Source: Gordius sp. MW1 (taxonomy: Eukaryota; Nematomorpha; Gordioida; Gordea; Gordiidae). Taken from it: a DNA stretch of 64,000 nt. This document shows positions 1-64,000 of this stretch, piece after piece (the stretch's first letter is position 1; every line of letters starts with the position of its first letter). The stretch is from NCBI GenBank assembly GCA_964036665.1, contig OZ038531.1, positions 19,406,168-19,470,167 on the forward strand. Direction: 5' to 3'. The notes beneath the pieces were generated by a model. The model had not been told where the DNA came from, searched no databases, and saw nothing but the letters and a program-made list of their open reading frames with translations. The translations under genes and the position numbers were made by a program.

Positions 1-221
1 ACTCTTAAAAGTTGCAAAAAAAAACGATAAATCTACCATTGGCCTAACAGTGAATGAGTGAGTGAATGTATCAAGTTTATGGGGAGATGTGACAGGGTTA
101 AAAGGTTAACGCTCTTCTCAATGACACGCGTTTTACTTCGCTCACCGAGCTCAACCCTACTCGGAATTTATAATGACAAAAGAATGCTTGCTGGGGATTG
201 CATAGCGCGAGCAGCTACAAA

Positions 222-381
222 CATGGGCGTAGCCAGGGGGTGGCAGGAAGGGGCGACTGCCCCCCCTCCTCTAAATTTGAAAAATCCTTTAAAATTTAAT
301 ATAATTATGAGTAAAAATTCTTCGTTTTATTTCTCTTTAAATTAGTGGTCCCCTTTAAATCCAATCCTGGCTAAGCCCATG
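222..381 (+). mobile_element. MITE family A (CATGGGCGTAGCC), with 8 bp target duplication
   Basis: It starts CATGGGCGTAGCCAGG and ends CCTGGCTAAGCCCATG, with an internal GGGGCGACTGCCCCCC palindrome. The flanks are exact direct repeats GCTACAAA (214-221 and 382-389). No coding capacity. Confidence 0.9.
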
Positions 382-1650
382 GCTACAAAAACTCAAAATC
401 CACCCACACTTCCAATGTCATATTCAGATCCCCTGTCTGCATGGCAGAAGGACACTCCCTCTTTGCTTCAACATTGTATTAAATTGTATTTTATTTACCA
501 CCTTTCAAACCAACTTGCTTTGTGGTATCACATGATTTTTTTCAATCAATATCGATTTTTACGACTGTTTACTTAAGACCTAGGTGGCCTTAATACGCTT
601 AAAACGCCCTGCTCCTATAAACCAAAAGTTTAATGGGGTTTTATTTAAGTTAATGCTTTTTTATGTGTTATAACTTCACTTTCGCTTGCCCTGAATGTTT
701 CAAAAATGAGCTAAAAATGTACGAACAATACGTTGATTGGAAATTAACTAAAATTTGCCTTTAGTTCTATATCATAAGCTTGGCTAAGGTTAGAATAAAG
801 GGGCAGGTCAAAAAAATTAACAATTATTTACGGAGGGTAGATTGATTTAATTATTTTTAGACTTGGCAGAGATTCATGTATACAGAAGGAGGGGGCAGGT
901 GCTCTCCATTAACCCCCCCCCCCCCCGACTAATTTGATTTTCTAATTTATTTTCTTTATTAATTACAGCTATATAAGTTAACTTTATAAAACATGCCCTA
1001 AAAGTATGTATACAATATTTTTGCAAATAAAGTTATAGAAATTAGTATAAATAATTATGTTGCGTGTCAATCGCTTAATTATCCATACCTTTAGCTATAT
1101 TTAGGATGGTCTCACTTGATCAATTATCATTCACTAATAACTAGATCAAATTAATGGCTACACATTAAGCGTCCCATATTGTCGCGCTAACCTAGTTGCT
1201 CTGGGCACTACCTACATACATAACATACAAGGAACGGGGGAATTAATGTATTTAATTTAGTGTATTTTAGCTACACTTACCTAAGATCCGTCCCCATTCT
1301 GGCCTACTATTGGCATCAATATCTTTTTTTGAGGTCGGTCCCTGACCTCTCCCTTATCGATTTTTGCATGCTATATTTTTATTAAACCTTTTATCCTCTC
1401 CCCGCCCCCCCCCCCTTTCATGTCACCCCCCCCCCCCTTCCCTTTTATATTACCTCAATTTTTGTAAATGTTCTTCTTATGCGAGATATATTCTAGGGAC
1501 GAGGTCAATCCTTAACTCCGAATCATAGGCAACCACAAACTAGTTAACCGCTTTCCAATAGTATAGTCTGGAAAGCGTTACTCGTTAATAGAGCATAAGA
1601 TGCATTTAAATTTAATACAATTCATATAGGAATCTAAACAAAATTTTGCC
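382..1650. other. AT-rich non-coding stretch
   Basis: No gene seen. It holds poly-C tracts near 909-926 and 1404-1438. Confidence 0.5.
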
Positions 1651-1799
1651 CATGGGTGTAGCCAAGTGGGGAGCAGGGAGGGGCAGCTGCTCCCCTCTAA
1701 ATCTAAAAATTTGTTGAAATTTATTGAAATTATGGCAAAAATTTCAAAAAATGCTCATTTTGCGTCTCCCTAAATCATTAATGTCCCCTCTAATCATGT
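1651..1799 (+). mobile_element. MITE family A copy
   Basis: CATGGGTGTAGCCAAG at the left, GGGAGGGGCAGCTGCTCCCC palindrome, and a decayed right end (CCTCTAATCATG) that lacks the TGGCTACG part. Confidence 0.8.
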
Positions 1800-2153
1800 T
1801 TTTCCCTCTGTATTTTAAATTTTTCATATTTTAAATTATAATAAGAACCATTTTTACGCAAAAGTATATATTTTCTCATGCCCCAAAAGTTTGTTTACAA
1901 TTTTTTAGTCGATTTCGTCTCAAAGTTTATGCGCGAGATGTTACTTGCTGCAGGCAAATATCGAGACCTTAAACGACCCCGGTAAAAATAGGGTTAGGGC
2001 TAAGGCGTTCTTTGAACCCAATTAAAAGGGGAAGGGGGAAGAGCAAGCTTAAATGAAGGGGGGAGTGAGATAGGGGAAATGGTATTGAACATGTGGATTA
2101 ATTTTTATTACTGTATTATTTTAATCGATTAAAAATACTATTATCTACTTAGC

Positions 2154-2317
2154 CATGGCGTAGCCAAGGGGGTGCAGGGTGGGGCGGCTGCCCCCCTCTA
2201 AATCCAAAAATGTGTTAAAATTTATTAAAATTATAGCTAAAATTTCAAAAAATGTTCATTTTGCCCCTCTCTAAATCATTATTGCCCCCTCTAATCCCAA
2301 TGCTGGCTACGCCCATG
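2154..2317 (+). mobile_element. MITE family A copy
   Basis: Left end CATGGCGTAGCCAAGG, right end GCTGGCTACGCCCATG, internal GGGGCGGCTGCCCCCC. No clear target duplication. Confidence 0.9.
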
Positions 2318-3261
2318 TTCCTAGGTAATTTTTATTGGGGCCTATAAGTCGGCAAATTTTAGCAAATACCTAATATAGTGATGTGATGACGTATGATTTT
2401 TCTATCAGTCTAATAAAATCTAGATTTAGATTTAAGTCGTGTTAATTAATTTAGTCAAGTTTGGATTTGCAGGTACTCTAAATTTAAATGAAATTTTAAT
2501 ATATTTTATGATTTATGGCCATGTAAAACTTATTAATAGCTAAACCAGGGTTTAATAACCGCTATAGATTAATTAAGGTCGTCTAGTGAAAATGCTCGAA
2601 AAATTAAATATCATAAAATAATAGATGACTGGATATTAATTTCGAGCTCAAGCAAAATCTATCACCGATTAAAATTAAATGCCTTATTATTAAAATATTT
2701 TATATTCTATATTAGACAAAGATTAATATTTTATTTTAAATTTGTGACTAAATTTTTTAGAAACTTCACATTTTTGTATAAGGACTTCAGGTACCTTGTA
2801 CATTAACGCAATTTCAAATCTTCCATTTTTATAGCACATTTATAGATATTTCATTTAAAAAATCACAAAAAGGGAATTTAAATTTGTTAAAAATAACGAA
2901 TTTTATATTAAAAATAAAAATAATATTAATATCTTTAAAAAAGATGAGTGATGTATTGATAACTATAGATTTCAATGGAATACCTTGTCAAATGAAAATT
3001 AAAACTTATTTTTCATAAAAGCTTAGCAACACGTTGTTATAAGTTAACAGATAAAATATAATATGTAAATAACAAAGCTTGGCAGTCAATTTTTCAAAAG
3101 AGTTAATGAAAGATCCACTTAAATTATAATTACGATTAAGAAAAATAACCGGTTTAAAAGGTAACTTTCTTGATTTAAAATTAAAAATTTGCACATGATT
3201 TTAAGCTAATGTGACTGTAAAGTTTATATAAAGGAGGCTCTGGACGAATTGTACGTGGCCT
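2318..3261. other. AT-rich non-coding stretch
   Basis: No gene, hairpin or repeat family is recognised here. Confidence 0.5.
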
Positions 3262-3403
3262 CATGGGCGTAACCAGGGGGTGGCAAGGAGGGGCGGCTGC
3301 CCTCTTTAATTTGAGATTCTTTGAAATTTACTATAATTATGACTAAACTTTCAATATTACATTTCCCCCTAAATCATTATTGCCCCCCCCCCGGCCTGCC
3401 CAT
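3262..3403 (+). mobile_element. MITE family A copy, shortened right end
   Basis: CATGGGCGTAACCAGGGGG at the left; GGGGCGGCTGCCC core; right end reduced to GGCCTGCCCAT. Confidence 0.8.
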
Positions 3404-5231
3404 AAAATTGTACACTTGTGTTTTAATTAATAAAAGAAGTGTTTAATAGTCATTTGCAAAGATTAATTAATTTGAAAAAAAACTTAGCCGTTATATCATT
3501 TTAATAAAAGAATATGGAAAGAGAAGGCTCGGCCAATTTTAAAATCAGAAATAGACTTCGATGCGTTAAAAATGTTTTTTAAGGAGCGCTTTACATTTGC
3601 GACTTTGACCTATATTTTAAAAAATAGCTTTTACATTTCAAATGAACAATTTCGCACGTTCAAAGGCGTCTTAATTTATTCATGCAAATTATGCTTGAAG
3701 TTTGGTATGAAGTTGAAGATTAACATAAACGCTACAATTAGTGCAACAAAATTTTACTTTAATATTTGAGTTTTGACTTCATTTATTAAAAAACACACTT
3801 GCAAGTTTGATCAACCCTCCCATTTCGGTAGTAAAAAAAGATTAATTAACCTTACGTTATTCTACAAATTGTTACCTTGTTATTTTTTAATATTTTAGCC
3901 ACGGACGGTTACTTATCTAGATTGCATAGCAATTGAAAATATGTTGTTATGCAACATAATGAGCTTTTTACTTAATGCCAATGTTAATAACTTAAATACT
4001 TATAAATCGTTAGCATTTATTTTCTTCTAAAAGGCTAAAAAAAGTTTAATTTAATCAAGCATACAATTGAGTCAGATATATGGCAAATTTTTAAAATTCA
4101 CGCCTTAACTTTAACTCATTTCATTGATTATTTATATAATAAAAAAATTGCTTTATAGGCGAACCGAAATATCCACTTAGATCTATGAAAAACAAATCAA
4201 GCCTTAATCAGTTTTGATTGGAAAAGTATTCCCCTCAACACAATTGATGAGTCGAGTTAAAGCGTTAGCATTCTTACCATGTAAAGGTATAACGGTATGT
4301 TGATGCTGATGATTTAAACTTATATGACTAAAAGTCAAGTTTAACATCATAGCAGCATAAAATATATGTGTGTGATAAGTTCAGTTTGCCTCTCATACCT
4401 TTCCCAGTCTCACGCACCATTAAGGCATGGGGTTTGATTGACGTGAAAACACTGGAGAAAAAATGAGGGTTTGAATAAGGTCAAAGGTCGTTGATTCCAA
4501 GACAGCCCCCACTAACCCATGTGGTAGTTGTGTTGTTGTTACATGTTAAATGTCACGTAACCTTACAACCCCCATGCCCCCCCCCTTACCGTTAGATTGC
4601 AGTAAATCGATACGACGGGGTTAAAACTTATGATATGAAAAATTTTTTAAATTATTATTGCATGCACCCCTTTAAAATTGCATATCCTAAAGTGTGCCAA
4701 GGATAATATGGTTGGTTGCATTGCGAACGCCTCAGAATTATACACACACACATCCTTGGCATAAATGGATTCTTAGGGATTTGACCCGAAATGTGCTGCT
4801 ACGCGTTTCTAGGCTTTTATGAACAGCAGAGGGGGATGATCTTCTCCTGATATTATTTACTTTTAAAGGTCACAATGCTTTTGCTTAACACTTAGTTAAA
4901 GTTATGCTTAAAAACTTTTAAGTTTATGCTTATAGCTTCTTCTCATGCTCGACTACTTCCAAATTCAACTTGACCGCTCTAATAACGAACAAATTAATAA
5001 AATTTTGAGTTATGTGATGTAAATTAATACTATACTCGAACTTATTTAGTTATTGTAATTAGAATTACTAACATTTAAAATGTGTAGAGTAAAAACAATA
5101 ATTTCAAATGAGCAGCCAAGGGGCTTCTGGCTTCTTATATTTTGTAATCTTGCTCAATTTTTATTTGAGCCGAGCATTCAGTAGATAGTGATTTTTAATA
5201 TTGAGGAATTCATTTAAATGATTTTAATATT
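3404..5231. other. AT-rich non-coding stretch
   Basis: No gene recognised. It contains isolated G/C tracts (near 4560-4590) and no repeat matched elsewhere in the window. Confidence 0.5.
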
Positions 5232-6510
5232 AATTGATATGCAATTTATGGGCTCGCTTTTGGTTGTCCTGGTTTTTAATGGCTGTGAACTTATGCATTT
5301 TGTTTCGCAAATAGACTATCTAATGACCGCTGGTTGGCTTTTTTAACTACGCCCGAGGCCAATATCCATTTTTGTTTAAAGGCCCCACTGATTACCTTTG
5401 TATATGAATTCTAGGCTGTAGCTTTATAACGGATGTTTGCGGAATTGCCTAAATAATTCCCTGAAAATTAATGCTGACCGTTGCTTACTTCTTCTACCTT
5501 ATCTAACCCCGGCCAAAGGCCATAATTATTAATGGTTGATTGCTATTTATATTTGCTGTTTTGTGAATTTTTGCCAATTTGTCTAGGTTGTTGCTTTAAA
5601 ACGGATGATTGCGGAACATAATTCCCTGCAAATTAATGATGACCGTAGCTTACTTCTATTCTATATTATCTGACCCCGGCCAAAGGCCAAATCTATTTTT
5701 ATTTTTGTGCCTGCACGTTTTAGCATTTTGGTACCTTAGCTTCAAATATAAAAAAAAAAATTTTGGGGCTGAAAATAAATAATAATGACCGCTGGCTGGC
5801 TTTACTTTTTCCCTCTAGATTTTCCCCTCTCGCCCCCGATTACGTCAAATTGACGTCATATTTCGTCGTGTTTACCACTGCGACAGCTTGAAATTTCGAT
5901 TAAGCCATCGGCAACAAATCTTTTCCACGTCTCACCGCACCCCCCTTACAAGGGCCTATGCCTCCACGAATATGAGTTCGAATCTCGGTGGGGGCGAATT
6001 TTTTTCGAACCCATTTGAACACCTGTTACATTTGCCTCAATTAAGCCTACCCCCCCCCCCCCCCCTTACGGGGCTTTTGCCTCCACTAATATGAGTTCGA
6101 ACCTCCGTCAGGACAATTTTTTTTGGTTTTTGGTTTTAACCTAGATTTTGCATTAATAATATATTGTTCTTGTTAATAACATATTTGACCGTCTGATGCT
6201 GACCAATAGAAAAAATGACCACTGGCCAAAGTGCGAATCGAAGAATTTATTTCTATATTTTATCCTTATATAATTATAGACTATTTAACCGTCTGCTTAC
6301 CAATAGAAAAAATGACGACTTAAGTAAAAATCGAAAATTTTTTTTCTAAATTTTGCCCTTATATAATTATAGGCTATTAGGCCTTTTTCAAATTTCTCTA
6401 ACTCCCTGCTTGACCATTGCCCCCTCCCCCTCATAGGCATTCTCGAACCTTCCCCCCTATCTCGCGCATAAATTGCATAGCAAATGTGCTACATTTGTAC
6501 GAAGTATAGA
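5232..6510 (+). repeat. Composite repeat Z (about 1.3 kb)
   Basis: The left end has TTGATATGCAATTTATGGGC (5234 on) and the right end GCATAAATTGCATAGCAAATG (6465-6486), followed by TGCTACATTTGTACGAAGTATAGATGAG as in X and Y. Inside are two diverged copies of a segment of about 170 bp (5410-5530 and 5583-5690, each ending CCCCGGCCAAAGGCC), two tRNA-like B boxes (GAGTTCGAATCTC near 5971; GAGTTCGAACCTC near 6092) followed by T runs, and two tandem-type units (6180-6375). Confidence 0.65.
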
Positions 6511-7004
6511 TGAGTTGTTAATTCAATATTCAGTAATATATGTTAAAAACATCAATAATAATCATGTAAAAACAATAAATCGTTAATTATTTCCAGTCTT
6601 AATCGGGTTCTTCACTCTTCTAATAAGCGACCAGCCGTAGAGAAATTTCGTTCACTTGTGGCACTTGTAGCCGGGATACATGAAACCATAAATGCCAAAT
6701 GAGATAATTTTAAGTACCTAATTAAAGGTTATATTGATTTTACTTTATTTACTTAGCTTCTTTGCCTTTCCACCATTTTCTTTCAATTGAGTTGAGTACA
6801 ATTCAAATTTCGCAGTACTTTTTGTAAATGTATGAATGAAAAATGAAAAGTAAGTGTGTTTGTGTTGCGTATTAGGACACAAAAAAATAAATTTAAATTA
6901 ATAAAAAACAGTTTAAATATAAGACGTTTGTCTTTGTTTAAGTTGTAATTATTTTAAAGTATTTATTACTACACAAATAAAAAATTAACTATTTTGCAAC
7001 GAGC

Positions 7005-7167
7005 TTTTAACGGGCCTAGCTAAATATAGGCCCGGCCCTCTTGATTTGTCGGCCCGCCCAAGCCCGGCCCGTTGTTTTTTTTTAAAGTCCAAAGCCCGCC
7101 CATACCCGGCCCGCGGGCCGGGCTTTTCGGGCCGCCCGCGGGCCGGGCCGGGCCGTGCAGGTCTCTA
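7005..7167. mobile_element. hAT-like MITE rich in GGGCC (one end intact)
   Basis: Repeated GGGCCGGGC and CCCGGCC blocks end in GTGCAGGTCTCTA, the inverse of the TAGAG(A/C)CCTGCAC start seen at 29474. The left end is decayed. Confidence 0.6.
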
Positions 7168-7444
7168 ATTGTCATCTCCCGTTACTATCTTAATATTTCA
7201 AACACTTTTAAAGTTTAATCACATATAATGATCTAATTACAATTAATTTTCATTAAAATATATGAAATTAGTTAATTAATTTTAATTATTAATTTGTATT
7301 ATTGTATTGGTTGTCAGAGTACTCCTTATCCAATTTTTTACTCTTTTCTTTTCTCACTGCTTATATATTCACTTGTTATAAAAATAGAAGAATCAAGCAT
7401 ACATGTAGCAAGCACATTTTTTGTTATAGTGCAATCAAATTTTA

Positions 7445-7580
7445 TGTGCGGGTGCGGGTGCGCGCACCTTTAATACTGGTGCGAGTGCGAGTGCGCGCAT
7501 CTTTGTTAAAACTGGTGCGAGTGCGAGTGCGCGCACCGGATTTTCCTTAAGGTGCGAGTGCGAGTGCGGCACCGGTTTTT
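7445..7580 (+). repeat. Tandem GTGCGAGTGCG minisatellite
   Basis: Four units of GTGCG(G/A)GTGCG(G/A)GTGCGCGCACC separated by AT-rich spacers ending ACTG or AAG. CpG-rich in an AT-rich region. Confidence 0.8.
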
Positions 7581-7892
7581 GAAGTGCGTTTAACAACTCT
7601 GCCCTCTTTGAATCATTAGCACTAAGTAGTTTTTAGCTTTTCCACCGCCTTTTAATAAAGTCGCCTAGAACCCATTTTCCTGTTTTCTGGATTTTTCTCA
7701 TGGCATCCAAACGTATAAAAAACTTCACTTGTCACAACTAATTGATCCATAAGATGTCGTTGAATTCGGGCGTCATCCTCAATCAGTACTTTCGGTTCGC
7801 TATCTTAATTCTGGGTCGACTTCCACGCTCTTTCTTTCTCACGTCCATCTTCTATTAAATATTTCCATTTAAAAACACTAAGTTTTACTATA

Positions 7893-9010
7893 AGCATGCC
7901 GACACTGAGACAAATGATGGATAAGTATGGTGAAAAGAGGAAAGACCTACATATGGTCTTTATCGACTTGGAGAAAGATTATGACACGGTCCCCGGCGAT
8001 TTAATATGGTGGTGCCTGAGAAAACAAAATATCCCTGACGCATATATACGGCTTATGAAAAAAATTTATGAAACCTCACACTCTTGCGTTAGGACGACGG
8101 TTGGAGACTCTAAATCATTTCGGGTTAAAATTGGACTACATCGAGGATCTGCTTTAAGTCCCTTTTTATTTAATATAATTATAGACACGATAACGAGGGA
8201 CATTCAAAAGCCATCGCCATGGTGTATGCTATATGCCGATGATATAGTACTATGCGAGGAAACAAGGGAGAAAGTAATCGAAGAAGCCGAAAAGTGGTCG
8301 AAGCGCTTAGCTAAATATGGTTTAAAGGTCAACGATCGAAAAACGGTATACATGGAAATGAACGGTACAAGCACCCCATCGCTGGATGACCCTCTAAAGT
8401 ACCCAAAAGTAGACAGGTTTGCATGCCTCGGCTCGTTGCTACATCAAGAGGGAGGTTGCGCAACAGAAGTCAATGCCCGGCTAAAAAGGATGGCTTAAAT
8501 GGCGAAGTATATCCGGTGTAATGTGCGACAAAAAATGTCAATATGGTTGAAGAGCAAAGTTTACAAATCTATCGTAAGTCCGGTGTTACTCTATGGTAGT
8601 GAAACATGGGCATAAACACCACGGAAGGAAAGCTATTACAAAAGCCACAGATATGAGAATGATACGGTGGAGCTTGGGGTATACTAAGCTCGACCATATA
8701 ACGAATTACTTTTTCATGACAAAAATGGTATTCAACCTATGGCGGACATGATTAACGAAAATCGGCTAAGGTGGCATGGGCATATACTAAGAAGGGACAC
8801 GGATGACGTAAATCGAAAAGTACTGGACAAGGAGGTACCGGGGAAAAGAGGAAGAGGACGACCCCGTGTCACGTGGAAAAAGCAAGTCGATAAGTTATGA
8901 AATCTAAAGAGATTAGTCAAGACATGGCACTCACCCGGTCAAGATGGAAGAAGCTTATCAAAACAAACCCCACGAATGTTGGACCAAATAACTGATAAAG
9001 AAGAAGAAGA
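7893..9010 (+). mobile_element. 5'-truncated, frameshifted RTE-like LINE (reverse transcriptase and C-terminal part)
   Basis: An open frame at 7896-8498 encodes the palm of a non-LTR reverse transcriptase: motif A VFIDLEKDYDTVP, then WWCLRKQNIP, GLHRGSALSPFLFNIII, and the catalytic YADDIVL (YADD codons at 8232-8243). After a frameshift near 8482 the similarity continues in other frames: GVMCDKK, SIVSPVLLYGSETWA, then RLRWHGHILRR and PGKRGRGRPRVTW near 8766-8880, the C-terminal tail of RTE/craniofacial-type LINEs. At least two single-base losses and further stops show it is dead. The endonuclease half is missing. The 3' end is a short GAA-rich tail (about 8990-9010), as in RTE elements. The RTE assignment rests on recognised motifs only. 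Confidence 0.85.
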
Positions 9011-9289
9011 TGCTGACCTTAGGCTATTACAAGCTACTTATGCTATTCGGCAGCCATATTTTTCAAGTGGTAATGGATAATTATTGCTGTCCGTAAATGG
9101 TAATTTTCAAGCATACAATTATACATGTTTAACGCCAATATATTAGAAGCTGTATAGATCTTGCATTGCTGAAAGTGGAGAAACTTTATTACGTATATTG
9201 GCATGGCATCTAAGGCCAACAATGTGCGAATTTCGGTTTTAGAGCCCTACTAGTATTAATTCCTTTTTATATTTTGTCCTTATAAAACT

Positions 9290-10290
9290 ATAGGCTATTT
9301 GGCCGTCTGCTGACCAATGAAAAGAATGACTACTGGCAAAAGTGTGAATCAAATTTTTACTTTCTATATTTCGTCCTTATATAATTATAGGCTATTTGGC
9401 CGTCTGTCGACCAATCAAAAAAATGACCACTGGCCAAAGTGTGAATCGAAAATTTCTTTATATTTGGCCCTTAAGTATTTATATGCTTTTTGCCCGTCTG
9501 CTGACTGCTGACCAATAGAAAAAAATGACCACTGGCCATAGTGTAAATCGAAAATTTTTATTTTTTTCATATATTATGTATTTATTCGCATTTTGTCCGT
9601 CTGCTTACTGCTGACCAATGCGCGGTCGGCACATGCAATAGCGGAGCTATTGCATGCCGCTGCAACGACTAGCATGTTTAAAGTGTCATGCCCTTATATA
9701 ATTTTTTTACCACGTCTCACCGCACCTCCTCCTTACAAGGGCCTTTGCTTCCACAGATAGGCTATTTATAGCCTTAGACCCGACATTTTTTTAAACCAAC
9801 ACGATCCCGACCCGAAAGCATTTTAATTTTTCGACCCAATAGCATATCACAATTTTCAAAGTGTTCTTAATGGCCGTCTGCTCGCTTCTGAGCAATGGAA
9901 AAATGCCCATTGGCCAAGTGTGATTAGAATAAAATTTTTTGTATGAACGGAGCCCCCAGGGTGGGGTTAGGGGCGAAGTAGCTAACAACGGATTTACTTT
10001 AGCAACTGTCCGTGTATTCCGTACTGCACACAAGTCGGGCATGAATATACCTCACGGTCAACCCTTAGCCTTTTCCAATATTTTCTCCACGATGCTCCTC
10101 TCGATTTAATCATAAATTGCATAGCAAATGTGCTTTGTTTATACGTAGTATAAAAGAGCAATAACCGTAGTGTATGATAATTTAAATCAGAGATATGTGA
10201 GGCAGGCACTGTGTTTGGCTAAATGGGGGTCTGGGGGCGGAGCCCCCAACAAGAGTCTGGGGTCGAGCCCCCAGCTAGGCCCGAAGAGCC
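9290..10290 (+). repeat. Composite repeat V (about 1 kb, right part of the family)
   Basis: Four tandem-type units of about 100 bp (9293-9640, GGCCGTCTGCTGACCAAT...CACTGGCCA), a perfect 11 bp hairpin with GGA loop (9632-9656), then CATAAATTGCATAGCAAATGTG (10109-10131) and TACGTAGTATAAAAGAG. The tail has two GC hairpins (CTGGGGGCGGAGCCCCC near 10231 and TGGGGTCGAGCCCC near 10258). No left end motif was found, so it may be truncated or rearranged. Confidence 0.6.
9632..9656. repeat. Perfect 11 bp inverted repeat with 3 nt loop
   Basis: CATGCAATAGC, then GGA, then GCTATTGCATG. It lies in composite repeat V and resembles the end motif of the family (TTGCTATGCAAT). Confidence 0.8.
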
Positions 10291-11759
10291 TATATTGCTA
10301 CCTGATAATTTTAGAGAGTAGCACGCTCTAGCTACCGTTATTATTGTAGAAATGTTTATTTTAATATTACAAATTTTTTGTCACTACTTGATTACATTAA
10401 TTGAATGAGTTTAGTGCATGATAGTCCAATTTTAAGAAACTTTATTTGCTCTAAGCAAGTCGTCCAATATAAAGCGTCGACAATGAGGGCAAAAGTATAT
10501 TGTGTCATAAAGAATTTATTTAGTATTAACATTATTCTAAAAAAAATTAAAATCTATTTTAATTTACTTACAAAGCAAGAAATACAATCAAGTTATTAAT
10601 TGCAATTTAACCATGACAATCATTGAAAAAGCAATAAACATTGAGATGGTGTCTCATATGTCGGCAATTCTGATATTTTTTTTCTCGATTAGTTTTTGTT
10701 TTCTATCTGTGTTAGCAGATCCAGATTTCAGCCAAGTTAAAAAAAGGATGAACCACAGAGGCACTTAGATTCTAACTAAATATGGAGTCGGAGAATGCAT
10801 TAAATTGAGCAATAAAATTGTTGCCCCTGTCTTCCTTGGCGCGAAACATTTAAAATAAATTCTATGTGAGACGGTTTAGGTGAAAGCCCATGTAATGTCA
10901 TAATTAAGTTTAACTTATGCTCAAGAGCCGTATATATAATACTTTGATTTAAAAATTTAAATAAAACAAACGCGATATAGAAACTAGCGGCGCTACTTTA
11001 CTGTTTGGAACACAAAATTCATCCTTGACGAGCTTTACATTAAAAATAACACTTGATTTATTGCTATCAACTGAGTGAATGAAAAACATGAAAATTTAAA
11101 AATTACATCAAATATGGTTACATGTTAATCATAAATTTGATAAAAATTTAAAAATAATTTGTAAAAAATGACAAATATGCATTATATGATTTGCTGTATC
11201 TCAGTCATAAATGCTAATAAAGCTGATAAACATATTTACTTTGTAACATTATAATTCGAAAGTTTTAATTAAGGTACTATAATATATTATAGTCGCAAAT
11301 TATTCAGACATAATAGTATATGTCAGAACATACTATTAACGCAAGAGCTCTAAACTTATAATAATTTATTTCAAAATGCCTATTTTGTAAAAGAACATTT
11401 TGGGAGATTAGCCTTATGAATGTATAAGTTTTAGTATGAAAAGTAGAAGATATTTGTCCAAAACAAGGCCAGAAACGGAATACGGGTGAAAAGTTCGTGT
11501 AGGCTTTCCATCAAATTTCTGTTAAAATTTAAATTTTAAAAGGATGAGCTTGAATAATAAAGATTATTTCGTGGATTTCATAGTAAAAACGATCCTAAAT
11601 TATTGATTAACGGTGCCCAAGGCACTTTAATTATGTTGGACTGATGTTAAATAACTTAAGATAGTAAAATTTAAATATTAAATTTTTTATGGTAGTGTAG
11701 TGAAGAATTTGGGAAGTAGTCGGAAAGGAATGCAACTCAAGATAAATGTGAGAAACCTA
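10291..11759. other. AT-rich non-coding stretch
   Basis: Nothing recognisable as gene or repeat family. Confidence 0.5.
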
Positions 11760-12290
11760 GACACTCGGAGATGACAGAACAATTGGTGTTAAATAGTTGT
11801 CAGATCATTGTTCGGTGATGAATTAAAGAAGGGAAAGGAATATTTACTATCTGATGGTATAAAACTCTATAAATCAAATTGTGTTAACTGTATGACAACA
11901 GATTGTGGTCAAATAGTTTTTGCCATAATAAAAGATTATTATAAGACATAAGACGTCAATTGTATATTTTCGGGTTCAAGATCCTATTAAAGAATTTTTA
12001 AAATTTATTTTAAAACTGGATACAGATGGAGTGCCTTACCCAAAAGCTATTGAATTTTAGCAAATTGGCGATATATGTATAGACTTTCAAATAGAAAAAA
12101 TACAATTGTATCCACTTATAGAACTTTTTAATCTAGGGCAAAAGAAACATATTAGACGATCTTTAAACTTAAATATTCAAGTTATTTATGAGATGAACAT
12201 AGGGGGCAATAGTGTTCCATCCTTCATTGCAATTATTATCGTGGATCGTTACAGACAAGTTGTATTATTTAATGCTCATGGCTATTAGGA
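11760..12290 (+). pseudogene. Possible decayed coding sequence, not recognised
   Basis: A piece reading DELKKGKEYLLSDGIKLYK, followed by NCVNCMTTDCGQIVFAIIKD (11818-11945), is followed in other frames by a 60-codon open piece (12106-12288) with INLIST-like composition (NIGGNSVPSFIAIIIVDRYR). The Cys-rich part looks protein-like, but stops and frame changes break it. It could be an old transposon or gene remnant, or chance. No family is named. Confidence 0.2.
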
Positions 12291-13041
12291 ATTATTTAGC
12301 CATAAATTTTATTAATTTTAATAGCAAAAGGGATTACAAGTGTTTTAGCCCTTACTATATATTTAATCCAGTATTTGTGTAACAAAGTAATTCAAGAACT
12401 ATTAAATTATATTTTGCAATACAATCATCGAAATAATATATGTATCTATAAAGCATATATGTATTTCTTTAAATACCCGATCCATCGTGTAACTAGGCTG
12501 TTTGCAATCTGCATGTTAATCCATGATACATCTAATTATCACATTTATGACGAGCAAGTATGAGCAAAGATTTTTGATATTATCTTTATAGATAATAAAT
12601 ATATGTCACAAAAAATCTTATAGGCAAAAAACTATCAATATTATAAATAACCTTATCCGCAAATACAACTTCAAGTAATGACTTATCAAATATAATTTTT
12701 ATTGAAACTTGATATCGAGTCCATTTTTACTGAATTTTGCTTTTGATATAAATTAATTTTCATCCATTCAAGTTGAATAAAACTATTTTATAAAGTACCT
12801 TCAATTCTAGGTTGAATGCACGTAGGCCTTAAAAGAATTGAAAAGAATATAGAATGTATACTAATAACTCAGATTCCTTTTAAATTAATAAATAATGGTA
12901 TTTTTTCGCAAACATGTTCTTTATAAGTCAGTGCAATGAAAATTTGTTAGGCAAAAGTGACATCGAATATAACCTTGGTACCCATTTGCCCCTTCAGCTT
13001 AAAAGTCTTTTTGACCCATTTTTGTAGTCTAGACACAGAAA
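12291..13041. other. Upstream region of the FATP gene
   Basis: It should hold the promoter and 5' UTR. No convincing core promoter motif can be singled out in this AT-rich sequence; an in-frame TAG at 13030-13032 precedes the start codon. Confidence 0.4.
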
Positions 13042-16000
13042 ATGATGACATTGTCATATATCTTATATGCAATACTTCTTTTTCTAACTCTGGCATTTCT
13101 TTATTACAAAGATGAAATTATTAAATGGTCAGTTATTGCTTACAAAACTATTCCGCGGGACTTGAGGTAAATCATCATAACTTATATGTGAAAAGTTAAA
13201 TGTAGGGGTTTGAGTTGTCTCTTAAGATACCGATATAGACTGTGGAGATTTAAGAAGGCAAACGGTACAATAGCAGGGCTATTTTTTTCGCGATCTCTTA
13301 GGAAATGGGCAGAAAATATCGCCTTTATATATGAAGATTCTCAATGGACCTATACTGATGTACATTTTTAGCTTTTTGCTTTGAATATTATATTTTACAG
13401 GTGGCTAATTATGCTAATGCAGTGGCACTTTACTTTTATGAAAATCAAATGCATAATGGGGAAGATCAGGATTTCTCTCAACTTAAAGTCGGAGATACTG
13501 TAGCACTTTTTATGGAATCTAGGCCTGAATTTATATGTACTTGGCTAGGTTTATCAAGAATTGGCATCAAATCAGCTCTGATTAATTATAATCTTAGGAA
13601 TGAGACACTTTTGAATTCTTTGAATGCATTGCCAATTAAGGCAATTATTTATGGAACTGAATTAGAAGGAGGTAATTTTGATTTATATTTATAACTGATT
13701 GAATTCTCTTTTTAATTTATATAAAATTGAATTTGTAAATAATTTTTATTGTTTAACTAATCAATAGGCATTCTTTTTATTTTAAGATTTAACATTAAAT
13801 TTGTATTATGATTTTGTTATTTTAACTATGTTTTTATTTAGAATTAAAATACCTTTGTTTTTATTAAATAAATGTTTTGCTTCTCATAGCTTAATTAACC
13901 TACTTTTTTGCGGCCTCAATCTCTATACCATTTGTTAAGGCATAATTAATTTAATATCCTTATCATCTTAGTCATTTAAGGTGACCATCTTTTGAATATT
14001 TAATTATAAACCTACTCCATGAGCATTAACAACATTTTCATTTTTATTTTGAGATAATTTATAATAATGTGGTACAGCTAATATAATTTCAATGTCATAT
14101 AAAATATTCTTTAGGATATATTCATTATATGCTATAAAGAAAAAGTTAAAAAATGAATAATACATGGTTTTTCATTATTGAATAATTGGACCTTAATTCA
14201 AACCAAATAGCAAAATTAAATTGTCACAATCATTAAAATATTAAGAAATTTTTTAACCTCATATTTTCTATTCACCCTTCATCTACATTATTGTTAACTA
14301 AAAAGTGCCGTTTGTTAATCCCATTATTTTATAATAAAAAGGGTTTAAAAACAAAATTATTTACATTTTTTCTTTAAAATTTAAAATAGATGGTAGTATA
14401 GGGAAAATAAAATAAATATAAAAAATTTTTCACCATTGTTTGCAATTGTTATTATATTTGTTTTAAGTTTTTTAAATAAAAAATTTTGCCAAAAATATGA
14501 TAGAAAAACATTTATTTCTCTCTCCCCAGTCCCCACTTTCTTCTCCTTAGATCATCTCATAAGTTATTTGCTCTTTTATTTTTAAATTAAAATTTTTTTC
14601 ACCCCATATACACTCTCCCATTTAACTTCTAGCACGTGTGTTCAGAAACAAAAAATTTTCAAGTACAACCCTAAAACAGGATTTAAAGATGAGATTTTTT
14701 GTTTAGGAAAAAGTGCAAAGAGCTGGCCGCTTTCAAATTTTGAATTTTCTCCAAAATTTTGTTAATTAATCTACAATACCTTTTGGTATATCTATAAAAA
14801 AATTTAGGTTAGGTTTAGCGTTTTTAACGTTAATCAATTCTTTTAGCTTATTTATTAAATTTTTATAATACAAAGTTGGGACTCAGCTTAAAAAGATTAG
14901 ATGTAATAGTGTATTTACTTTGTCAAATCTTCGCATCAGATAGTTGTTTTTGTGCTATAAAACAATATCCAAAATCGCATTGCACTTTTTTGTCCTCCCT
15001 TTGCACCTCGTTTTGCTTTGTTTTTCTAACCTTTTATAAAAATATCGATACTTTCACTTGTTTTTGCTATCGAACACCTTAATGTTCCTTCATCAAATTA
15101 CTGCATTAATCAAACGTAAAATTGTTTTGTTATTATATATGTAACTTTGCAAGAAACATGGGCGTAGCTAGCATTGGAATTAGAGGGGGCAAAATGATCA
15201 ATTTTTGAAATTTTAGCCATAATATTATGAAATTTTAATAAATTTTTGGATTTAGAGATAGGCAGCCTCCCCTCCCTGTCCCTCCTGGCTACGCCCATGT
15301 GTATCATACACAATTATATGGAAATAAATTTCTATTAGATAAGTAAAAAATATAAAGTTAGGGCTCATATTAAAAAGATTAGATATAATGGTATTCAAAC
15401 TTCTTTACCTTGTCAAATCTTCGCATTAAACAGTTGTTTTTGTGCTATAAAGCAATCTAAAAGATCGCATTGTGCACCTCGTTTTGTGACATTATTCTTT
15501 TTACTTTTTGAGGTTATTGATCATTAAAAGTAGTTTTATATTTTTTACGATGATTTGGAATTAAACTTTTTTCTATAACCTTAAATTGTTCTGTTCTACG
15601 TGTTGTAGCTTTACAAGAAATATTACCTAAACTGGAGCCCTCGGTGAAGCTTTTAGCCACTAGCCCGTGTTGGCGTTCCAGTGGTAGCAAGCAGGAAGGG
15701 GAGAGTAGTGAAAGTAAAGTTCTGCGACAGCCCATAGACAAATCCTTTAAACTAGGCACCCCTCTGCCCGACAATGCCGTATACAAGGCTAAAACACGCC
15801 ACGGTAAGAATAAGAAGTGTTTATATGTTCTGTGATGTTCTTATCTTATCTTCCCTATAAATATCTAAACATAATTTCTTGGATACGAGGTGGTTTATGC
15901 TTGTTTTTTAAGTGAGACTAACAAAAGATCAAAGAGATTTTAAACTAATCGTCTTTTGCCTACCTCAGTTGTGTTTTGTATAATTTGATTTAATTCTTGG

Positions 16001-19000
16001 GAGGTCATTTGATTGAAGATTTTAGTTGCCACTTTATAGTTTGCCGTAGTGATCGTAAAGTCGTTATTTGTTTTAGATTATTTTTTTGCAGACTAATGGA
16101 ATAATTATTAGCATCTTGAGAACTTGAAGAAAGCTTCATTTTTTGGGGAAACTAAGTGATAAAGTATACTCTTTTCCAAGGCTTTTTATAAAATTGTTTA
16201 ATACATTCCCTCTCTAGTTTAAAAAAATGTAAATTATACATTTTGATGATAATTACTTGGTTAAGGCAAATAGAGCAGTCTTTTGTGAAAAGATTGAATG
16301 ATTTTTCAAAACAACTTGCACACTTAGAAGTATTAGTATTAGAAACGATTAAAGAGCTTTTAAAATTTAATAATTATCTTCTTATTCAATTTAAGCAATT
16401 TTTGAAATGACGTTAAGCAGACGAAATTTAAGCTTAAAAGAGTAATATATGTTTGAATAAAAACAACACTTAAATTATTTTATAATACTTTTTAAAGGGT
16501 GATTATTGAGTTACTTATATAAATTCGTTTAAATTTTCGCTGTAAATGAGAGGTTGACATAAAATTAAAAAAAATAATTTATAATAATTTATAATAGTTT
16601 GTAATAATTATATTTATATTTTAAACCTGTAAAATATTGTTCCCCTGTTTAAAGTAAAAGCGTGGAAAATATGTTAAAGACGCGCTCATTGCATCATTAA
16701 TTACATCTTCAAATTAGGCTATTCAGACAACACATTGTTTGTCTAGGCCACGCATAAATTCACGCTTGCTTGCCAGCCATGTATAATAATTCCAACCCTA
16801 GCTTGTCTTATATATTAAATTTTTTTAATTTCTACACAAACTCATACTATTTTGGTCTAAAATATAATTTAGTTTATATAAGAACGATCTGTTACAAATT
16901 GTGAAAAATTGCCCTCTGCTAATTAATTTGACCCTCACCCGTTAAAACCAAATTTGTATGCAGCAGAGACTAGAAACACTCGGCCCGTTTGACCCACGGG
17001 CTGGGCAACGGTCGTAAATTTAGATTTTGGGGGCTGACACCATTACAACATTCGGGCTTAATGTGATTTTTTATGTGGCATTTTATTTTGTTTTCGCGTA
17101 TCATTTTTTGATTCTAAATAGGAATCGTAGTTGTTATCAAAAAATTGTTTGAAAAATAATGAAATATCTACTAAAGATTAAAAATCGCCATTTCGCCCAG
17201 ACCGTTTGGCTAACTTTAATGGTTCGGGCGGCATGGCCGGGGGAGCACTTAGAAGGGTCGGGCTGGCAACCTAGTTTTAAAATAGGGCCAAATTTTGATC
17301 TAAGCACGGCCTTAACTAAGACTTGGAATAAACGAAGCTTTAAAAGTTTGTTGTAGATTAAGGGAGGGAGGGGGGGCATGGGCGTACTTAGGGGGGGGGC
17401 AGCCCCCCTAATTTAAAAAAAAATATTTCAATGCGAAAACATTGAAAAATTAAAAAAAATTATGTTTTGCCCCCATCTAAATGAACTTTTAAACGTTTTG
17501 CCCCCCCCCCCAATTCAAAACCTGGGTACACCCATGAGGGGGGGGCAACCGACCCTCTTGGTTATGCGTTTGAAAATTAAACCCCAAACCCTCTCCCATA
17601 GTTCATAAGAATTTCTTGTCTTTTACTAAAGTATTTACCTATCAAATTTGAAATAAGCTATTATTAATCACTTCTTTTAACGTTTTAATTTTAAGAGACC
17701 CATGCATAACAGATTTAGTGGGCTTCGAAGATTTAGCAATTATAACTTAATACTTTGAATCCCCGATTTGACCTATCCTCTGGTATAGGGAAATTTATTG
17801 AATTGTATTATTAAGAAGCGATGTACCTTTTTAAATATTGATGTAATGTTTTAAAATATAAATGTTTGTGAAAAGGTCATTTCAACTAATTGTTTTCCAA
17901 TCAATCTCTTCTCGTTCATTTAATGCAGCAATTAGTGTTAGTTGATCAATCTCTACGTGTGCCATTCGGGGTCAATAATACCTCATTTGATTCCCGCAAA
18001 TCGTCAACTCCTCTCTGAACACATCCTCCTTTGTATGAGTTAATCGATTTCTAAAAACGCATAATGGTGCGGAAGCTGGTAATTTGCATTAGGTTGTTAC
18101 AAAACTCTATATCCCTAAGTGGCCATAACTGGACATCATTTAAAATTTTAGCAAAGTGCAAAATTTTTGAAAAGCTTAGCACTTTCAGTCCGTTTTTAAA
18201 TTAATTGTTAATTGCTATGCAATTTATGGGCTCGTTTTTTGGTGTCCGTCGTCCGTCCGTCGTCCGTCGTCCGTTACCCTCCCTATCTATTTGCATTGGG
18301 TATATTAGGTTATCGCTTTTTTAAATTAATGCATGAGAAAGAGGTGCCCCACCTCTCATCTCTATCAAGAGGTGCCCCACCCCTCATCTCTATCTCCCTC
18401 GCTTTCGGGCGGGGTCGGGTTTTAATTGCTACGTTAAATTAATGCATAAGTATATCTATATTTAAATTTTGGTAATTGCTATGCAATTTAACTAGTTTTG
18501 GGGTTAGAATCCCGGAGTTTTTTTGACTCTTATGATTGTTCTTGTTACTATCATTGATAATAAGACTTTTTGGCCGTCCGCTGGCTGCTGACCAATGAAA
18601 AAAATGACCATTGGCCAAAATGTGAATCCGAGTTTATTTTTTCGTTTTTTTTTTGACTATTATGATTGTTCCTGTTACTACCATTGCTATTATGACTTTT
18701 TGGCCGTCCGTTGGCTGCTGACCAATGGGAAAAAATCACCATTGGCCAAAATGTGATTCGAAATTTTTTGTTTTCGTTTTTTTTGACTATTATGAATTTA
18801 TATCCACTTTTACCGTGTCCTGGCTGCTGACCAATGGAAAAAAATGACCATTGGCCAAAATGTAATTCGAAATTTTTTTTTTAGTTTTTTTTGACTATTA
18901 TGAATTTATATCCATTTTTACCGTGTCCTGGCTGCTGACCGATGGAAAAAAATGACCATTGGCCAAAATGTGATTCGAAAATTTTTTTTAGTTTTTTTTT

Positions 19001-22000
19001 GACTATTATAAGTTTATATCCACTTTTACCGTGTCCTGGCTGCTGACCAATGGAAAAAAATGACCATTGGCCAAAATGTGATTCGAAAATTTTTTTTTCG
19101 TTTTTTTTGACTTATGAATTTATATCCACTTTTACCGTGTCCTGGCTGCTTACCAATGAAAAAAATGACCATTGGCCAAATTTTATATATAACCTAAAAA
19201 TTTATTATAGATGGTCTAACAGACAGCCAACTATGTAACATATATTTTTAACCTTATAAATGCAAATATATTTTTTTATTGGGTTAATATATTTCATTTA
19301 ATTAGATTGTGATTTCATAGAAAACCTAAAAAGTAATATTTAAAAAAATAATATAGGTATTAGATTCTAATTTACGATAAAATATATCGATAGAAACTAA
19401 CACAAAATTCGAAACCTCCTTCAAAGGTATAATCATAGCCCGTTATTTCTAATTAAATTGAATCTACTATTAAACTCAAACACGAATTGTACTTTATTAG
19501 ATGGCGCGCGTAAGTTTATATAATTAGTAAAATTTTTCTACGTGTCATAGATATTACACCGCACGTGTGGCAGGGAAATGTCCGATATATTTAAAATGAA
19601 AAGGTATTTTAGGAATCTGAAAAGGTTTTACTCCCGGCCGCCCTGGGCACCTACGGGTAAAGTTTCGAGCGAAACGGGCTGGTAGTTTAAGAATTTAGCC
19701 CTTTTTTAAAACTAAAAAAAAACTTTTTTTTTTAATTTTTTTTTTACATTAAATTAATATTTTGTTTTTGTTAATACCATTGATAATATGACTTTTTGAC
19801 CGTCCGCTGGCTACTGACCGACGAAATATATTGATTTTCTAAACATAAAACACAACTTTATTATTTCATTATCTATATAAATAACATAATAACTTCTACT
19901 ATTTTAAAGCCAACATGGTATAGTGGTTATAGCGCCGGCTTGTGAACTGGAGGTGTGGGTTTCAAGTCAGGGAGGGCACAAAATTTTTTTTTTAATTTTT
20001 TTTTAATTTTTTTAAATTAAATTAATATTTGTTCATGTTAATACCAATGATAATATGAATTTTTGACCGTCCGCTGGCTACTGACCAATAAAAAAATGAC
20101 CATTGGCCAAATAAATCGAAATTTTTTTTCGTTTTTGAATTGGTTAACATTGATAATTACCCTATGTCCTCCCCTACAAGGGCCTATAACTAATTAACTA
20201 ATTATTTTGCATCTAATACCCCCTATAGGCATTCTCGCCCCTTCCCACCTTTCTCGCCCATAAATTGCATAGCAAATATGCTACGTTTATACGGAGTATA
20301 GAAGAGTTCCCTCTTCCCTTCCCCTCTTCCCTTCCCCTACTCCCCTTCCCTTCTCCCCCTTCCCACGAGGGCCGAAGGCCCGAGTTTTTTAATGTAAGGA
20401 TCGACTTTTTTAGCTTACTGATTTTACGTGATCCACTTTACTCGACATTTAAATCGAAAAACTTTTAACTTTCGTTTTTGGTCCCTTATTGTAATTATAA
20501 TTATAATTTTTTGACAAATTTTTTTTGGAAGTGCTAGTGGGTAGTAAATTATCGCCCAGATTTCATCTTAATTTCAAATTTTACCGTCCACTCTTTTATT
20601 GAAGGTTTTTAGTGCGTTATTTTATCATTAAGCTGCTAGTCGATGAATCTTATAAATATATCGGATTCATTTCTACGTATGCTCTAAAAAGGTGCTCCAT
20701 ATCGGTTATTGATTAAAATTTAGTCTCTATCCATCCTGTTGCTGCATGGCTACAATATTCATGCTGTATTTGTTTTTATGGGCGTAGCCAGGGGGAGGGG
20801 GGCTGGCAGAGAGGGGCTGCTTCCCCCCCCCCCTCTAAATCCAAAAATTTGTTAAATTTATTAAAATTATGGGTAAAATTTTAAAAAATGATTGCCCTTC
20901 CTTAAATCATTATTGCCCCCCCCCCTCTCTAATCCCAATGCTTGCCACGCCCATGTTTGTTTTTATAATAATATATCACCTTGGGAAATATTAGGACTAT
21001 TGATTAGGCGTGGATAAACAACAGTGGTTGTGGCGAGTTGTCTAAAAAAGAGTTAATTTCCAATTCATTTACGCATGTTAAATATATTTGCAATTTTTGC
21101 CCTCTTTATCTAAAAAGAGCGCTAATTTAGTTGTATAAAAGTCTTTTGCATTAATACCGCGATACACAGCTTGTGTTTTTTATAATTTATACTAATAACG
21201 TTTTGATGGTATATAAAATGTTTTGTTTTTCCAATTTAAAGTTTTGTTCAAATTTTTTTATATTTTGTCAGAAATTCTTTTCTACATCTATACGTCGGGG
21301 ACCACGGGCATGCCCAAGGCAGCTATCGTATCTCACGTCAAGTAAGTCTATATCTCCTCTCCATATACGTAATTGTGTCGCTTAACTTGAAAGTTTTTTA
21401 TGTTTAAAGCTTTTATACTAATAAATCGAAGTTTCTTAACTATTAAAACGGTTTTTTAAACGTTTTTTTGAATTCTTCTAGCTTAGGCGTTGCTTGATAA
21501 TGTTTCAACCCTAAATTAGTGCAAAACCTGGTTAACGCTCTCTTTTAATCTCGAAACGTATAGATTTTAACATTGTGGTGGTGTAAGGGTGAAAATTAGG
21601 GGAAATTAGGCCGAGAATGTGTTTCTACAATCTCACTCCTAATCTCGGAGGGAATGGAAGGGGGAGGAGAAAGGCGAACTAACATATGGTTTTTGCTTAT
21701 TCAACCACCACAAGTTTAAAACCAAATTACTAGTTCTTCACACTCCTCTAAACCCAAAGTTTTTTTGTGGATATATTTCGTCGATGAAATTAGAGCCCTG
21801 CCTGGGCCGGGCTCGGGCCAAAAATTAGAATTTAATTGGGCCTCGGACTCGGGTTGGGCCTGATGGCCGAGCCCGCCCTGAGGCAAATTCTAGCTAGATT
21901 TTTTTAAACTTTTTACCAATTCCTTTGCTGAGTAGGCTATTTAGAGGAGACAAGATATTTTTATGTTAAATCAAAGGTGCGGGTGCGTATTCTGAATGTA

Positions 22001-25000
22001 ATTTTTATAAAATTACATTTCAAAAAAGTCGGGCCGGGCTCCGGCCGAAGAAATTCTGGGCACTAGATGTAATTCAATTTTTAACTTAACTTTGGCTAGT
22101 GAAAGTGTTGATGATGCGAAGTGTAAATGTTTGTTTTTGCTTTTTTTCTTGGCTCAGGTACCATTACCTGACTTATTTGGTGAGTCGAACTTTGAAGATA
22201 CGCCAAGATGATAGGATATACACCGCCCTCCCCCTTTACCACACGGCTGGTGGCATAGTTGGTTAGTAATTAAATCCATTTCTAAAAAATCATTTTGTTT
22301 TAGAAATTTTTTAAATTTATTATAGAAAAATTGCGTTTTCACGTGTTTATAACATTTGTTTACATTTTTAATGAAGGGGTCGGTCAAAGCTTATTGCTGG
22401 GGAACACGGTTGTTATCAAGAAAAAGTTTTCTGCCAGCAAATTTTGGGAGGAATGCATCAAGTACGAATGTACGGTGAGTATAAATTTTTTTAACATGAT
22501 TTCGTTAAATTTTGAAATGTTGTCTTTTAGTATCATAAAAAAGAGGCTTTCTTATAGCATTAGATAGGTTTTTTAAACATAGGGGTGGCAAAATCTTATA
22601 TATAAAAATGAAACTATGTGTGTGTGTGTATATGCCGCCACCAATTTTAGAAAACTACCAGACCGATTTGACTCAAAATTTCACAGTTTATTCCTGACAC
22701 TCCGGAGCATGGTTTAAGATTTGTTCGAGCCAAATCGGCCCAGTAGTTTTCGAGTATTCGTACGCGTTGCACTGTATACGGAAATAGAACAATAGAAGCA
22801 GAACATATAGACATCAAACTTTATTTTTACTTTAATAACCGCTTTATCATCACATCATATATGCCTTAAAATTCCAACATAATTTAATACACCCGGGTAA
22901 ATGGCAAAACAACGTTTGCCGGGTTCATCTAGTACATTATATATGGGAAATTTGTTTTTTTTTTATAACTAATTTTAATTTCCTTCTTATTTTATTATGT
23001 TTATACTAATGATAATTTAATATAATTATGTGGATGAATTTTATTATTTAATTTCAAATTTTCAATCTTAACCAATGTCTCTCATGCCTTATCTATAAAC
23101 TTTCACCAAAATGACCGATGGTGGATTAAATTTCTTAGATGATTATCTCTGTGTATAATTTTTTTCACTACATTTATCGTCGAACTTGAATTAGAGGTTC
23201 GAGCTTATTTACGGCATGCCTAGTTATCTTTAAATCAGGCAAAGACCTTTAATTAAATTCCCAGTTTTTTTGATCTTTAGCCAAGTTTTATTACAAATTT
23301 TTTCATAAGTTTAGGGTTTTGTTACCTTAAGAAATATGTATTTAACATTGCAAATTTATGCTTGTTTTCAGGTGGCTCAATACATTGGTGAAATTTGCAG
23401 ATACCTTTTGAATCAGCCGCCCAAGGACACGGACCACGAACACAAGGTTAGGCTGATGTACGGTAATGGGTTGAGAATTCAAATTTGGAAAGAATTCGTG
23501 GAGCGTTTCAACATTGCGGAGATTGGAGAATTTTACGGTGCTACCGAAAGCAACGCTAACATGGGTATTTCTCCCCCCCCCCCCCTTTGTCCCACACCCG
23601 TTTATTTTTATCGTAATTTACGCGTTATTTTATAGTTTTTTACTATAGTTTTAAAAGCTATTTTAATCAAAAGAGTGTATTTTTTTAAGGGCTATTTTTA
23701 TCCTTGTGAAGACAACATATTTTTTGGAAATGGCCGTTTAATTTGCCTAAATTACATTGGAAATTACATATACTCCCTCGCTTAACGAGGCGAGAGCTTC
23801 CCGTTTTCGTTATTGATTATTTTACATGATTTAAGCTAAAATTTAGTAAATTTATCGCATATTTTATAATGGGTAAATCATGAGAATAGTCAGGATTGTA
23901 ATTAGAGGGGGGGGGCAATAATAATTTAAGAATTTTAGCCATAATTTAATTAAATTTAAGAGATTTTTTGGGTTTAAAGGGGGCAGCCGCCCCTCCCTGC
24001 CACTCCTTGGCTACGCCTACGGGATATTTTGAAAAAGTATCTTTCATAAGAACAGAAATAAGTAGAATAGTTGTAACTTTTCACGTTTTTATATTTATAT
24101 TATATTTTGTGTTTTAGTTAACATGGATAATACTTTCGGAGCGGTTGGCTTCAATTCCCCGATATTCCCCGGCTTTCTCCCTATCACCCTCATACGAGTT
24201 TCGGAAACTGGAGTCCCGCTGAGAAATTCACACGGGCTCTGTATCCTGTGCAAACCTGGTATAATATCGTGTTGATTTTTCCCGATTTTAGTGAATTTCT
24301 ACACACCTAAAATATTAATTTTGTTGAATTTAGGAGCATTTTAAGGTGTTTAGATAAAATTTGCAATTTTTTTACCTGAAATAGTCGATTTTTTATATAA
24401 ATTGGTAAATTATAAGTGTCGCTTGATAGGCAAAAACGTTGTCATGTAAAGCTACCTTGGGTTTATTAAAATTTTCAAAAGTTATTTTTGAGAAAAATGC
24501 TATTTACAGTACTAACCCATCCTGTTTATATTGTTTTTATGTATATTTTTGACTAGCCTACATGGAATTTTTAATTTAATTTTAGGGCAGCCTGGTGAAC
24601 TGGTGGGCAAAATAATAAAAAGCGATCCCGTCAAATCTTTCCAAGGCTATTCGGATCGCGAAGCGACTCGCAAAAAAGTTGTCACCAACGTGTTTAGGAA
24701 AGGAGACGCCGCTTTTTTAACAGGTAGGAAATTTTCCAGTATTGTCTAACTTTTACGCAAAAAAAACACCCGAAAGAGCGACTCAATTCCAAAGTCTCCA
24801 CAGGTTTTTTTTATTTGCGGGGGGTGGGGGTGTCTACCCGGCCCGATTGTTTAAATTATTTTTTAAATATAAGTTTCCACAGCAGTTATTTAAAAATTAC
24901 AAGTTGGACAGGATGGATGGACGGACAACAAAAAATAAAAAAAGTTAATTAGCAATAATAGTAAAGGTTAATGATTGTTTAAACTACACCTTTTAATCAT

Positions 25001-27309
25001 AAAACTTATAATATGTCCCCTCTGGACTGAATTTTATAAAGGAAATCCTATGAAGTATGGTAGCCTTGACATTTTAATAAGCACATTAGACATTTAGTAC
25101 ATTTGCATCGTAATTTCTTTTGAATCCTGACTCAAACTTCTAATTATTCCCGAAAAGATCTAACTCGGTTTTTAAAGACTAACTTACGCCCCTGTTATTT
25201 TTTTATATTCCATTTAGTCGTTATGATAAGGCAATAATTATACCAATTCAAGAAATTTAGTCTACGCATATATTGAATCCTTAAGAGATGAGCAGTCTAT
25301 TTAGTCTATGATTGAATCATATTCTGAAGGTAAATCGAGACAGGCTTTTTAAACTCCATAGTTTTGATAAAAACAATTAGAGTAGGGATTTTATTAAGAA
25401 TCATTTATATATTAATATTAGAGTAGGTAAAATTAAACCAAACCGAATAAAAATTTTAAATCGCCAAATCTTCGTTCTAAAAACTAGTTTGTCCACTGAT
25501 CTTAGGTGACATTTTGGTGCAGGACGAGTTCGGATACTTCTATTTCAAGGATCGCACCGGAGACACTTACCGTTGGAAGGGTGAAAATGTGTCAACTTTG
25601 GAAGTTGAAAACGTGGTGAGTGGCAAGCTGGAAAACAAAGATGTCGTGGTTTATGGAGTCACCATCTCTGGTATAATAAAATATCCATCTTTTGTTATAT
25701 TTTACTTTTTGATTGCTCGATACTAGCTTGTTAGAATGTCCCTGTCTGTCCATGATCATCTTTTTAGTTTAATTTAAATAGAAATCTACAATTTTGGTCA
25801 CTTTTTAAATGCTAAGGGATTTAATAAAAAATTGTATGCTGTTTGAATTTTTAATATGTCTGAGCTTGGTTCTCGGCCAAATTCTTTTTTTATTATGGGT
25901 CCGACTAGAGCCTAACTCGACATCTTAAGGTGTGTTGATATTTTTTATTTTAGACTTCCTATTACAGAGCTATACAGACTAATTTAGAGTTGACTCTAGT
26001 CGCGGTTAAGATTTGTTTTAAGTTTTTAGAGTTTGGTGTATGTCTTAGCTTGGCCCGAGTCCAAGCTTTTTTTATTTTTGGGCCCGACTGGAGCCCGGCC
26101 CGATATTTTTTGTCTATCTCCACCAATTATTTTTTATTTTAGATTTGTTATTACAAGGCCACCACGTTATTATTAGTCCCAATTTACGATTTGCTTTATA
26201 TCTTTAGAGTGTGGTGAATTAATGGAAATTTAGATGATTGTGAAAAACGCCGATTGGTTTCATATAGTTTCGACAGTTTTTTAATTTTTAAATAGAAAAT
26301 CTATATTGCCTTTGCTTTCTCGTATAAATTAAATAAATAATGGGTCTTAATTTATTTTTAGTCTTCCACGAAAATTCTCTCGACCAAATCAGCTGCCCTA
26401 CTGATTAAACCATTGAGCCTTTAAAATTTAGTTAAGCAGATGTGCTGTTTTTATATACAATATTTAGCCTTGGGCTACAAAAGAGTTAACTGTGACTTAG
26501 TTGTAGGCAAAATTGATTTAATGTTATTAGCCGCTTGACAGTAGGAGAGCGCGTTCTGGCGATGAATTGTTTTTTTTTTTATTTAAACTAATACATTGAT
26601 CGATTTTGAATAAATATTGAAAGCGATTTTGCGATAGATATGGATGGTAAAGCTGGAATGGCAGCTATATTGGATCCCGAAAATAAGGTTGACGTGGATA
26701 AATTGGCTAAAGATTTAACCAAATCCTTGCCCGTATACTCTCGTCCCGTCTTTCTCAGAATCCTCAAAAAAATTGATCTTACAAGTTTGAAAATCAAAAT
26801 CTTTAATCGATTTGTTCCAAACTATGTTTTTGTATAGAACAGAGGGGCCTAAAATAAATAAAATGCATATCCATATTAACTTTATAATAATATTTTGCTA
26901 TTTTTTCCATATAATATTCGTACGCTAAGGCTATCTTTAAGTTAATTAACATCATTACATGTGTGTGACGTTTTTATTAAAAGATTGCAAAAATTTAATT
27001 CTTTGGCTATTCCTTCCATATGTTAAAATTTTTAAGAGTTATATTACCTACCTCAATTTTTTCTTACCTATAACATTCTTATTTCTCTATTGCTTGTTCG
27101 TTTACATTTTTTGGTCGATTGTTAATAAATTCAGCTTTATCGGTATAGGTACTTTCAAGCCTAAGAAAAATGAATTAGCGGCCCAGGGCTTCGACCCTGC
27201 TAAAGTGGAAGGAGATCCGCTCTACTACCTAGATCCTCAAACCTCCTCATATAGGCCTCTAAGCCCTAGTGTTTTCGAAGAGATCCTAGGTCACAAAATA
27301 CGTCTCTAA
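13042..27309 (+). CDS. SLC27A4-like: Long-chain fatty acid transport protein / very long-chain acyl-CoA synthetase (SLC27A, FATP4/FATP1-like), 13 exons
   Basis: The product activates long-chain and very long-chain fatty acids to acyl-CoA with ATP and so drives their uptake; the family is ER- or plasma-membrane anchored. Exons: 13042-13166, 13206-13359, 13401-13671, 15618-15803, 21272-21341, 22158-22261, 22377-22474, 23372-23564, 24118-24258, 24586-24723, 25506-25670, 26638-26784, 27149-27309. All introns are GT-AG and the spliced length is 1953 nt (650 aa plus TAA), the usual FATP size. The start is a double ATG with an in-frame TAG 12 nt upstream. Visible parts: N-terminal membrane segment (about residues 4-22, [16 protein letters not shown]); AMP-binding P-loop [12 protein letters not shown] (about 252-263); PLYHTAGG (294-301); FATP motif EFYGATESN (389-397); [13 protein letters not shown] (509-521), the adenylate-binding loop; C-terminal [10 protein letters not shown]. 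No key residue is missing. Introns 1 and 2 are only 39 and 41 nt. Assignment to FATP4 versus FATP1 is inference; family membership is firm. Confidence 0.96.
14870..15487 (+). repeat. Local direct duplication in FATP intron 3 flanking a MITE
   Basis: Segments 14870-15022 and 15352-15487 share AAAAAGATTAGAT, TTTGTCAAATCTTCGCAT, AGTTGTTTTTGTGCTATAAA and GCACCTCGTTTTG in the same order. The MITE at 15157-15299 lies between them. The duplication is old and diverged. Confidence 0.75.
15157..15299 (-). mobile_element. MITE family A copy in FATP intron 3
   Basis: Reads CATGGGCGTAGCTAGCATTGG on +, and ends CCTGGCTACGCCCATG, so it lies on the minus strand relative to the first copies. It sits between two copies of a local duplication (14870-15022 and 15352-15487). 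Confidence 0.9.
16980..17335. repeat. Degenerate GGGCC-type repeat
   Basis: ACTCGGCCCGTTTGACCCACGG at the left and GGGTCGGGCTGG / AAGCACGGCC at the right flank an AT-rich middle. It is similar in style to the other GGGCC elements but without clear ends. It lies in FATP intron 4. Confidence 0.45.
17377..17536 (+). mobile_element. MITE family B (CATGGGCGTAC...GGGTACGCCCATG) with 8 bp target duplication
   Basis: Ends CATGGGCGTACTTAGG and CCTGGGTACACCCATG; internal CATTGAAAAATTAAAAAAAA and TTTTGCCCCC. Flanked by AGGGGGGG on both sides (17369-17376 and 17537-17544). Confidence 0.85.
18551..19190 (+). repeat. Tandem repeat array inside composite element X
   Basis: Six diverged units of about 105-130 bp, each with a GCTGACCAATG...ATGACCATTGGCCAAAATG core in which CCAATGG and CCATTGG can pair. 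Units are separated by T-rich runs and TTGACTATTATGA. The same unit occurs in inverse orientation at 45880-46990 and in diverged form at 6180-6375 and 9293-9640. Confidence 0.85.
19909..19979 (+). ncRNA. tRNA-like sequence (His GTG-like), probably a SINE head or tRNA pseudogene
   Basis: It contains an A box (TGGTATAGTGG), an anticodon loop with TTGTGAA (GTG) on a short CCGG/CTGG stem, and a B box (GGGTTTCAAGTC), with a T run beginning at about 19984. The acceptor stem pairs only about 4 of 7 positions, so a working tRNA is unlikely. It lies within composite element X. Confidence 0.55.
20778..20955 (+). mobile_element. MITE family A copy in FATP intron 4
   Basis: Left end ATGGGCGTAGCCAGGG, right end GCTTGCCACGCCCATG, with G and C runs and the GGGGCTGC core. 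Confidence 0.88.
21791..22065. mobile_element. hAT-like GGGCC MITE in FATP intron 5
   Basis: It begins TAGAGCCCTGCCTGGGCC and ends TTCTGGGCACTA, with GGGCCGGGCTC blocks at both ends. Flanks GATGAAAT and GATGTAAT (21783-21790 and 22066-22073) agree at 7 of 8 positions. Confidence 0.75.
22594..22932 (+). mobile_element. Non-autonomous Helitron in FATP intron 7
   Basis: It begins TCTTATATATAAAAATG after an A and ends TTCATCTAG before a T, so it sits in an A|T target as Helitrons do. A hairpin with a 6 bp stem (GGCAAA...TTTGCC, 22903-22920) lies just before the CTAG end. There are no terminal inverted repeats and no ORF. The 5' end and the CCGATTTGACTC-type core resemble widespread arthropod Helitron sequences. 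Confidence 0.8.
23879..24021 (-). mobile_element. MITE family A copy in FATP intron 8
   Basis: Left end decayed (CATGAGAATAGTCAGG); right end CCTTGGCTACGCCTACG; internal GGGGGCAGCCGCCCCTCCC. Confidence 0.8.
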
Positions 27310-28560
27310 TTTCATATTACTCCGTCGTCAACTCGTTAAGCGTCTCGGCCCTTCTCAGGCCCGTAATCCCCAAACTCACAACCGGTTTTATCGCAAAGGA
27401 TTCCTTCTTAATTGTTATCATTCCTAAGTTTTAAAAGAACTCACTAAAGTGTTTCTCACCATGTCTAGTGTTAAAAATAAAAATTTTGATCCTCCCATTT
27501 GTACACATCCGTCTCGGTACAAGTTTTATTTCGACATCTCTATGTCAAATTTTAATTTTTTAGATTTTTGTTTGGTTTTTAGCCCCCTCTAGCCTATGCG
27601 TGTGTATGAGTAGAATAATCCCCTGTGCGGTGTTGTGTAGGATGCAATACATCTATTCATCGTCATAACAATTATAATCACACCTATGTCGCAAATAGCT
27701 TAGCTAACGCAATACCTTTGTACACTTAAATATTAAATACATATATTATGTATATGTCGATGAGTACCCATTAAAAAAGTTATGTACATGTCCTATATGC
27801 GGTTTGTGTCTACACGCGCGCTCTCATTTTAATCTTTTCACTTTTTTTCAAACGTTAAAACACAGGCACTACCCATCATTTGATTTTCCGCTACTCAGTA
27901 TTATTGAAACGTTCTCTATGCTCCCCCCAAAGTTCTTCTTTTTTTATTCGAATTTTCAGTCTTTTTTTTAGCTTGTAGCATAGTCATCACTCTTTCAAGT
28001 TTGTATACTGATTCTTCTTGGTATACCTCAGTCCATTTCTAAGTGTGATTTTAATGGTATTGACACAATATGTACACTCGTAAAATGTTACAATTATGAC
28101 GTACTTGTACAAAAATTTTGCACACTATTAATAGATGTGACATTCATTTAATGACATGTCGCTCTATTCAATACTATAAACTTACTCAAACATTTCTTCG
28201 ATGACTTAGTTCCTATATCCAGTTTAATTTTTAAGTGATTTTATGAAAAATTACGAAAACTATTCATGATATTCACAAAATGAAGCTGTTTTTTATGTTA
28301 ATTATTAATTAGTAATTTATTGAGTCTTGTTTTAATATAAAAAGGGTAAAAAAAACTTGGCGCCATTTTTAAATTGAACGTAAATCGTTCTTTTAAAATT
28401 AATATTATTAATACTATAATTGCTTTGGATTTTCGCAGTTTTTTGAGATAACAAATATGTTCTTATACTTAAATTTCAGTTTGTTCAAATAACTGATATA
28501 TTGTTGACATAAAGAAATCAAGGTACCTCAAATATTTAAAATATATAAGTAGTTCTATTC
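27310..28560 (+). other. 3' flank / probable 3' UTR of the FATP gene
   Basis: No coding potential is seen. An AATAAA at 27476-27481, about 170 nt after the stop codon, is the nearest candidate polyadenylation signal. The rest is AT-rich unique-looking sequence. The exact transcript end cannot be fixed without RNA data. Confidence 0.45.
27476..27481 (+). terminator. Candidate polyadenylation signal (AATAAA) of the FATP gene
   Basis: Canonical AATAAA hexamer 167 nt downstream of the FATP stop codon at 27307-27309. It is the first one after the stop, but such hexamers are common by chance in AT-rich DNA. Confidence 0.4.
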
Positions 28561-28565
28561 GGATT

Positions 28566-28870
28566 AATGAGCTATACATAAGAAGGAAGAGCAGCGCCTA
28601 TCGTCCATGGAGATGAGAATGCTAAGAAGGATGTTAGGAGTAGGTAAAAAAGGGACGATAACTACGCCGAAAAGAAAATTGAGAAGATAAATTTTTGCAG
28701 GAAAACGAAAAAGAGGAAGATCCAAGCTTACGTGTAATCATAAAATAAGGCATCATATGAAAATGCACAAGATAAACGAAGATCTTTGTAAACATAGAGA
28801 CAACTGGAAATTAGTGTTGAAAGGGCTCAGCACCAGCCTAGATGATAAACAGTCGTAGAAAGAAGATAAT
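28566..28870 (+). mobile_element. Fragment of LINE C-terminal region
   Basis: It reads MEMRMLRRMLGVGKKGTI, then FAGKRKRGRSKLT, HKIRHHMKMH and a tail ending near SLDDKQS, with internal stops. This matches the conserved tail of RTE-type elements (RW/RMLG, KRxRGRP, then a Trp-rich end). It is a different lineage from the 7.9 kb element. It lies 1.3 kb after the FATP stop. Confidence 0.55.
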
Positions 28871-29128
28871 AGAAATCAAAATTATAATAATACTTGAGTT
28901 TGTATGCTTATAGCCATCTCTATAACTGCCAGTTAAAATAAATGTAATGGTGAAAACTGAAAACTTATAATTAAAAGAAGATGTTTTTATAATTAGCGGT
29001 AGAGTCTTTATATTGAAATAGGAATGTATCGCCTTTTATTATCTCACGTTTTATCCTTCTCCCATTACTCAGTTTAGCACACTGGTTTTAACAACTTGTA
29101 ATGCCTTAAAAAATTTGATAACAATTCC

Positions 29129-29296
29129 CATGGGCGTAGCCAGCATTGGAATGAAAGGGGGGCAATAATGATTTAGGGAGGGGCAAAATAATCATTTTTT
29201 AAAATTTTAGCCATATTTTTAATAAATTTTAACAAATTTATGGATTAAAGGGGCAGCCGCCCCTCCCTACCCCCCCCCCCCTTGGCTACGCCTATG
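29129..29296 (-). mobile_element. MITE family A copy
   Basis: CATGGGCGTAGCCAGCATTGG to CTTGGCTACGCCTATG; internal GGGGCAGCCGCCCC. Confidence 0.9.
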
Positions 29297-29473
29297 CCAA
29301 TGACATTGATCCGTGTGCATGGAAATTGTGTTGGATTTCAACCATTTTCATTGTAATCTTTCGCCTGATAAAAAATACTTTTTCCAATCTAATGAGAAGT
29401 TAGAGATTGCTTTTCAAATTTTTTTCAAGAGAGCGAGAGCTTCAATGCCTAAGTTAACGATTGTGGTTGCCAA

Positions 29474-29625
29474 TAGAGCCCTGCACGGGCCACCCGAAGC
29501 CCGACCGGGGTTCGGGCCGGGTCAAAAATAAAAAAATTGTTAAAGCTCGGGCCGGGCTTGGGCAAAATAAAAACTGATAAGTCGGTCGGGCACGGGCCGA
29601 AGAAATTTCAGTTTGCAGGGCTCTA
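29474..29625. mobile_element. hAT-like GGGCC MITE
   Basis: TAGAGCCCTGCACGGGCC at the left and TTTGCAGGGCTCTA at the right are inverted repeats. Flanks GTTGCCAA and GTTTCCAC match at 6 of 8 positions. Confidence 0.78.
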
Positions 29626-29669
29626 GTTTCCACTACGGGAATGAATATTTATTTCCTTCTGTTTTCTAG

Positions 29670-30093
29670 CAGGGGTTTGAACCCGCCCAAAATAAAATCG
29701 GGTTTGGCATAAATTTTGAAATCAAGTTCGGGTTCGGGTTTAAGGAATTGGGTTCGGGTACAGGTTCGGGTTCAAGAAATTATATTATATCAACTATATA
29801 TATAATCTTACAAATAATTCTTGAGTTAATTAGTATCGATTAATGAATGAAAAATGCCGGAAACATAAAAATATTGAAATTACAATCGTATGGTTTTTGT
29901 TATATTGTCATGATAGAGAAAACTGAGATATTCAATTCACAGTATATTTTTGAATTAAAAATTCGAACCTGAACCCTTATTTGTATTCATCGGGTTCGGG
30001 TTTTTAGGGTATTTTTAAAAATGGGTTCGGGTTTGGGTTCGAGTTCTGTAAAACATCGGGTTTTACCCGGTTCAGGTTCGGGACAAACCCCTG
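29670..30093. mobile_element. MITE with CAGGGGTTTG ends and GGGTTCGGG blocks
   Basis: It starts CAGGGGTTTGAACCCGCCC and ends GGGACAAACCCCTG. Both ends carry runs of GGGTTCGGGTT. The middle is AT-rich. Target duplication is not convincing. Confidence 0.65.
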
Positions 30094-30405
30094 GTCTCTG
30101 CTATGACTATAAGGTCGGGTCGGGAGAGGGGTTGCATGGGGCAAATATCGCGACTGTGTAAAGTCCCACGTGATATTTAGGCCACGTGACTACTGGGTTC
30201 AAAATTTTGCTTGAGGGGGGGGGGGTAGAATTGATGGGATTATTGCTTTTGGGGGAGCCTTTATTATATTTTGAAATTAATTAATAAATTGCTGTTTGTT
30301 AATAACGAGTTTCGCTTAGAATGTGACTACAAATTTAATAATTGCATACAAATGAGCTCTAATAGGAGCGAAAACGTTATATCACTATTGTAGCGTAATA
30401 AAAAC

Positions 30406-30576
30406 GGTTGGGTTTTGTTTTGTAGATCTTTAATTTAGCTAAAGCTAACGGCCGATTCTGGTCTGTTAGCCACATTTCGACTAAGCCTATAGGTCGAATA
30501 AACATAAACAGACCAAATCTTCGGTCCGTTTAGTCTAGTCGACCTGAACCAAAGGTCCATCAAACAAAACCCAGCC
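30406..30576. mobile_element. MITE family with GGGTTTTGTTTGG ends
   Basis: GGTTGGGTTTTGTTTTG at the left and CAAACAAAACCCAGCC at the right are inverted. Internal GATTCTGGTCTG and CAGACCAAATCTTCGG are shared with the copies at 31505 and 60508. Confidence 0.75.
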
Positions 30577-30990
30577 TGTATTTTCGAGACATATGCCAAA
30601 AAAGATAGGGAAGCTAAATTAAAATTTCATCTAGATGGCGCTAATTCTAGTAAACAACAGCTTTTTTTTCGAGAAAAATAAACTTGACTTATAATTTAAT
30701 TGCGGCACGTCGAGGTCTTCGCGCTTAAATATTTGTAGCACCCCGTGCATTTCCTTTCTTGTTTTCCTTGGTGCTAATAATAAAAGAGTCAATTATTATT
30801 ATTACTAAACTGATTAAAAAACATATACAATTTTAATTACAACTTCTATTATATCTTTTTCTTTTGAAATTTTGCAGTCATGCCGATCTGGTATCCGGCT
30901 CGAAGGACCAGAAATGTTTCAATTTTTATATTATATTTTCAGTAACCCTTCTCATAGGGCATGTGCCTGTCACTAGCTTTGTAAAAACGC

Positions 30991-31170
30991 CTGAGTTTTG
31001 TTTGATCGATTCGACAAGACATAAATAGACCATAGGTTTTTGATCTGTATTTCTTAGTCGAGTAAATTGATTAAAAGTTTTTGGGTAAACTGGACTAAGC
31101 CTATTGGCCGACTAGGAAAGGCAGACCAAGAACCCTTTGGTCTTCGCTTATGTTTAGTTGACTAAAACCA
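30991..31170. mobile_element. Copy of the GGGTTTTGTTTGG MITE, right end lost
   Basis: CTGAGTTTTGTTTGATCGA, then CTAAGCCTATTGGCCGACTA and CAGACCAAGAACCC as in the family core. The right end runs into a G tract. Confidence 0.6.
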
Positions 31171-31239
31171 AGAGGGTGAAGGGGGGGGGGCAAATAACCC
31201 CCTCCCCCCAGGTGAGAAAGAGGTAAAATTAAATTTCAG

Positions 31240-31386
31240 TTACTGAGCAAAAATTTACTGAGCAGCATAGAAATAATAACTGCAAATGAATTAATTACTG
31301 AGCAAAGAATTAAATTACTGAGCATTTGAATATTTTACTGAGCATTTAATTATTCTACTGAGTAATTCATTATTCTACTGAGCAAA
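31240..31386 (+). repeat. Minisatellite with exact 20 bp period (ACTGAGCA)
   Basis: Seven ACTGAG motifs. The last five, at 31297, 31317, 31337, 31357 and 31377, are spaced exactly 20 bp apart, with AT-rich fill between them. Confidence 0.88.
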
Positions 31387-31504
31387 AATTGAAATAATAA
31401 TTTGTTCTCGTTAAAATATCGATATTTTCCACATATTATATTAAGAAGATAATCATAATCATCTTGATTCTGAACCTCGAAACTTATTGGTATTGTACAA
31501 ACGG

Positions 31505-31617
31505 CTGGGTTTTGTTTGGCCGTCCTTTGGGTCAACCAAGATTTACGATCGATTCTGGTCTGTTTTATTTAGACTCTTATACGTCCACTAAGCTAAGAAA
31601 AATAGACCAAAAATATC
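31505..31617. mobile_element. Copy of the GGGTTTTGTTTGG MITE, right end lost
   Basis: CTGGGTTTTGTTTGGCCGTCC, CGATTCTGGTCTG, AAAATAGACCAAAAATA. It stops about 50 bp before the family B MITE at 31668. Confidence 0.65.
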
Positions 31618-31667
31618 CTCATACTATTTCCAAAAAATTTTTTGATAAAAAATTAAGAATGTACAAT

Positions 31668-31827
31668 CATGGGCGTACGCAGGGGGGGGGCCCCCTAATT
31701 TACGAAAAAAAATATTTCAATGCAAAAACATTGAAAAATTAAAAAAAATTATGTTTTGCCCCCTCTAAATAAACTTTTAAACGTTTTGCCCCCCCCCCCC
31801 CTAATTCAAAACCTGGGTACGCCCATG
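31668..31827 (+). mobile_element. MITE family B copy with exact 8 bp target duplication
   Basis: CATGGGCGTACGCAGG to CCTGGGTACGCCCATG; flanks TGTACAAT at 31660-31667 and 31828-31835. The inner sequence is nearly identical to the copies at 17377 and 36725. Confidence 0.93.
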
Positions 31828-31894
31828 TGTACAATTATATAAATAAAAAGCTTTGACAAAATTTGACTCATTATTAATTGTCTGTAATTGTACA

Positions 31895-32020
31895 CATGGG
31901 CTGAGCCAGCATTGGAGTTAGAGGGGGGGCCAAATGAATACGGGAAGGGCAAATTGATGATTATTTGAAATTTTTGGATTTAGAGGGGGGCAGCCGCCCC
32001 TCCTCCTGGCTACGCCTATG
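31895..32020 (-). mobile_element. MITE family A copy (short)
   Basis: CATGGGCTGAGCCAGCATTGG to TCCTGGCTACGCCTATG; internal CAGCCGCCCCTCC. It lies just after family B copy 31668-31827. Confidence 0.85.
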
Positions 32021-32260
32021 CAAATTCCTGTTTATAATTAAAAGAACATTTGCAAAATATGTCTCAATTACAACTTAACCTTACGTTGTATCATAAAGTT
32101 GCAATAAACTTTTAGAAACTAATTTATCTACACCATCTTGATTAAATAAATTATATTTGAATAATATTACATATTTATCAATAACAATCATTGTAATCTA
32201 TTTAAATGTATTTTGATTATCATTTTTCCACCAATCTATATAGTTCTTAATGCTTATTTA

Positions 32261-32430
32261 CAAGGGCGTGGGCAGGATTTGAATTAGAGGGGGGGGGGGC
32301 AATTATGATTTAAAGAGGAACAAAATGTTATTATTCTGAAATTTGGGCCATAACTATAATAAATTCTAAAGATCTGTTCGATTTAGAAGGGGCAGCCGCC
32401 CCTCCCTGTCTCCCCCTGCCTACGCCCATG
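32261..32430 (-). mobile_element. MITE family A copy
   Basis: Left end CAAGGGCGTGGGCAGG, right end CCTGCCTACGCCCATG; internal GGGGCAGCCGCCCCTCCC. Confidence 0.82.
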
Positions 32431-32974
32431 CATATTCCAAACGCCACCCTCGTTTGGTGCCCCTCCTCTTTAACTTTTTTTATAATAAATGCAACTTTTC
32501 CACTAAATACTTGCCCATAATTAAACCTTCAAAAAGAGTTATTTTATTATCCCCTAACACGGATTTCAAATCCCTGATCAATCACTCCCAAAACCGAATT
32601 AAATTAATGCGAGGAATAAGTTTATTAGTCTATTAAAAAGTTTATAAAAACAAGCAGAGTTTTAAATGGTCATTAATATGTGAGGTCATGTAATAACATT
32701 TAAGATTCATTCAGATAAACCTACGTAAAATGTAAAGAAATAAATTAGTGTTTTTGTAAACTTTTTTAATACCTCTAATTGAATTGTTTTTGCTAAGATT
32801 ACCTTGAAGTTTAAGTAAATAATGCGTACAGAATTACAATTAAATGTCATTATATGTTTTAAATTGAATCTAGTGTAATTAACTTTGCGTGAAGTTTCTT
32901 TATATAACATTAAATGATAAAATATAAGTCATAAACTAAATACAGTAGGATTTTTTAAACTTAATAAATATGTT

Positions 32975-33059
32975 AGAAAAAGGGGAGGGGGGGGGGGCAA
33001 AACTTATTTTTTTTTAATTTTTTAGGGTTTTTGTTTTGAAAAATTTTGGCTACGCCCGT
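32975..33059 (-). mobile_element. Partial MITE family A-like copy
   Basis: A G run followed by CAAAACTTATTT and an end TTTTGGCTACGCCCG. The left terminal motif is missing. Confidence 0.55.
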
Positions 33060-35183
33060 TAGAAATATTATAGGACTCATTTAACTTATAATGGTTAATT
33101 ATTCCTTTCTTAATAAATGAAATAACGAAAATTAATTAGTGAAGTAGTTATTTTTTAATTTATATTAATGAGAGAAAATAAAGCAAATAAATTATTAAAC
33201 TAATCCATAAAAGATTAATAGTTAAATTACGTAACGTGATATTTTTACGAAACTGTTTCTATATTTGTCGCTAAGACTCTTAGTGTGCATCAAAAATAGA
33301 TTATAATTGACCAATTAAGAATTACGTGCGAATTACAGTTCCAATTAGTATAAAATTTTATTTCACAAACTGTATTTTGTAAGTATCAAATTTACTAACG
33401 ATGAAATTTAATATAATACCCTTAATATGACAAAATTTACCAAAATATTTTTTTGGCACTCACCTAAATGCTAAATCTAATATTATATTAATACTATTTT
33501 TAGCAGATGTTCTTAATTTTACAACTAAGGGTTAGGTTTTAAAAATACCTTCAAATACGGCAGGGGAAAAGTTAATAAAATAAACTAAATTCATATTAAA
33601 ATGAAAAATAACATACAAAGAAATTCAAGCATGACTGTGACTTTTACGATGGTCTTATAAAGTTTGCATGCAACTCTTTTTAGGTTTCAAACTATTTTTT
33701 GCAGGATTTTTAAATATAATTTATGATATCGTGCGTGCGCCTTCAAAGTCCAAACTTTATGGTCGTATAATTAAATGTGACTTATAATTGACACCCAGTT
33801 CCGTTTGTGTGCTATAAAATAGCGCTTTCCGCTTTTTAGAGTTAAATTTAATTATAGGTTAAAAGTATTTGCCTGTTAGACAGGCTTCATATAAAGAGGT
33901 CCCCTTACGTTACTTGAATTTAAATTCGATGCCTCTTTTATTGTATCACAAAGAAGGCGCTCATCATATGTTTGAAAATTAAAAGTCAACATTTCGTAAT
34001 TCTTATTAATTAAAAATGGTTTTATTTTGTTTCAATTTATGCATAAGTTAAGTTTTTAGCTATTACAAAACACATTTTTCAAATGCTAAGTTAGCTACTT
34101 TAAATAGAGTGAGATCCTTAGCACGGTAGAAACTGTCTTTGTTTTAATGAGATGGGATTGGAAATTAACCTGTAAATTTTTTTAAAATGCCTCATGTTTA
34201 ATCAGCCCAGCTAGGGGCGGGTCTGCCCCCACCCCAAAAAAACAATCCTAAAGTTGTATTACAAAATCATCTTTTGCTCATCTTTGAATCACTATCTAAC
34301 TTTTTGCCCTCTAACCGTTATAAGATGGACAAGGAATTCACTTAGGATTAGGAGCCAAGGAGCTAGTTTGGTAATGATTTAGGCATGAGCAAAATGATGA
34401 TTTTTTATTTGTTTGACCATAAATAAGGGGTTTTGGATTTAAAAGAATGAAAATCCTTACCTTTGCTACGCTTTTTTATGTCATGCCATTATTTAAACAT
34501 CGGTTGGCGTGTAAAACCTCCTTATATGTGTTTTATTGAAAAAGTTAGCGCAGCGGCATATATACGCTTCTGTGCATCACCGCTAAATTGACACAATCTT
34601 CCAGTGACCACTTGGCAATTAGAGTGAGTGGGCAGTGGCTCGGTAAATTTAATTTACAATCAATCAAAAATCATCGATCAAGTGCGATCGCTTCTCTAAT
34701 CGATTTTTATGACAATATAGAGAGCGTGGAATGTGGCAGGACACTTCCTTTTAATAGCTTTTGACTCCAGCTCCCTCATCAACACTCATATAGTATAAAA
34801 TATTTTATCTATCGACTTTTATTATATTTAATCCGATGGTACGACTATGAAAAGCAAATTATAATGTAAAATTCATAATATTTGTGTAAAGGCTACGTGT
34901 GCGTTATATTGATTTTGTTGTATTGAAGAGACAAAATCCAGAGATGGTAGATAATAATAGCCGACGCCAATAAATACAATTGAGTTATGATTGATTACAA
35001 ACCCCTCCCCTCTTCTACACCCCAAGAGCATAATAAAATTTGCCATAATTATGTTTGCTTTAAATACCATAAACTAAAAGTCGACACTACCATTTTGTGT
35101 GGAACTTTAGTTTATAATTACTATACTCATCCCTTTACAATTTTAAGTTGAATTTAAAAAAAACCTCCAACATGATTAATACT
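33060..35183. other. AT-rich intergenic stretch
   Basis: No gene. A strongly decayed MITE A-like piece lies near 34204-34330 (CAGCTAGGGGCGGGTCTGCCCCC). Confidence 0.45.
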
Positions 35184-35760
35184 AGAGACATGCAAAATAA
35201 CTTTTCCTCGGCCCGAGCCCGGCCCGAGATGTTTTTTCCTTATTTGGCCCAACCCAAGCCCAAGTCAGCCCAATTTTTTCAGTTAGAACTTTTAGGCAAA
35301 TTTGGAAATTATTTATCATATAAATAAAAAATGCTTTTTGTTGTTATTATTCATAATATAAAACAAGTTTAAGTTCCAAAAATTAATACAAATTCTCTTG
35401 ATACAATTTATTTAACTAATTAATTTATTTTATTTATAGAGTTTTAATAGCTACTATGGATATATATAAAATTAGAACATACAATTTCGGTTTAAAAATA
35501 TATAAAGACAAAGGCTGGAGTTTTAAAGCTATATTATGTTCGCTGGGAAGATTATTTTATAATATACAGCTGGGTTTATTTAAATTTTATTTCATAAAAG
35601 GTTAGTTGACACGGGTTTAATTCGGACCGAGCTCGGGCATTGGGTCGGGTTGCCCCATCAGACCCGACCTCAGCTCGAGGCGCGATTAATTTAATAGATT
35701 TTGCCCGAGCTTGTCCCAAAACCCTCTTGGGCCAGGTTGGGCTTCGGGCAGCTTGTAATA
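35184..35760. repeat. Degenerate GGGCC-type element
   Basis: TAGAGACATGCAAAATAAC then CGGCCCGAGCCCGGCCCGAG at the left; GGGTCGGG, GCCCGAGCTTG and GGGCCAGGTTGGGC at the right; AT-rich middle. Confidence 0.5.
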
Positions 35761-36716
35761 ACTTAATATAAATTTTGCGCTCTTTTTTTTACGCACTTAC
35801 ACTTCTGCTGGTGGTTAGTCTTTTAAAATTGTGCCGTGCCCAAGGTAGGCAGAGAAAAATAACTGATCTCCTTCCTTTCTAATTTCAAAAATTCTATAAT
35901 AACAAATGATCATGGCCAAAATTTTAAATAATCATCGTTCCTCTTATAATTAAAATCCCTTTATATGCTGATAAATCTTTATTAATGAGTTTCTTGGCTT
36001 AATCAGGCTTTAAAGGGATAAATATTTTAGATATAAATTGAGAAGGGATTACAATAATTTTGTAAAAATTTTTGGATTAAGGCAGCCGCTTCCTTATAAG
36101 ATTAAAATAGAAACCACACTTCTACTTTGAAAAATGAAATATGATAGGAAACTTGAAGGGTTCATCTATTCTATGCTAACTCCAGGCAAGAGGGGCAGAG
36201 TTTGGTTAAGCACTTAACTTATGGACATATGTTAGATTGTTAACCAATAATAACATTAAAAATTTTACATGGAAAGAAAAGAAGATTTGTGTACTTTGAT
36301 TTAAATGAACTATGATGCTATGGTTGTGTTATGTTAAATCTACTTACAACATATATCTACATTTTATTTTATTCACTAAAAAGGTCTACCCATCTATACT
36401 TAAAAAAACTTTTACTAAATTGCACATGGGAGGATTTAGGACAAGAAAATAATTTGGGGGTCGGGAGGGGGTGGTGAAATAATTGATAATGTTTTTGGAA
36501 AAGGGTAAAATGATAATATTTTGAAATTTTTGAAAATATTATATTCCATTAATTTGATTTGGGGAAGGGGGGGGGGGATGTGTCGCTGCTTGCCTCCCAA
36601 GTCACTAATGATAAAGCTGTGTCAAGTGGAAATCAATATATTTGAAAAAATAGGGTTTAATAAACAACGATTTAAAACTTTTTGATCATTATACAGTTTT
36701 TCACGATTAGAATATG
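35761..36716. other. Intergenic stretch with decayed MITE A pieces
   Basis: Diverged MITE A-like sequence near 35830-36095 and 36424-36605 (CACATGGGAGGATTTAGG..., G runs, GGCCAAAATTTTAAA). No gene seen. Confidence 0.4.
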
Positions 36717-36724
36717 CTAAAATA

Positions 36725-36875
36725 CATGGGCGTACGCAGGGGGGGGGGCAAGGGAAAAAAAATTTCAATGCAAAAACATTGAAAAATTAAAAAAAATTAT
36801 GTTTTGCCCCCCTCTAAATGAACTTTTAATTGTTTTGCCCCCCCCCCCCTAATTCAAAACCTGGGTACGCCCATG
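36725..36875 (+). mobile_element. MITE family B copy with exact 8 bp target duplication
   Basis: CATGGGCGTACGCAGG to CCTGGGTACGCCCATG; flanks CTAAAATA at 36717-36724 and 36876-36883. Confidence 0.93.
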
Positions 36876-37893
36876 CTAAAATATTTTGGATTATACAAGT
36901 AATGCAACCCTAGAACATACGAACATAATGTTTAACCAAACAAGAAATAGAATGTCCCAAATTTCAATGATTTATCTTTAGAAAAGACCTTATATATTAA
37001 CAACTTTGAAAAATTTGAATTCACAGTATAAGTCCCTTAAAACCTGTGCCAGGGAAATCAATGATTAAGTTTTGAGGGTTTTAAACTGGATTTAATAGAT
37101 TTTTGGAAGAAAATACTAATATTTACTTCATCAGATTACATTTTTTACATGAGTTATCCCTAAAATACTATTCATTTCTCATGACCAAATCATAAAATAA
37201 ATGCTCAAATAATACATAACTCATATATTTTTTAAGGATAAAAAGAAAGAACCTAATTACGGAAAATAAAATCAAATACAATTATAGTCCACAATTAATT
37301 AAAAACATTCGACCTCGTCATTCCCTATATTAATAAGGGAGGGGAAGCAATTAGATTAAGAGTTGCTCTAAGCTGGTTTTTCTGCCATTTTTAATCTCAA
37401 GATCAAGATGACACATTATAGTTATCCAAAAATATCTTGCTATATCATTACAACTTATATTAATTATTATCGTTAGAGAAATAAAAGAGAATGTATTGGC
37501 TTAGAAAATATCAAATATTAATAATTACTAAAGTCAACACCATATTTAAGCGGAATCATATTTGCTGATCAGGGGTGGATGGCAATTAATTTTGCAGTAA
37601 CTAAATGTTAATAGAAGGCACTTCACAATAATGTTCTAACTATTATTTGCCAATATAAAATAGAAAATTTTTTATTAGTAAAAAATAACTGAATTTAAGG
37701 AAATAAACTTCTCAATCAAAAAAATAAGTTTTTCTATTTATGGTTATGTAAGAAAGTTAGGGTTAGTTTGACTTTATAAATTAAACTATTATTGTACCTT
37801 TTAAATTTAAAATTTTAATATTATCAGGTGATTTTGGTAAAAAACTCGTAAGCGGAATATATCTATGCTTGTTTAATTAGATCTAAAACGTTG

Positions 37894-38071
37894 CATGGGC
37901 GTAGCCAAAGGGGGGGGGGGGGGTAGGGAGGGGCGGCTGCCCCCCTCTAAATCCAAAAATTTGTTGAAATTTATTAAAATGATGGCTAACATTTTAAAAA
38001 ATTATCCATTTGCCCCCCCCCCCCTAAATCGTTATTGCACCCCTCCAACCCCAATGCTGGCTGCGCTTATG
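37894..38071 (+). mobile_element. MITE family A copy
   Basis: CATGGGCGTAGCCAAAGG at the left; GGGGCGGCTGCCCCCC core; right end GCTGGCTGCGCTTATG. Flanks AAACGTTG and GAACGATG match at 6 of 8 positions, a decayed target duplication. Confidence 0.88.
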
Positions 38072-38146
38072 GAACGATGTTAAAAAAGATAAAAAAAAAT
38101 TTAAAATGCAGACAAAAGACTGAAAGTGTAAAAAAATAAAAGCTCA

Positions 38147-38276
38147 ATTATTTTTAGATTGTAATTTTAACTTTATTTAATCGATTTATATATAGACAAG
38201 CAACTCTATTATTTATTTTTAGATTGTATTTTAAACTTTATTTAATCGATTTATATATAGACAAGGAACTCTATTA
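38147..38276 (+). repeat. Two-copy tandem repeat, about 65 bp unit
   Basis: TATTTTTAGATTGTA... then TTTATTTAATCGATTTATAT and AGACAAGCAACTCTATTA occur twice in a row with few differences. Confidence 0.85.
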
Positions 38277-40147
38277 AAAAATATACCTGGCAAAGTTTTA
38301 AATGGTTACGTTTTATAATACATAATAAGAAATATCGAACTCACACTTTTTCATATAAAAAGAAATCAATTAATAATTCAACACAATCTAAAATAGATAT
38401 ATATTCTACCCCCTTCACCCATTATATAATCTAAATTAATGTAATTATTAATTTTTTGATTGGATTTTATTACTTTAACATCAATGAGATTACATATAGA
38501 AGGACAAGGAACATGCCAAATCTATACTATTTATTGTTATACACGCAAAATTAGCTCCAGTTAAAGTTTTTTTTTGATTTTCTGAAGATTGTAGGCTCCA
38601 AAGTTTATTTAAGGGGAGGGGGGTGGGGTGGGGGGGGGCGGCAGAGACGAGATTAGGAATAATAAAAGTTCAATTTCATTATTAAATATTCTTTAATTAT
38701 GAAAACACCTAATACAATTTGTATCTATTTAATCGTAGTCCTACCCTTACTGAGTCCGCTTTGAGAAAAAGCCTTTCTTCTATTAACACCAAAAATATTG
38801 GAATTTTAATTTGCACATAGTCATAAACCTGAATAAATTATAGTTTTAAATTAATTTCAGAAGATAAAGGAATCGCTATTTATTATGAATGCTTTTCTCT
38901 GGAAAAAAATTATGCTTTCAAACACAATTTTTTAAAAGATCAATTGCAGAATTTTATTACCACTCTTAGTAATATTTTTATCATATCTGTAAGGATCAGC
39001 TAAGCCATGATTTAAATCAGCGAGACAAAAAGCTTGGTTCTAATTTAGAAAGCGTAATAGTAAATTAACAGGAAACCTAAAAAAGATTATAGTGGGTGGA
39101 ATGAGACAGCTGTCCCATCTCTCACCTCTCCCTGGCTAAACACTTATGTTATTAAAGCATTAACCATAATTGTTTTAAGAAAGATTCCGGCTTGGGTATT
39201 ATGAAGAAAGGACCCACGACGGGTGGTAACCGTAATTTAAATAATAATAATAATAATAATAATAATAACTCTAATTTATATGCCATCTAGGGCAATCTTT
39301 AAATTAGTGACTAATTTGGCAAAATTTATCCCCATATTTTTTAGCACGTGACTGGAAAATAATAACACATAACAAGCATTTCAGTTTCACCTTTGCGCTC
39401 ATATTGGAGCTCATCGGTATGCCATAGTTAATTTTCGAGTCACCACATACTAATCGAAATAGGTTTATTACTATAAAAAAAATAGCTTGCATATTTTTGT
39501 CACAAATTTTAACTATAAAAATTTGTCCCTAGTCCAGCACTCCCAACTTTCGAGTTGAAATTAATATTGATTTCATAGTAATAATGTCATCGAACTGGCA
39601 AATAACGACATATGTTTAATGTATTTCGCGAAGCCAATATTAGTAAAATTTTTTTGTTAAATTCTTATTATATGTAATTAGGGTTAGAAATGTGTGAAAT
39701 TTCAATTTTGCAGGAGAATGATTATAAACTTCAAAAAAGGATATTTTCTCTGCCCTGGAGCGACTTTTCGAAATTGAAAAAAAAACATAAGAATTAAATT
39801 ATTCAAGCTTATTATAAATATTCTAAATTTTTCATAATAGATCCTAATCTATTTTCTTTCAATCTGAGAACTTTAGTCATTGATATTCGTCACATATAAA
39901 ACTGAAAATAAATATATTTTTTTTTGCGAGGGGGGTCTTGCTTAGGAGAGGAAATAATAGGGGACTACCTTCTTTTATAAGATTCAGAAAATCTTTTAAA
40001 ATTCAAAAATGCTTGAGTTCAATCTTCAAAAAATCATCAGTCTATCTCTTACCAACTATCTTACTCCGTCCCGCACTTCAAATTTCTAGGGCCCATGGTT
40101 TGGGCAGATATTTACAGGGACCATTTTCCTGAGCATCTTTAGTTTAT
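38277..40147. other. AT-rich intergenic stretch
   Basis: A G-rich tract near 38614-38642 and the AAT microsatellite at 39239. No gene recognised. Confidence 0.5.
39239..39268 (+). repeat. (AAT)n microsatellite
   Basis: An uninterrupted run of about nine to ten AAT/ATA triplets. Confidence 0.9.
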
Positions 40148-40156
40148 CATTAAATC

Positions 40157-40391
40157 GGGAACCGGTCAAAGGAGCTCATCAGAACTCATCAGAAAAGGAG
40201 CACACTGCTCAGGATGAATTTAACAAATTGTCTTAGCACAAAATATTTTATATTAACATGTCCTAGTGATATCATAACAAGTAAATATATGGGTTAGGGT
40301 AAGTATTAGGGCCAGGGTAAGGGTTTGGGTTATAATAACAAAATGTGCTCCTTTCCTGATGAGCTCTGATGTGCTCCTTTGACTCCCACTC
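40157..40391. mobile_element. Mutator-like MITE with 9 bp duplication and telomere-like core
   Basis: Inverted ends GTCAAAGGAGCTCATCAGA... and ...CTGATGTGCTCCTTTGAC, with outer GGGAACCG and CCCACTC. Flanked by CATTAAATC at 40148-40156 and 40392-40400. The core (40290-40330) is GGGTTAGGGTAAG-type repeat. Confidence 0.82.
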
Positions 40392-40400
40392 CATTAAATC

Positions 40401-41650
40401 GATTCCACTATACATGAACTTCATAGTTTATTTTATACCCTACCTACATGAAAGCGAAGTGCTGCGTGGCAATGCATTAAACGTGTTTAAATTGACTTCA
40501 TCCCTTATAAGTTAAATCTTCGTATTACCATAAGCGATTTTTATCTTTTATATCAGTCAGGCTCAACGCTTTTTTTAAAGAATTAGAGTCTGGTTCATAT
40601 CTATCAATCTATTATTAGAATGCATACACAAGTTTCTATTTGTAAACATTTAGTTGATATTAAAATTTAGAAGGGACTTTTTAGGAAAAACGGAGAATTT
40701 TGGAGCCAGAAGCTGTGTAGATACTCAAAGTGGTGGTTTTTTGTTATTTTCTGTCCGTATAAGCTAAATCAGGGATTTATTTAAAGGTAAAATTAAAAAA
40801 CTTATTTAAGTTCAACTAAAAAGTTTATAACAACTATTAAAGCTCACTTTTTAAGTCTGATCACGCGTTACAAAAATGGACTCTAATTTAACTGTGAATA
40901 TCCTGTCAATTGGTGTTAACCAATATTCGATCAGAAAAATTGACACTTCATTAAGGAACTTAAGAAATTATTGATTACCTTAGTTACAGATAGATACACA
41001 CAAGCTCAGTGATTGGAGCTTGTCTTTCCCCTATCGGAAAAAACGACACTATATTATCGAGAAATAATTTTTTAACTAAACTATACTTATTTAATATTTT
41101 ATCTACTACTCATGATTAAAATATATGCCTGTGGGCGTCAATTCGATAATTGAGAAATAGACTACACATTGCACACCCACGTCCTCAGCACCACATCTTT
41201 TAACGAGAGTTTTTTTTTATTGGGACAGACTATATCTTATTCCTTCCCTTCCCATCATCACATATACTCAGTACTACATAATGCTCTCAGAATGCAATTT
41301 ATCCCACCACCTCCGCCCTGGCTGCTGCTGTTTATTAATTTGATTTAACATACATAGAATAGAGAAAAGATTCTTATTCCTTGCACGAGGAGAGATTGAT
41401 TTTATGTAATAGGAAAATCTCGTTATACAAGAGCGCCGCCGATCCATACTCTCACATCCCCCCACCCATCCCTTCTAAGATGCAATAAAAGTTAATGAAA
41501 AACCGCATTGTGTAGCAAATTGAGAAAATTGAGAAATGGTATTATTTCATTTGAGTCGCTTTTAAACCGAAATTCTAATGACGGAATAATGTTTGGAAAG
41601 TTCTGTTAGATTATTTCAATCATCATTACTGGTTGTAGAACTTAACTTAG
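40401..41650. other. Region upstream of the RhoGEF first known exon
   Basis: No coding exon recognised. A less AT-rich patch at 41260-41475 could be untranslated exon or promoter-proximal sequence, but nothing proves it. Confidence 0.35.
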
Positions 41651-44600
41651 CGAAGTGGTCTCCTACTCAACCATGACAATGTTGACAGATTCTAACATGA
41701 CATTTAAATTTACCGATCATTCCCCAGGCAACACAGCTTCCATGATAGTCCCGACAAAACTTAATTCGGGCCATTCTGCCCCACAGATAACTATAACTAT
41801 CGAGGTAAATAAAATTTGGCATTTTTCATTATATTTGATTTAATTTGATTTTTTTATTAATAAATTAATACCCTGCACTCTATTGAGCTTTTAATCTTAT
41901 TCAATTAGTCTTTGGTCAACTTTTCTAAAATATTAAAAATGGGAAAACATTTTCAAGTTAATCACAAAGAATCTAATTTTTGATGATTCTTATTAAATGT
42001 CTAAATTTGATTTCAATTTGAAACTAAACACTATTCACAAAAAAACTTAGCAAAAATGATTGGTTTCCGATTGATTTAATCAAAAAGATTGAAATTTCAT
42101 TAATAACAAAATATTGTTTAGTATAATAGAGCAGTTTATCACTATTAGAAACAAAATATTACTAATCGACCCGATCGCGGTATTTTACAATAACTTTATG
42201 GAATATAATTAGATTTATTGTACACATCAAATGACCTTCCTTAATATTAAAATTAATAAATTTTTAAAAGCTTTTTACAACGCGACACTAGTTACCTATT
42301 TTTTAATAAAATTAATCGATTAAAAAATTTTCAAGGACTCTTGCATGCTTAATCACCTGCTCACTTTATAAAATGCCCTATAAAATTTCCCTGGTTACTT
42401 TTTAGACTTCTCTATTTTATTGATAAAATTTGGTCGTACTTTGTATGATTAGAGCCAAAAATCAATTATGGAACTTATTTCAAACTTTATATGTTCAAAC
42501 TTATAATAATTTCTAACTTTAATTCAAATCCTCGCCAAGCCTTAAACTTTTTACATTCTTTATAAGTTAGAATGGGCGAGTTAGTTCAAATAAAGGTAAA
42601 CGAAATTTAACGTATATTAGTGGTTTTTATATTGTAAAACAATCAGAATCTTCTTTTTTTGCTAGCAAAGGATTTGTTAATAGTCAATTTATTTACCCCC
42701 TGATTCATATTTCCATAAAATTTTGCAATAGTTTTTTATAGGGAAAATGTAATAATTTATTTCATATTTTTTTTGATGATTTATAATATTCAATGGTGAC
42801 CATGAATATAAATGAATGTTATTAAAAGATGAGCTAATTGAGCTAACTCATTTTAACGGACAATTTATTTACCAATCATCCGCTATACAATTACTCCTAT
42901 AAAACGCCTAAATATCAAAATTTGTAAAAATTTAAATAACTAGCAGTTACCCATAAAAAATATTATTGTATTTTAATCTTATTTGTAAAAAGGATGCATT
43001 TGTCATTTAAACCAATGATGTTTGGTATTTTAACATCTTATATTTATAGGTTCTATGCGATAATTATTCTAAAGTCGCAATTATGTTAGGGCGGAACAAG
43101 TTAATCAGATTAAAAAGGGATAAATTAATTTACTTATAAAAAAGTTTATTAAATGTTACTAATTTGTCACAGGCTATTTCAAAGCATCATGGGCTTAGCC
43201 CAGGAATGGGGGACAGGGAGGGGCGGCTGCCCCCCTCTAAATCCAAAAAATTGTTGAAATTTATTATAATTATGGCTAAAATTTCAAAAATTGATCATTT
43301 TGCCCCCCTCTAATTCCAAGGCAGGCTACGCACATGGCTGTCAGGAATGTAAATGGTCAAACACTTTTAATAATAATGATTACTTTTGTAACGATGTTAG
43401 TTGGACGTTCAATTTCTCATCAGCTCTTTTATGGATTTACATAAAAGGGTGATAAATTTTATTCACGAATTTATTGAAACCTTTATAATATTTTGATCTT
43501 CAACATGAACGTAATTTAGGATTAGATTTAGGTAAAAGAGCAAAACTGAGAAGGCTTAAAAAACATAAAATCACATTAGTTTCCAATTTCGCTCTTATTA
43601 AATTAAATTAAATTTTATGAAAAATCGATTAAATTTTTATAACTTGTCAAACAAAGGTCCAACCCGTTGTTCCTTTTATTGCTCATAATTAAGACAAAAT
43701 AATCTCCATTTAATTCCATTTCGAATCACTATTAAACATACACAGTGTGATTTATAATTTTGAACCGTTTATATATTTATAAGTATATTTAAAATCAATT
43801 AAAATATCGGTCAAATTTTTGGGACAAATATTTTTGGATTTTTAATAAAATCTGAGAAGAATTGAATTAACACATTAAACTGAGCATAAGTCATGATAGA
43901 TTTGAATCTCATAATTTTATTCAATTTGGTGTTCTCACAAAAGTATGCTATTTCTGCGACCTCAATGAAAACCTTTGTTAATAATAAAGATTTTAGTAAA
44001 AATTAATTTATAAGTCTGCTGCCCAACCATTCCAAAATGAAATTAATTTTAAATTTCAAAAAAATTATATAACCCTTCTTTGACTCGATGTCAAACCTTT
44101 GCCCCTCTTAATAACGGGAAATCATTAGTAAATAAATTGGATTTAATAATTTTGCACTGCATTAGATTTGTATCCCGAATTCAGTAGAATTCCTTGATAG
44201 GAAAACTGTCAATGAGCTTTTTTGCAAATGCTCTATAACAACATAAATATCTAAGAATCAAATTTGTGGTCACGTGTCATTATGTATGGGCTATATAAAA
44301 AGATGAAGCTTTTTTTAACTTTAAACCCTTTAACTTCTACTAAAGAAATTCTGATTTAATTAAAAATATCGAAAAAATAAGTCACCCTTGATAATAAAAC
44401 TAGGATTTAGCATTAATATTGTTTCTCAATCTTGCCAAAATTTAAAATCTTTAATGATTCATGCATGTTGAAAGGATCAATGCCTGAATTGTTGAGAGGA
44501 CATATCAATATGACATTTGTGATACTCTGATTGAAAGACTTATATTGATTAGTTATTTTTAATTTATTGCCCCAATTGACACTTTCCCCTAATTTTGTCA

Positions 44601-47600
44601 GAAAATGATAAAGTACATGTATAAGCGTGACGTATTTGGTTTGTCAAAAATGTTTCAAATGTTTATTGGGGAGCCCTTAAATAGAATTATATATATTGAT
44701 TATCTGTAAAGCCTGCAAAAATATTTATTTAAAAACTTTTTATCTCAGTAAGATAAAAATACGCCCTTCGGGCGTAACTGGGGGCTTCGCCCCCAGACCC
44801 CCTTGGGGGCTTCGCCCCCAAACCCCCTGCTGGGGGCTCCGCCCCCAGTCCCCCGTTGGGGGCTCTGCCCCCAAACCCCCGTTGGGGGCTACGCCCCCAA
44901 ACCCCCATCTCCTGGGGGCTCCGCCCCCAGACCCCCGGAGAAGGGGGAGATGGGAAGGGGGGGGGGAAGGGAAGAGGGGACGACTCATCTATTCTACGTA
45001 TAAATGTAGCTTATTTGCTATGCAATTTATGGGCGAGAAAGGTGAGAAGGGGCGAGAATGCCTATAGGGGGGTATTAAAGGCAAAAGAATTGGACTGACG
45101 GGCATAGGTAGGTATCAATGTTAGCCAAAAAAACGTAAAATTTTATTTTGATTTACAATTTGACGAAGCGGGAAAATATAAATGAGTAATGTCGGCTGGA
45201 TAAAGTATATAAATATCATCTTTATTTTTTATTTTTTAATAAATGAAATTAGGTTAAACATTTTAGGTTAGGAGGGTGAAGGGGCTAAAATGTAACTCTT
45301 GGAGGAAGCTTTATTGAAAGTTTTTGTCATTTAGTGGGGGGGGGACTAGTTTTGCCTGGGTTTTGCTTGGTCGACCTTTTGTTCAAATAAGAAAACCCCC
45401 CTAAATGACGAAAAAAAAATTTTTGAATGAAAAAACTAAAAATTAAAAATTGTAGGTTTGGCCCCCCCCCCTGATTGAAATTTTAAACGTTTCGCCTCCC
45501 CCCCAAACCAAAACCTGGCTACGTCCATGTCCCTGTCTGATCAATTAAATTTCATTTTTGATAAACATGTTTTTACGATAAAATGTTTTTTAAAAGTGTA
45601 CTGAATTATAGAGTTAGACGTCATTTAGTGGTAAAAAGTGGGAAAGTGAAGGGAAGTTGTGGCAGCACTAGCGATACGATCAGCCACGTTTTTCATAGCA
45701 AAGACCAATGGCGGATGGGGGTTTGGGGGCTGGCGCTCTAACATAAAAACTAGTTTTATTAGTTAATTTTTATAACACAAAAACTAAATGTTAATATGTT
45801 TGGGAATAAGTCATATTATTAATGGTATTAACAGAAACAATCATAAAAGTCAAAAAAACGAAAAAAAATTTTCGATTCACATTTTGGCCAAATGGTCATT
45901 TTTTTCATTGGTCACTACCAACAGATACTCTATAAGTCAATGTTAGCCAAAAAAACGAGGAAAAAAATTTTACTTCATACTTTGGCCAATGGTCATTTTT
46001 TTCCAATGGTCAGTAGCCAGCGGACGGCCAAAAAGTCATATTATCAATGGTAGTAACAGGAACAATCATAAGAGTCAAAAAAACGAGGAAAAAAATTTTA
46101 CTTCATACTTTGGCCAATGGTCATTTTTTTCCAGTGGTCAGTAGCCAGAGGACGGCCAAAAAGGCAGATTATCAATGGTAGTAACATGAACAATCATAAT
46201 AGGCGGAAAAAAGCGAAAAAATAAACTTGGATTCACATTTTGGCCAAATGGTCATTTTTTTCCATTGGTCAGCAGCCAGCGGACGGCCAAAAAGTCTTAT
46301 TATCAATGGTAGTAACAGGAACAAACATAATAGTCAAAAAAAACCCCGGGATTCGAACCCAAAAACTGGTTAAATTAACAAAAATTAAAAGTAAACAAAA
46401 AAGACATTCGGTGCAAGACATCCACGTTTTTTTCATTGGTCAGCAGCCAACGGACGGCCAAAAAGAAATATTATCAATGGTAGTAACAGGAACAATCATA
46501 AGAGGCAAAAAAAACGCAAAAAAAAATTTCGTTTAACATTTTGGCCAAATGGTCATTTGTTTACAGTGGTCAGTAGCCAGCGGACGGCCAAAAAGTCATA
46601 TTATCAATGGTAGTAGCAGTTACAATAATAATATTCAAAAAAAACCCCGAGATTCGAACCCAAAAACTGGTTAAATTAACAAAAATTAAAAGTGCATATC
46701 CACGTTCGGTTCGGTGCGTGACATCCACGATTCCATTGGTCAGCAGTTAACGGACGGCCAAAAAGTCTTATTATCAATGGTAGGAACAAGAACAATCATA
46801 AGAGTCAAAAAAAAACGCAAAAATAATTTCGCTTCACACTTTGGCCAAATGGTCATTTTTTTATTGGTCAGCACCCAACGGACGGCCAAAAAGTCTTATT
46901 ATCAATGGTAGTAACAGGAACAATCATAATAGAAAAAAAAAATCCCGGGATTCGAACCCAAAAACTGGTTAAATTAAATTAACAAATAACAAAAATTAAA
47001 AGTGTGTGACATCCACGTTCGGTGCGTGACATCCACGTTTGGTGCGTGACATTCGGAAAATGGAAAGTGAGCCCATAAATTGCATAGCAATTAATATAAA
47101 AGTTCTACTTCGGCAGCACATTGCAAATCTAGCAATTAAGATAAATACAAAAAGCAAACGATAAGCTTTATATTTAATTAAAGAATTTAATCTATTAATT
47201 TTTTTTTTAATTTCGATTAAAAAGGAATTGTATTGTAATTGTGCTTTTAATATCGCTAAAATTTACGGCTCTCTAATAGATGAACTATACAATCGTATAA
47301 TAATAGAGAAGATTTCTTTAATAGATCCAAAAAAGTTATAGCAAGCAATAGTAATATTTTAAAAAGATCCCAGTAATTAATTACCATAAAAAGAGTGATA
47401 AATTGCTAAACAATTAGTTCATGAAAATTCTAAATGTTTCACAGTTTTAGAGGAATATAGAATTTGAGGTTATTATGCTGTTGGTTGAGGTAGATCTTTT
47501 TGATTTGGCATATATGCTATTGCAGCAAGCTCTCTTATAACGGATGTGCGTGTCCTAATTACGCTGATAAGCTGCTCATCCATAAAATATTAGTATCTAA

Positions 47601-50600
47601 CAGGAAATATTTTTTGTAATTTTTGGATTTAAAATTATAATTCCTTATTAAGTAATTTGATATAAAAGAGTTGGCATCATCATCCATTTTTAATTTCAAT
47701 TTTATATGGGTAAAGTGTAATACAATTCATTCCATAACTTTTTAAATGGATTAATGAAACTCCGATATTTTATGAAGACAAAAAAAGAAATTTTTTTTAA
47801 TTATCATGGCATCATCATCATAACAATTTATTATTTAACTTTGGCTTAAATAATTTGTAAATAAATTAAGGTTAAATGGATAAATTTGTCGTGACGTTTT
47901 AAAGTTACAATTTATTTGTATATTATGCCCGACTCCTGATAATTAAAAATTTAATTTTCCAAATTATGCTCCCAAAATGTTTTACACTTTTTCAAAAATG
48001 TGTGATTATTTTTTCGCGATTTTCAATGATATCGATTAAACGTCAATGCCTTTGCCAAATACATAGAAATCCAAAAAAAGGCAAATTATTAATTGCCCAT
48101 AAAATGCAATTCTAGGGGGATTAAATGTCGGCGCAGACCCTCTAAATTGGTTCATGTACAAATTCGATCAAACAATTTGCCTTTAATTTTTTCGTAATTA
48201 CAAAAATTGGCTAAATTAGCAATGTGGTTGTAATTACGTCTCATGAAAAGCAATAGAAACGGCACATTATCCATTTTATAGTTAGGTACTACTTTGTGTA
48301 AATTATATTTTCGCAAAAATAAAAGGAAAAAGCTCTTAAACGGCTTTTATACAGTTCGAAATAGTGTATAAATTATGTGTATATTTAGTCAATAAACGCC
48401 TTGCATTTATTTTGAGGTCGATTTAATGTTATAAAACTGATAAAAATTATAAAAAAAAATCATACCTGAATAATTTATAAGAAGAAGTTGTAAATTAATA
48501 AGCAAGCAGCCATTAATATAATATGTAATTTTAACAATTTCAGAAAATATTTAGAGCATTGTAAATTAGCGTTTGTCTTTGATTAAAAAAAGCATGTTTT
48601 AAAAATACATACAATTCGTCGAAATTTGGTAAAATTTGAATAAAGAATTATCAATAGTACTAGCACTTACAGTAAAATCTTTCAGCTTTTTTTAGATTAA
48701 AATGAATTGGCACGTAAAAATAAATGAACGATAATAAGACCAAAAACTCCTTATTTTACACTTTTTCAAGGTATGTTTCGATGGGGAGGGGGTGGGGGTT
48801 TTAACTTTTTATATTAAAACTTTCATATGATACATATCAATTTCGTATTCCTTTTAAAATCCAGAGGGGGGGGGCATTTGCCCCCTAGCTCTTGTCACAC
48901 CTTAAAAAACCCTGGACTTATTTTAAAACGTACTCAGTGATGATGTCTAATATTATTGTCAATCTTTATAATTTTTGGCATTTTTAGTTAATTTAATGTT
49001 TTAGAGCTAATTCTATGGCAAAAGTAGATCAATAATAACAACACCAAAACATGCTTTTAATGAATGAACACATCACTAAACTACTTTAACACATTGCTGT
49101 TATGTGTAAAGGTTAATTATAATTATTAAAACTTGTCATTTAATATGTGATAAAAAATCGTTAATCCGTTACAATTTGATTAACTTGTATAACAAGATAT
49201 GAATTTTAGGGTGTGAATCAGAGTTCAGATTTGCTAAAAAAAAATTCATCCCAAACCCGCTCTGATTTTATTATTTAGCGCTCGCCCGCGGCCGCCCGAA
49301 CCCTTCTAAGTATCCGCCCGACCATGGCCGAATTATTAAAGCTGCCCGAACTGCCTAGCCCGAAATAATGTTTTTTAAAATTTATAGCAGTAATATCATC
49401 ATATTAATAACAAATTTATTTCATTTTCCGATTTATTGGTTAAGAATCAGGATTACCAAACATCATACAATCGAATAAAAAAGTGACAAAATAATGCATG
49501 AAAACAAAATAACACATTATGTAAAAATATCATTGAGCCCGAATTGCCCGATCTCATTTTGGTTCTCGCCCGAGCCCGCCCGAAAATTTGTATTTACCAC
49601 AGTTGTTCGGCCCGGCCCGACTCGTGGCCGGGTCGGGCTTTGGTCTCTGGTGTGAATATTGATATCATATGTTATATATCTTAGGTGGAAGCAGTGTGTT
49701 ACCCTCTTATTTATTTTATACGGGATTCGCCTTTACCTCTTCCTTCAAATATATATAAGATTATCTATTAACAACAAACATAACTGTGGTTTATCTTTAA
49801 ACTCATCTTTAACCAATTTAGACAGAGCTACACATTCTGTCTACAATCTAAGGGACTCTAATTATTTATCGATTTTTCATACATGTATTTTTTATAATTT
49901 ATTCGGATAACTAACTCTACATCAAACATAATAATTGAAGTAATGATTATGGGTTACTAACATAACATATGAAATAATTAGTAAAACGGAAGAGGAATTG
50001 TGACTTTTTTTTGCCAAGTTAAAAAATGTTCATTAAAACTTCTGCGCAATTTTTTTTAAAATTATTAATCATACAAGGATTTTATTATATTTAAAATTTT
50101 TTCCTTTTAGAATTTAACGGACTCGGAGGAAGCTGCACAAATTTTAATACAAAAACTCTTGAGATCCGAAGAAGAATTTTGCCACGAAATACGACATGGC
50201 TTAGAACTATATGCAGACAGAACGCTAGAAAGGAATCTCTTGAGCGAATTTGAACATCGTTTGATATTCAATAAATTAGAAATGGTAAATCAATTTATAT
50301 AATTTTTCATAGATGCCTTCAACATTCCAGATCCTTATGTATTTCGACCTTTATTAAATGCATAGACACGATTGGTAATGACATTAGGATGAGATTGACC
50401 GTGAACTTATTTATGACCACTTATTCTATAAGATTTGCAACATAGCTTATAAAAAGAAAGTAATGAAGGATAAATATTTACACTCACAAAATGTAAATTC
50501 AACCTACTCACAAAACTTATGTTGTTGGCGGAATACTGTTTTTATTTGAATTAGATAAATTATATATTTTTGAATAGAAAAGACGCAAAAGACAAGTTAT

Positions 50601-53600
50601 AGAAATTAAAAAAAAATCATTAATGGTAAACGTAGATAGGGTAGCATAGTATTTTCAAGAAATATTTTGTTTTCGGGATTTTAATACGATCATAGAAATA
50701 GTGGGTGCCCTATCAACTCGCCGAAAACAATCTCGCCGAAACTCACCAAGGGACATTTTCTGATTGGTTGTTTAATGTTCCCCAGCTTAAAATCGTTCCC
50801 CATTCAACCAATCACAAATTTGGGGACCTTTTTTAGCTTGGGGACATTAAATTCGGCGAGATTGTTTTCGGCGAGTTGACGGGCCACCGAAATAGTGTTC
50901 TACTATTATTAAATGATAGTTTTATCTGTAATTATGATTTTTTCTAAAATAGTGAGACTTTAATAGTTTTTGCCAAACTTTACAACTATCTGACCTTATC
51001 TTGATTTTAAGAAACATTTACTTAATTAGCTTAAGCACTCAGACTATAACTTGCGAATTTAGTAACATGATGTCAAAATTTAAATTTATCAACATTAAGC
51101 TAATTTTGTACCAAACTTAGCTGCTTGATATCACGTCCGAAATATTGCTGATAACAAGAGATCACAAAGTATCTTTTACCGAGAGAAGAGGATCTGATTT
51201 TTACGTCGATTCCATTGGAAGCATTTACAGTCAGAAAGTATTTTAAAAATTTAATTATATTTTCAAATTTAATTTAGAAATAAAAGTTTTATTTTATTAT
51301 AATTTTGTGTATAAATGTATATATGTTAAAAGCCAAGTTATTTATTTTTTTTGTTGATTTCTAAAACCAAATTATTATATTAACATAATGCATTTTGATC
51401 TACTTTTGGGTTTAAAATATCAAGTTAGTTATTTAATTAATAATCCTCATAATTTTAGTATAGAATAAGAAGAGTAAGTCAATTATATCGATGTGAATTT
51501 CGAATGAAATAAATGGATTTAATACTAATTCATTTAAGCCATAGCTTTGTTGTTAAATTTTAAACTATTTCAATCGTTGTAATATCATAACCAACATATA
51601 TTTGAGAAAAAATTTATAAATTATTTATTAAAATATTAAAGATTGAGCCATTGTGCTACGCCTACACTACGCACATTAATAATTTGGAGGCCATAAACCA
51701 AATTATAGCCGATAAGACGAAAGATTTGAATTTCATTCGATTCATGCGAGATGTGGGGGAAAGTCACGCAAAAATGTTAACGCTCACAAATTTACTCTAT
51801 TTGCCCAAAAAAGTTAGTCCCTTCAGAATTTACGATGACTTTTGAAATATAAATCAAAATTAAGGTCGATCATATTCTATTTATATTCCTTTTTCCTAAA
51901 TTTATTAAATTCCACAATTAGCAACTTTCGATTGTTTTAAGATTCAGTGACGTGGGTAGAGGTACAGCCAAATAGTTTAAAAGCCCGCGAGTACAAAAGG
52001 GGCGGGGGGGGGGGGGGGTAAGAAGGCCGAGTTTTGACTCCCTAAGCCAACTTTTCACCCATGGCCTTCTCGCCCCCCACCTCTAGCTATTATTAATTTT
52101 ATTATAAAATATTTATAGCAATAAATGTGTCTTCTATAATTTTCTAAGCACCTTGAATACATCACAAACTTGATTGAAAATGTATTGGCCATGACCGATC
52201 ATTCCAGCCTGGATTACGAAGAGCTAAGTGACGTTCACGAAGGTAAAACGCAATGGCTTTTTTTCGTAAAAATTTAAAAAAATAATCCTTATGTAGCACT
52301 CAAGACTTGCATTCAAAAACCGGGATTTACACGAACCACAAGTCAAGTTGCTTTGCAAATGTCCATATTAGCCGATTTACAAAATTACATGATGTTCGCT
52401 AAAAATATCAAAGTACAGAATGATGTTATAACTATTTCATTTATTAACTTGTAAATTTTAATTTAAAAACTTAGTTTAATTAAATTGAAATTGTGATTTA
52501 CTATCTAGCTAATAGCTTTTCGATTATTGGGCATGTTTCCCGATCACTCGTCTTTAAAAATATAATATAAATTAAAAAGGACAAGGGAATGTATTTCAAA
52601 AAAATTTATATTGTTCAAAATTTTCGTATTAAAAGATTAAAAGGGCGTTAGTTTTATAATTAAAATGATGCCATAAATTTACATTAAGAAGCAATAATTT
52701 ATTTATCTCACCTTCACAAAATATGTAATTCTCTTTATAATAATAATAAATGATTAAAAAAAAGAAGCAATTTAAAAAATTTTACTAATATTTTAATCTT
52801 TTGAATATTAATAACTAAATATATGTAGCGTAAGACATAAATAATTTCATAAAGGTATTTTAAATAATTGATTATACTTATTCCTCAAATTTAGTTTATT
52901 TATATAAATAGGGCCTGTCGGGCATTACGGTATTTATAAATATCAAAGTGGTTGCTTTAAATTTTATATTAAATTATTTTATTTCAAAAGAATTCCATAT
53001 AAATATAGCTTAAGTTTTGCCATTTTTTTATGACTAGCAAATACCGATCTGTGAAGCTGGACGTTATTTCATACACGCGTCGTATATTTTAAAAAAATAT
53101 GAAAATGGGCTAAAGAAAAAGGTAATTTGTGGATTGAGTGTTAGGTTGTTGTATTAAATTAAACGCTAACAGAATTATAGCAAACAATCTTTACTTTCTC
53201 AACTAAGCGACATAGTAAAGTTTTTTAATGGTAGAATTTTTACTTAAAATCTCTATATAAAGATAAGTTAGTAAAACGACAGATTACGCAAATACATTAA
53301 AGGTTTACTATATTTTTTTATGCTTTAAATGTTTATTAAATGGTATACGAAAAAATTAACAAATTTATCTATTTTTGAAAAAAAAAGGTTTTTAATATTT
53401 ATATAGCTTTACATGATGCTCTTCAGCGATCTGATCTTGTTAGCCGAGTTTCGTTCCGATTTAATATTGGTGTGTGAAGAACCCTTGCTATTTTCGCAGG
53501 TTGCTAGCATGGATTTCCACCGAAAAAATGGTATAAGTTTTAAGCACTTTAGCAATAGATTTGATAAACTACGTATACAAATGAGCATTATTTTTATATA

Positions 53601-56600
53601 ACCTAGTTCCGAAATATATTTGTTTTAAATTTTTTTAATTCACTTAAATCTCGTTAAAACTAGAGGGTTTTATTTTTTATTATAAAGTTCCAGGCATTTT
53701 ATAAGATTTACAATGCGTTTTCGTAAAATGAATTCTTTAAATATCGAACCGATTATTATTAATCTTCTTCATCACGTATTTAGTCCCACACTTGTGAGGC
53801 TTGTTTTTTTTAGTTTTACTGAGAGAGTTTGAAAATAGGTGTCAACGATCTCCTTGTCGTATACTTGGGATACTTGAAGATGTTTTTCCCGTTCTTTGAA
53901 CTTCAGACCATGCCAATAGCCACCATGATTTCGCTCATACCTAGAACGAACTTTCTCTACGTGGGCTTTGAAGCCCGCCCTAATAATTATCTTTTCTTCC
54001 TGTCTTATTATTTGAAATATTATAATTTTGGAGAGGGTGTTTATTGCCGGGTTTCGACCTGAAGCCAACCCTTCACATTTTGCACTCATCTATTTTCAAA
54101 AACTACTGATAGAAATGGGAAGCATTTTAGTTAACTTGACTATTTGCTCAACGCGAAAGGGATGGAGGATCAAAAATTGCTAAGGAATACAGGGGGAAGA
54201 AATCGCTAGGCAACTTGGTTCACACGTTATGGAGCTTGAAAAAAAATATTTCGCGAACTAAGAAAGATTATGAACATCGAATTAGATACAAAAGCTAAAG
54301 GATACGTAGACGAACGATATATACCATCAGGAAGCCTCCACGCTCTTGGGTGCCAGTAAGTTAGAAAGGGACGTAGACGACTAACACACGCTAACTGCGG
54401 AACTAAAGGAAACGGTGATTCAGGCTCTTGGACAAACCAAAGGAGGCAAAACAAAGTATTGGGAACTATGGTGGTAAGATAAATCTGTTAGGGATTTTAT
54501 CGAAAGAAGGACAATTCTTTTAGAGGGTGGCATAAATCAAAATGTCGGAGGAGTATCAAGAATACAGATAGGCAAAGAGAGCCGCAAAAAAACATAATTA
54601 TGGACACCATAATTAGGGACATTCAAAAAGCATTTTTGGTGTATGCTATATGCGAAGAGATGAATGAGAAAATTCGAAGAAGCCGAAAAGTGGTCAAAAA
54701 GCTTAGTTGGATATGGCTAAAAGATCAACGATTGAAAAACTGTATACATGGAGAGATGGACGTTACAGGCACCAAATAGCTAAATGACCATCTAAAGTAC
54801 CCAAAAGTAGACAGGTTTAAATGCCTAGTTCGATGCTACATCGCAGGGCAAAATAAGTCAATGCACGGATCCAAAAAGGATGGCATAAATGGCGGTGTAA
54901 ACCTGGTGTGATGTACAACAAGAAGATGCCAATATGGTTGAAGAACAAAGCTTATAAATCCATCCTAAGACCGGTGTTACTCTATGGAGTGGAACATGAG
55001 CATTAACGTGGGAGATATGGAGGAGTTTAGGGTATACTATCGACATACGACAAATCACAGTTTCAGGGCGAAAATGGCCATTCAACCTAAGGCGGACTTG
55101 AATTGTTTAAGTTGGTATGATCATATACTAAGATGGGAGACGAATAATGTAAATCGAAAAGTAAAGGACATGGAGGTGCCGGAAAAGAGAGGAAGAGGAC
55201 GGCCTCGTATTATGTGGAATGGGCACTTAAAGCGAGGAAAATTAATCAGGACATGGCGCTTAGCCGGTCAAGATATCAAACCGATCCCCACGATTGTGGG
55301 ACCTAACACATGATAAAGAACAAAAAGAACATTAAAGCCCATGTCTGGATCAATTTTCTAATCCCTTTTAACTTGCCCTTATTCCTTATATTCAAGATAT
55401 TTCGATTAACATCATCCACACTACCCAAGCCAATTTTTATTTTTCATCTTCGACATATGTTAAAAATACTCGTAGGCAGTCAATATGAACGAGCTTTTTG
55501 TAGTTTAAGCCTCTGCCTCATTCTAATCCCCGTGGCTTGTATTAATTTTCATTCCTTCGCGTTTTTTAATCGGATTTGCAAGCTTTGTTTTTAACCACAG
55601 ATACCGGTAATCTCTCAAATACATTAGATAGGAGAGTTACCTTTTAAGCCATACTCTTTGAGTACTTACTTTTATTTCCTTTGATCACTTGGTATAGAGC
55701 TGAGGCATTCAAGTTTATTTTAATACCTCTATAAGAAATATCTAGTTAGGGGGGGGGGGCTATAACTTTCATCTCTAATTTTTTCCCCCATATTTAACTT
55801 TCATGCCATATCCTGCCAACCGTTTCCACCTTCTAACTTTGTTAAATTTTCTTTTCCTCCTCCCATAGTATTATATATCGGTTAGCGTATACCAAGGACC
55901 AAGGAGATAAAGCCCTCAGCGCCCATAATTCAATAATAAAAAGGAATATCTCGGCATACGTCTTTTAGAAAAAGATAATCATTTTTAAGATTTTCCCAAA
56001 AGATAAATACCAGTAAGTGCGTAGATCGGTGGTAAATTAATCTGATACATTTATAATTTTCACAACCCTAAAGTGCCGTGGTGATATCTAGCTTGCTCTT
56101 TATTAATTGAAGGTTCAGCCTTCGCCAATATCTTGTCAAAAGTAATGGTCGTGGCTCCTTCTTATGGCCATCCTATCCAGGCTTCCATCGGTACTCTTCA
56201 TTCTGTTCATTTGTAATCTGCCTAATCCTAAAAGAGTTCTACCAAATTTATGATTGGTTCTACATCAACAGAGAAAATTTTGTTGTTAGCCTTTTTTTCG
56301 AAAACTCATTTTCACCTTTCGAATGTTTCTTTATGTTTGCAATCTTCTTCACTCATTCCTATTTTATATTCCGCCCAAACTTGTGCCCAATAATTTGTAG
56401 CCTTTCTGGTGTATTTATCTCTTGACACCTTTTCTTTTAGCATTTTTTATTCAACCTGTACACATTGTTATTTCTGAATTTAATCTCCTCTCAAAGTTCA
56501 GATTACTTGGCGATTTCTTCCACCAATATAAAATTGCAATCCTACATCCATCCGTCTTATGGTCAAATATTCAACTTGTGAGCAATGTTTAGAATACATG

Positions 56601-57459
56601 TATATTTTCTCTTCCATAGTATTCAATCCATGCCCTGCCCTTAATGATTTCGTTAAGAACTGTGTCAATCAACCTCTTTCCGCGTTGTCGTTGAAATATT
56701 CCCTAATTTACAATCCTCTCGTTATATTACTAGTTTATCCTTTTCTCTTTTAAATCCAGGATTTAGGCTCTGATTTATTTCGTTTTCATGCAGGCAATGT
56801 TATTTTAATTTTTTAATATTGATGCCACTTTTATTTTCGTTCATTTCACTGTGCCCACATTCTATTTATCATGATATTTACAACCAATATACAACTAAAA
56901 TCCTCTTTTTGTGAGTAAGGCGGTCATTCAAGCGTATTTTTGTTTGAGAAGAACGCCCTAATTTTTTATTTAATGTAGATTTTTTAACCAAATTAACATA
57001 AATTCGGGTGGGTTTTGACAGCCTTACTTTCAACTTCACGCCAACCTTGGTCCATGCTTATTAAATATTTCATATAAAATGCAAAAATTGTTTTATATAT
57101 ATTCTTTTTAATACTTCTTATAAATTATACTATGTTAATGGTAGATAGTATATTTCTGTCTTATATTTATATAGAAACCGAATTCCAAATCACAATAGTG
57201 AACAAGGTAAACATACTTCTTGCAATAAAGTATCATTAAATAAGATTTTCAATTTAAATTAGCAAGTTTATTAAATGTTAAATTAAGATTTTTGCTATAC
57301 GTTTTGCAGGGTAAAAAGCGTCGGTGGCTCTCGTTTTGCCAGGGTTGTGCAATCACTCTGAGGGCCGAAAATTTGGGAGAAAAAGAGCTATGGGAAAAAC
57401 TCATAATGCGCCAAATCAAAATTCTTGCTTTGGGAGGTTTAAATTCGATGCCTTTTGAG
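41651..57459 (+). CDS. Dbl-family Rho guanine nucleotide exchange factor (DH-PH), 10 exons found, 3' end not found
   Basis: DH-PH proteins load GTP on Rho, Rac or Cdc42 GTPases. Exons: 41651/41673-41804, 50111-50284, 51121-51237, 51642-51812, 52149-52242, 52297-52412, 53038-53121, 53407-53530, 57175-57206, 57310-57459. All have AG/GT borders and compatible phases, giving about 398 codons from the ATG at 41673. The DH domain starts in exon 2 with helix 1 (ILIQKLLRSEEEFCHEI, including the conserved Glu) and runs through exon 6. The position of the usual PVQRxxxY segment reads LPKKHLEYITNLIENVL, so it is divergent. The PH domain spans exons 7-10 (LYMMLFSDLILLAEF; C-terminal helix ELWEKLIMRQI with the expected Trp). 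Exon 1 follows an in-frame TAA at 41643, so ATG 41673 may be the true start; a TTAG just before 41651 would also allow an internal exon. The last exon ends with a donor (GAG|gtaggc), so the gene continues. The subfamily is not recognised. Confidence 0.85.
43188..43336 (+). mobile_element. MITE family A copy in RhoGEF intron 1
   Basis: CATGGGCTTAGCCCAGG to GGCAGGCTACGCACATG; GGGAGGGGCGGCTGCCCCCC core. Confidence 0.88.
44760..44945. repeat. Array of seven GC-rich hairpins
   Basis: A perfect TACGCCC/GGGCGTA hairpin is followed by six hairpins of the form (C/T)TGGGGGC-loop-GCCCCCA(G/A), with loops TTC, TTC, TCC, TCT, TAC and TCC, separated by ACCCCC-like spacers. The outer pair is C-G in three hairpins and T-A in three, so both sides change together. 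It forms the tail of composite element Y in an otherwise AT-rich region. Confidence 0.9.
45335..45529 (+). mobile_element. Diverged MITE family B copy, interrupted
   Basis: The right end AACCTGGCTACGTCCATG and the TTTTAAACGTTTCGCC block match family B. A stretch CTGGGTTTTGCTTGGTCGACC (45357 on) resembles the start of the GGGTTTTGTTTGG MITE family. It lies within composite repeat Y. Confidence 0.6.
45880..46990 (-). repeat. Tandem array with alternating unit lengths in element Y
   Basis: The marker GGACGGCC occurs at 46022, 46150, 46281, 46452, 46582, 46752 and 46880, giving spacings of 128, 131, 171, 130, 170 and 128 bp. The longer units carry an extra block of about 40 bp with a tRNA-type B box (GGGTTCGAATCCCGG on the minus strand). 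This makes a higher-order repeat of about 300 bp. Confidence 0.85.
47098..47120 (+). ncRNA. Short U6 snRNA 5'-end-like sequence
   Basis: GTTCTACTTCGGCAGCACAT resembles the first 20 nt of U6 snRNA (GTTCTTGCTTCGGCAGCACAT type), and then similarity stops. It begins a few bases beyond the end of composite repeat Y. It would be a fragment, not a working gene. Confidence 0.3.
47121..49217. other. RhoGEF intron 1, middle part
   Basis: AT-rich, no exon recognised. G tracts near 48780-48800 and 48865-48885 may be a decayed MITE A copy. Confidence 0.45.
49218..49648. mobile_element. hAT-like element with CGCCCG blocks in RhoGEF intron 1
   Basis: CAGAGTTCAGATTTGC near the left, GCCCGCGGCCGCCCGAACCC, then at the right CGGCCCGGCCCGACTCG and GGGTCGGGCTTTGGTCTCTG. 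AT-rich middle. Confidence 0.6.
50704..50888. mobile_element. Foldback / Mutator-like MITE in RhoGEF intron 2
   Basis: Inverted ends of about 36 bp: GGTGCCCTATCAACTCGCC... and ...GGCGAGTTGACGGGCCACC, sharing GAAAACAATCTCGCCGAA. The inner parts pair as well (GATTGGTTG / CAACCAATC), so nearly the whole element folds. It is flanked by an exact 9 bp duplication GAAATAGTG (50695-50703 and 50889-50897). No coding capacity. Confidence 0.92.
53772..54110 (-). pseudogene. Possible LINE-like C-terminal fragment on the opposite strand
   Basis: An open frame of 105 codons on the minus strand ends in TSLTSVGLNT, which resembles the ends of the two RTE-like copies (TNPTNVGPNN and PTIVGPNT). It sits directly upstream of the + strand copy at 54120. 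The rest has no recognisable domain, so it could also be an unrelated frame. Confidence 0.3.
54120..55335 (+). mobile_element. Decayed second copy of the RTE-like LINE with internal deletion
   Basis: It begins with the linker before the reverse transcriptase (near 54465-54590) and then jumps to sequence matching the middle of the 7.9 kb copy (MDTIIRDIQKAF). From about 54600 the two copies align down to the stop (RWETNNVNRKV, KRGRGRPRIMW, final open piece 54984-55313). The RT motif A block is missing and there are many stops. At 54868-54920 it keeps the reading frame (GWHKWRCKPGVMY) that the 7.9 kb copy has lost. It lies in the intron between PH exons 8 and 9 of the RhoGEF gene. Confidence 0.7.
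55336..57174. other. Right part of RhoGEF intron 8
   Basis: No exon or repeat family recognised. The sequence is pyrimidine-richer than its surroundings between 55340 and 56760, with no convincing frame on either strand. Confidence 0.4.
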
Positions 57460-57531
57460 GTAGGCATTTTTTGTTAATTTTACATTTAACAGAATACTTT
57501 TTATTAGGATATTTTGAAACAAATATATATG

Positions 57532-57666
57532 CATGGGCGTAGCCAAGGGGAGGAGGCAGGGAGGGCCGCTGCCCCCTCTAAATCCAAAAATTTGAAAAAA
57601 TAATCCTTTTGCCCCTCCCTAAATCATTATTGCCCCCCTCTAATCCCTATGTTAGCTACGCCAATG
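57532..57666 (+). mobile_element. MITE family A copy with exact 8 bp target duplication
   Basis: CATGGGCGTAGCCAAGG to GTTAGCTACGCCAATG. Flanked by TATATATG at 57524-57531 and 57667-57674. It lies 73 bp after the last identified RhoGEF exon. Confidence 0.9.
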
Positions 57667-58203
57667 TATATATGAATACTTTTAACGGTGTCACGATGTA
57701 AATGTTAATGAAAAAAGTGACACGACATGGCTGGCTAATTAGATTAAAATTACTTTTTAAACAAGGTTGGTTATCAAAATTGCACTAGCATGGCTATATT
57801 CTACTATAATTTGATTAAGATTTTATAAATTAACTGACGGTGGGGAATATTATGCTTGCAGGATGTAAATTTTTGTATCCTAACCCCATAGATTAGATAG
57901 ACTGCTCATGCCATATGTTGCATATGGTTAATTGTGTGTCAAATTTTCCTCCATTTTGAGAGAACCATGTAATTTTGCCCTATAACAGCCATTTTTATTT
58001 CCTCCCTAGTTTATAAATAAAACGAACGTCAATAAATTAATATTATACAAAATAGCAATTAATATTGATGGCGCTATATTATTAAACAAACTTTAATCGC
58101 ATTTTTTACATTTTTAATTTTTATGTATTGTGTAAATGATATTTATTTTAAAATGCTATTTTTGACATCTATCCAATTCAATATTTTTTTATTTACCTGT
58201 TTA

Positions 58204-58388
58204 AGATTATTTAATTTGCGAAAATTACGAATTTCGATATGATCACCACTTTAAAATGTGCCTTTCAAAATGGTGGAAAAAGGGTACACTTTGTGAGTTG
58301 ATGAGCAGTCTATCTAGTCTATGCCTATCCCTGACTTATGATCATCTCTAGAAACCTTTTCATTTCCATCTATTGTGTTTGGCAAGCG

Positions 58389-58390
<2 letters not shown>
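58204..58390. repeat. Target-site duplication, left copy (187 bp)
   Basis: Identical base for base to 59724-59910 at a constant offset of 1520 bp. It immediately precedes the poly(T) of the LINE. This is the pre-insertion host sequence duplicated by the insertion. Confidence 0.92.
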
Positions 58391-58427
<37 letters not shown>

Positions 58428-59723
58428 AATTGACATGCTTTATTAAAAAAAAGTATTAAATGTAAAGTGGATTTAATACAAAGATACAAGAACGAAAATA
58501 TTTATAAAAAGAATGATTAAAACACATTATCCGTTTCTTCATCTTTAAGAATGGGCATTGTATCCATCAAAGAATAAAAATTGGATTTAGCAATCGCAAT
58601 GGCAATTGATTGTCTTAGTGTGAAACTATTCGATATTTTAGAAGGGGGCGAGCGTTTATTGAGTTCTTTAAAAAAATTTAATGCGCTCTTTCCGAACGTC
58701 CCTGAGCACGACGAGACGATAGTAATAAAAACGGAGGATTCCGATAAAGCTGAGTATTTTAAGGATTTGCGATGCTCTGCCGATCCTAGGGGGTCGTGAG
58801 TATCGTTGGAGGGGGCAAACAGGTCAATACAGGTGTAGTCCCATTTTAAGAAAAGGCCTTTGTCCCATGGGATAAGTGATGAACCGTCAGGACGCATCCG
58901 CCCTTCGAGAGAGGGATCTGACGGTTCAAGGATGGAAGGAACTTTTGCCCGTTTGAGGGCAGCTTGAAGCAGTGTATTTATTTTTTGGTGCCTACTATAC
59001 CGGCTTTTGTTAAATTTACAATGCAGAGGGTGACGCGCTTCCTCATCTACAAGTGAATTACAAAGCCGGCAGGGGTATGGGGACGTGTATTTACAGCCCA
59101 AGCGGAGGGCTATGTTGAAGGACAGGGTAGGATTCTCTAAAAACATTCCCGAAAACTTACTAGGGTAAGCTTCAAGCCATTCATGACCAGATTGGTCGAA
59201 AGCCAATGACCTAAGATTGCAATGCTGTTTGGCGTCGCATGTAGAGAGAAGGTAAGCAACGGACCGCGACACCAAATTTGCATCCAAATCTTTTTGGGCA
59301 TATGATTGTGGAATGTCAACTCCTAAATTGACATTCTCATTCCATAGAGATAAGGCTTGATTGATAGAGGGGTTGAGTGAGAAAGGGACAAGGTCGTTAA
59401 TAGATTGTTTAAAAGAAAGGGAGGAGGAAATAAAGGCGGCTAAGGAAATCGCGGTTGGGGAACGAATACCTAGACCGCCAGATTTTGTGGGAAGAGTGGC
59501 TTGAAGCCAAGTATTCGTGTTAAAAGAAATATTTAAAATTAATTCAAGTGTGGATTTAAAAAAGTGTTCATAATTGTGTAAGACATCTTTAAATAAAAAA
59601 ACTTGCGTGGAGCGGAAGCAGAATAAAATTTTGCTAATGTTGTAATAATTTTTTATAATGTAAAAGGAATGATGAGAGGGCATAGATTTAAAAATGTCTA
59701 ATTTGGTTTTTAGAGAAGAAAGG
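58391..59723 (-). mobile_element. Very young 5'-truncated LINE insertion with poly(A) tail
   Basis: On the minus strand the insertion runs from the 5' truncation at 59723 to a 37 nt A tail (T run at 58390-58426 on +), with an AATAAA at 58439-58444 just before the tail. A 187 bp perfect direct repeat flanks it (58204-58390 and 59724-59910). The open frame is unbroken from the truncation point to the stop at 58517. The insertion lies downstream of the last identified RhoGEF exon, probably in an intron. Confidence 0.93.
58517..59683 (-). CDS. C-terminal part of a non-LTR retrotransposon polyprotein (388 aa from first Met)
   Basis: The frame is also open upstream of this Met to the 5' junction at 59723, so the true protein is longer and this piece is truncated by the insertion. 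Visible parts: the thumb region of the reverse transcriptase (LPTKSGGLGIRSP, about residues 65-77); a Cys/His cluster CRLCNSLVDEEARHPLHC (about 205-222) as in LINE zinc knuckles; then RPDG (264), WDYTCID (281-287) and EHRKSLKYS (304-312). This last layout occurs in the C-terminal part of many animal LINE proteins and resembles a PD-(D/E)XK-like fold (inference). The polymerase active site is absent. No stops or frameshifts occur, in agreement with recent insertion. Confidence 0.85.
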   Translation of the reverse strand: MPSHHSFYIIKNYYNISKILFCFRSTQVFLFKDVLHNYEHFFKSTLELILNISFNTNTWLQATLPTKSGGLGIRSPTAISLAAFISSSLSFKQSINDLVPFSLNPSINQALSLWNENVNLGVDIPQSYAQKDLDANLVSRSVAYLLSTCDAKQHCNLRSLAFDQSGHEWLEAYPSKFSGMFLENPTLSFNIALRLGCKYTSPYPCRLCNSLVDEEARHPLHCKFNKSRYSRHQKINTLLQAALKRAKVPSILEPSDPSLEGRMRPDGSSLIPWDKGLFLKWDYTCIDLFAPSNDTHDPLGSAEHRKSLKYSALSESSVFITIVSSCSGTFGKSALNFFKELNKRSPPSKISNSFTLRQSIAIAIAKSNFYSLMDTMPILKDEETDNVF

Positions 59724-59910
59724 AGATTATTTAATTTGCGAAAATTACGAATTTCGATATGATCACCACTTTAAAATGTGCCTTTCAAAATGGTGGAAAA
59801 AGGGTACACTTTGTGAGTTGATGAGCAGTCTATCTAGTCTATGCCTATCCCTGACTTATGATCATCTCTAGAAACCTTTTCATTTCCATCTATTGTGTTT
59901 GGCAAGCGCT
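59724..59910. repeat. Target-site duplication, right copy (187 bp)
   Basis: Perfect copy of 58204-58390. It starts with AGATTATTTAATTTGCG directly after the 5' end of the LINE and ends GGCAAGCGCT, followed by only six T in total before host sequence resumes. Confidence 0.92.
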
Positions 59911-59932
59911 TTTTTAAACGGATACAAAAGTT

Positions 59933-60103
59933 CATGGGCGTAGCCAAGAGGGGAGGGGGGCAGGAAGCGGCGGCTGCCCCCCTTTAAATCCACAAATTTG
60001 TTACAATTTATTAAAATTATGGCTAAGATTTTAAAAAGGGATTATTTTGCCCCTCCCTAAATTATTATTGCCTCCCTCTAATTCCAAGGCTGGCTACGCC
60101 CAG
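59933..60103 (+). mobile_element. MITE family A copy
   Basis: CATGGGCGTAGCCAAG to AAGGCTGGCTACGCCCA, with the GGCGGCTGCCCCCC core. It begins 22 bp after the right target duplication of the young LINE. Confidence 0.88.
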
Positions 60104-60507
60104 CCAAATTCCATGGGCGTTTGATGTTGAAAAAAACTGCACTTATAATTCACTCAAAGTTTTGCTTGCTTTATCAATCTCAACAGGCCAAAGGGGAATT
60201 GTTCTTCCACCCCCAAATCTTTCAAATTTCTTTTAAATTTAAAATATCTATATTTTGCTCCTTCTTTAATCATTTCATACTTTTTGCACCTCTACCCTTT
60301 TAATATGCCTGTCGTCTACAAGTCTAATTAAATTAAGTTCATAATTGAAAAAGAAAAACACGACCTTCGAGCATATTATTTGTCTGGGTGAAAATGTTCT
60401 TTCCATAATACATCAAAAACACTAAATACGCAAGAAATTGACAAAAAAATATCCGTTGTTTTACCTAAATCTCAAATCATGTGCAGGAAATAGTGCTGCA
60501 AAAACTG

Positions 60508-60662
60508 CTGGGATTTGTTTGGTCTATGGTTGAACCATCGATTCTGGTCATTTTTTCAAATATTGACTAAGCCTAAGGGTCGACTAAGAAAAATAGACCA
60601 AAAAATCTTTAGTCTGTTTATGTTTAATCGATTAAAACAAAAGGCCGACCAAACAAAACCCA
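60508..60662. mobile_element. Copy of the GGGTTTTGTTTGG MITE
   Basis: CTGGGATTTGTTTGGTC at the left and GACCAAACAAAACCCAAA at the right are inverted, around the family core CGATTCTGGTC...AAATAGACCAAAAAATC. Confidence 0.75.
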
Positions 60663-61083
60663 AACGTTTATACAACAGTAGCAGGAAATCACGATTTTCC
60701 CCGTTATTTCAAGATTTTGGAACCGTTTAATACAAAACGCTTCATTTTGTAGACCGAAATGCGCAACCCTAGCGACGCATACCCTCCTCTCAGCCCCGCA
60801 AAGAAACACTAGAAGATGGTTTCTAAACAAATAGCAGTGCCGATATACCAACTAATTTATTGATAAAATGTATGAAGAGGGGTGGGGAAATTTGGGGTGA
60901 GAGTTAATGGAAAATCAAATGGCAGATGTAAAAGAGCTTTTTTAGTTGGAGGTCGTCAAAGCTTGTATGCAAGCTTGGATGCTTGCCGCTCTCTCTACAG
61001 CAGAACTAACTCTTGAACAAGACAAGTTCTTGGGCTTTTAGAATATAACATTTTTAAAGGATTAAGACGACGACATCTATTTG

Positions 61084-61251
61084 CATGGGCGTAGCCAGCT
61101 TTGGAATTAGAGGGGGGCAATAATGATTTAGGGAGAAGCAAAATGATCATTTTTTGAGATTTAGCAATGATTTTAATAAATTTCAACAATTTTTTGGATT
61201 TAGAGGGGGGCAGCCGCCCCTCCCTGCCCCCCCCCCTTGGCTACGCCTATG
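61084..61251 (-). mobile_element. MITE family A copy with exact 8 bp target duplication
   Basis: CATGGGCGTAGCCAGC to CCTTGGCTACGCCTATG; flanks TCTATTTG at 61076-61083 and 61252-61259. Confidence 0.92.
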
Positions 61252-61375
61252 TCTATTTGTTAAATTTAAAGTTAATAACTTTTAATCGATAATATTGGAA
61301 TGTATGAAAATTTTATATTTGTCATGGTTAAGTTTTGGATCAGATGGTCGACAAAAATTTTAATTATAAATCAGG

Positions 61376-61512
61376 TTTGGGCATAACCAGCATTGGAATT
61401 AGAGGGGGGGGCAATAATGATTTAGGGAGAGGCAAAATCATCATTTTTTGAAATTTTCGCCATAATTTAAATAAATTTCAACAATTTATGGATTCACTTG
61501 GCTACGCCCATG
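61376..61512 (-). mobile_element. MITE family A copy lacking its GC-rich right part
   Basis: TTTGGGCATAACCAGCATTGG at the left, then ACTTGGCTACGCCCATG at the right. The GGGGCAGCCGCCCC segment is deleted. Confidence 0.82.
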
Positions 61513-61949
61513 AACTTAGGGAAGGGCATAATGGTGATTTCTTGATATTTTAAACATGATTTAAACAAATATAAAACATAACCTTTTTTTAATGGTTTAA
61601 TAATATTTAGGAACATATAGTAATATGTATTATCACTGCAATTCTAAGCCACTTGTTACTTTAAACTGAACAAAACCCTTTAAGAATAATAACTTTAAAA
61701 CATTTTTCATCCTAAAAATAAACCATTTTTTGCTGAAAAAAACCTTGGCAGTGTTTGACAAATTTAAAAATCTATCGATGTTGACTAAGATAACGTAAAA
61801 CGATACGCTAGCTAGCAATAACAGATCTATAATATAATCAAGATTTTTCTCCGATCTGATTCTGGGTTTGTGTCGTTAATGGAAGGATTCAACTAAAAAT
61901 CAATAAATAATCATTTATAAATTTTTGAGCCCGAAATAAATGAGGGATG

Positions 61950-61986
61950 TGTGGGGGAGGGGGAGGGGGAGGGGGAGGGGGAGGGG
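61950..61986 (+). repeat. (GGGGGA)n microsatellite
   Basis: About six GGGGGA units in tandem; G-rich strand is +. Confidence 0.9.
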
Positions 61987-62276
61987 CGTAATAAGCGGGC
62001 TTCGCTACAATTATCTTACAATAAGTCATTCAGGCGTCTGCCTCTGTATTAAAATTAACATCGCTTTACACCCTCATTACTGTCATTAGACGATCTTATA
62101 TTCTACAGTCGATTCCACCCCTATGTGTCTAGACCATGTTAAAACTAATTATAGCCAGTTGAGTATTAATAAACTAGTTTTTATGGTGGTTCTGGACATG
62201 GATTTACGAAATTTTTTAGTCTAAAAATAATCTGTTTTCCAATCCAATATTTTAGTGAATATTAGTAGCTCTTAAG

Positions 62277-62351
62277 GATTATTTCGATTTGGCGATGTGC
62301 TTTAAAATTTGTCATTCATTTTTCCGGGGATATTCGCTAAAACACGCTCAG
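62277..62351 (+). CDS. Weak candidate downstream exon of the RhoGEF gene
   Basis: Between CTTAAG| and CAG|gtaaaa lies a 75 nt stretch open in phase 0 (DYFDLAMCFKICHSFF at its start), which matches the phase 0 donor at 57459. Nothing ties it to a known domain, and 25 open codons are not rare by chance, so this is only a candidate. Confidence 0.2.
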
Positions 62352-62789
62352 GTAAAAACAGATTGAAATGATTCTATGATAAAATTTTCAATTCAGTATC
62401 AAATTTTCATAAAATTTTGTTCAAAATAGGATTTATTTAGAAAGTGCCTGCCTTTAATAACTTATAAGGCTACAAAATATTTTTTAAGATTTTAATATAA
62501 TTTTGGTTAATATGTAAGGTTTTTATAGTGAATGGGAGGAGCCCATCCCTGCTTTCCCCTGATTAGGCCCATGCCCACAATTAAAAATCAATGAAAAAGC
62601 TTTTCACAAAATACTCTCAGAAACATTTATTGAATTGAGCTTAATTTTGTAAATGTCACACAATGGCCTCGTTGCATATTGAGCGTGAAATAATAACTGG
62701 AGATGACAACCAATGACTCATCTTCATGCATAATTTGCCCCTTTTTAAATGTAAATGCCATATTAAAAAGTGGAAAAAACGGTTGGTAT

Positions 62790-62961
62790 CATGGGCGTAG
62801 CCAAGGGGGGGGGCAGGGAGGGGCGGCTGCCACCTTCTATATTCAAAAATTTGTTGGATTTATTAAAATTATGGCTTAAATTTCAAAAAATGTTCATTTT
62901 GCTTTGCCCCTCCCTAAATCATTATTGCCCCCCTCTAATTCCAATTCTGGCTACGCCCATG
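62790..62961 (+). mobile_element. MITE family A copy
   Basis: CATGGGCGTAGCCAAGG to TTCTGGCTACGCCCATG. Flanks GTTGGTAT and ACTGGTAT match at 6 of 8 positions. Confidence 0.9.
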
Positions 62962-63150
62962 ACTGGTATATAATATATCTTTAACGCATTATTAATAAAT
63001 TAGTTCTCTAAGCCTTCAAAAAATGCATTCCCCTCTCGTGGCTGTATGTCATATGAAACCGACCCTACATTAAATTTATATAAATATTTGGCCTTATAAA
63101 TAAATCTATATGCAGTGACTTTGAAATCTAATATAAACAACCAAAAACAG

Positions 63151-63365
63151 TGGCGTAAATGAGGGAGGGGGGCCTGTTTTTTGATTAATAACTAAATTAA
63201 ATGGGTTTTAGTTACATTAAAGACTTTAAGACACTTATAAAAACCTAGAAACATAATATATACATCTAATTTAATTTGATTTAATTTTTAACAAAATGCG
63301 CTGTTTAAAATTTTTTTGCCATATTTCCCCCCCCCCCCCCAGTTAAAATCCTGGCACGCGCCTGA
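63151..63365 (+). mobile_element. Diverged MITE related to families A and B
   Basis: Left AGTGGCGTAAATGAGGGAGGG and right CCCCCAGTTAAAATCCTGGCACGCGCC face each other as imperfect inverted ends around an AT-rich core. Confidence 0.5.
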
Positions 63366-63621
63366 CTAAAAACCATTACTTAAGATTTATCCAGCAATAA
63401 CTGTGATCAGAATAAGGCTTAATTCACTTAGCTTGGTGCCACTATTGCCATAACAACCATATGATATGACTTACTATAAAAATTCAAAGGCCTAATAAAA
63501 GTCATTTTAAAAAGTCATTAGACTTATTGACAAGGGGCGTCCTTGCTGTCCATAATGATGGAACCCCCCCCCCCCTTTATTTTATAAATACTAGTAGACC
63601 TTAAATAAATACGAACTTTGC

Positions 63622-63846
63622 CGATAGGGGTCTAAGTAGCAGAATGATGAAAAAGTAGCAGAAAAATATGACTTTTAGATAATCAATATATTAGAATTAA
63701 ATCTCAAATTGGGAGGGAATTTGATGTGCATCTAACCCTAACCCTAACCTAAAACGCTGACCAACCCTAACCCTCCTGGCCAATCTTAATCTTGATCAGT
63801 TCTGACCAATTTGGCTGCTTTTTTTCTGCTACTTTGACCGGTTCCC
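63622..63846. mobile_element. Mutator-like MITE with 9 bp duplication and CCCTAA-rich core
   Basis: Ends GGGGTCTAAGTAGCAG and CTGCTACTTTGACCGGTTCCC are inverted. Flanked by GAACTTTGC at 63613-63621 and 63847-63855. The core holds CTAACCCTAACCCTAACC (63731 on). The end GGGAACCGGTCAAAG is shared with 40157-40391. Confidence 0.85.
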
Positions 63847-64000
63847 GAACTTTGCTTATAAAACCCTATTTTACGCTTGCAAATCTAATATTTTTCAGGA
63901 TATTTGCCTCTAAATATCGTTATTACATGTCTGGGATATGACTGGATTTTATACACATTAATAAACATCTCATTTATATTCCACCGTTAAAGGAAGCAAA

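What the first reader, a model, noticed from the sequence alone, without database searches (positions are those of the whole stretch)
44755..47093. Undescribed composite repeat family X/Y/Z/V with inverted TTGCTATGCAATTTATGGGC ends
Four loci (5232-6510, 9290-10290, 18209-20396, 44755-47093) share the same end motif, tandem units around GCTGACCAATG...CCATTGGCC, tRNA-like boxes and a right tail with C/T tract and hairpins. X and Y have the same order of parts in opposite orientation over 2 kb. It matches no simple class: inverted ends as in DNA transposons, Pol III boxes as in SINEs, and satellite-like interior.
Basis: partly seen in the sequence, partly recalled or inferred. Interest (0 to 1): 0.85.

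Follow-up and report, generated by a model that had tools for sequence, protein, structure and literature searches.

The report
Rolling-circle transposon family with hairpin ends
These four repeats look like copies of one non-coding jumping-gene family of a known kind (rolling-circle transposons that carry satellite-like repeats), and hairpins near their 3' ends share an unusual three-base loop on one strand, which could be the signal that tells the copying machinery where to stop.

Summary
The 20-base motif occurs 7 times (0.03 expected): at both ends of three loci and the right end of a fourth. The loci share tandem CCAAT/ATTGG units and a right end. The "no simple class" reading does not hold: the inverted repeat is terminal on the left but internal on the right, where all four copies share a further block with a 9-pair palindrome. 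Target duplications do not exceed chance; RNA models show no tRNA. This is the anatomy of HINEs (non-autonomous Helentrons such as DINE-1, Cg_HINE, Pearl): probably a new HINE family (0.85). Empty sites and an autonomous partner could not be tested: no genome is held.

One feature not seen described in the papers read: hairpins at and beyond the 3' end have C(GNA)G loops, on the element's own strand (11 of 26 perfect triloop hairpins inside the copies, 0 of 113 outside). Eight of those 11 lie in tails whose membership is uncertain. Such loops give very stable DNA hairpins and extrude in phage N4 promoters. I propose strand-specific rolling-circle terminators; the evidence is small and post hoc.

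The parts
44760..47092 (-). Focal copy (Z here), 5' end at 47092, 3' end at the terminal hairpin 44760 (or at about 44983 if the C/T tract and hairpins are not part of it)
47071..47092 (-). 5' palindromic inverted repeat of the focal copy (AATTGC-TAT-GCAATT palindrome plus TATGGGC), TT just outside
47002..47052 (-). short 20-base tandem repeat near the 5' end of the focal copy
45849..46894 (-). central tandem units (CCAAT...ATTGG), in part in a 301-base higher-order repeat; B-box-like 11-mers at 46349, 46650 and 46948
45396..45530 (+). piece of a different repeat family inside the focal copy (also at 17377, 31668; related 36725)
45015..45034 (+). 3' subterminal inverted repeat of the focal copy
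44986..45006 (-). 3' palindrome of the focal copy, loop C(GTA)G; one of nine pairs broken
44940..44983 (-). C/T tract shared with copy X
44760..44930 (-). array of seven G+C hairpins with triloops GAA, GAA, GAA, GGA, AGA, GTA, GGA on the element strand (6 of 7 are GNA); two shorter alternative triloop hairpins with loop AAC overlap it; a T run follows (44755-44759)
18208..20388 (+). Copy X
18210..18231 (+). 5' palindromic inverted repeat of X; a CCGT/GTCC-type microsatellite follows (about 18244-18275)
18474..18488 (+). second, internal copy of the 5' palindrome in X, next to the B-box-like motif at 18502
18565..19182 (+). central tandem units of X (further unit hits at 19791-19831 and 20061-20136)
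20256..20304 (+). 3' subterminal inverted repeat (20256-20275) and 3' palindrome with loop C(GGA)G (20284-20304) of X
20307..20390 (+). C/T tract, terminal hairpin GGGCC-GAA-GGCCC (20369-20381) and T run of X
5230..6516 (+). Copy V: 5' repeat 5232-5253, units 6184-6347, 3' repeat 6464-6483, 3' palindrome 6492-6512 with loop C(GAA)G (contains G-T pairs); no C/T tract or hairpin tail seen
9258..10292 (+). Copy Y, no 5' end: units 9295-9620 and 9870-9940, 11-pair hairpin with C(GGA)G loop 9632-9656, 3' repeat 10108-10127, 3' palindrome C(GTA)G 10136-10156, tail hairpin 10232-10248 and an imperfect one 10276-10292

Best explanation
The four loci are copies of one non-autonomous Helentron (HINE) family: non-coding DNA elements moved by a rolling-circle Rep/helicase supplied by a partner elsewhere in the host. 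Shown by sequence: a palindromic inverted repeat at the 5' end, its inverted copy inside the 3' end, a palindrome beyond it, satellite-like central units, no recognised coding content in the frames tested, and no target duplication above chance. Inferred: the partner nicks at the 5' palindrome, peels off one strand, and stops at a 3' hairpin; the product is inserted at T-rich sites; the central units expand as passengers. Inferred with less certainty: the 3' hairpin works through its C(GNA)G loop on the transferred strand, and the C/T tract with further C(GNA)G hairpins in X and the focal copy (hairpins only in Y) is an extended 3' end, gained by read-through past the first hairpin, that supplies back-up terminators.
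For: 7 motif hits against 0.03 expected. Asymmetry: the left repeat is terminal (9, 12, 12 of 31 bases agree outside it), while right flanks agree at 23-26 of 31 in all six pairs. The 4 right ends share 17 invariant subTIR columns (4-20); the published family rule is at least 11. The 3' palindrome pairs in 91.7% of its cells; with the small hairpin inside the subTIR 94.2%, against 27-60% when slid. The subTIR is itself palindromic, as in mite and Culex HINEs. X has a CCGT/GTCC microsatellite behind its 5' repeat, as in DINE-1 (GTCY) and Cg_HINE (GTCY/GTCC). All 4 copies carry central units. Direct repeats at 8 candidate end pairs are 0-6 bases. No transposase domain in 16 ORFs tested. TT lies just outside the left repeat in 3 of 3 copies that have one. 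C(GNA)G loops: 11 of 26 perfect triloop hairpins (stem 5 or more) in the copies against 0 of 113 outside; in the four 3' palindromes the middle loop base is A, T, G, T while C, G, A, G do not vary.
Against: No empty site or autonomous partner could be sought, as no genome is held. Only 1 of 3 copies with a 5' end has the GTCY-type microsatellite. With the minimal 3' end the subTIR is about 32 bases from the terminus, a little less than the 38-60 given for mite HINEs; with the extended end it is far more. Subterminal repeats, a 3' hairpin and a CTGT microsatellite also occur in Hel-2 elements that have canonical TC/CTAG ends, so these features are not exclusive to Helentrons. The 5- and 6-base direct repeats at three of 8 candidate end pairs lie in the upper tail of the null (5 or more: 382 of 3000; 6 or more: 134 of 3000). 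No pair of the palindrome changed on both sides, and shuffling the 3' letters gives the same paired share. With DNA energies only Y's 3' palindrome folds as such; V and the focal copy give no fold, X another one; and strand differences are small and of mixed sign. The GNA count is post hoc and depends on the tails: 8 of the 11 hairpins lie in them (6 in one tandem array), 3 do not; if the tails were counted as outside, the contrast would largely go.
Confidence: 0.85

Rival explanations
1. Cut-and-paste DNA transposon or MITE with about 20-base terminal inverted repeats, as the first reader's 'inverted ends' suggest.
For: Perfect 20-base inverted repeats flank X and the focal copy. A 5-base word TTAAT recurs at one candidate end pair each of V and X, and a 6-base word at one of the focal copy.
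Against: The right-hand repeat is not terminal: homology runs on past it in all four copies. Direct repeats at the 8 candidate end pairs are 0-6 bases; random pairs have a median of 3, 382 of 3000 reach 5 and 134 reach 6. The TTAAT of V is at the short end, that of X at the long end; the focal copy has no TTAA beside its long end.
Confidence: 0.05
2. SINE or other Pol III retroelement, moved by a LINE.
For: B-box-like 11-mers with a T run after them, 4 hits with <=1 mismatch, all in this family; a stretch in X (about 19914-19985) that resembles a tRNA to the eye.
Against: No tRNA among Rfam matches at E up to 5 on the window or up to 10 on three stretches; ARAGORN 0 at default; the motifs lie in inner units of 2 of 4 copies; no target duplication above chance.
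Confidence: 0.03
3. The C/T tract and G+C hairpin cluster are a separate repeat that happens to lie next to the right ends, and the element ends just after the 3' palindrome (GAGT), as copy V suggests. This does not exclude the HINE assignment.
For: V has no tail; Y has hairpins but not the C/T tract. In mite HINEs the 3' palindrome lies 8-35 bases from the terminus.
Against: X and the focal copy are about 85% alike over 164 aligned bases across palindrome and C/T tract; Y and the focal copy share a 24-base exact match in the tail, found nowhere else in the window; T runs follow the last hairpin in X and the focal copy.
Confidence: 0.35
4. Satellite arrays with chance or recombination-derived flanks, not mobile.
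For: Central arrays are satellite-like.
Against: Four separate places with the same non-repetitive right end, three with the same left end.
Confidence: 0.03

Closest known systems
HINE elements of mite and Culex (non-autonomous Helentrons, PMC4067079)
   Same: Palindromic subterminal inverted repeats, inverted copy subterminal at the 3' end, 3' palindrome, T-rich flanks, no coding, optional tandem repeats.
   Different: Longer inverted repeat (20-22 bases against 12-15 in mite); a 3' tail with several hairpins after three of four copies, with a C/T tract in two. Loop sequences of published HINE palindromes were not visible to me (figures and supplements).
Cg_HINE of Pacific oyster and the Pearl elements (PMC7492417)
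   Same: Satellite-like central repeats between HINE flanks, GTCC/GTCY-type microsatellite after the 5' repeat (here in X).
   Different: Units here have periods of about 93-130 bases, with a 301-base higher-order form in the focal copy, against predominantly 140-180; sequences not compared directly.
DINE-1/INE-1 of Drosophila (PMC2374699)
   Same: 5' inverted repeat terminal or nearly so, 3' one clearly internal, CCGT/CTGT microsatellite, central repeats, 3' stem-loop with 7-11 base stems just after the 3' repeat, TT insertion preference.
   Different: DINE-1 subTIRs are 13 bases, of other sequence, and not palindromic.
Hel-2 Helitrons of Lepidoptera (PMC4344730, passages)
   Same: Subterminal inverted repeats, 3' hairpin, CTGT microsatellite.
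   Different: Canonical TC and CTAG ends between A and T, which are absent here.
Helraiser, reconstructed bat Helitron (PMC4778049)
   Same: 3' hairpin as terminator; its loop rather than its stem sequence matters; bypass gives new 3' ends.
   Different: Canonical TC/CTAG ends; loop is ATT, not GNA; its 3' end is helpful but not essential.
Phage N4 early promoter hairpins (PMC4496689, passages)
   Same: C-G closing pair with G first and A last in the loop, needed for extrusion from supercoiled DNA; the two strands behave differently.
   Different: A phage RNA polymerase promoter; only an analogy of DNA structure.

Membership tests
HINE / non-autonomous Helentron | 11+ base subTIRs, 5' copy 0-4 bases from the end, identical among members | tested here: met
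   20-base repeat at both ends of X and focal copy (exact), V (1 mismatch each); 17 invariant subTIR columns (4-20) in four right ends
HINE / non-autonomous Helentron | 3' copy subterminal (38-60 bases inside in mite) | tested here: inconclusive
   Clearly subterminal; distance about 32 bases with the minimal end, over 100 in X with the extended end
HINE / non-autonomous Helentron | Palindrome between 3' subTIR and 3' end | tested here: met
   9 pairs, 91.7% of cells paired in four copies; no double changes; predicted DNA fold only in Y
HINE / non-autonomous Helentron | Microsatellite (often GTCY) behind the 5' repeat | tested here: inconclusive
   CCGT/GTCC in X; a 20-base repeat in the focal copy; none seen in V
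HINE / non-autonomous Helentron | Central tandem repeats in constant orientation | tested here: met
   All 23 hits with E<0.001 lie in the four copies, on the element strand
HINE / non-autonomous Helentron | No target duplication | tested here: met
   0-6 bases at 8 candidate end pairs; 6 or more in 134 of 3000 random pairs
HINE / non-autonomous Helentron | Insertion at TT / T-rich sites, shown by empty sites | not testable with these tools
   TT outside the left repeat in 3 of 3; no genome held
HINE / non-autonomous Helentron | Autonomous Rep/helicase/endonuclease partner with the same ends | not testable with these tools
   No genome held; none recognised among 16 ORFs given to Pfam (6, 10) of 144 stop-to-stop ORFs of 60 aa or more
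Canonical Helitron | 5' TC and 3' CTRR, insertion between A and T | tested here: not met
   5' end TT/AATTGC; candidate 3' ends GAG(T/C), GAG before a T run (X), GTA before a T run (focal)
TIR transposon / MITE | Inverted repeats terminal on both sides, with target duplication | tested here: not met
   Right repeat internal; no duplication above chance
SINE | Pol III promoter (A and B boxes) from a tRNA, 5S or 7SL gene near the 5' end | tested here: not met
   No tRNA, 5S or 7SL family among Rfam matches, ARAGORN 0 at default; only B-box-like motifs in inner units

The most novel reading that the evidence does not exclude
In this family, and perhaps in Helentrons at large, the 3' terminator is a strand-specific C(GNA)G minihairpin of the kind that extrudes from supercoiled duplex DNA in phage N4 promoters. 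The loop, not the stem, is the signal; elements can collect arrays of such hairpins as back-up terminators after read-through. That would explain how a rolling-circle transposase finds its stop in double-stranded DNA and which strand it takes.
Probability: 0.2. Interest if true: 0.65.

Novelty: new member of a known kind. Interest (0 to 1): 0.35.

Why it matters
The part worth following is the loop rule. Thomas et al. call for biochemical work on how Helentrons transpose, and in Helraiser the loop of the terminator matters more than its stem. A fixed C(GNA)G loop on one strand can be checked at once in any Helentron alignment.

Tried and rejected
Rejected: TIR transposon (asymmetry, no target duplication above chance); SINE. 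ARAGORN with introns allowed gave 0 at its full threshold, 16 calls at 90% and 106 at 80% (only the end of each list was printed). At 90% three of the printed calls overlap X or the focal copy, with introns of 197-1256 bases; I treat them as noise. The best Rfam match in the copies by bits is flavi_FSE in the focal array (24.4 bits, gathering 43, E 0.28), then Gut-1 at the focal copy's 20-base repeat, 23.5 bits against a gathering score of 50 (E 0.018 on that stretch; 3.6 on the window); I take both as chance.

Led nowhere: the motif in viral contigs (0) and three further patterns there (0, 0, 0). In genome contigs 2 loci of one Saprospiraceae MAG matched; I read all 8000 bases of L001 and the first 4000 of 8000 of L002. 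The motif lies at the start of the same coding-like sequence in both; profiles of unit and right end find nothing there beyond the motif itself and hits of E 0.08 or more, so I take them as chance. A distant search of X in plasmids gave one weak match (74 bases, 79%) to a Buchnera plasmid in an A+T-rich stretch. Printed-sequence searches: full motif and long pieces 0 papers; shorter pieces 12 papers, 9 listed, none on transposons by title. Searches that combined Helitron with GNA, triloop or loop-sequence terms showed no paper on GNA loops in Helitrons among the 15 of 288 and 12 of 63 listed; the unlisted ones I did not see.

A possible U6-like start next to the focal copy (47100-47121, resemblance recalled) had no Rfam support.

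The C(GNA)G test was thought of after seeing the hairpins, so its Fisher p of 1.2e-9 overstates the case. Of the 11 hairpins 6 are in the focal tail array, 1 in the tail of X, 1 in the tail of Y, and 3 elsewhere (3' palindromes of X and Y, and one inside Y); the 3' palindromes of V and the focal copy are not perfect and are not counted. If the tails were counted as outside, 3 would be inside and 8 outside. With stem 4 or more: 11 of 58 inside, 2 of 327 outside. C-G-closed triloops of stem 5 or more only: 11 of 17 inside, 0 of 7 outside (all). Allowing G-T pairs and mismatches (7 of 9 pairs), C-G-closed triloops in the copies are 13 GNA, 0 TNC and 8 other. A passage of PMC6544945 sums up Helraiser as showing little effect of hairpin changes on colony formation, which is at odds with my use of it; the section of PMC4778049 itself reports about 35% of colonies and 8.8% corrected efficiency without the hairpin.

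Full report
Setting. The window is 32.8% G+C and looks like animal DNA: spread-out exons of an SLC27-like gene between 13359 and 27309 (Pfam AMP-binding at 13359-13694, just above its cut-off, and at 23315-23635 below it; the gene name is from my reading of the translations) and a reverse transcriptase piece. No genome is held for it, so everything below rests on copies within 64 kb.

The observation. The motif TTGCTATGCAATTTATGGGC occurs 7 times with up to 3 mismatches where 0.03 are expected. I call the copies V (5230-6516, +), Y (9258-10292, +), X (18208-20388, +) and Z, the focal one (47092 to 44760, minus strand). V, X and Z have the motif at both ends, inverted; Y only at the right end. 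Self-comparison shows the shared parts of X and Z in the same order in opposite orientations. A unit profile made from 4 seeds gives 34 hits, 23 of them with E below 0.001, all in the four copies. A right-end profile, built from the four right ends and so matching them by construction, finds no fifth right end: its next best hits (E 0.0009 and up) are left-end repeats, then weak ones.

Ends. The left repeat is terminal: beyond TTAATTG the three flanks agree at 9, 12 and 12 of 31 positions, where random pairs average 8.6. The right repeat is not terminal: 23-26 of 31 positions beyond it agree in the six pairs. That stretch contains a 9-pair palindrome (91.7% of its cells pair; both helices together 94.2%, against 27-60% when slid; no pair changed on both sides, and shuffling the 3' letters leaves the share unchanged). 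The inverted repeat contains a palindrome of its own, AATTGC-TAT-GCAATT. Direct repeats at 8 candidate end pairs are 0-6 bases long; 382 of 3000 random pairs reach 5 and 134 reach 6. Just outside the left repeat there is TT in 3 of 3 copies.

What it is. Palindromic subterminal inverted repeats, the right one internal, a 3' palindrome, satellite-like central repeats, a CCGT/GTCC microsatellite behind the 5' repeat (in X only), no recognised coding content and TT at the left flank are what Thomas et al. 2014 (PMC4067079: Background, Results parts 1 and 2 of 3, Discussion; passages), Vojvoda Zeljko et al. 2020 (PMC7492417: Results, and Discussion part 1 of 2) and Yang and Barbash 2008 (PMC2374699: passages) describe for HINEs, Cg_HINE and DINE-1. 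By the 2014 rule (at least 11 identical subTIR bases) the four copies are one family; by the subfamily rule (80% over the last 60 bases), as far as the 53 columns stand for it, V, X and Z are 87-89% alike and Y 75.5-81% like them. Hel-2 elements of Lepidoptera show similar subterminal repeats and microsatellite with canonical Helitron ends (PMC4344730, passages), so the terminal letters, not these features alone, separate the two classes.

Tail. In X and Z the homology runs on into a C/T tract (164 aligned bases from before the 3' repeat on, 85%), then hairpins and a T run. Y has no C/T tract but shares an exact 24-base hairpin stretch with Z. V has neither. I read the tail as an extended 3' end, possibly made by read-through as shown for Helraiser (PMC4778049: passages with the abstract, and one section), but it may be a neighbouring repeat.

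Loops. On the element strand, many triloop hairpins at and beyond the 3' end are closed by C-G and have loops GNA: GAA, GTA, GGA and GTA in the 3' palindromes of V, Y, X and Z, 6 of the 7 main hairpins of the Z array (two overlapping alternative hairpins there have AAC), the terminal one in X, one in the tail of Y, and an 11-pair hairpin inside Y. Over the window, of perfect triloop hairpins with stems of 5 or more, 11 of 26 inside the copies and 0 of 113 outside are of this kind, all 11 with GNA on the element strand; shuffled windows have 0.95 on average, at most 3 in 100 shuffles. Eight of the 11 lie in the tails, so the contrast rests on counting these as part of the copies. GNA loops are known for extraordinary stability as DNA minihairpins (PMC6479982, passages, citing Yoshizawa et al. 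1997), and the same loop rule governs extrusion of N4 promoter hairpins from supercoiled DNA (PMC4496689, passages). In Helraiser, changing the loop together with its closing pair was as bad as deleting the hairpin, while changing the stem left about 90% activity. Against a general rule: Helraiser's own loop is ATT; DNA energies show no consistent strand preference and fold only Y's 3' palindrome as drawn (with RNA parameters, V's folds with nine pairs); the hairpins of one array are not independent; the test is post hoc.

Pol III. B-box-like motifs exist, but no tRNA model matches.

Verdict. Most likely a new HINE family, ordinary in kind, with one testable oddity in its terminator loops.

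Noticed in passing
window 222-320, 1651-1794, 2150-2317, 3262-3390, 15157-15300, 20778-20955, 23896-24037, 29129-29296, 31895-32020, 32261-32430, 37894-38066, 43188-43316, 57532-57666, 59933-60102, 61084-61251, 61378-61494, 62790-62961: A short dispersed repeat of up to about 180 bases with a C- or G-run, in both orientations, at about 17 places by my reading of the table; not classified.
   Followed up: no
window 17377-17536, 31668-31827, 36725-36875, 45396-45530: Another repeat family of about 160 bases; one piece sits inside the focal element.
   Followed up: no
window 58204-58395 and 59724-59915: A 192-base direct repeat, 100% identical, 1.5 kb apart, around and partly overlapping a 417-residue open frame (58517-59770, minus; no Pfam match) and next to a 37-base T run; could be a recent duplication or LTR-like.
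   Followed up: no
window 18474-18488: A second 5' palindrome inside copy X, 264 bases from the outer one, so X may be one element with a new 5' end added or a nested pair.
   Followed up: partly
window 7809-9010 and 54591-55328: Reverse-transcriptase piece (7809-8498, RVT_1, E 7e-22); 8172-9010 and 54591-55328 are related DNA (71% identity).
   Followed up: partly
window 47100-47121: Just outside the focal copy's 5' end, a stretch that resembles the start of U6 snRNA from memory; no Rfam support.
   Followed up: partly
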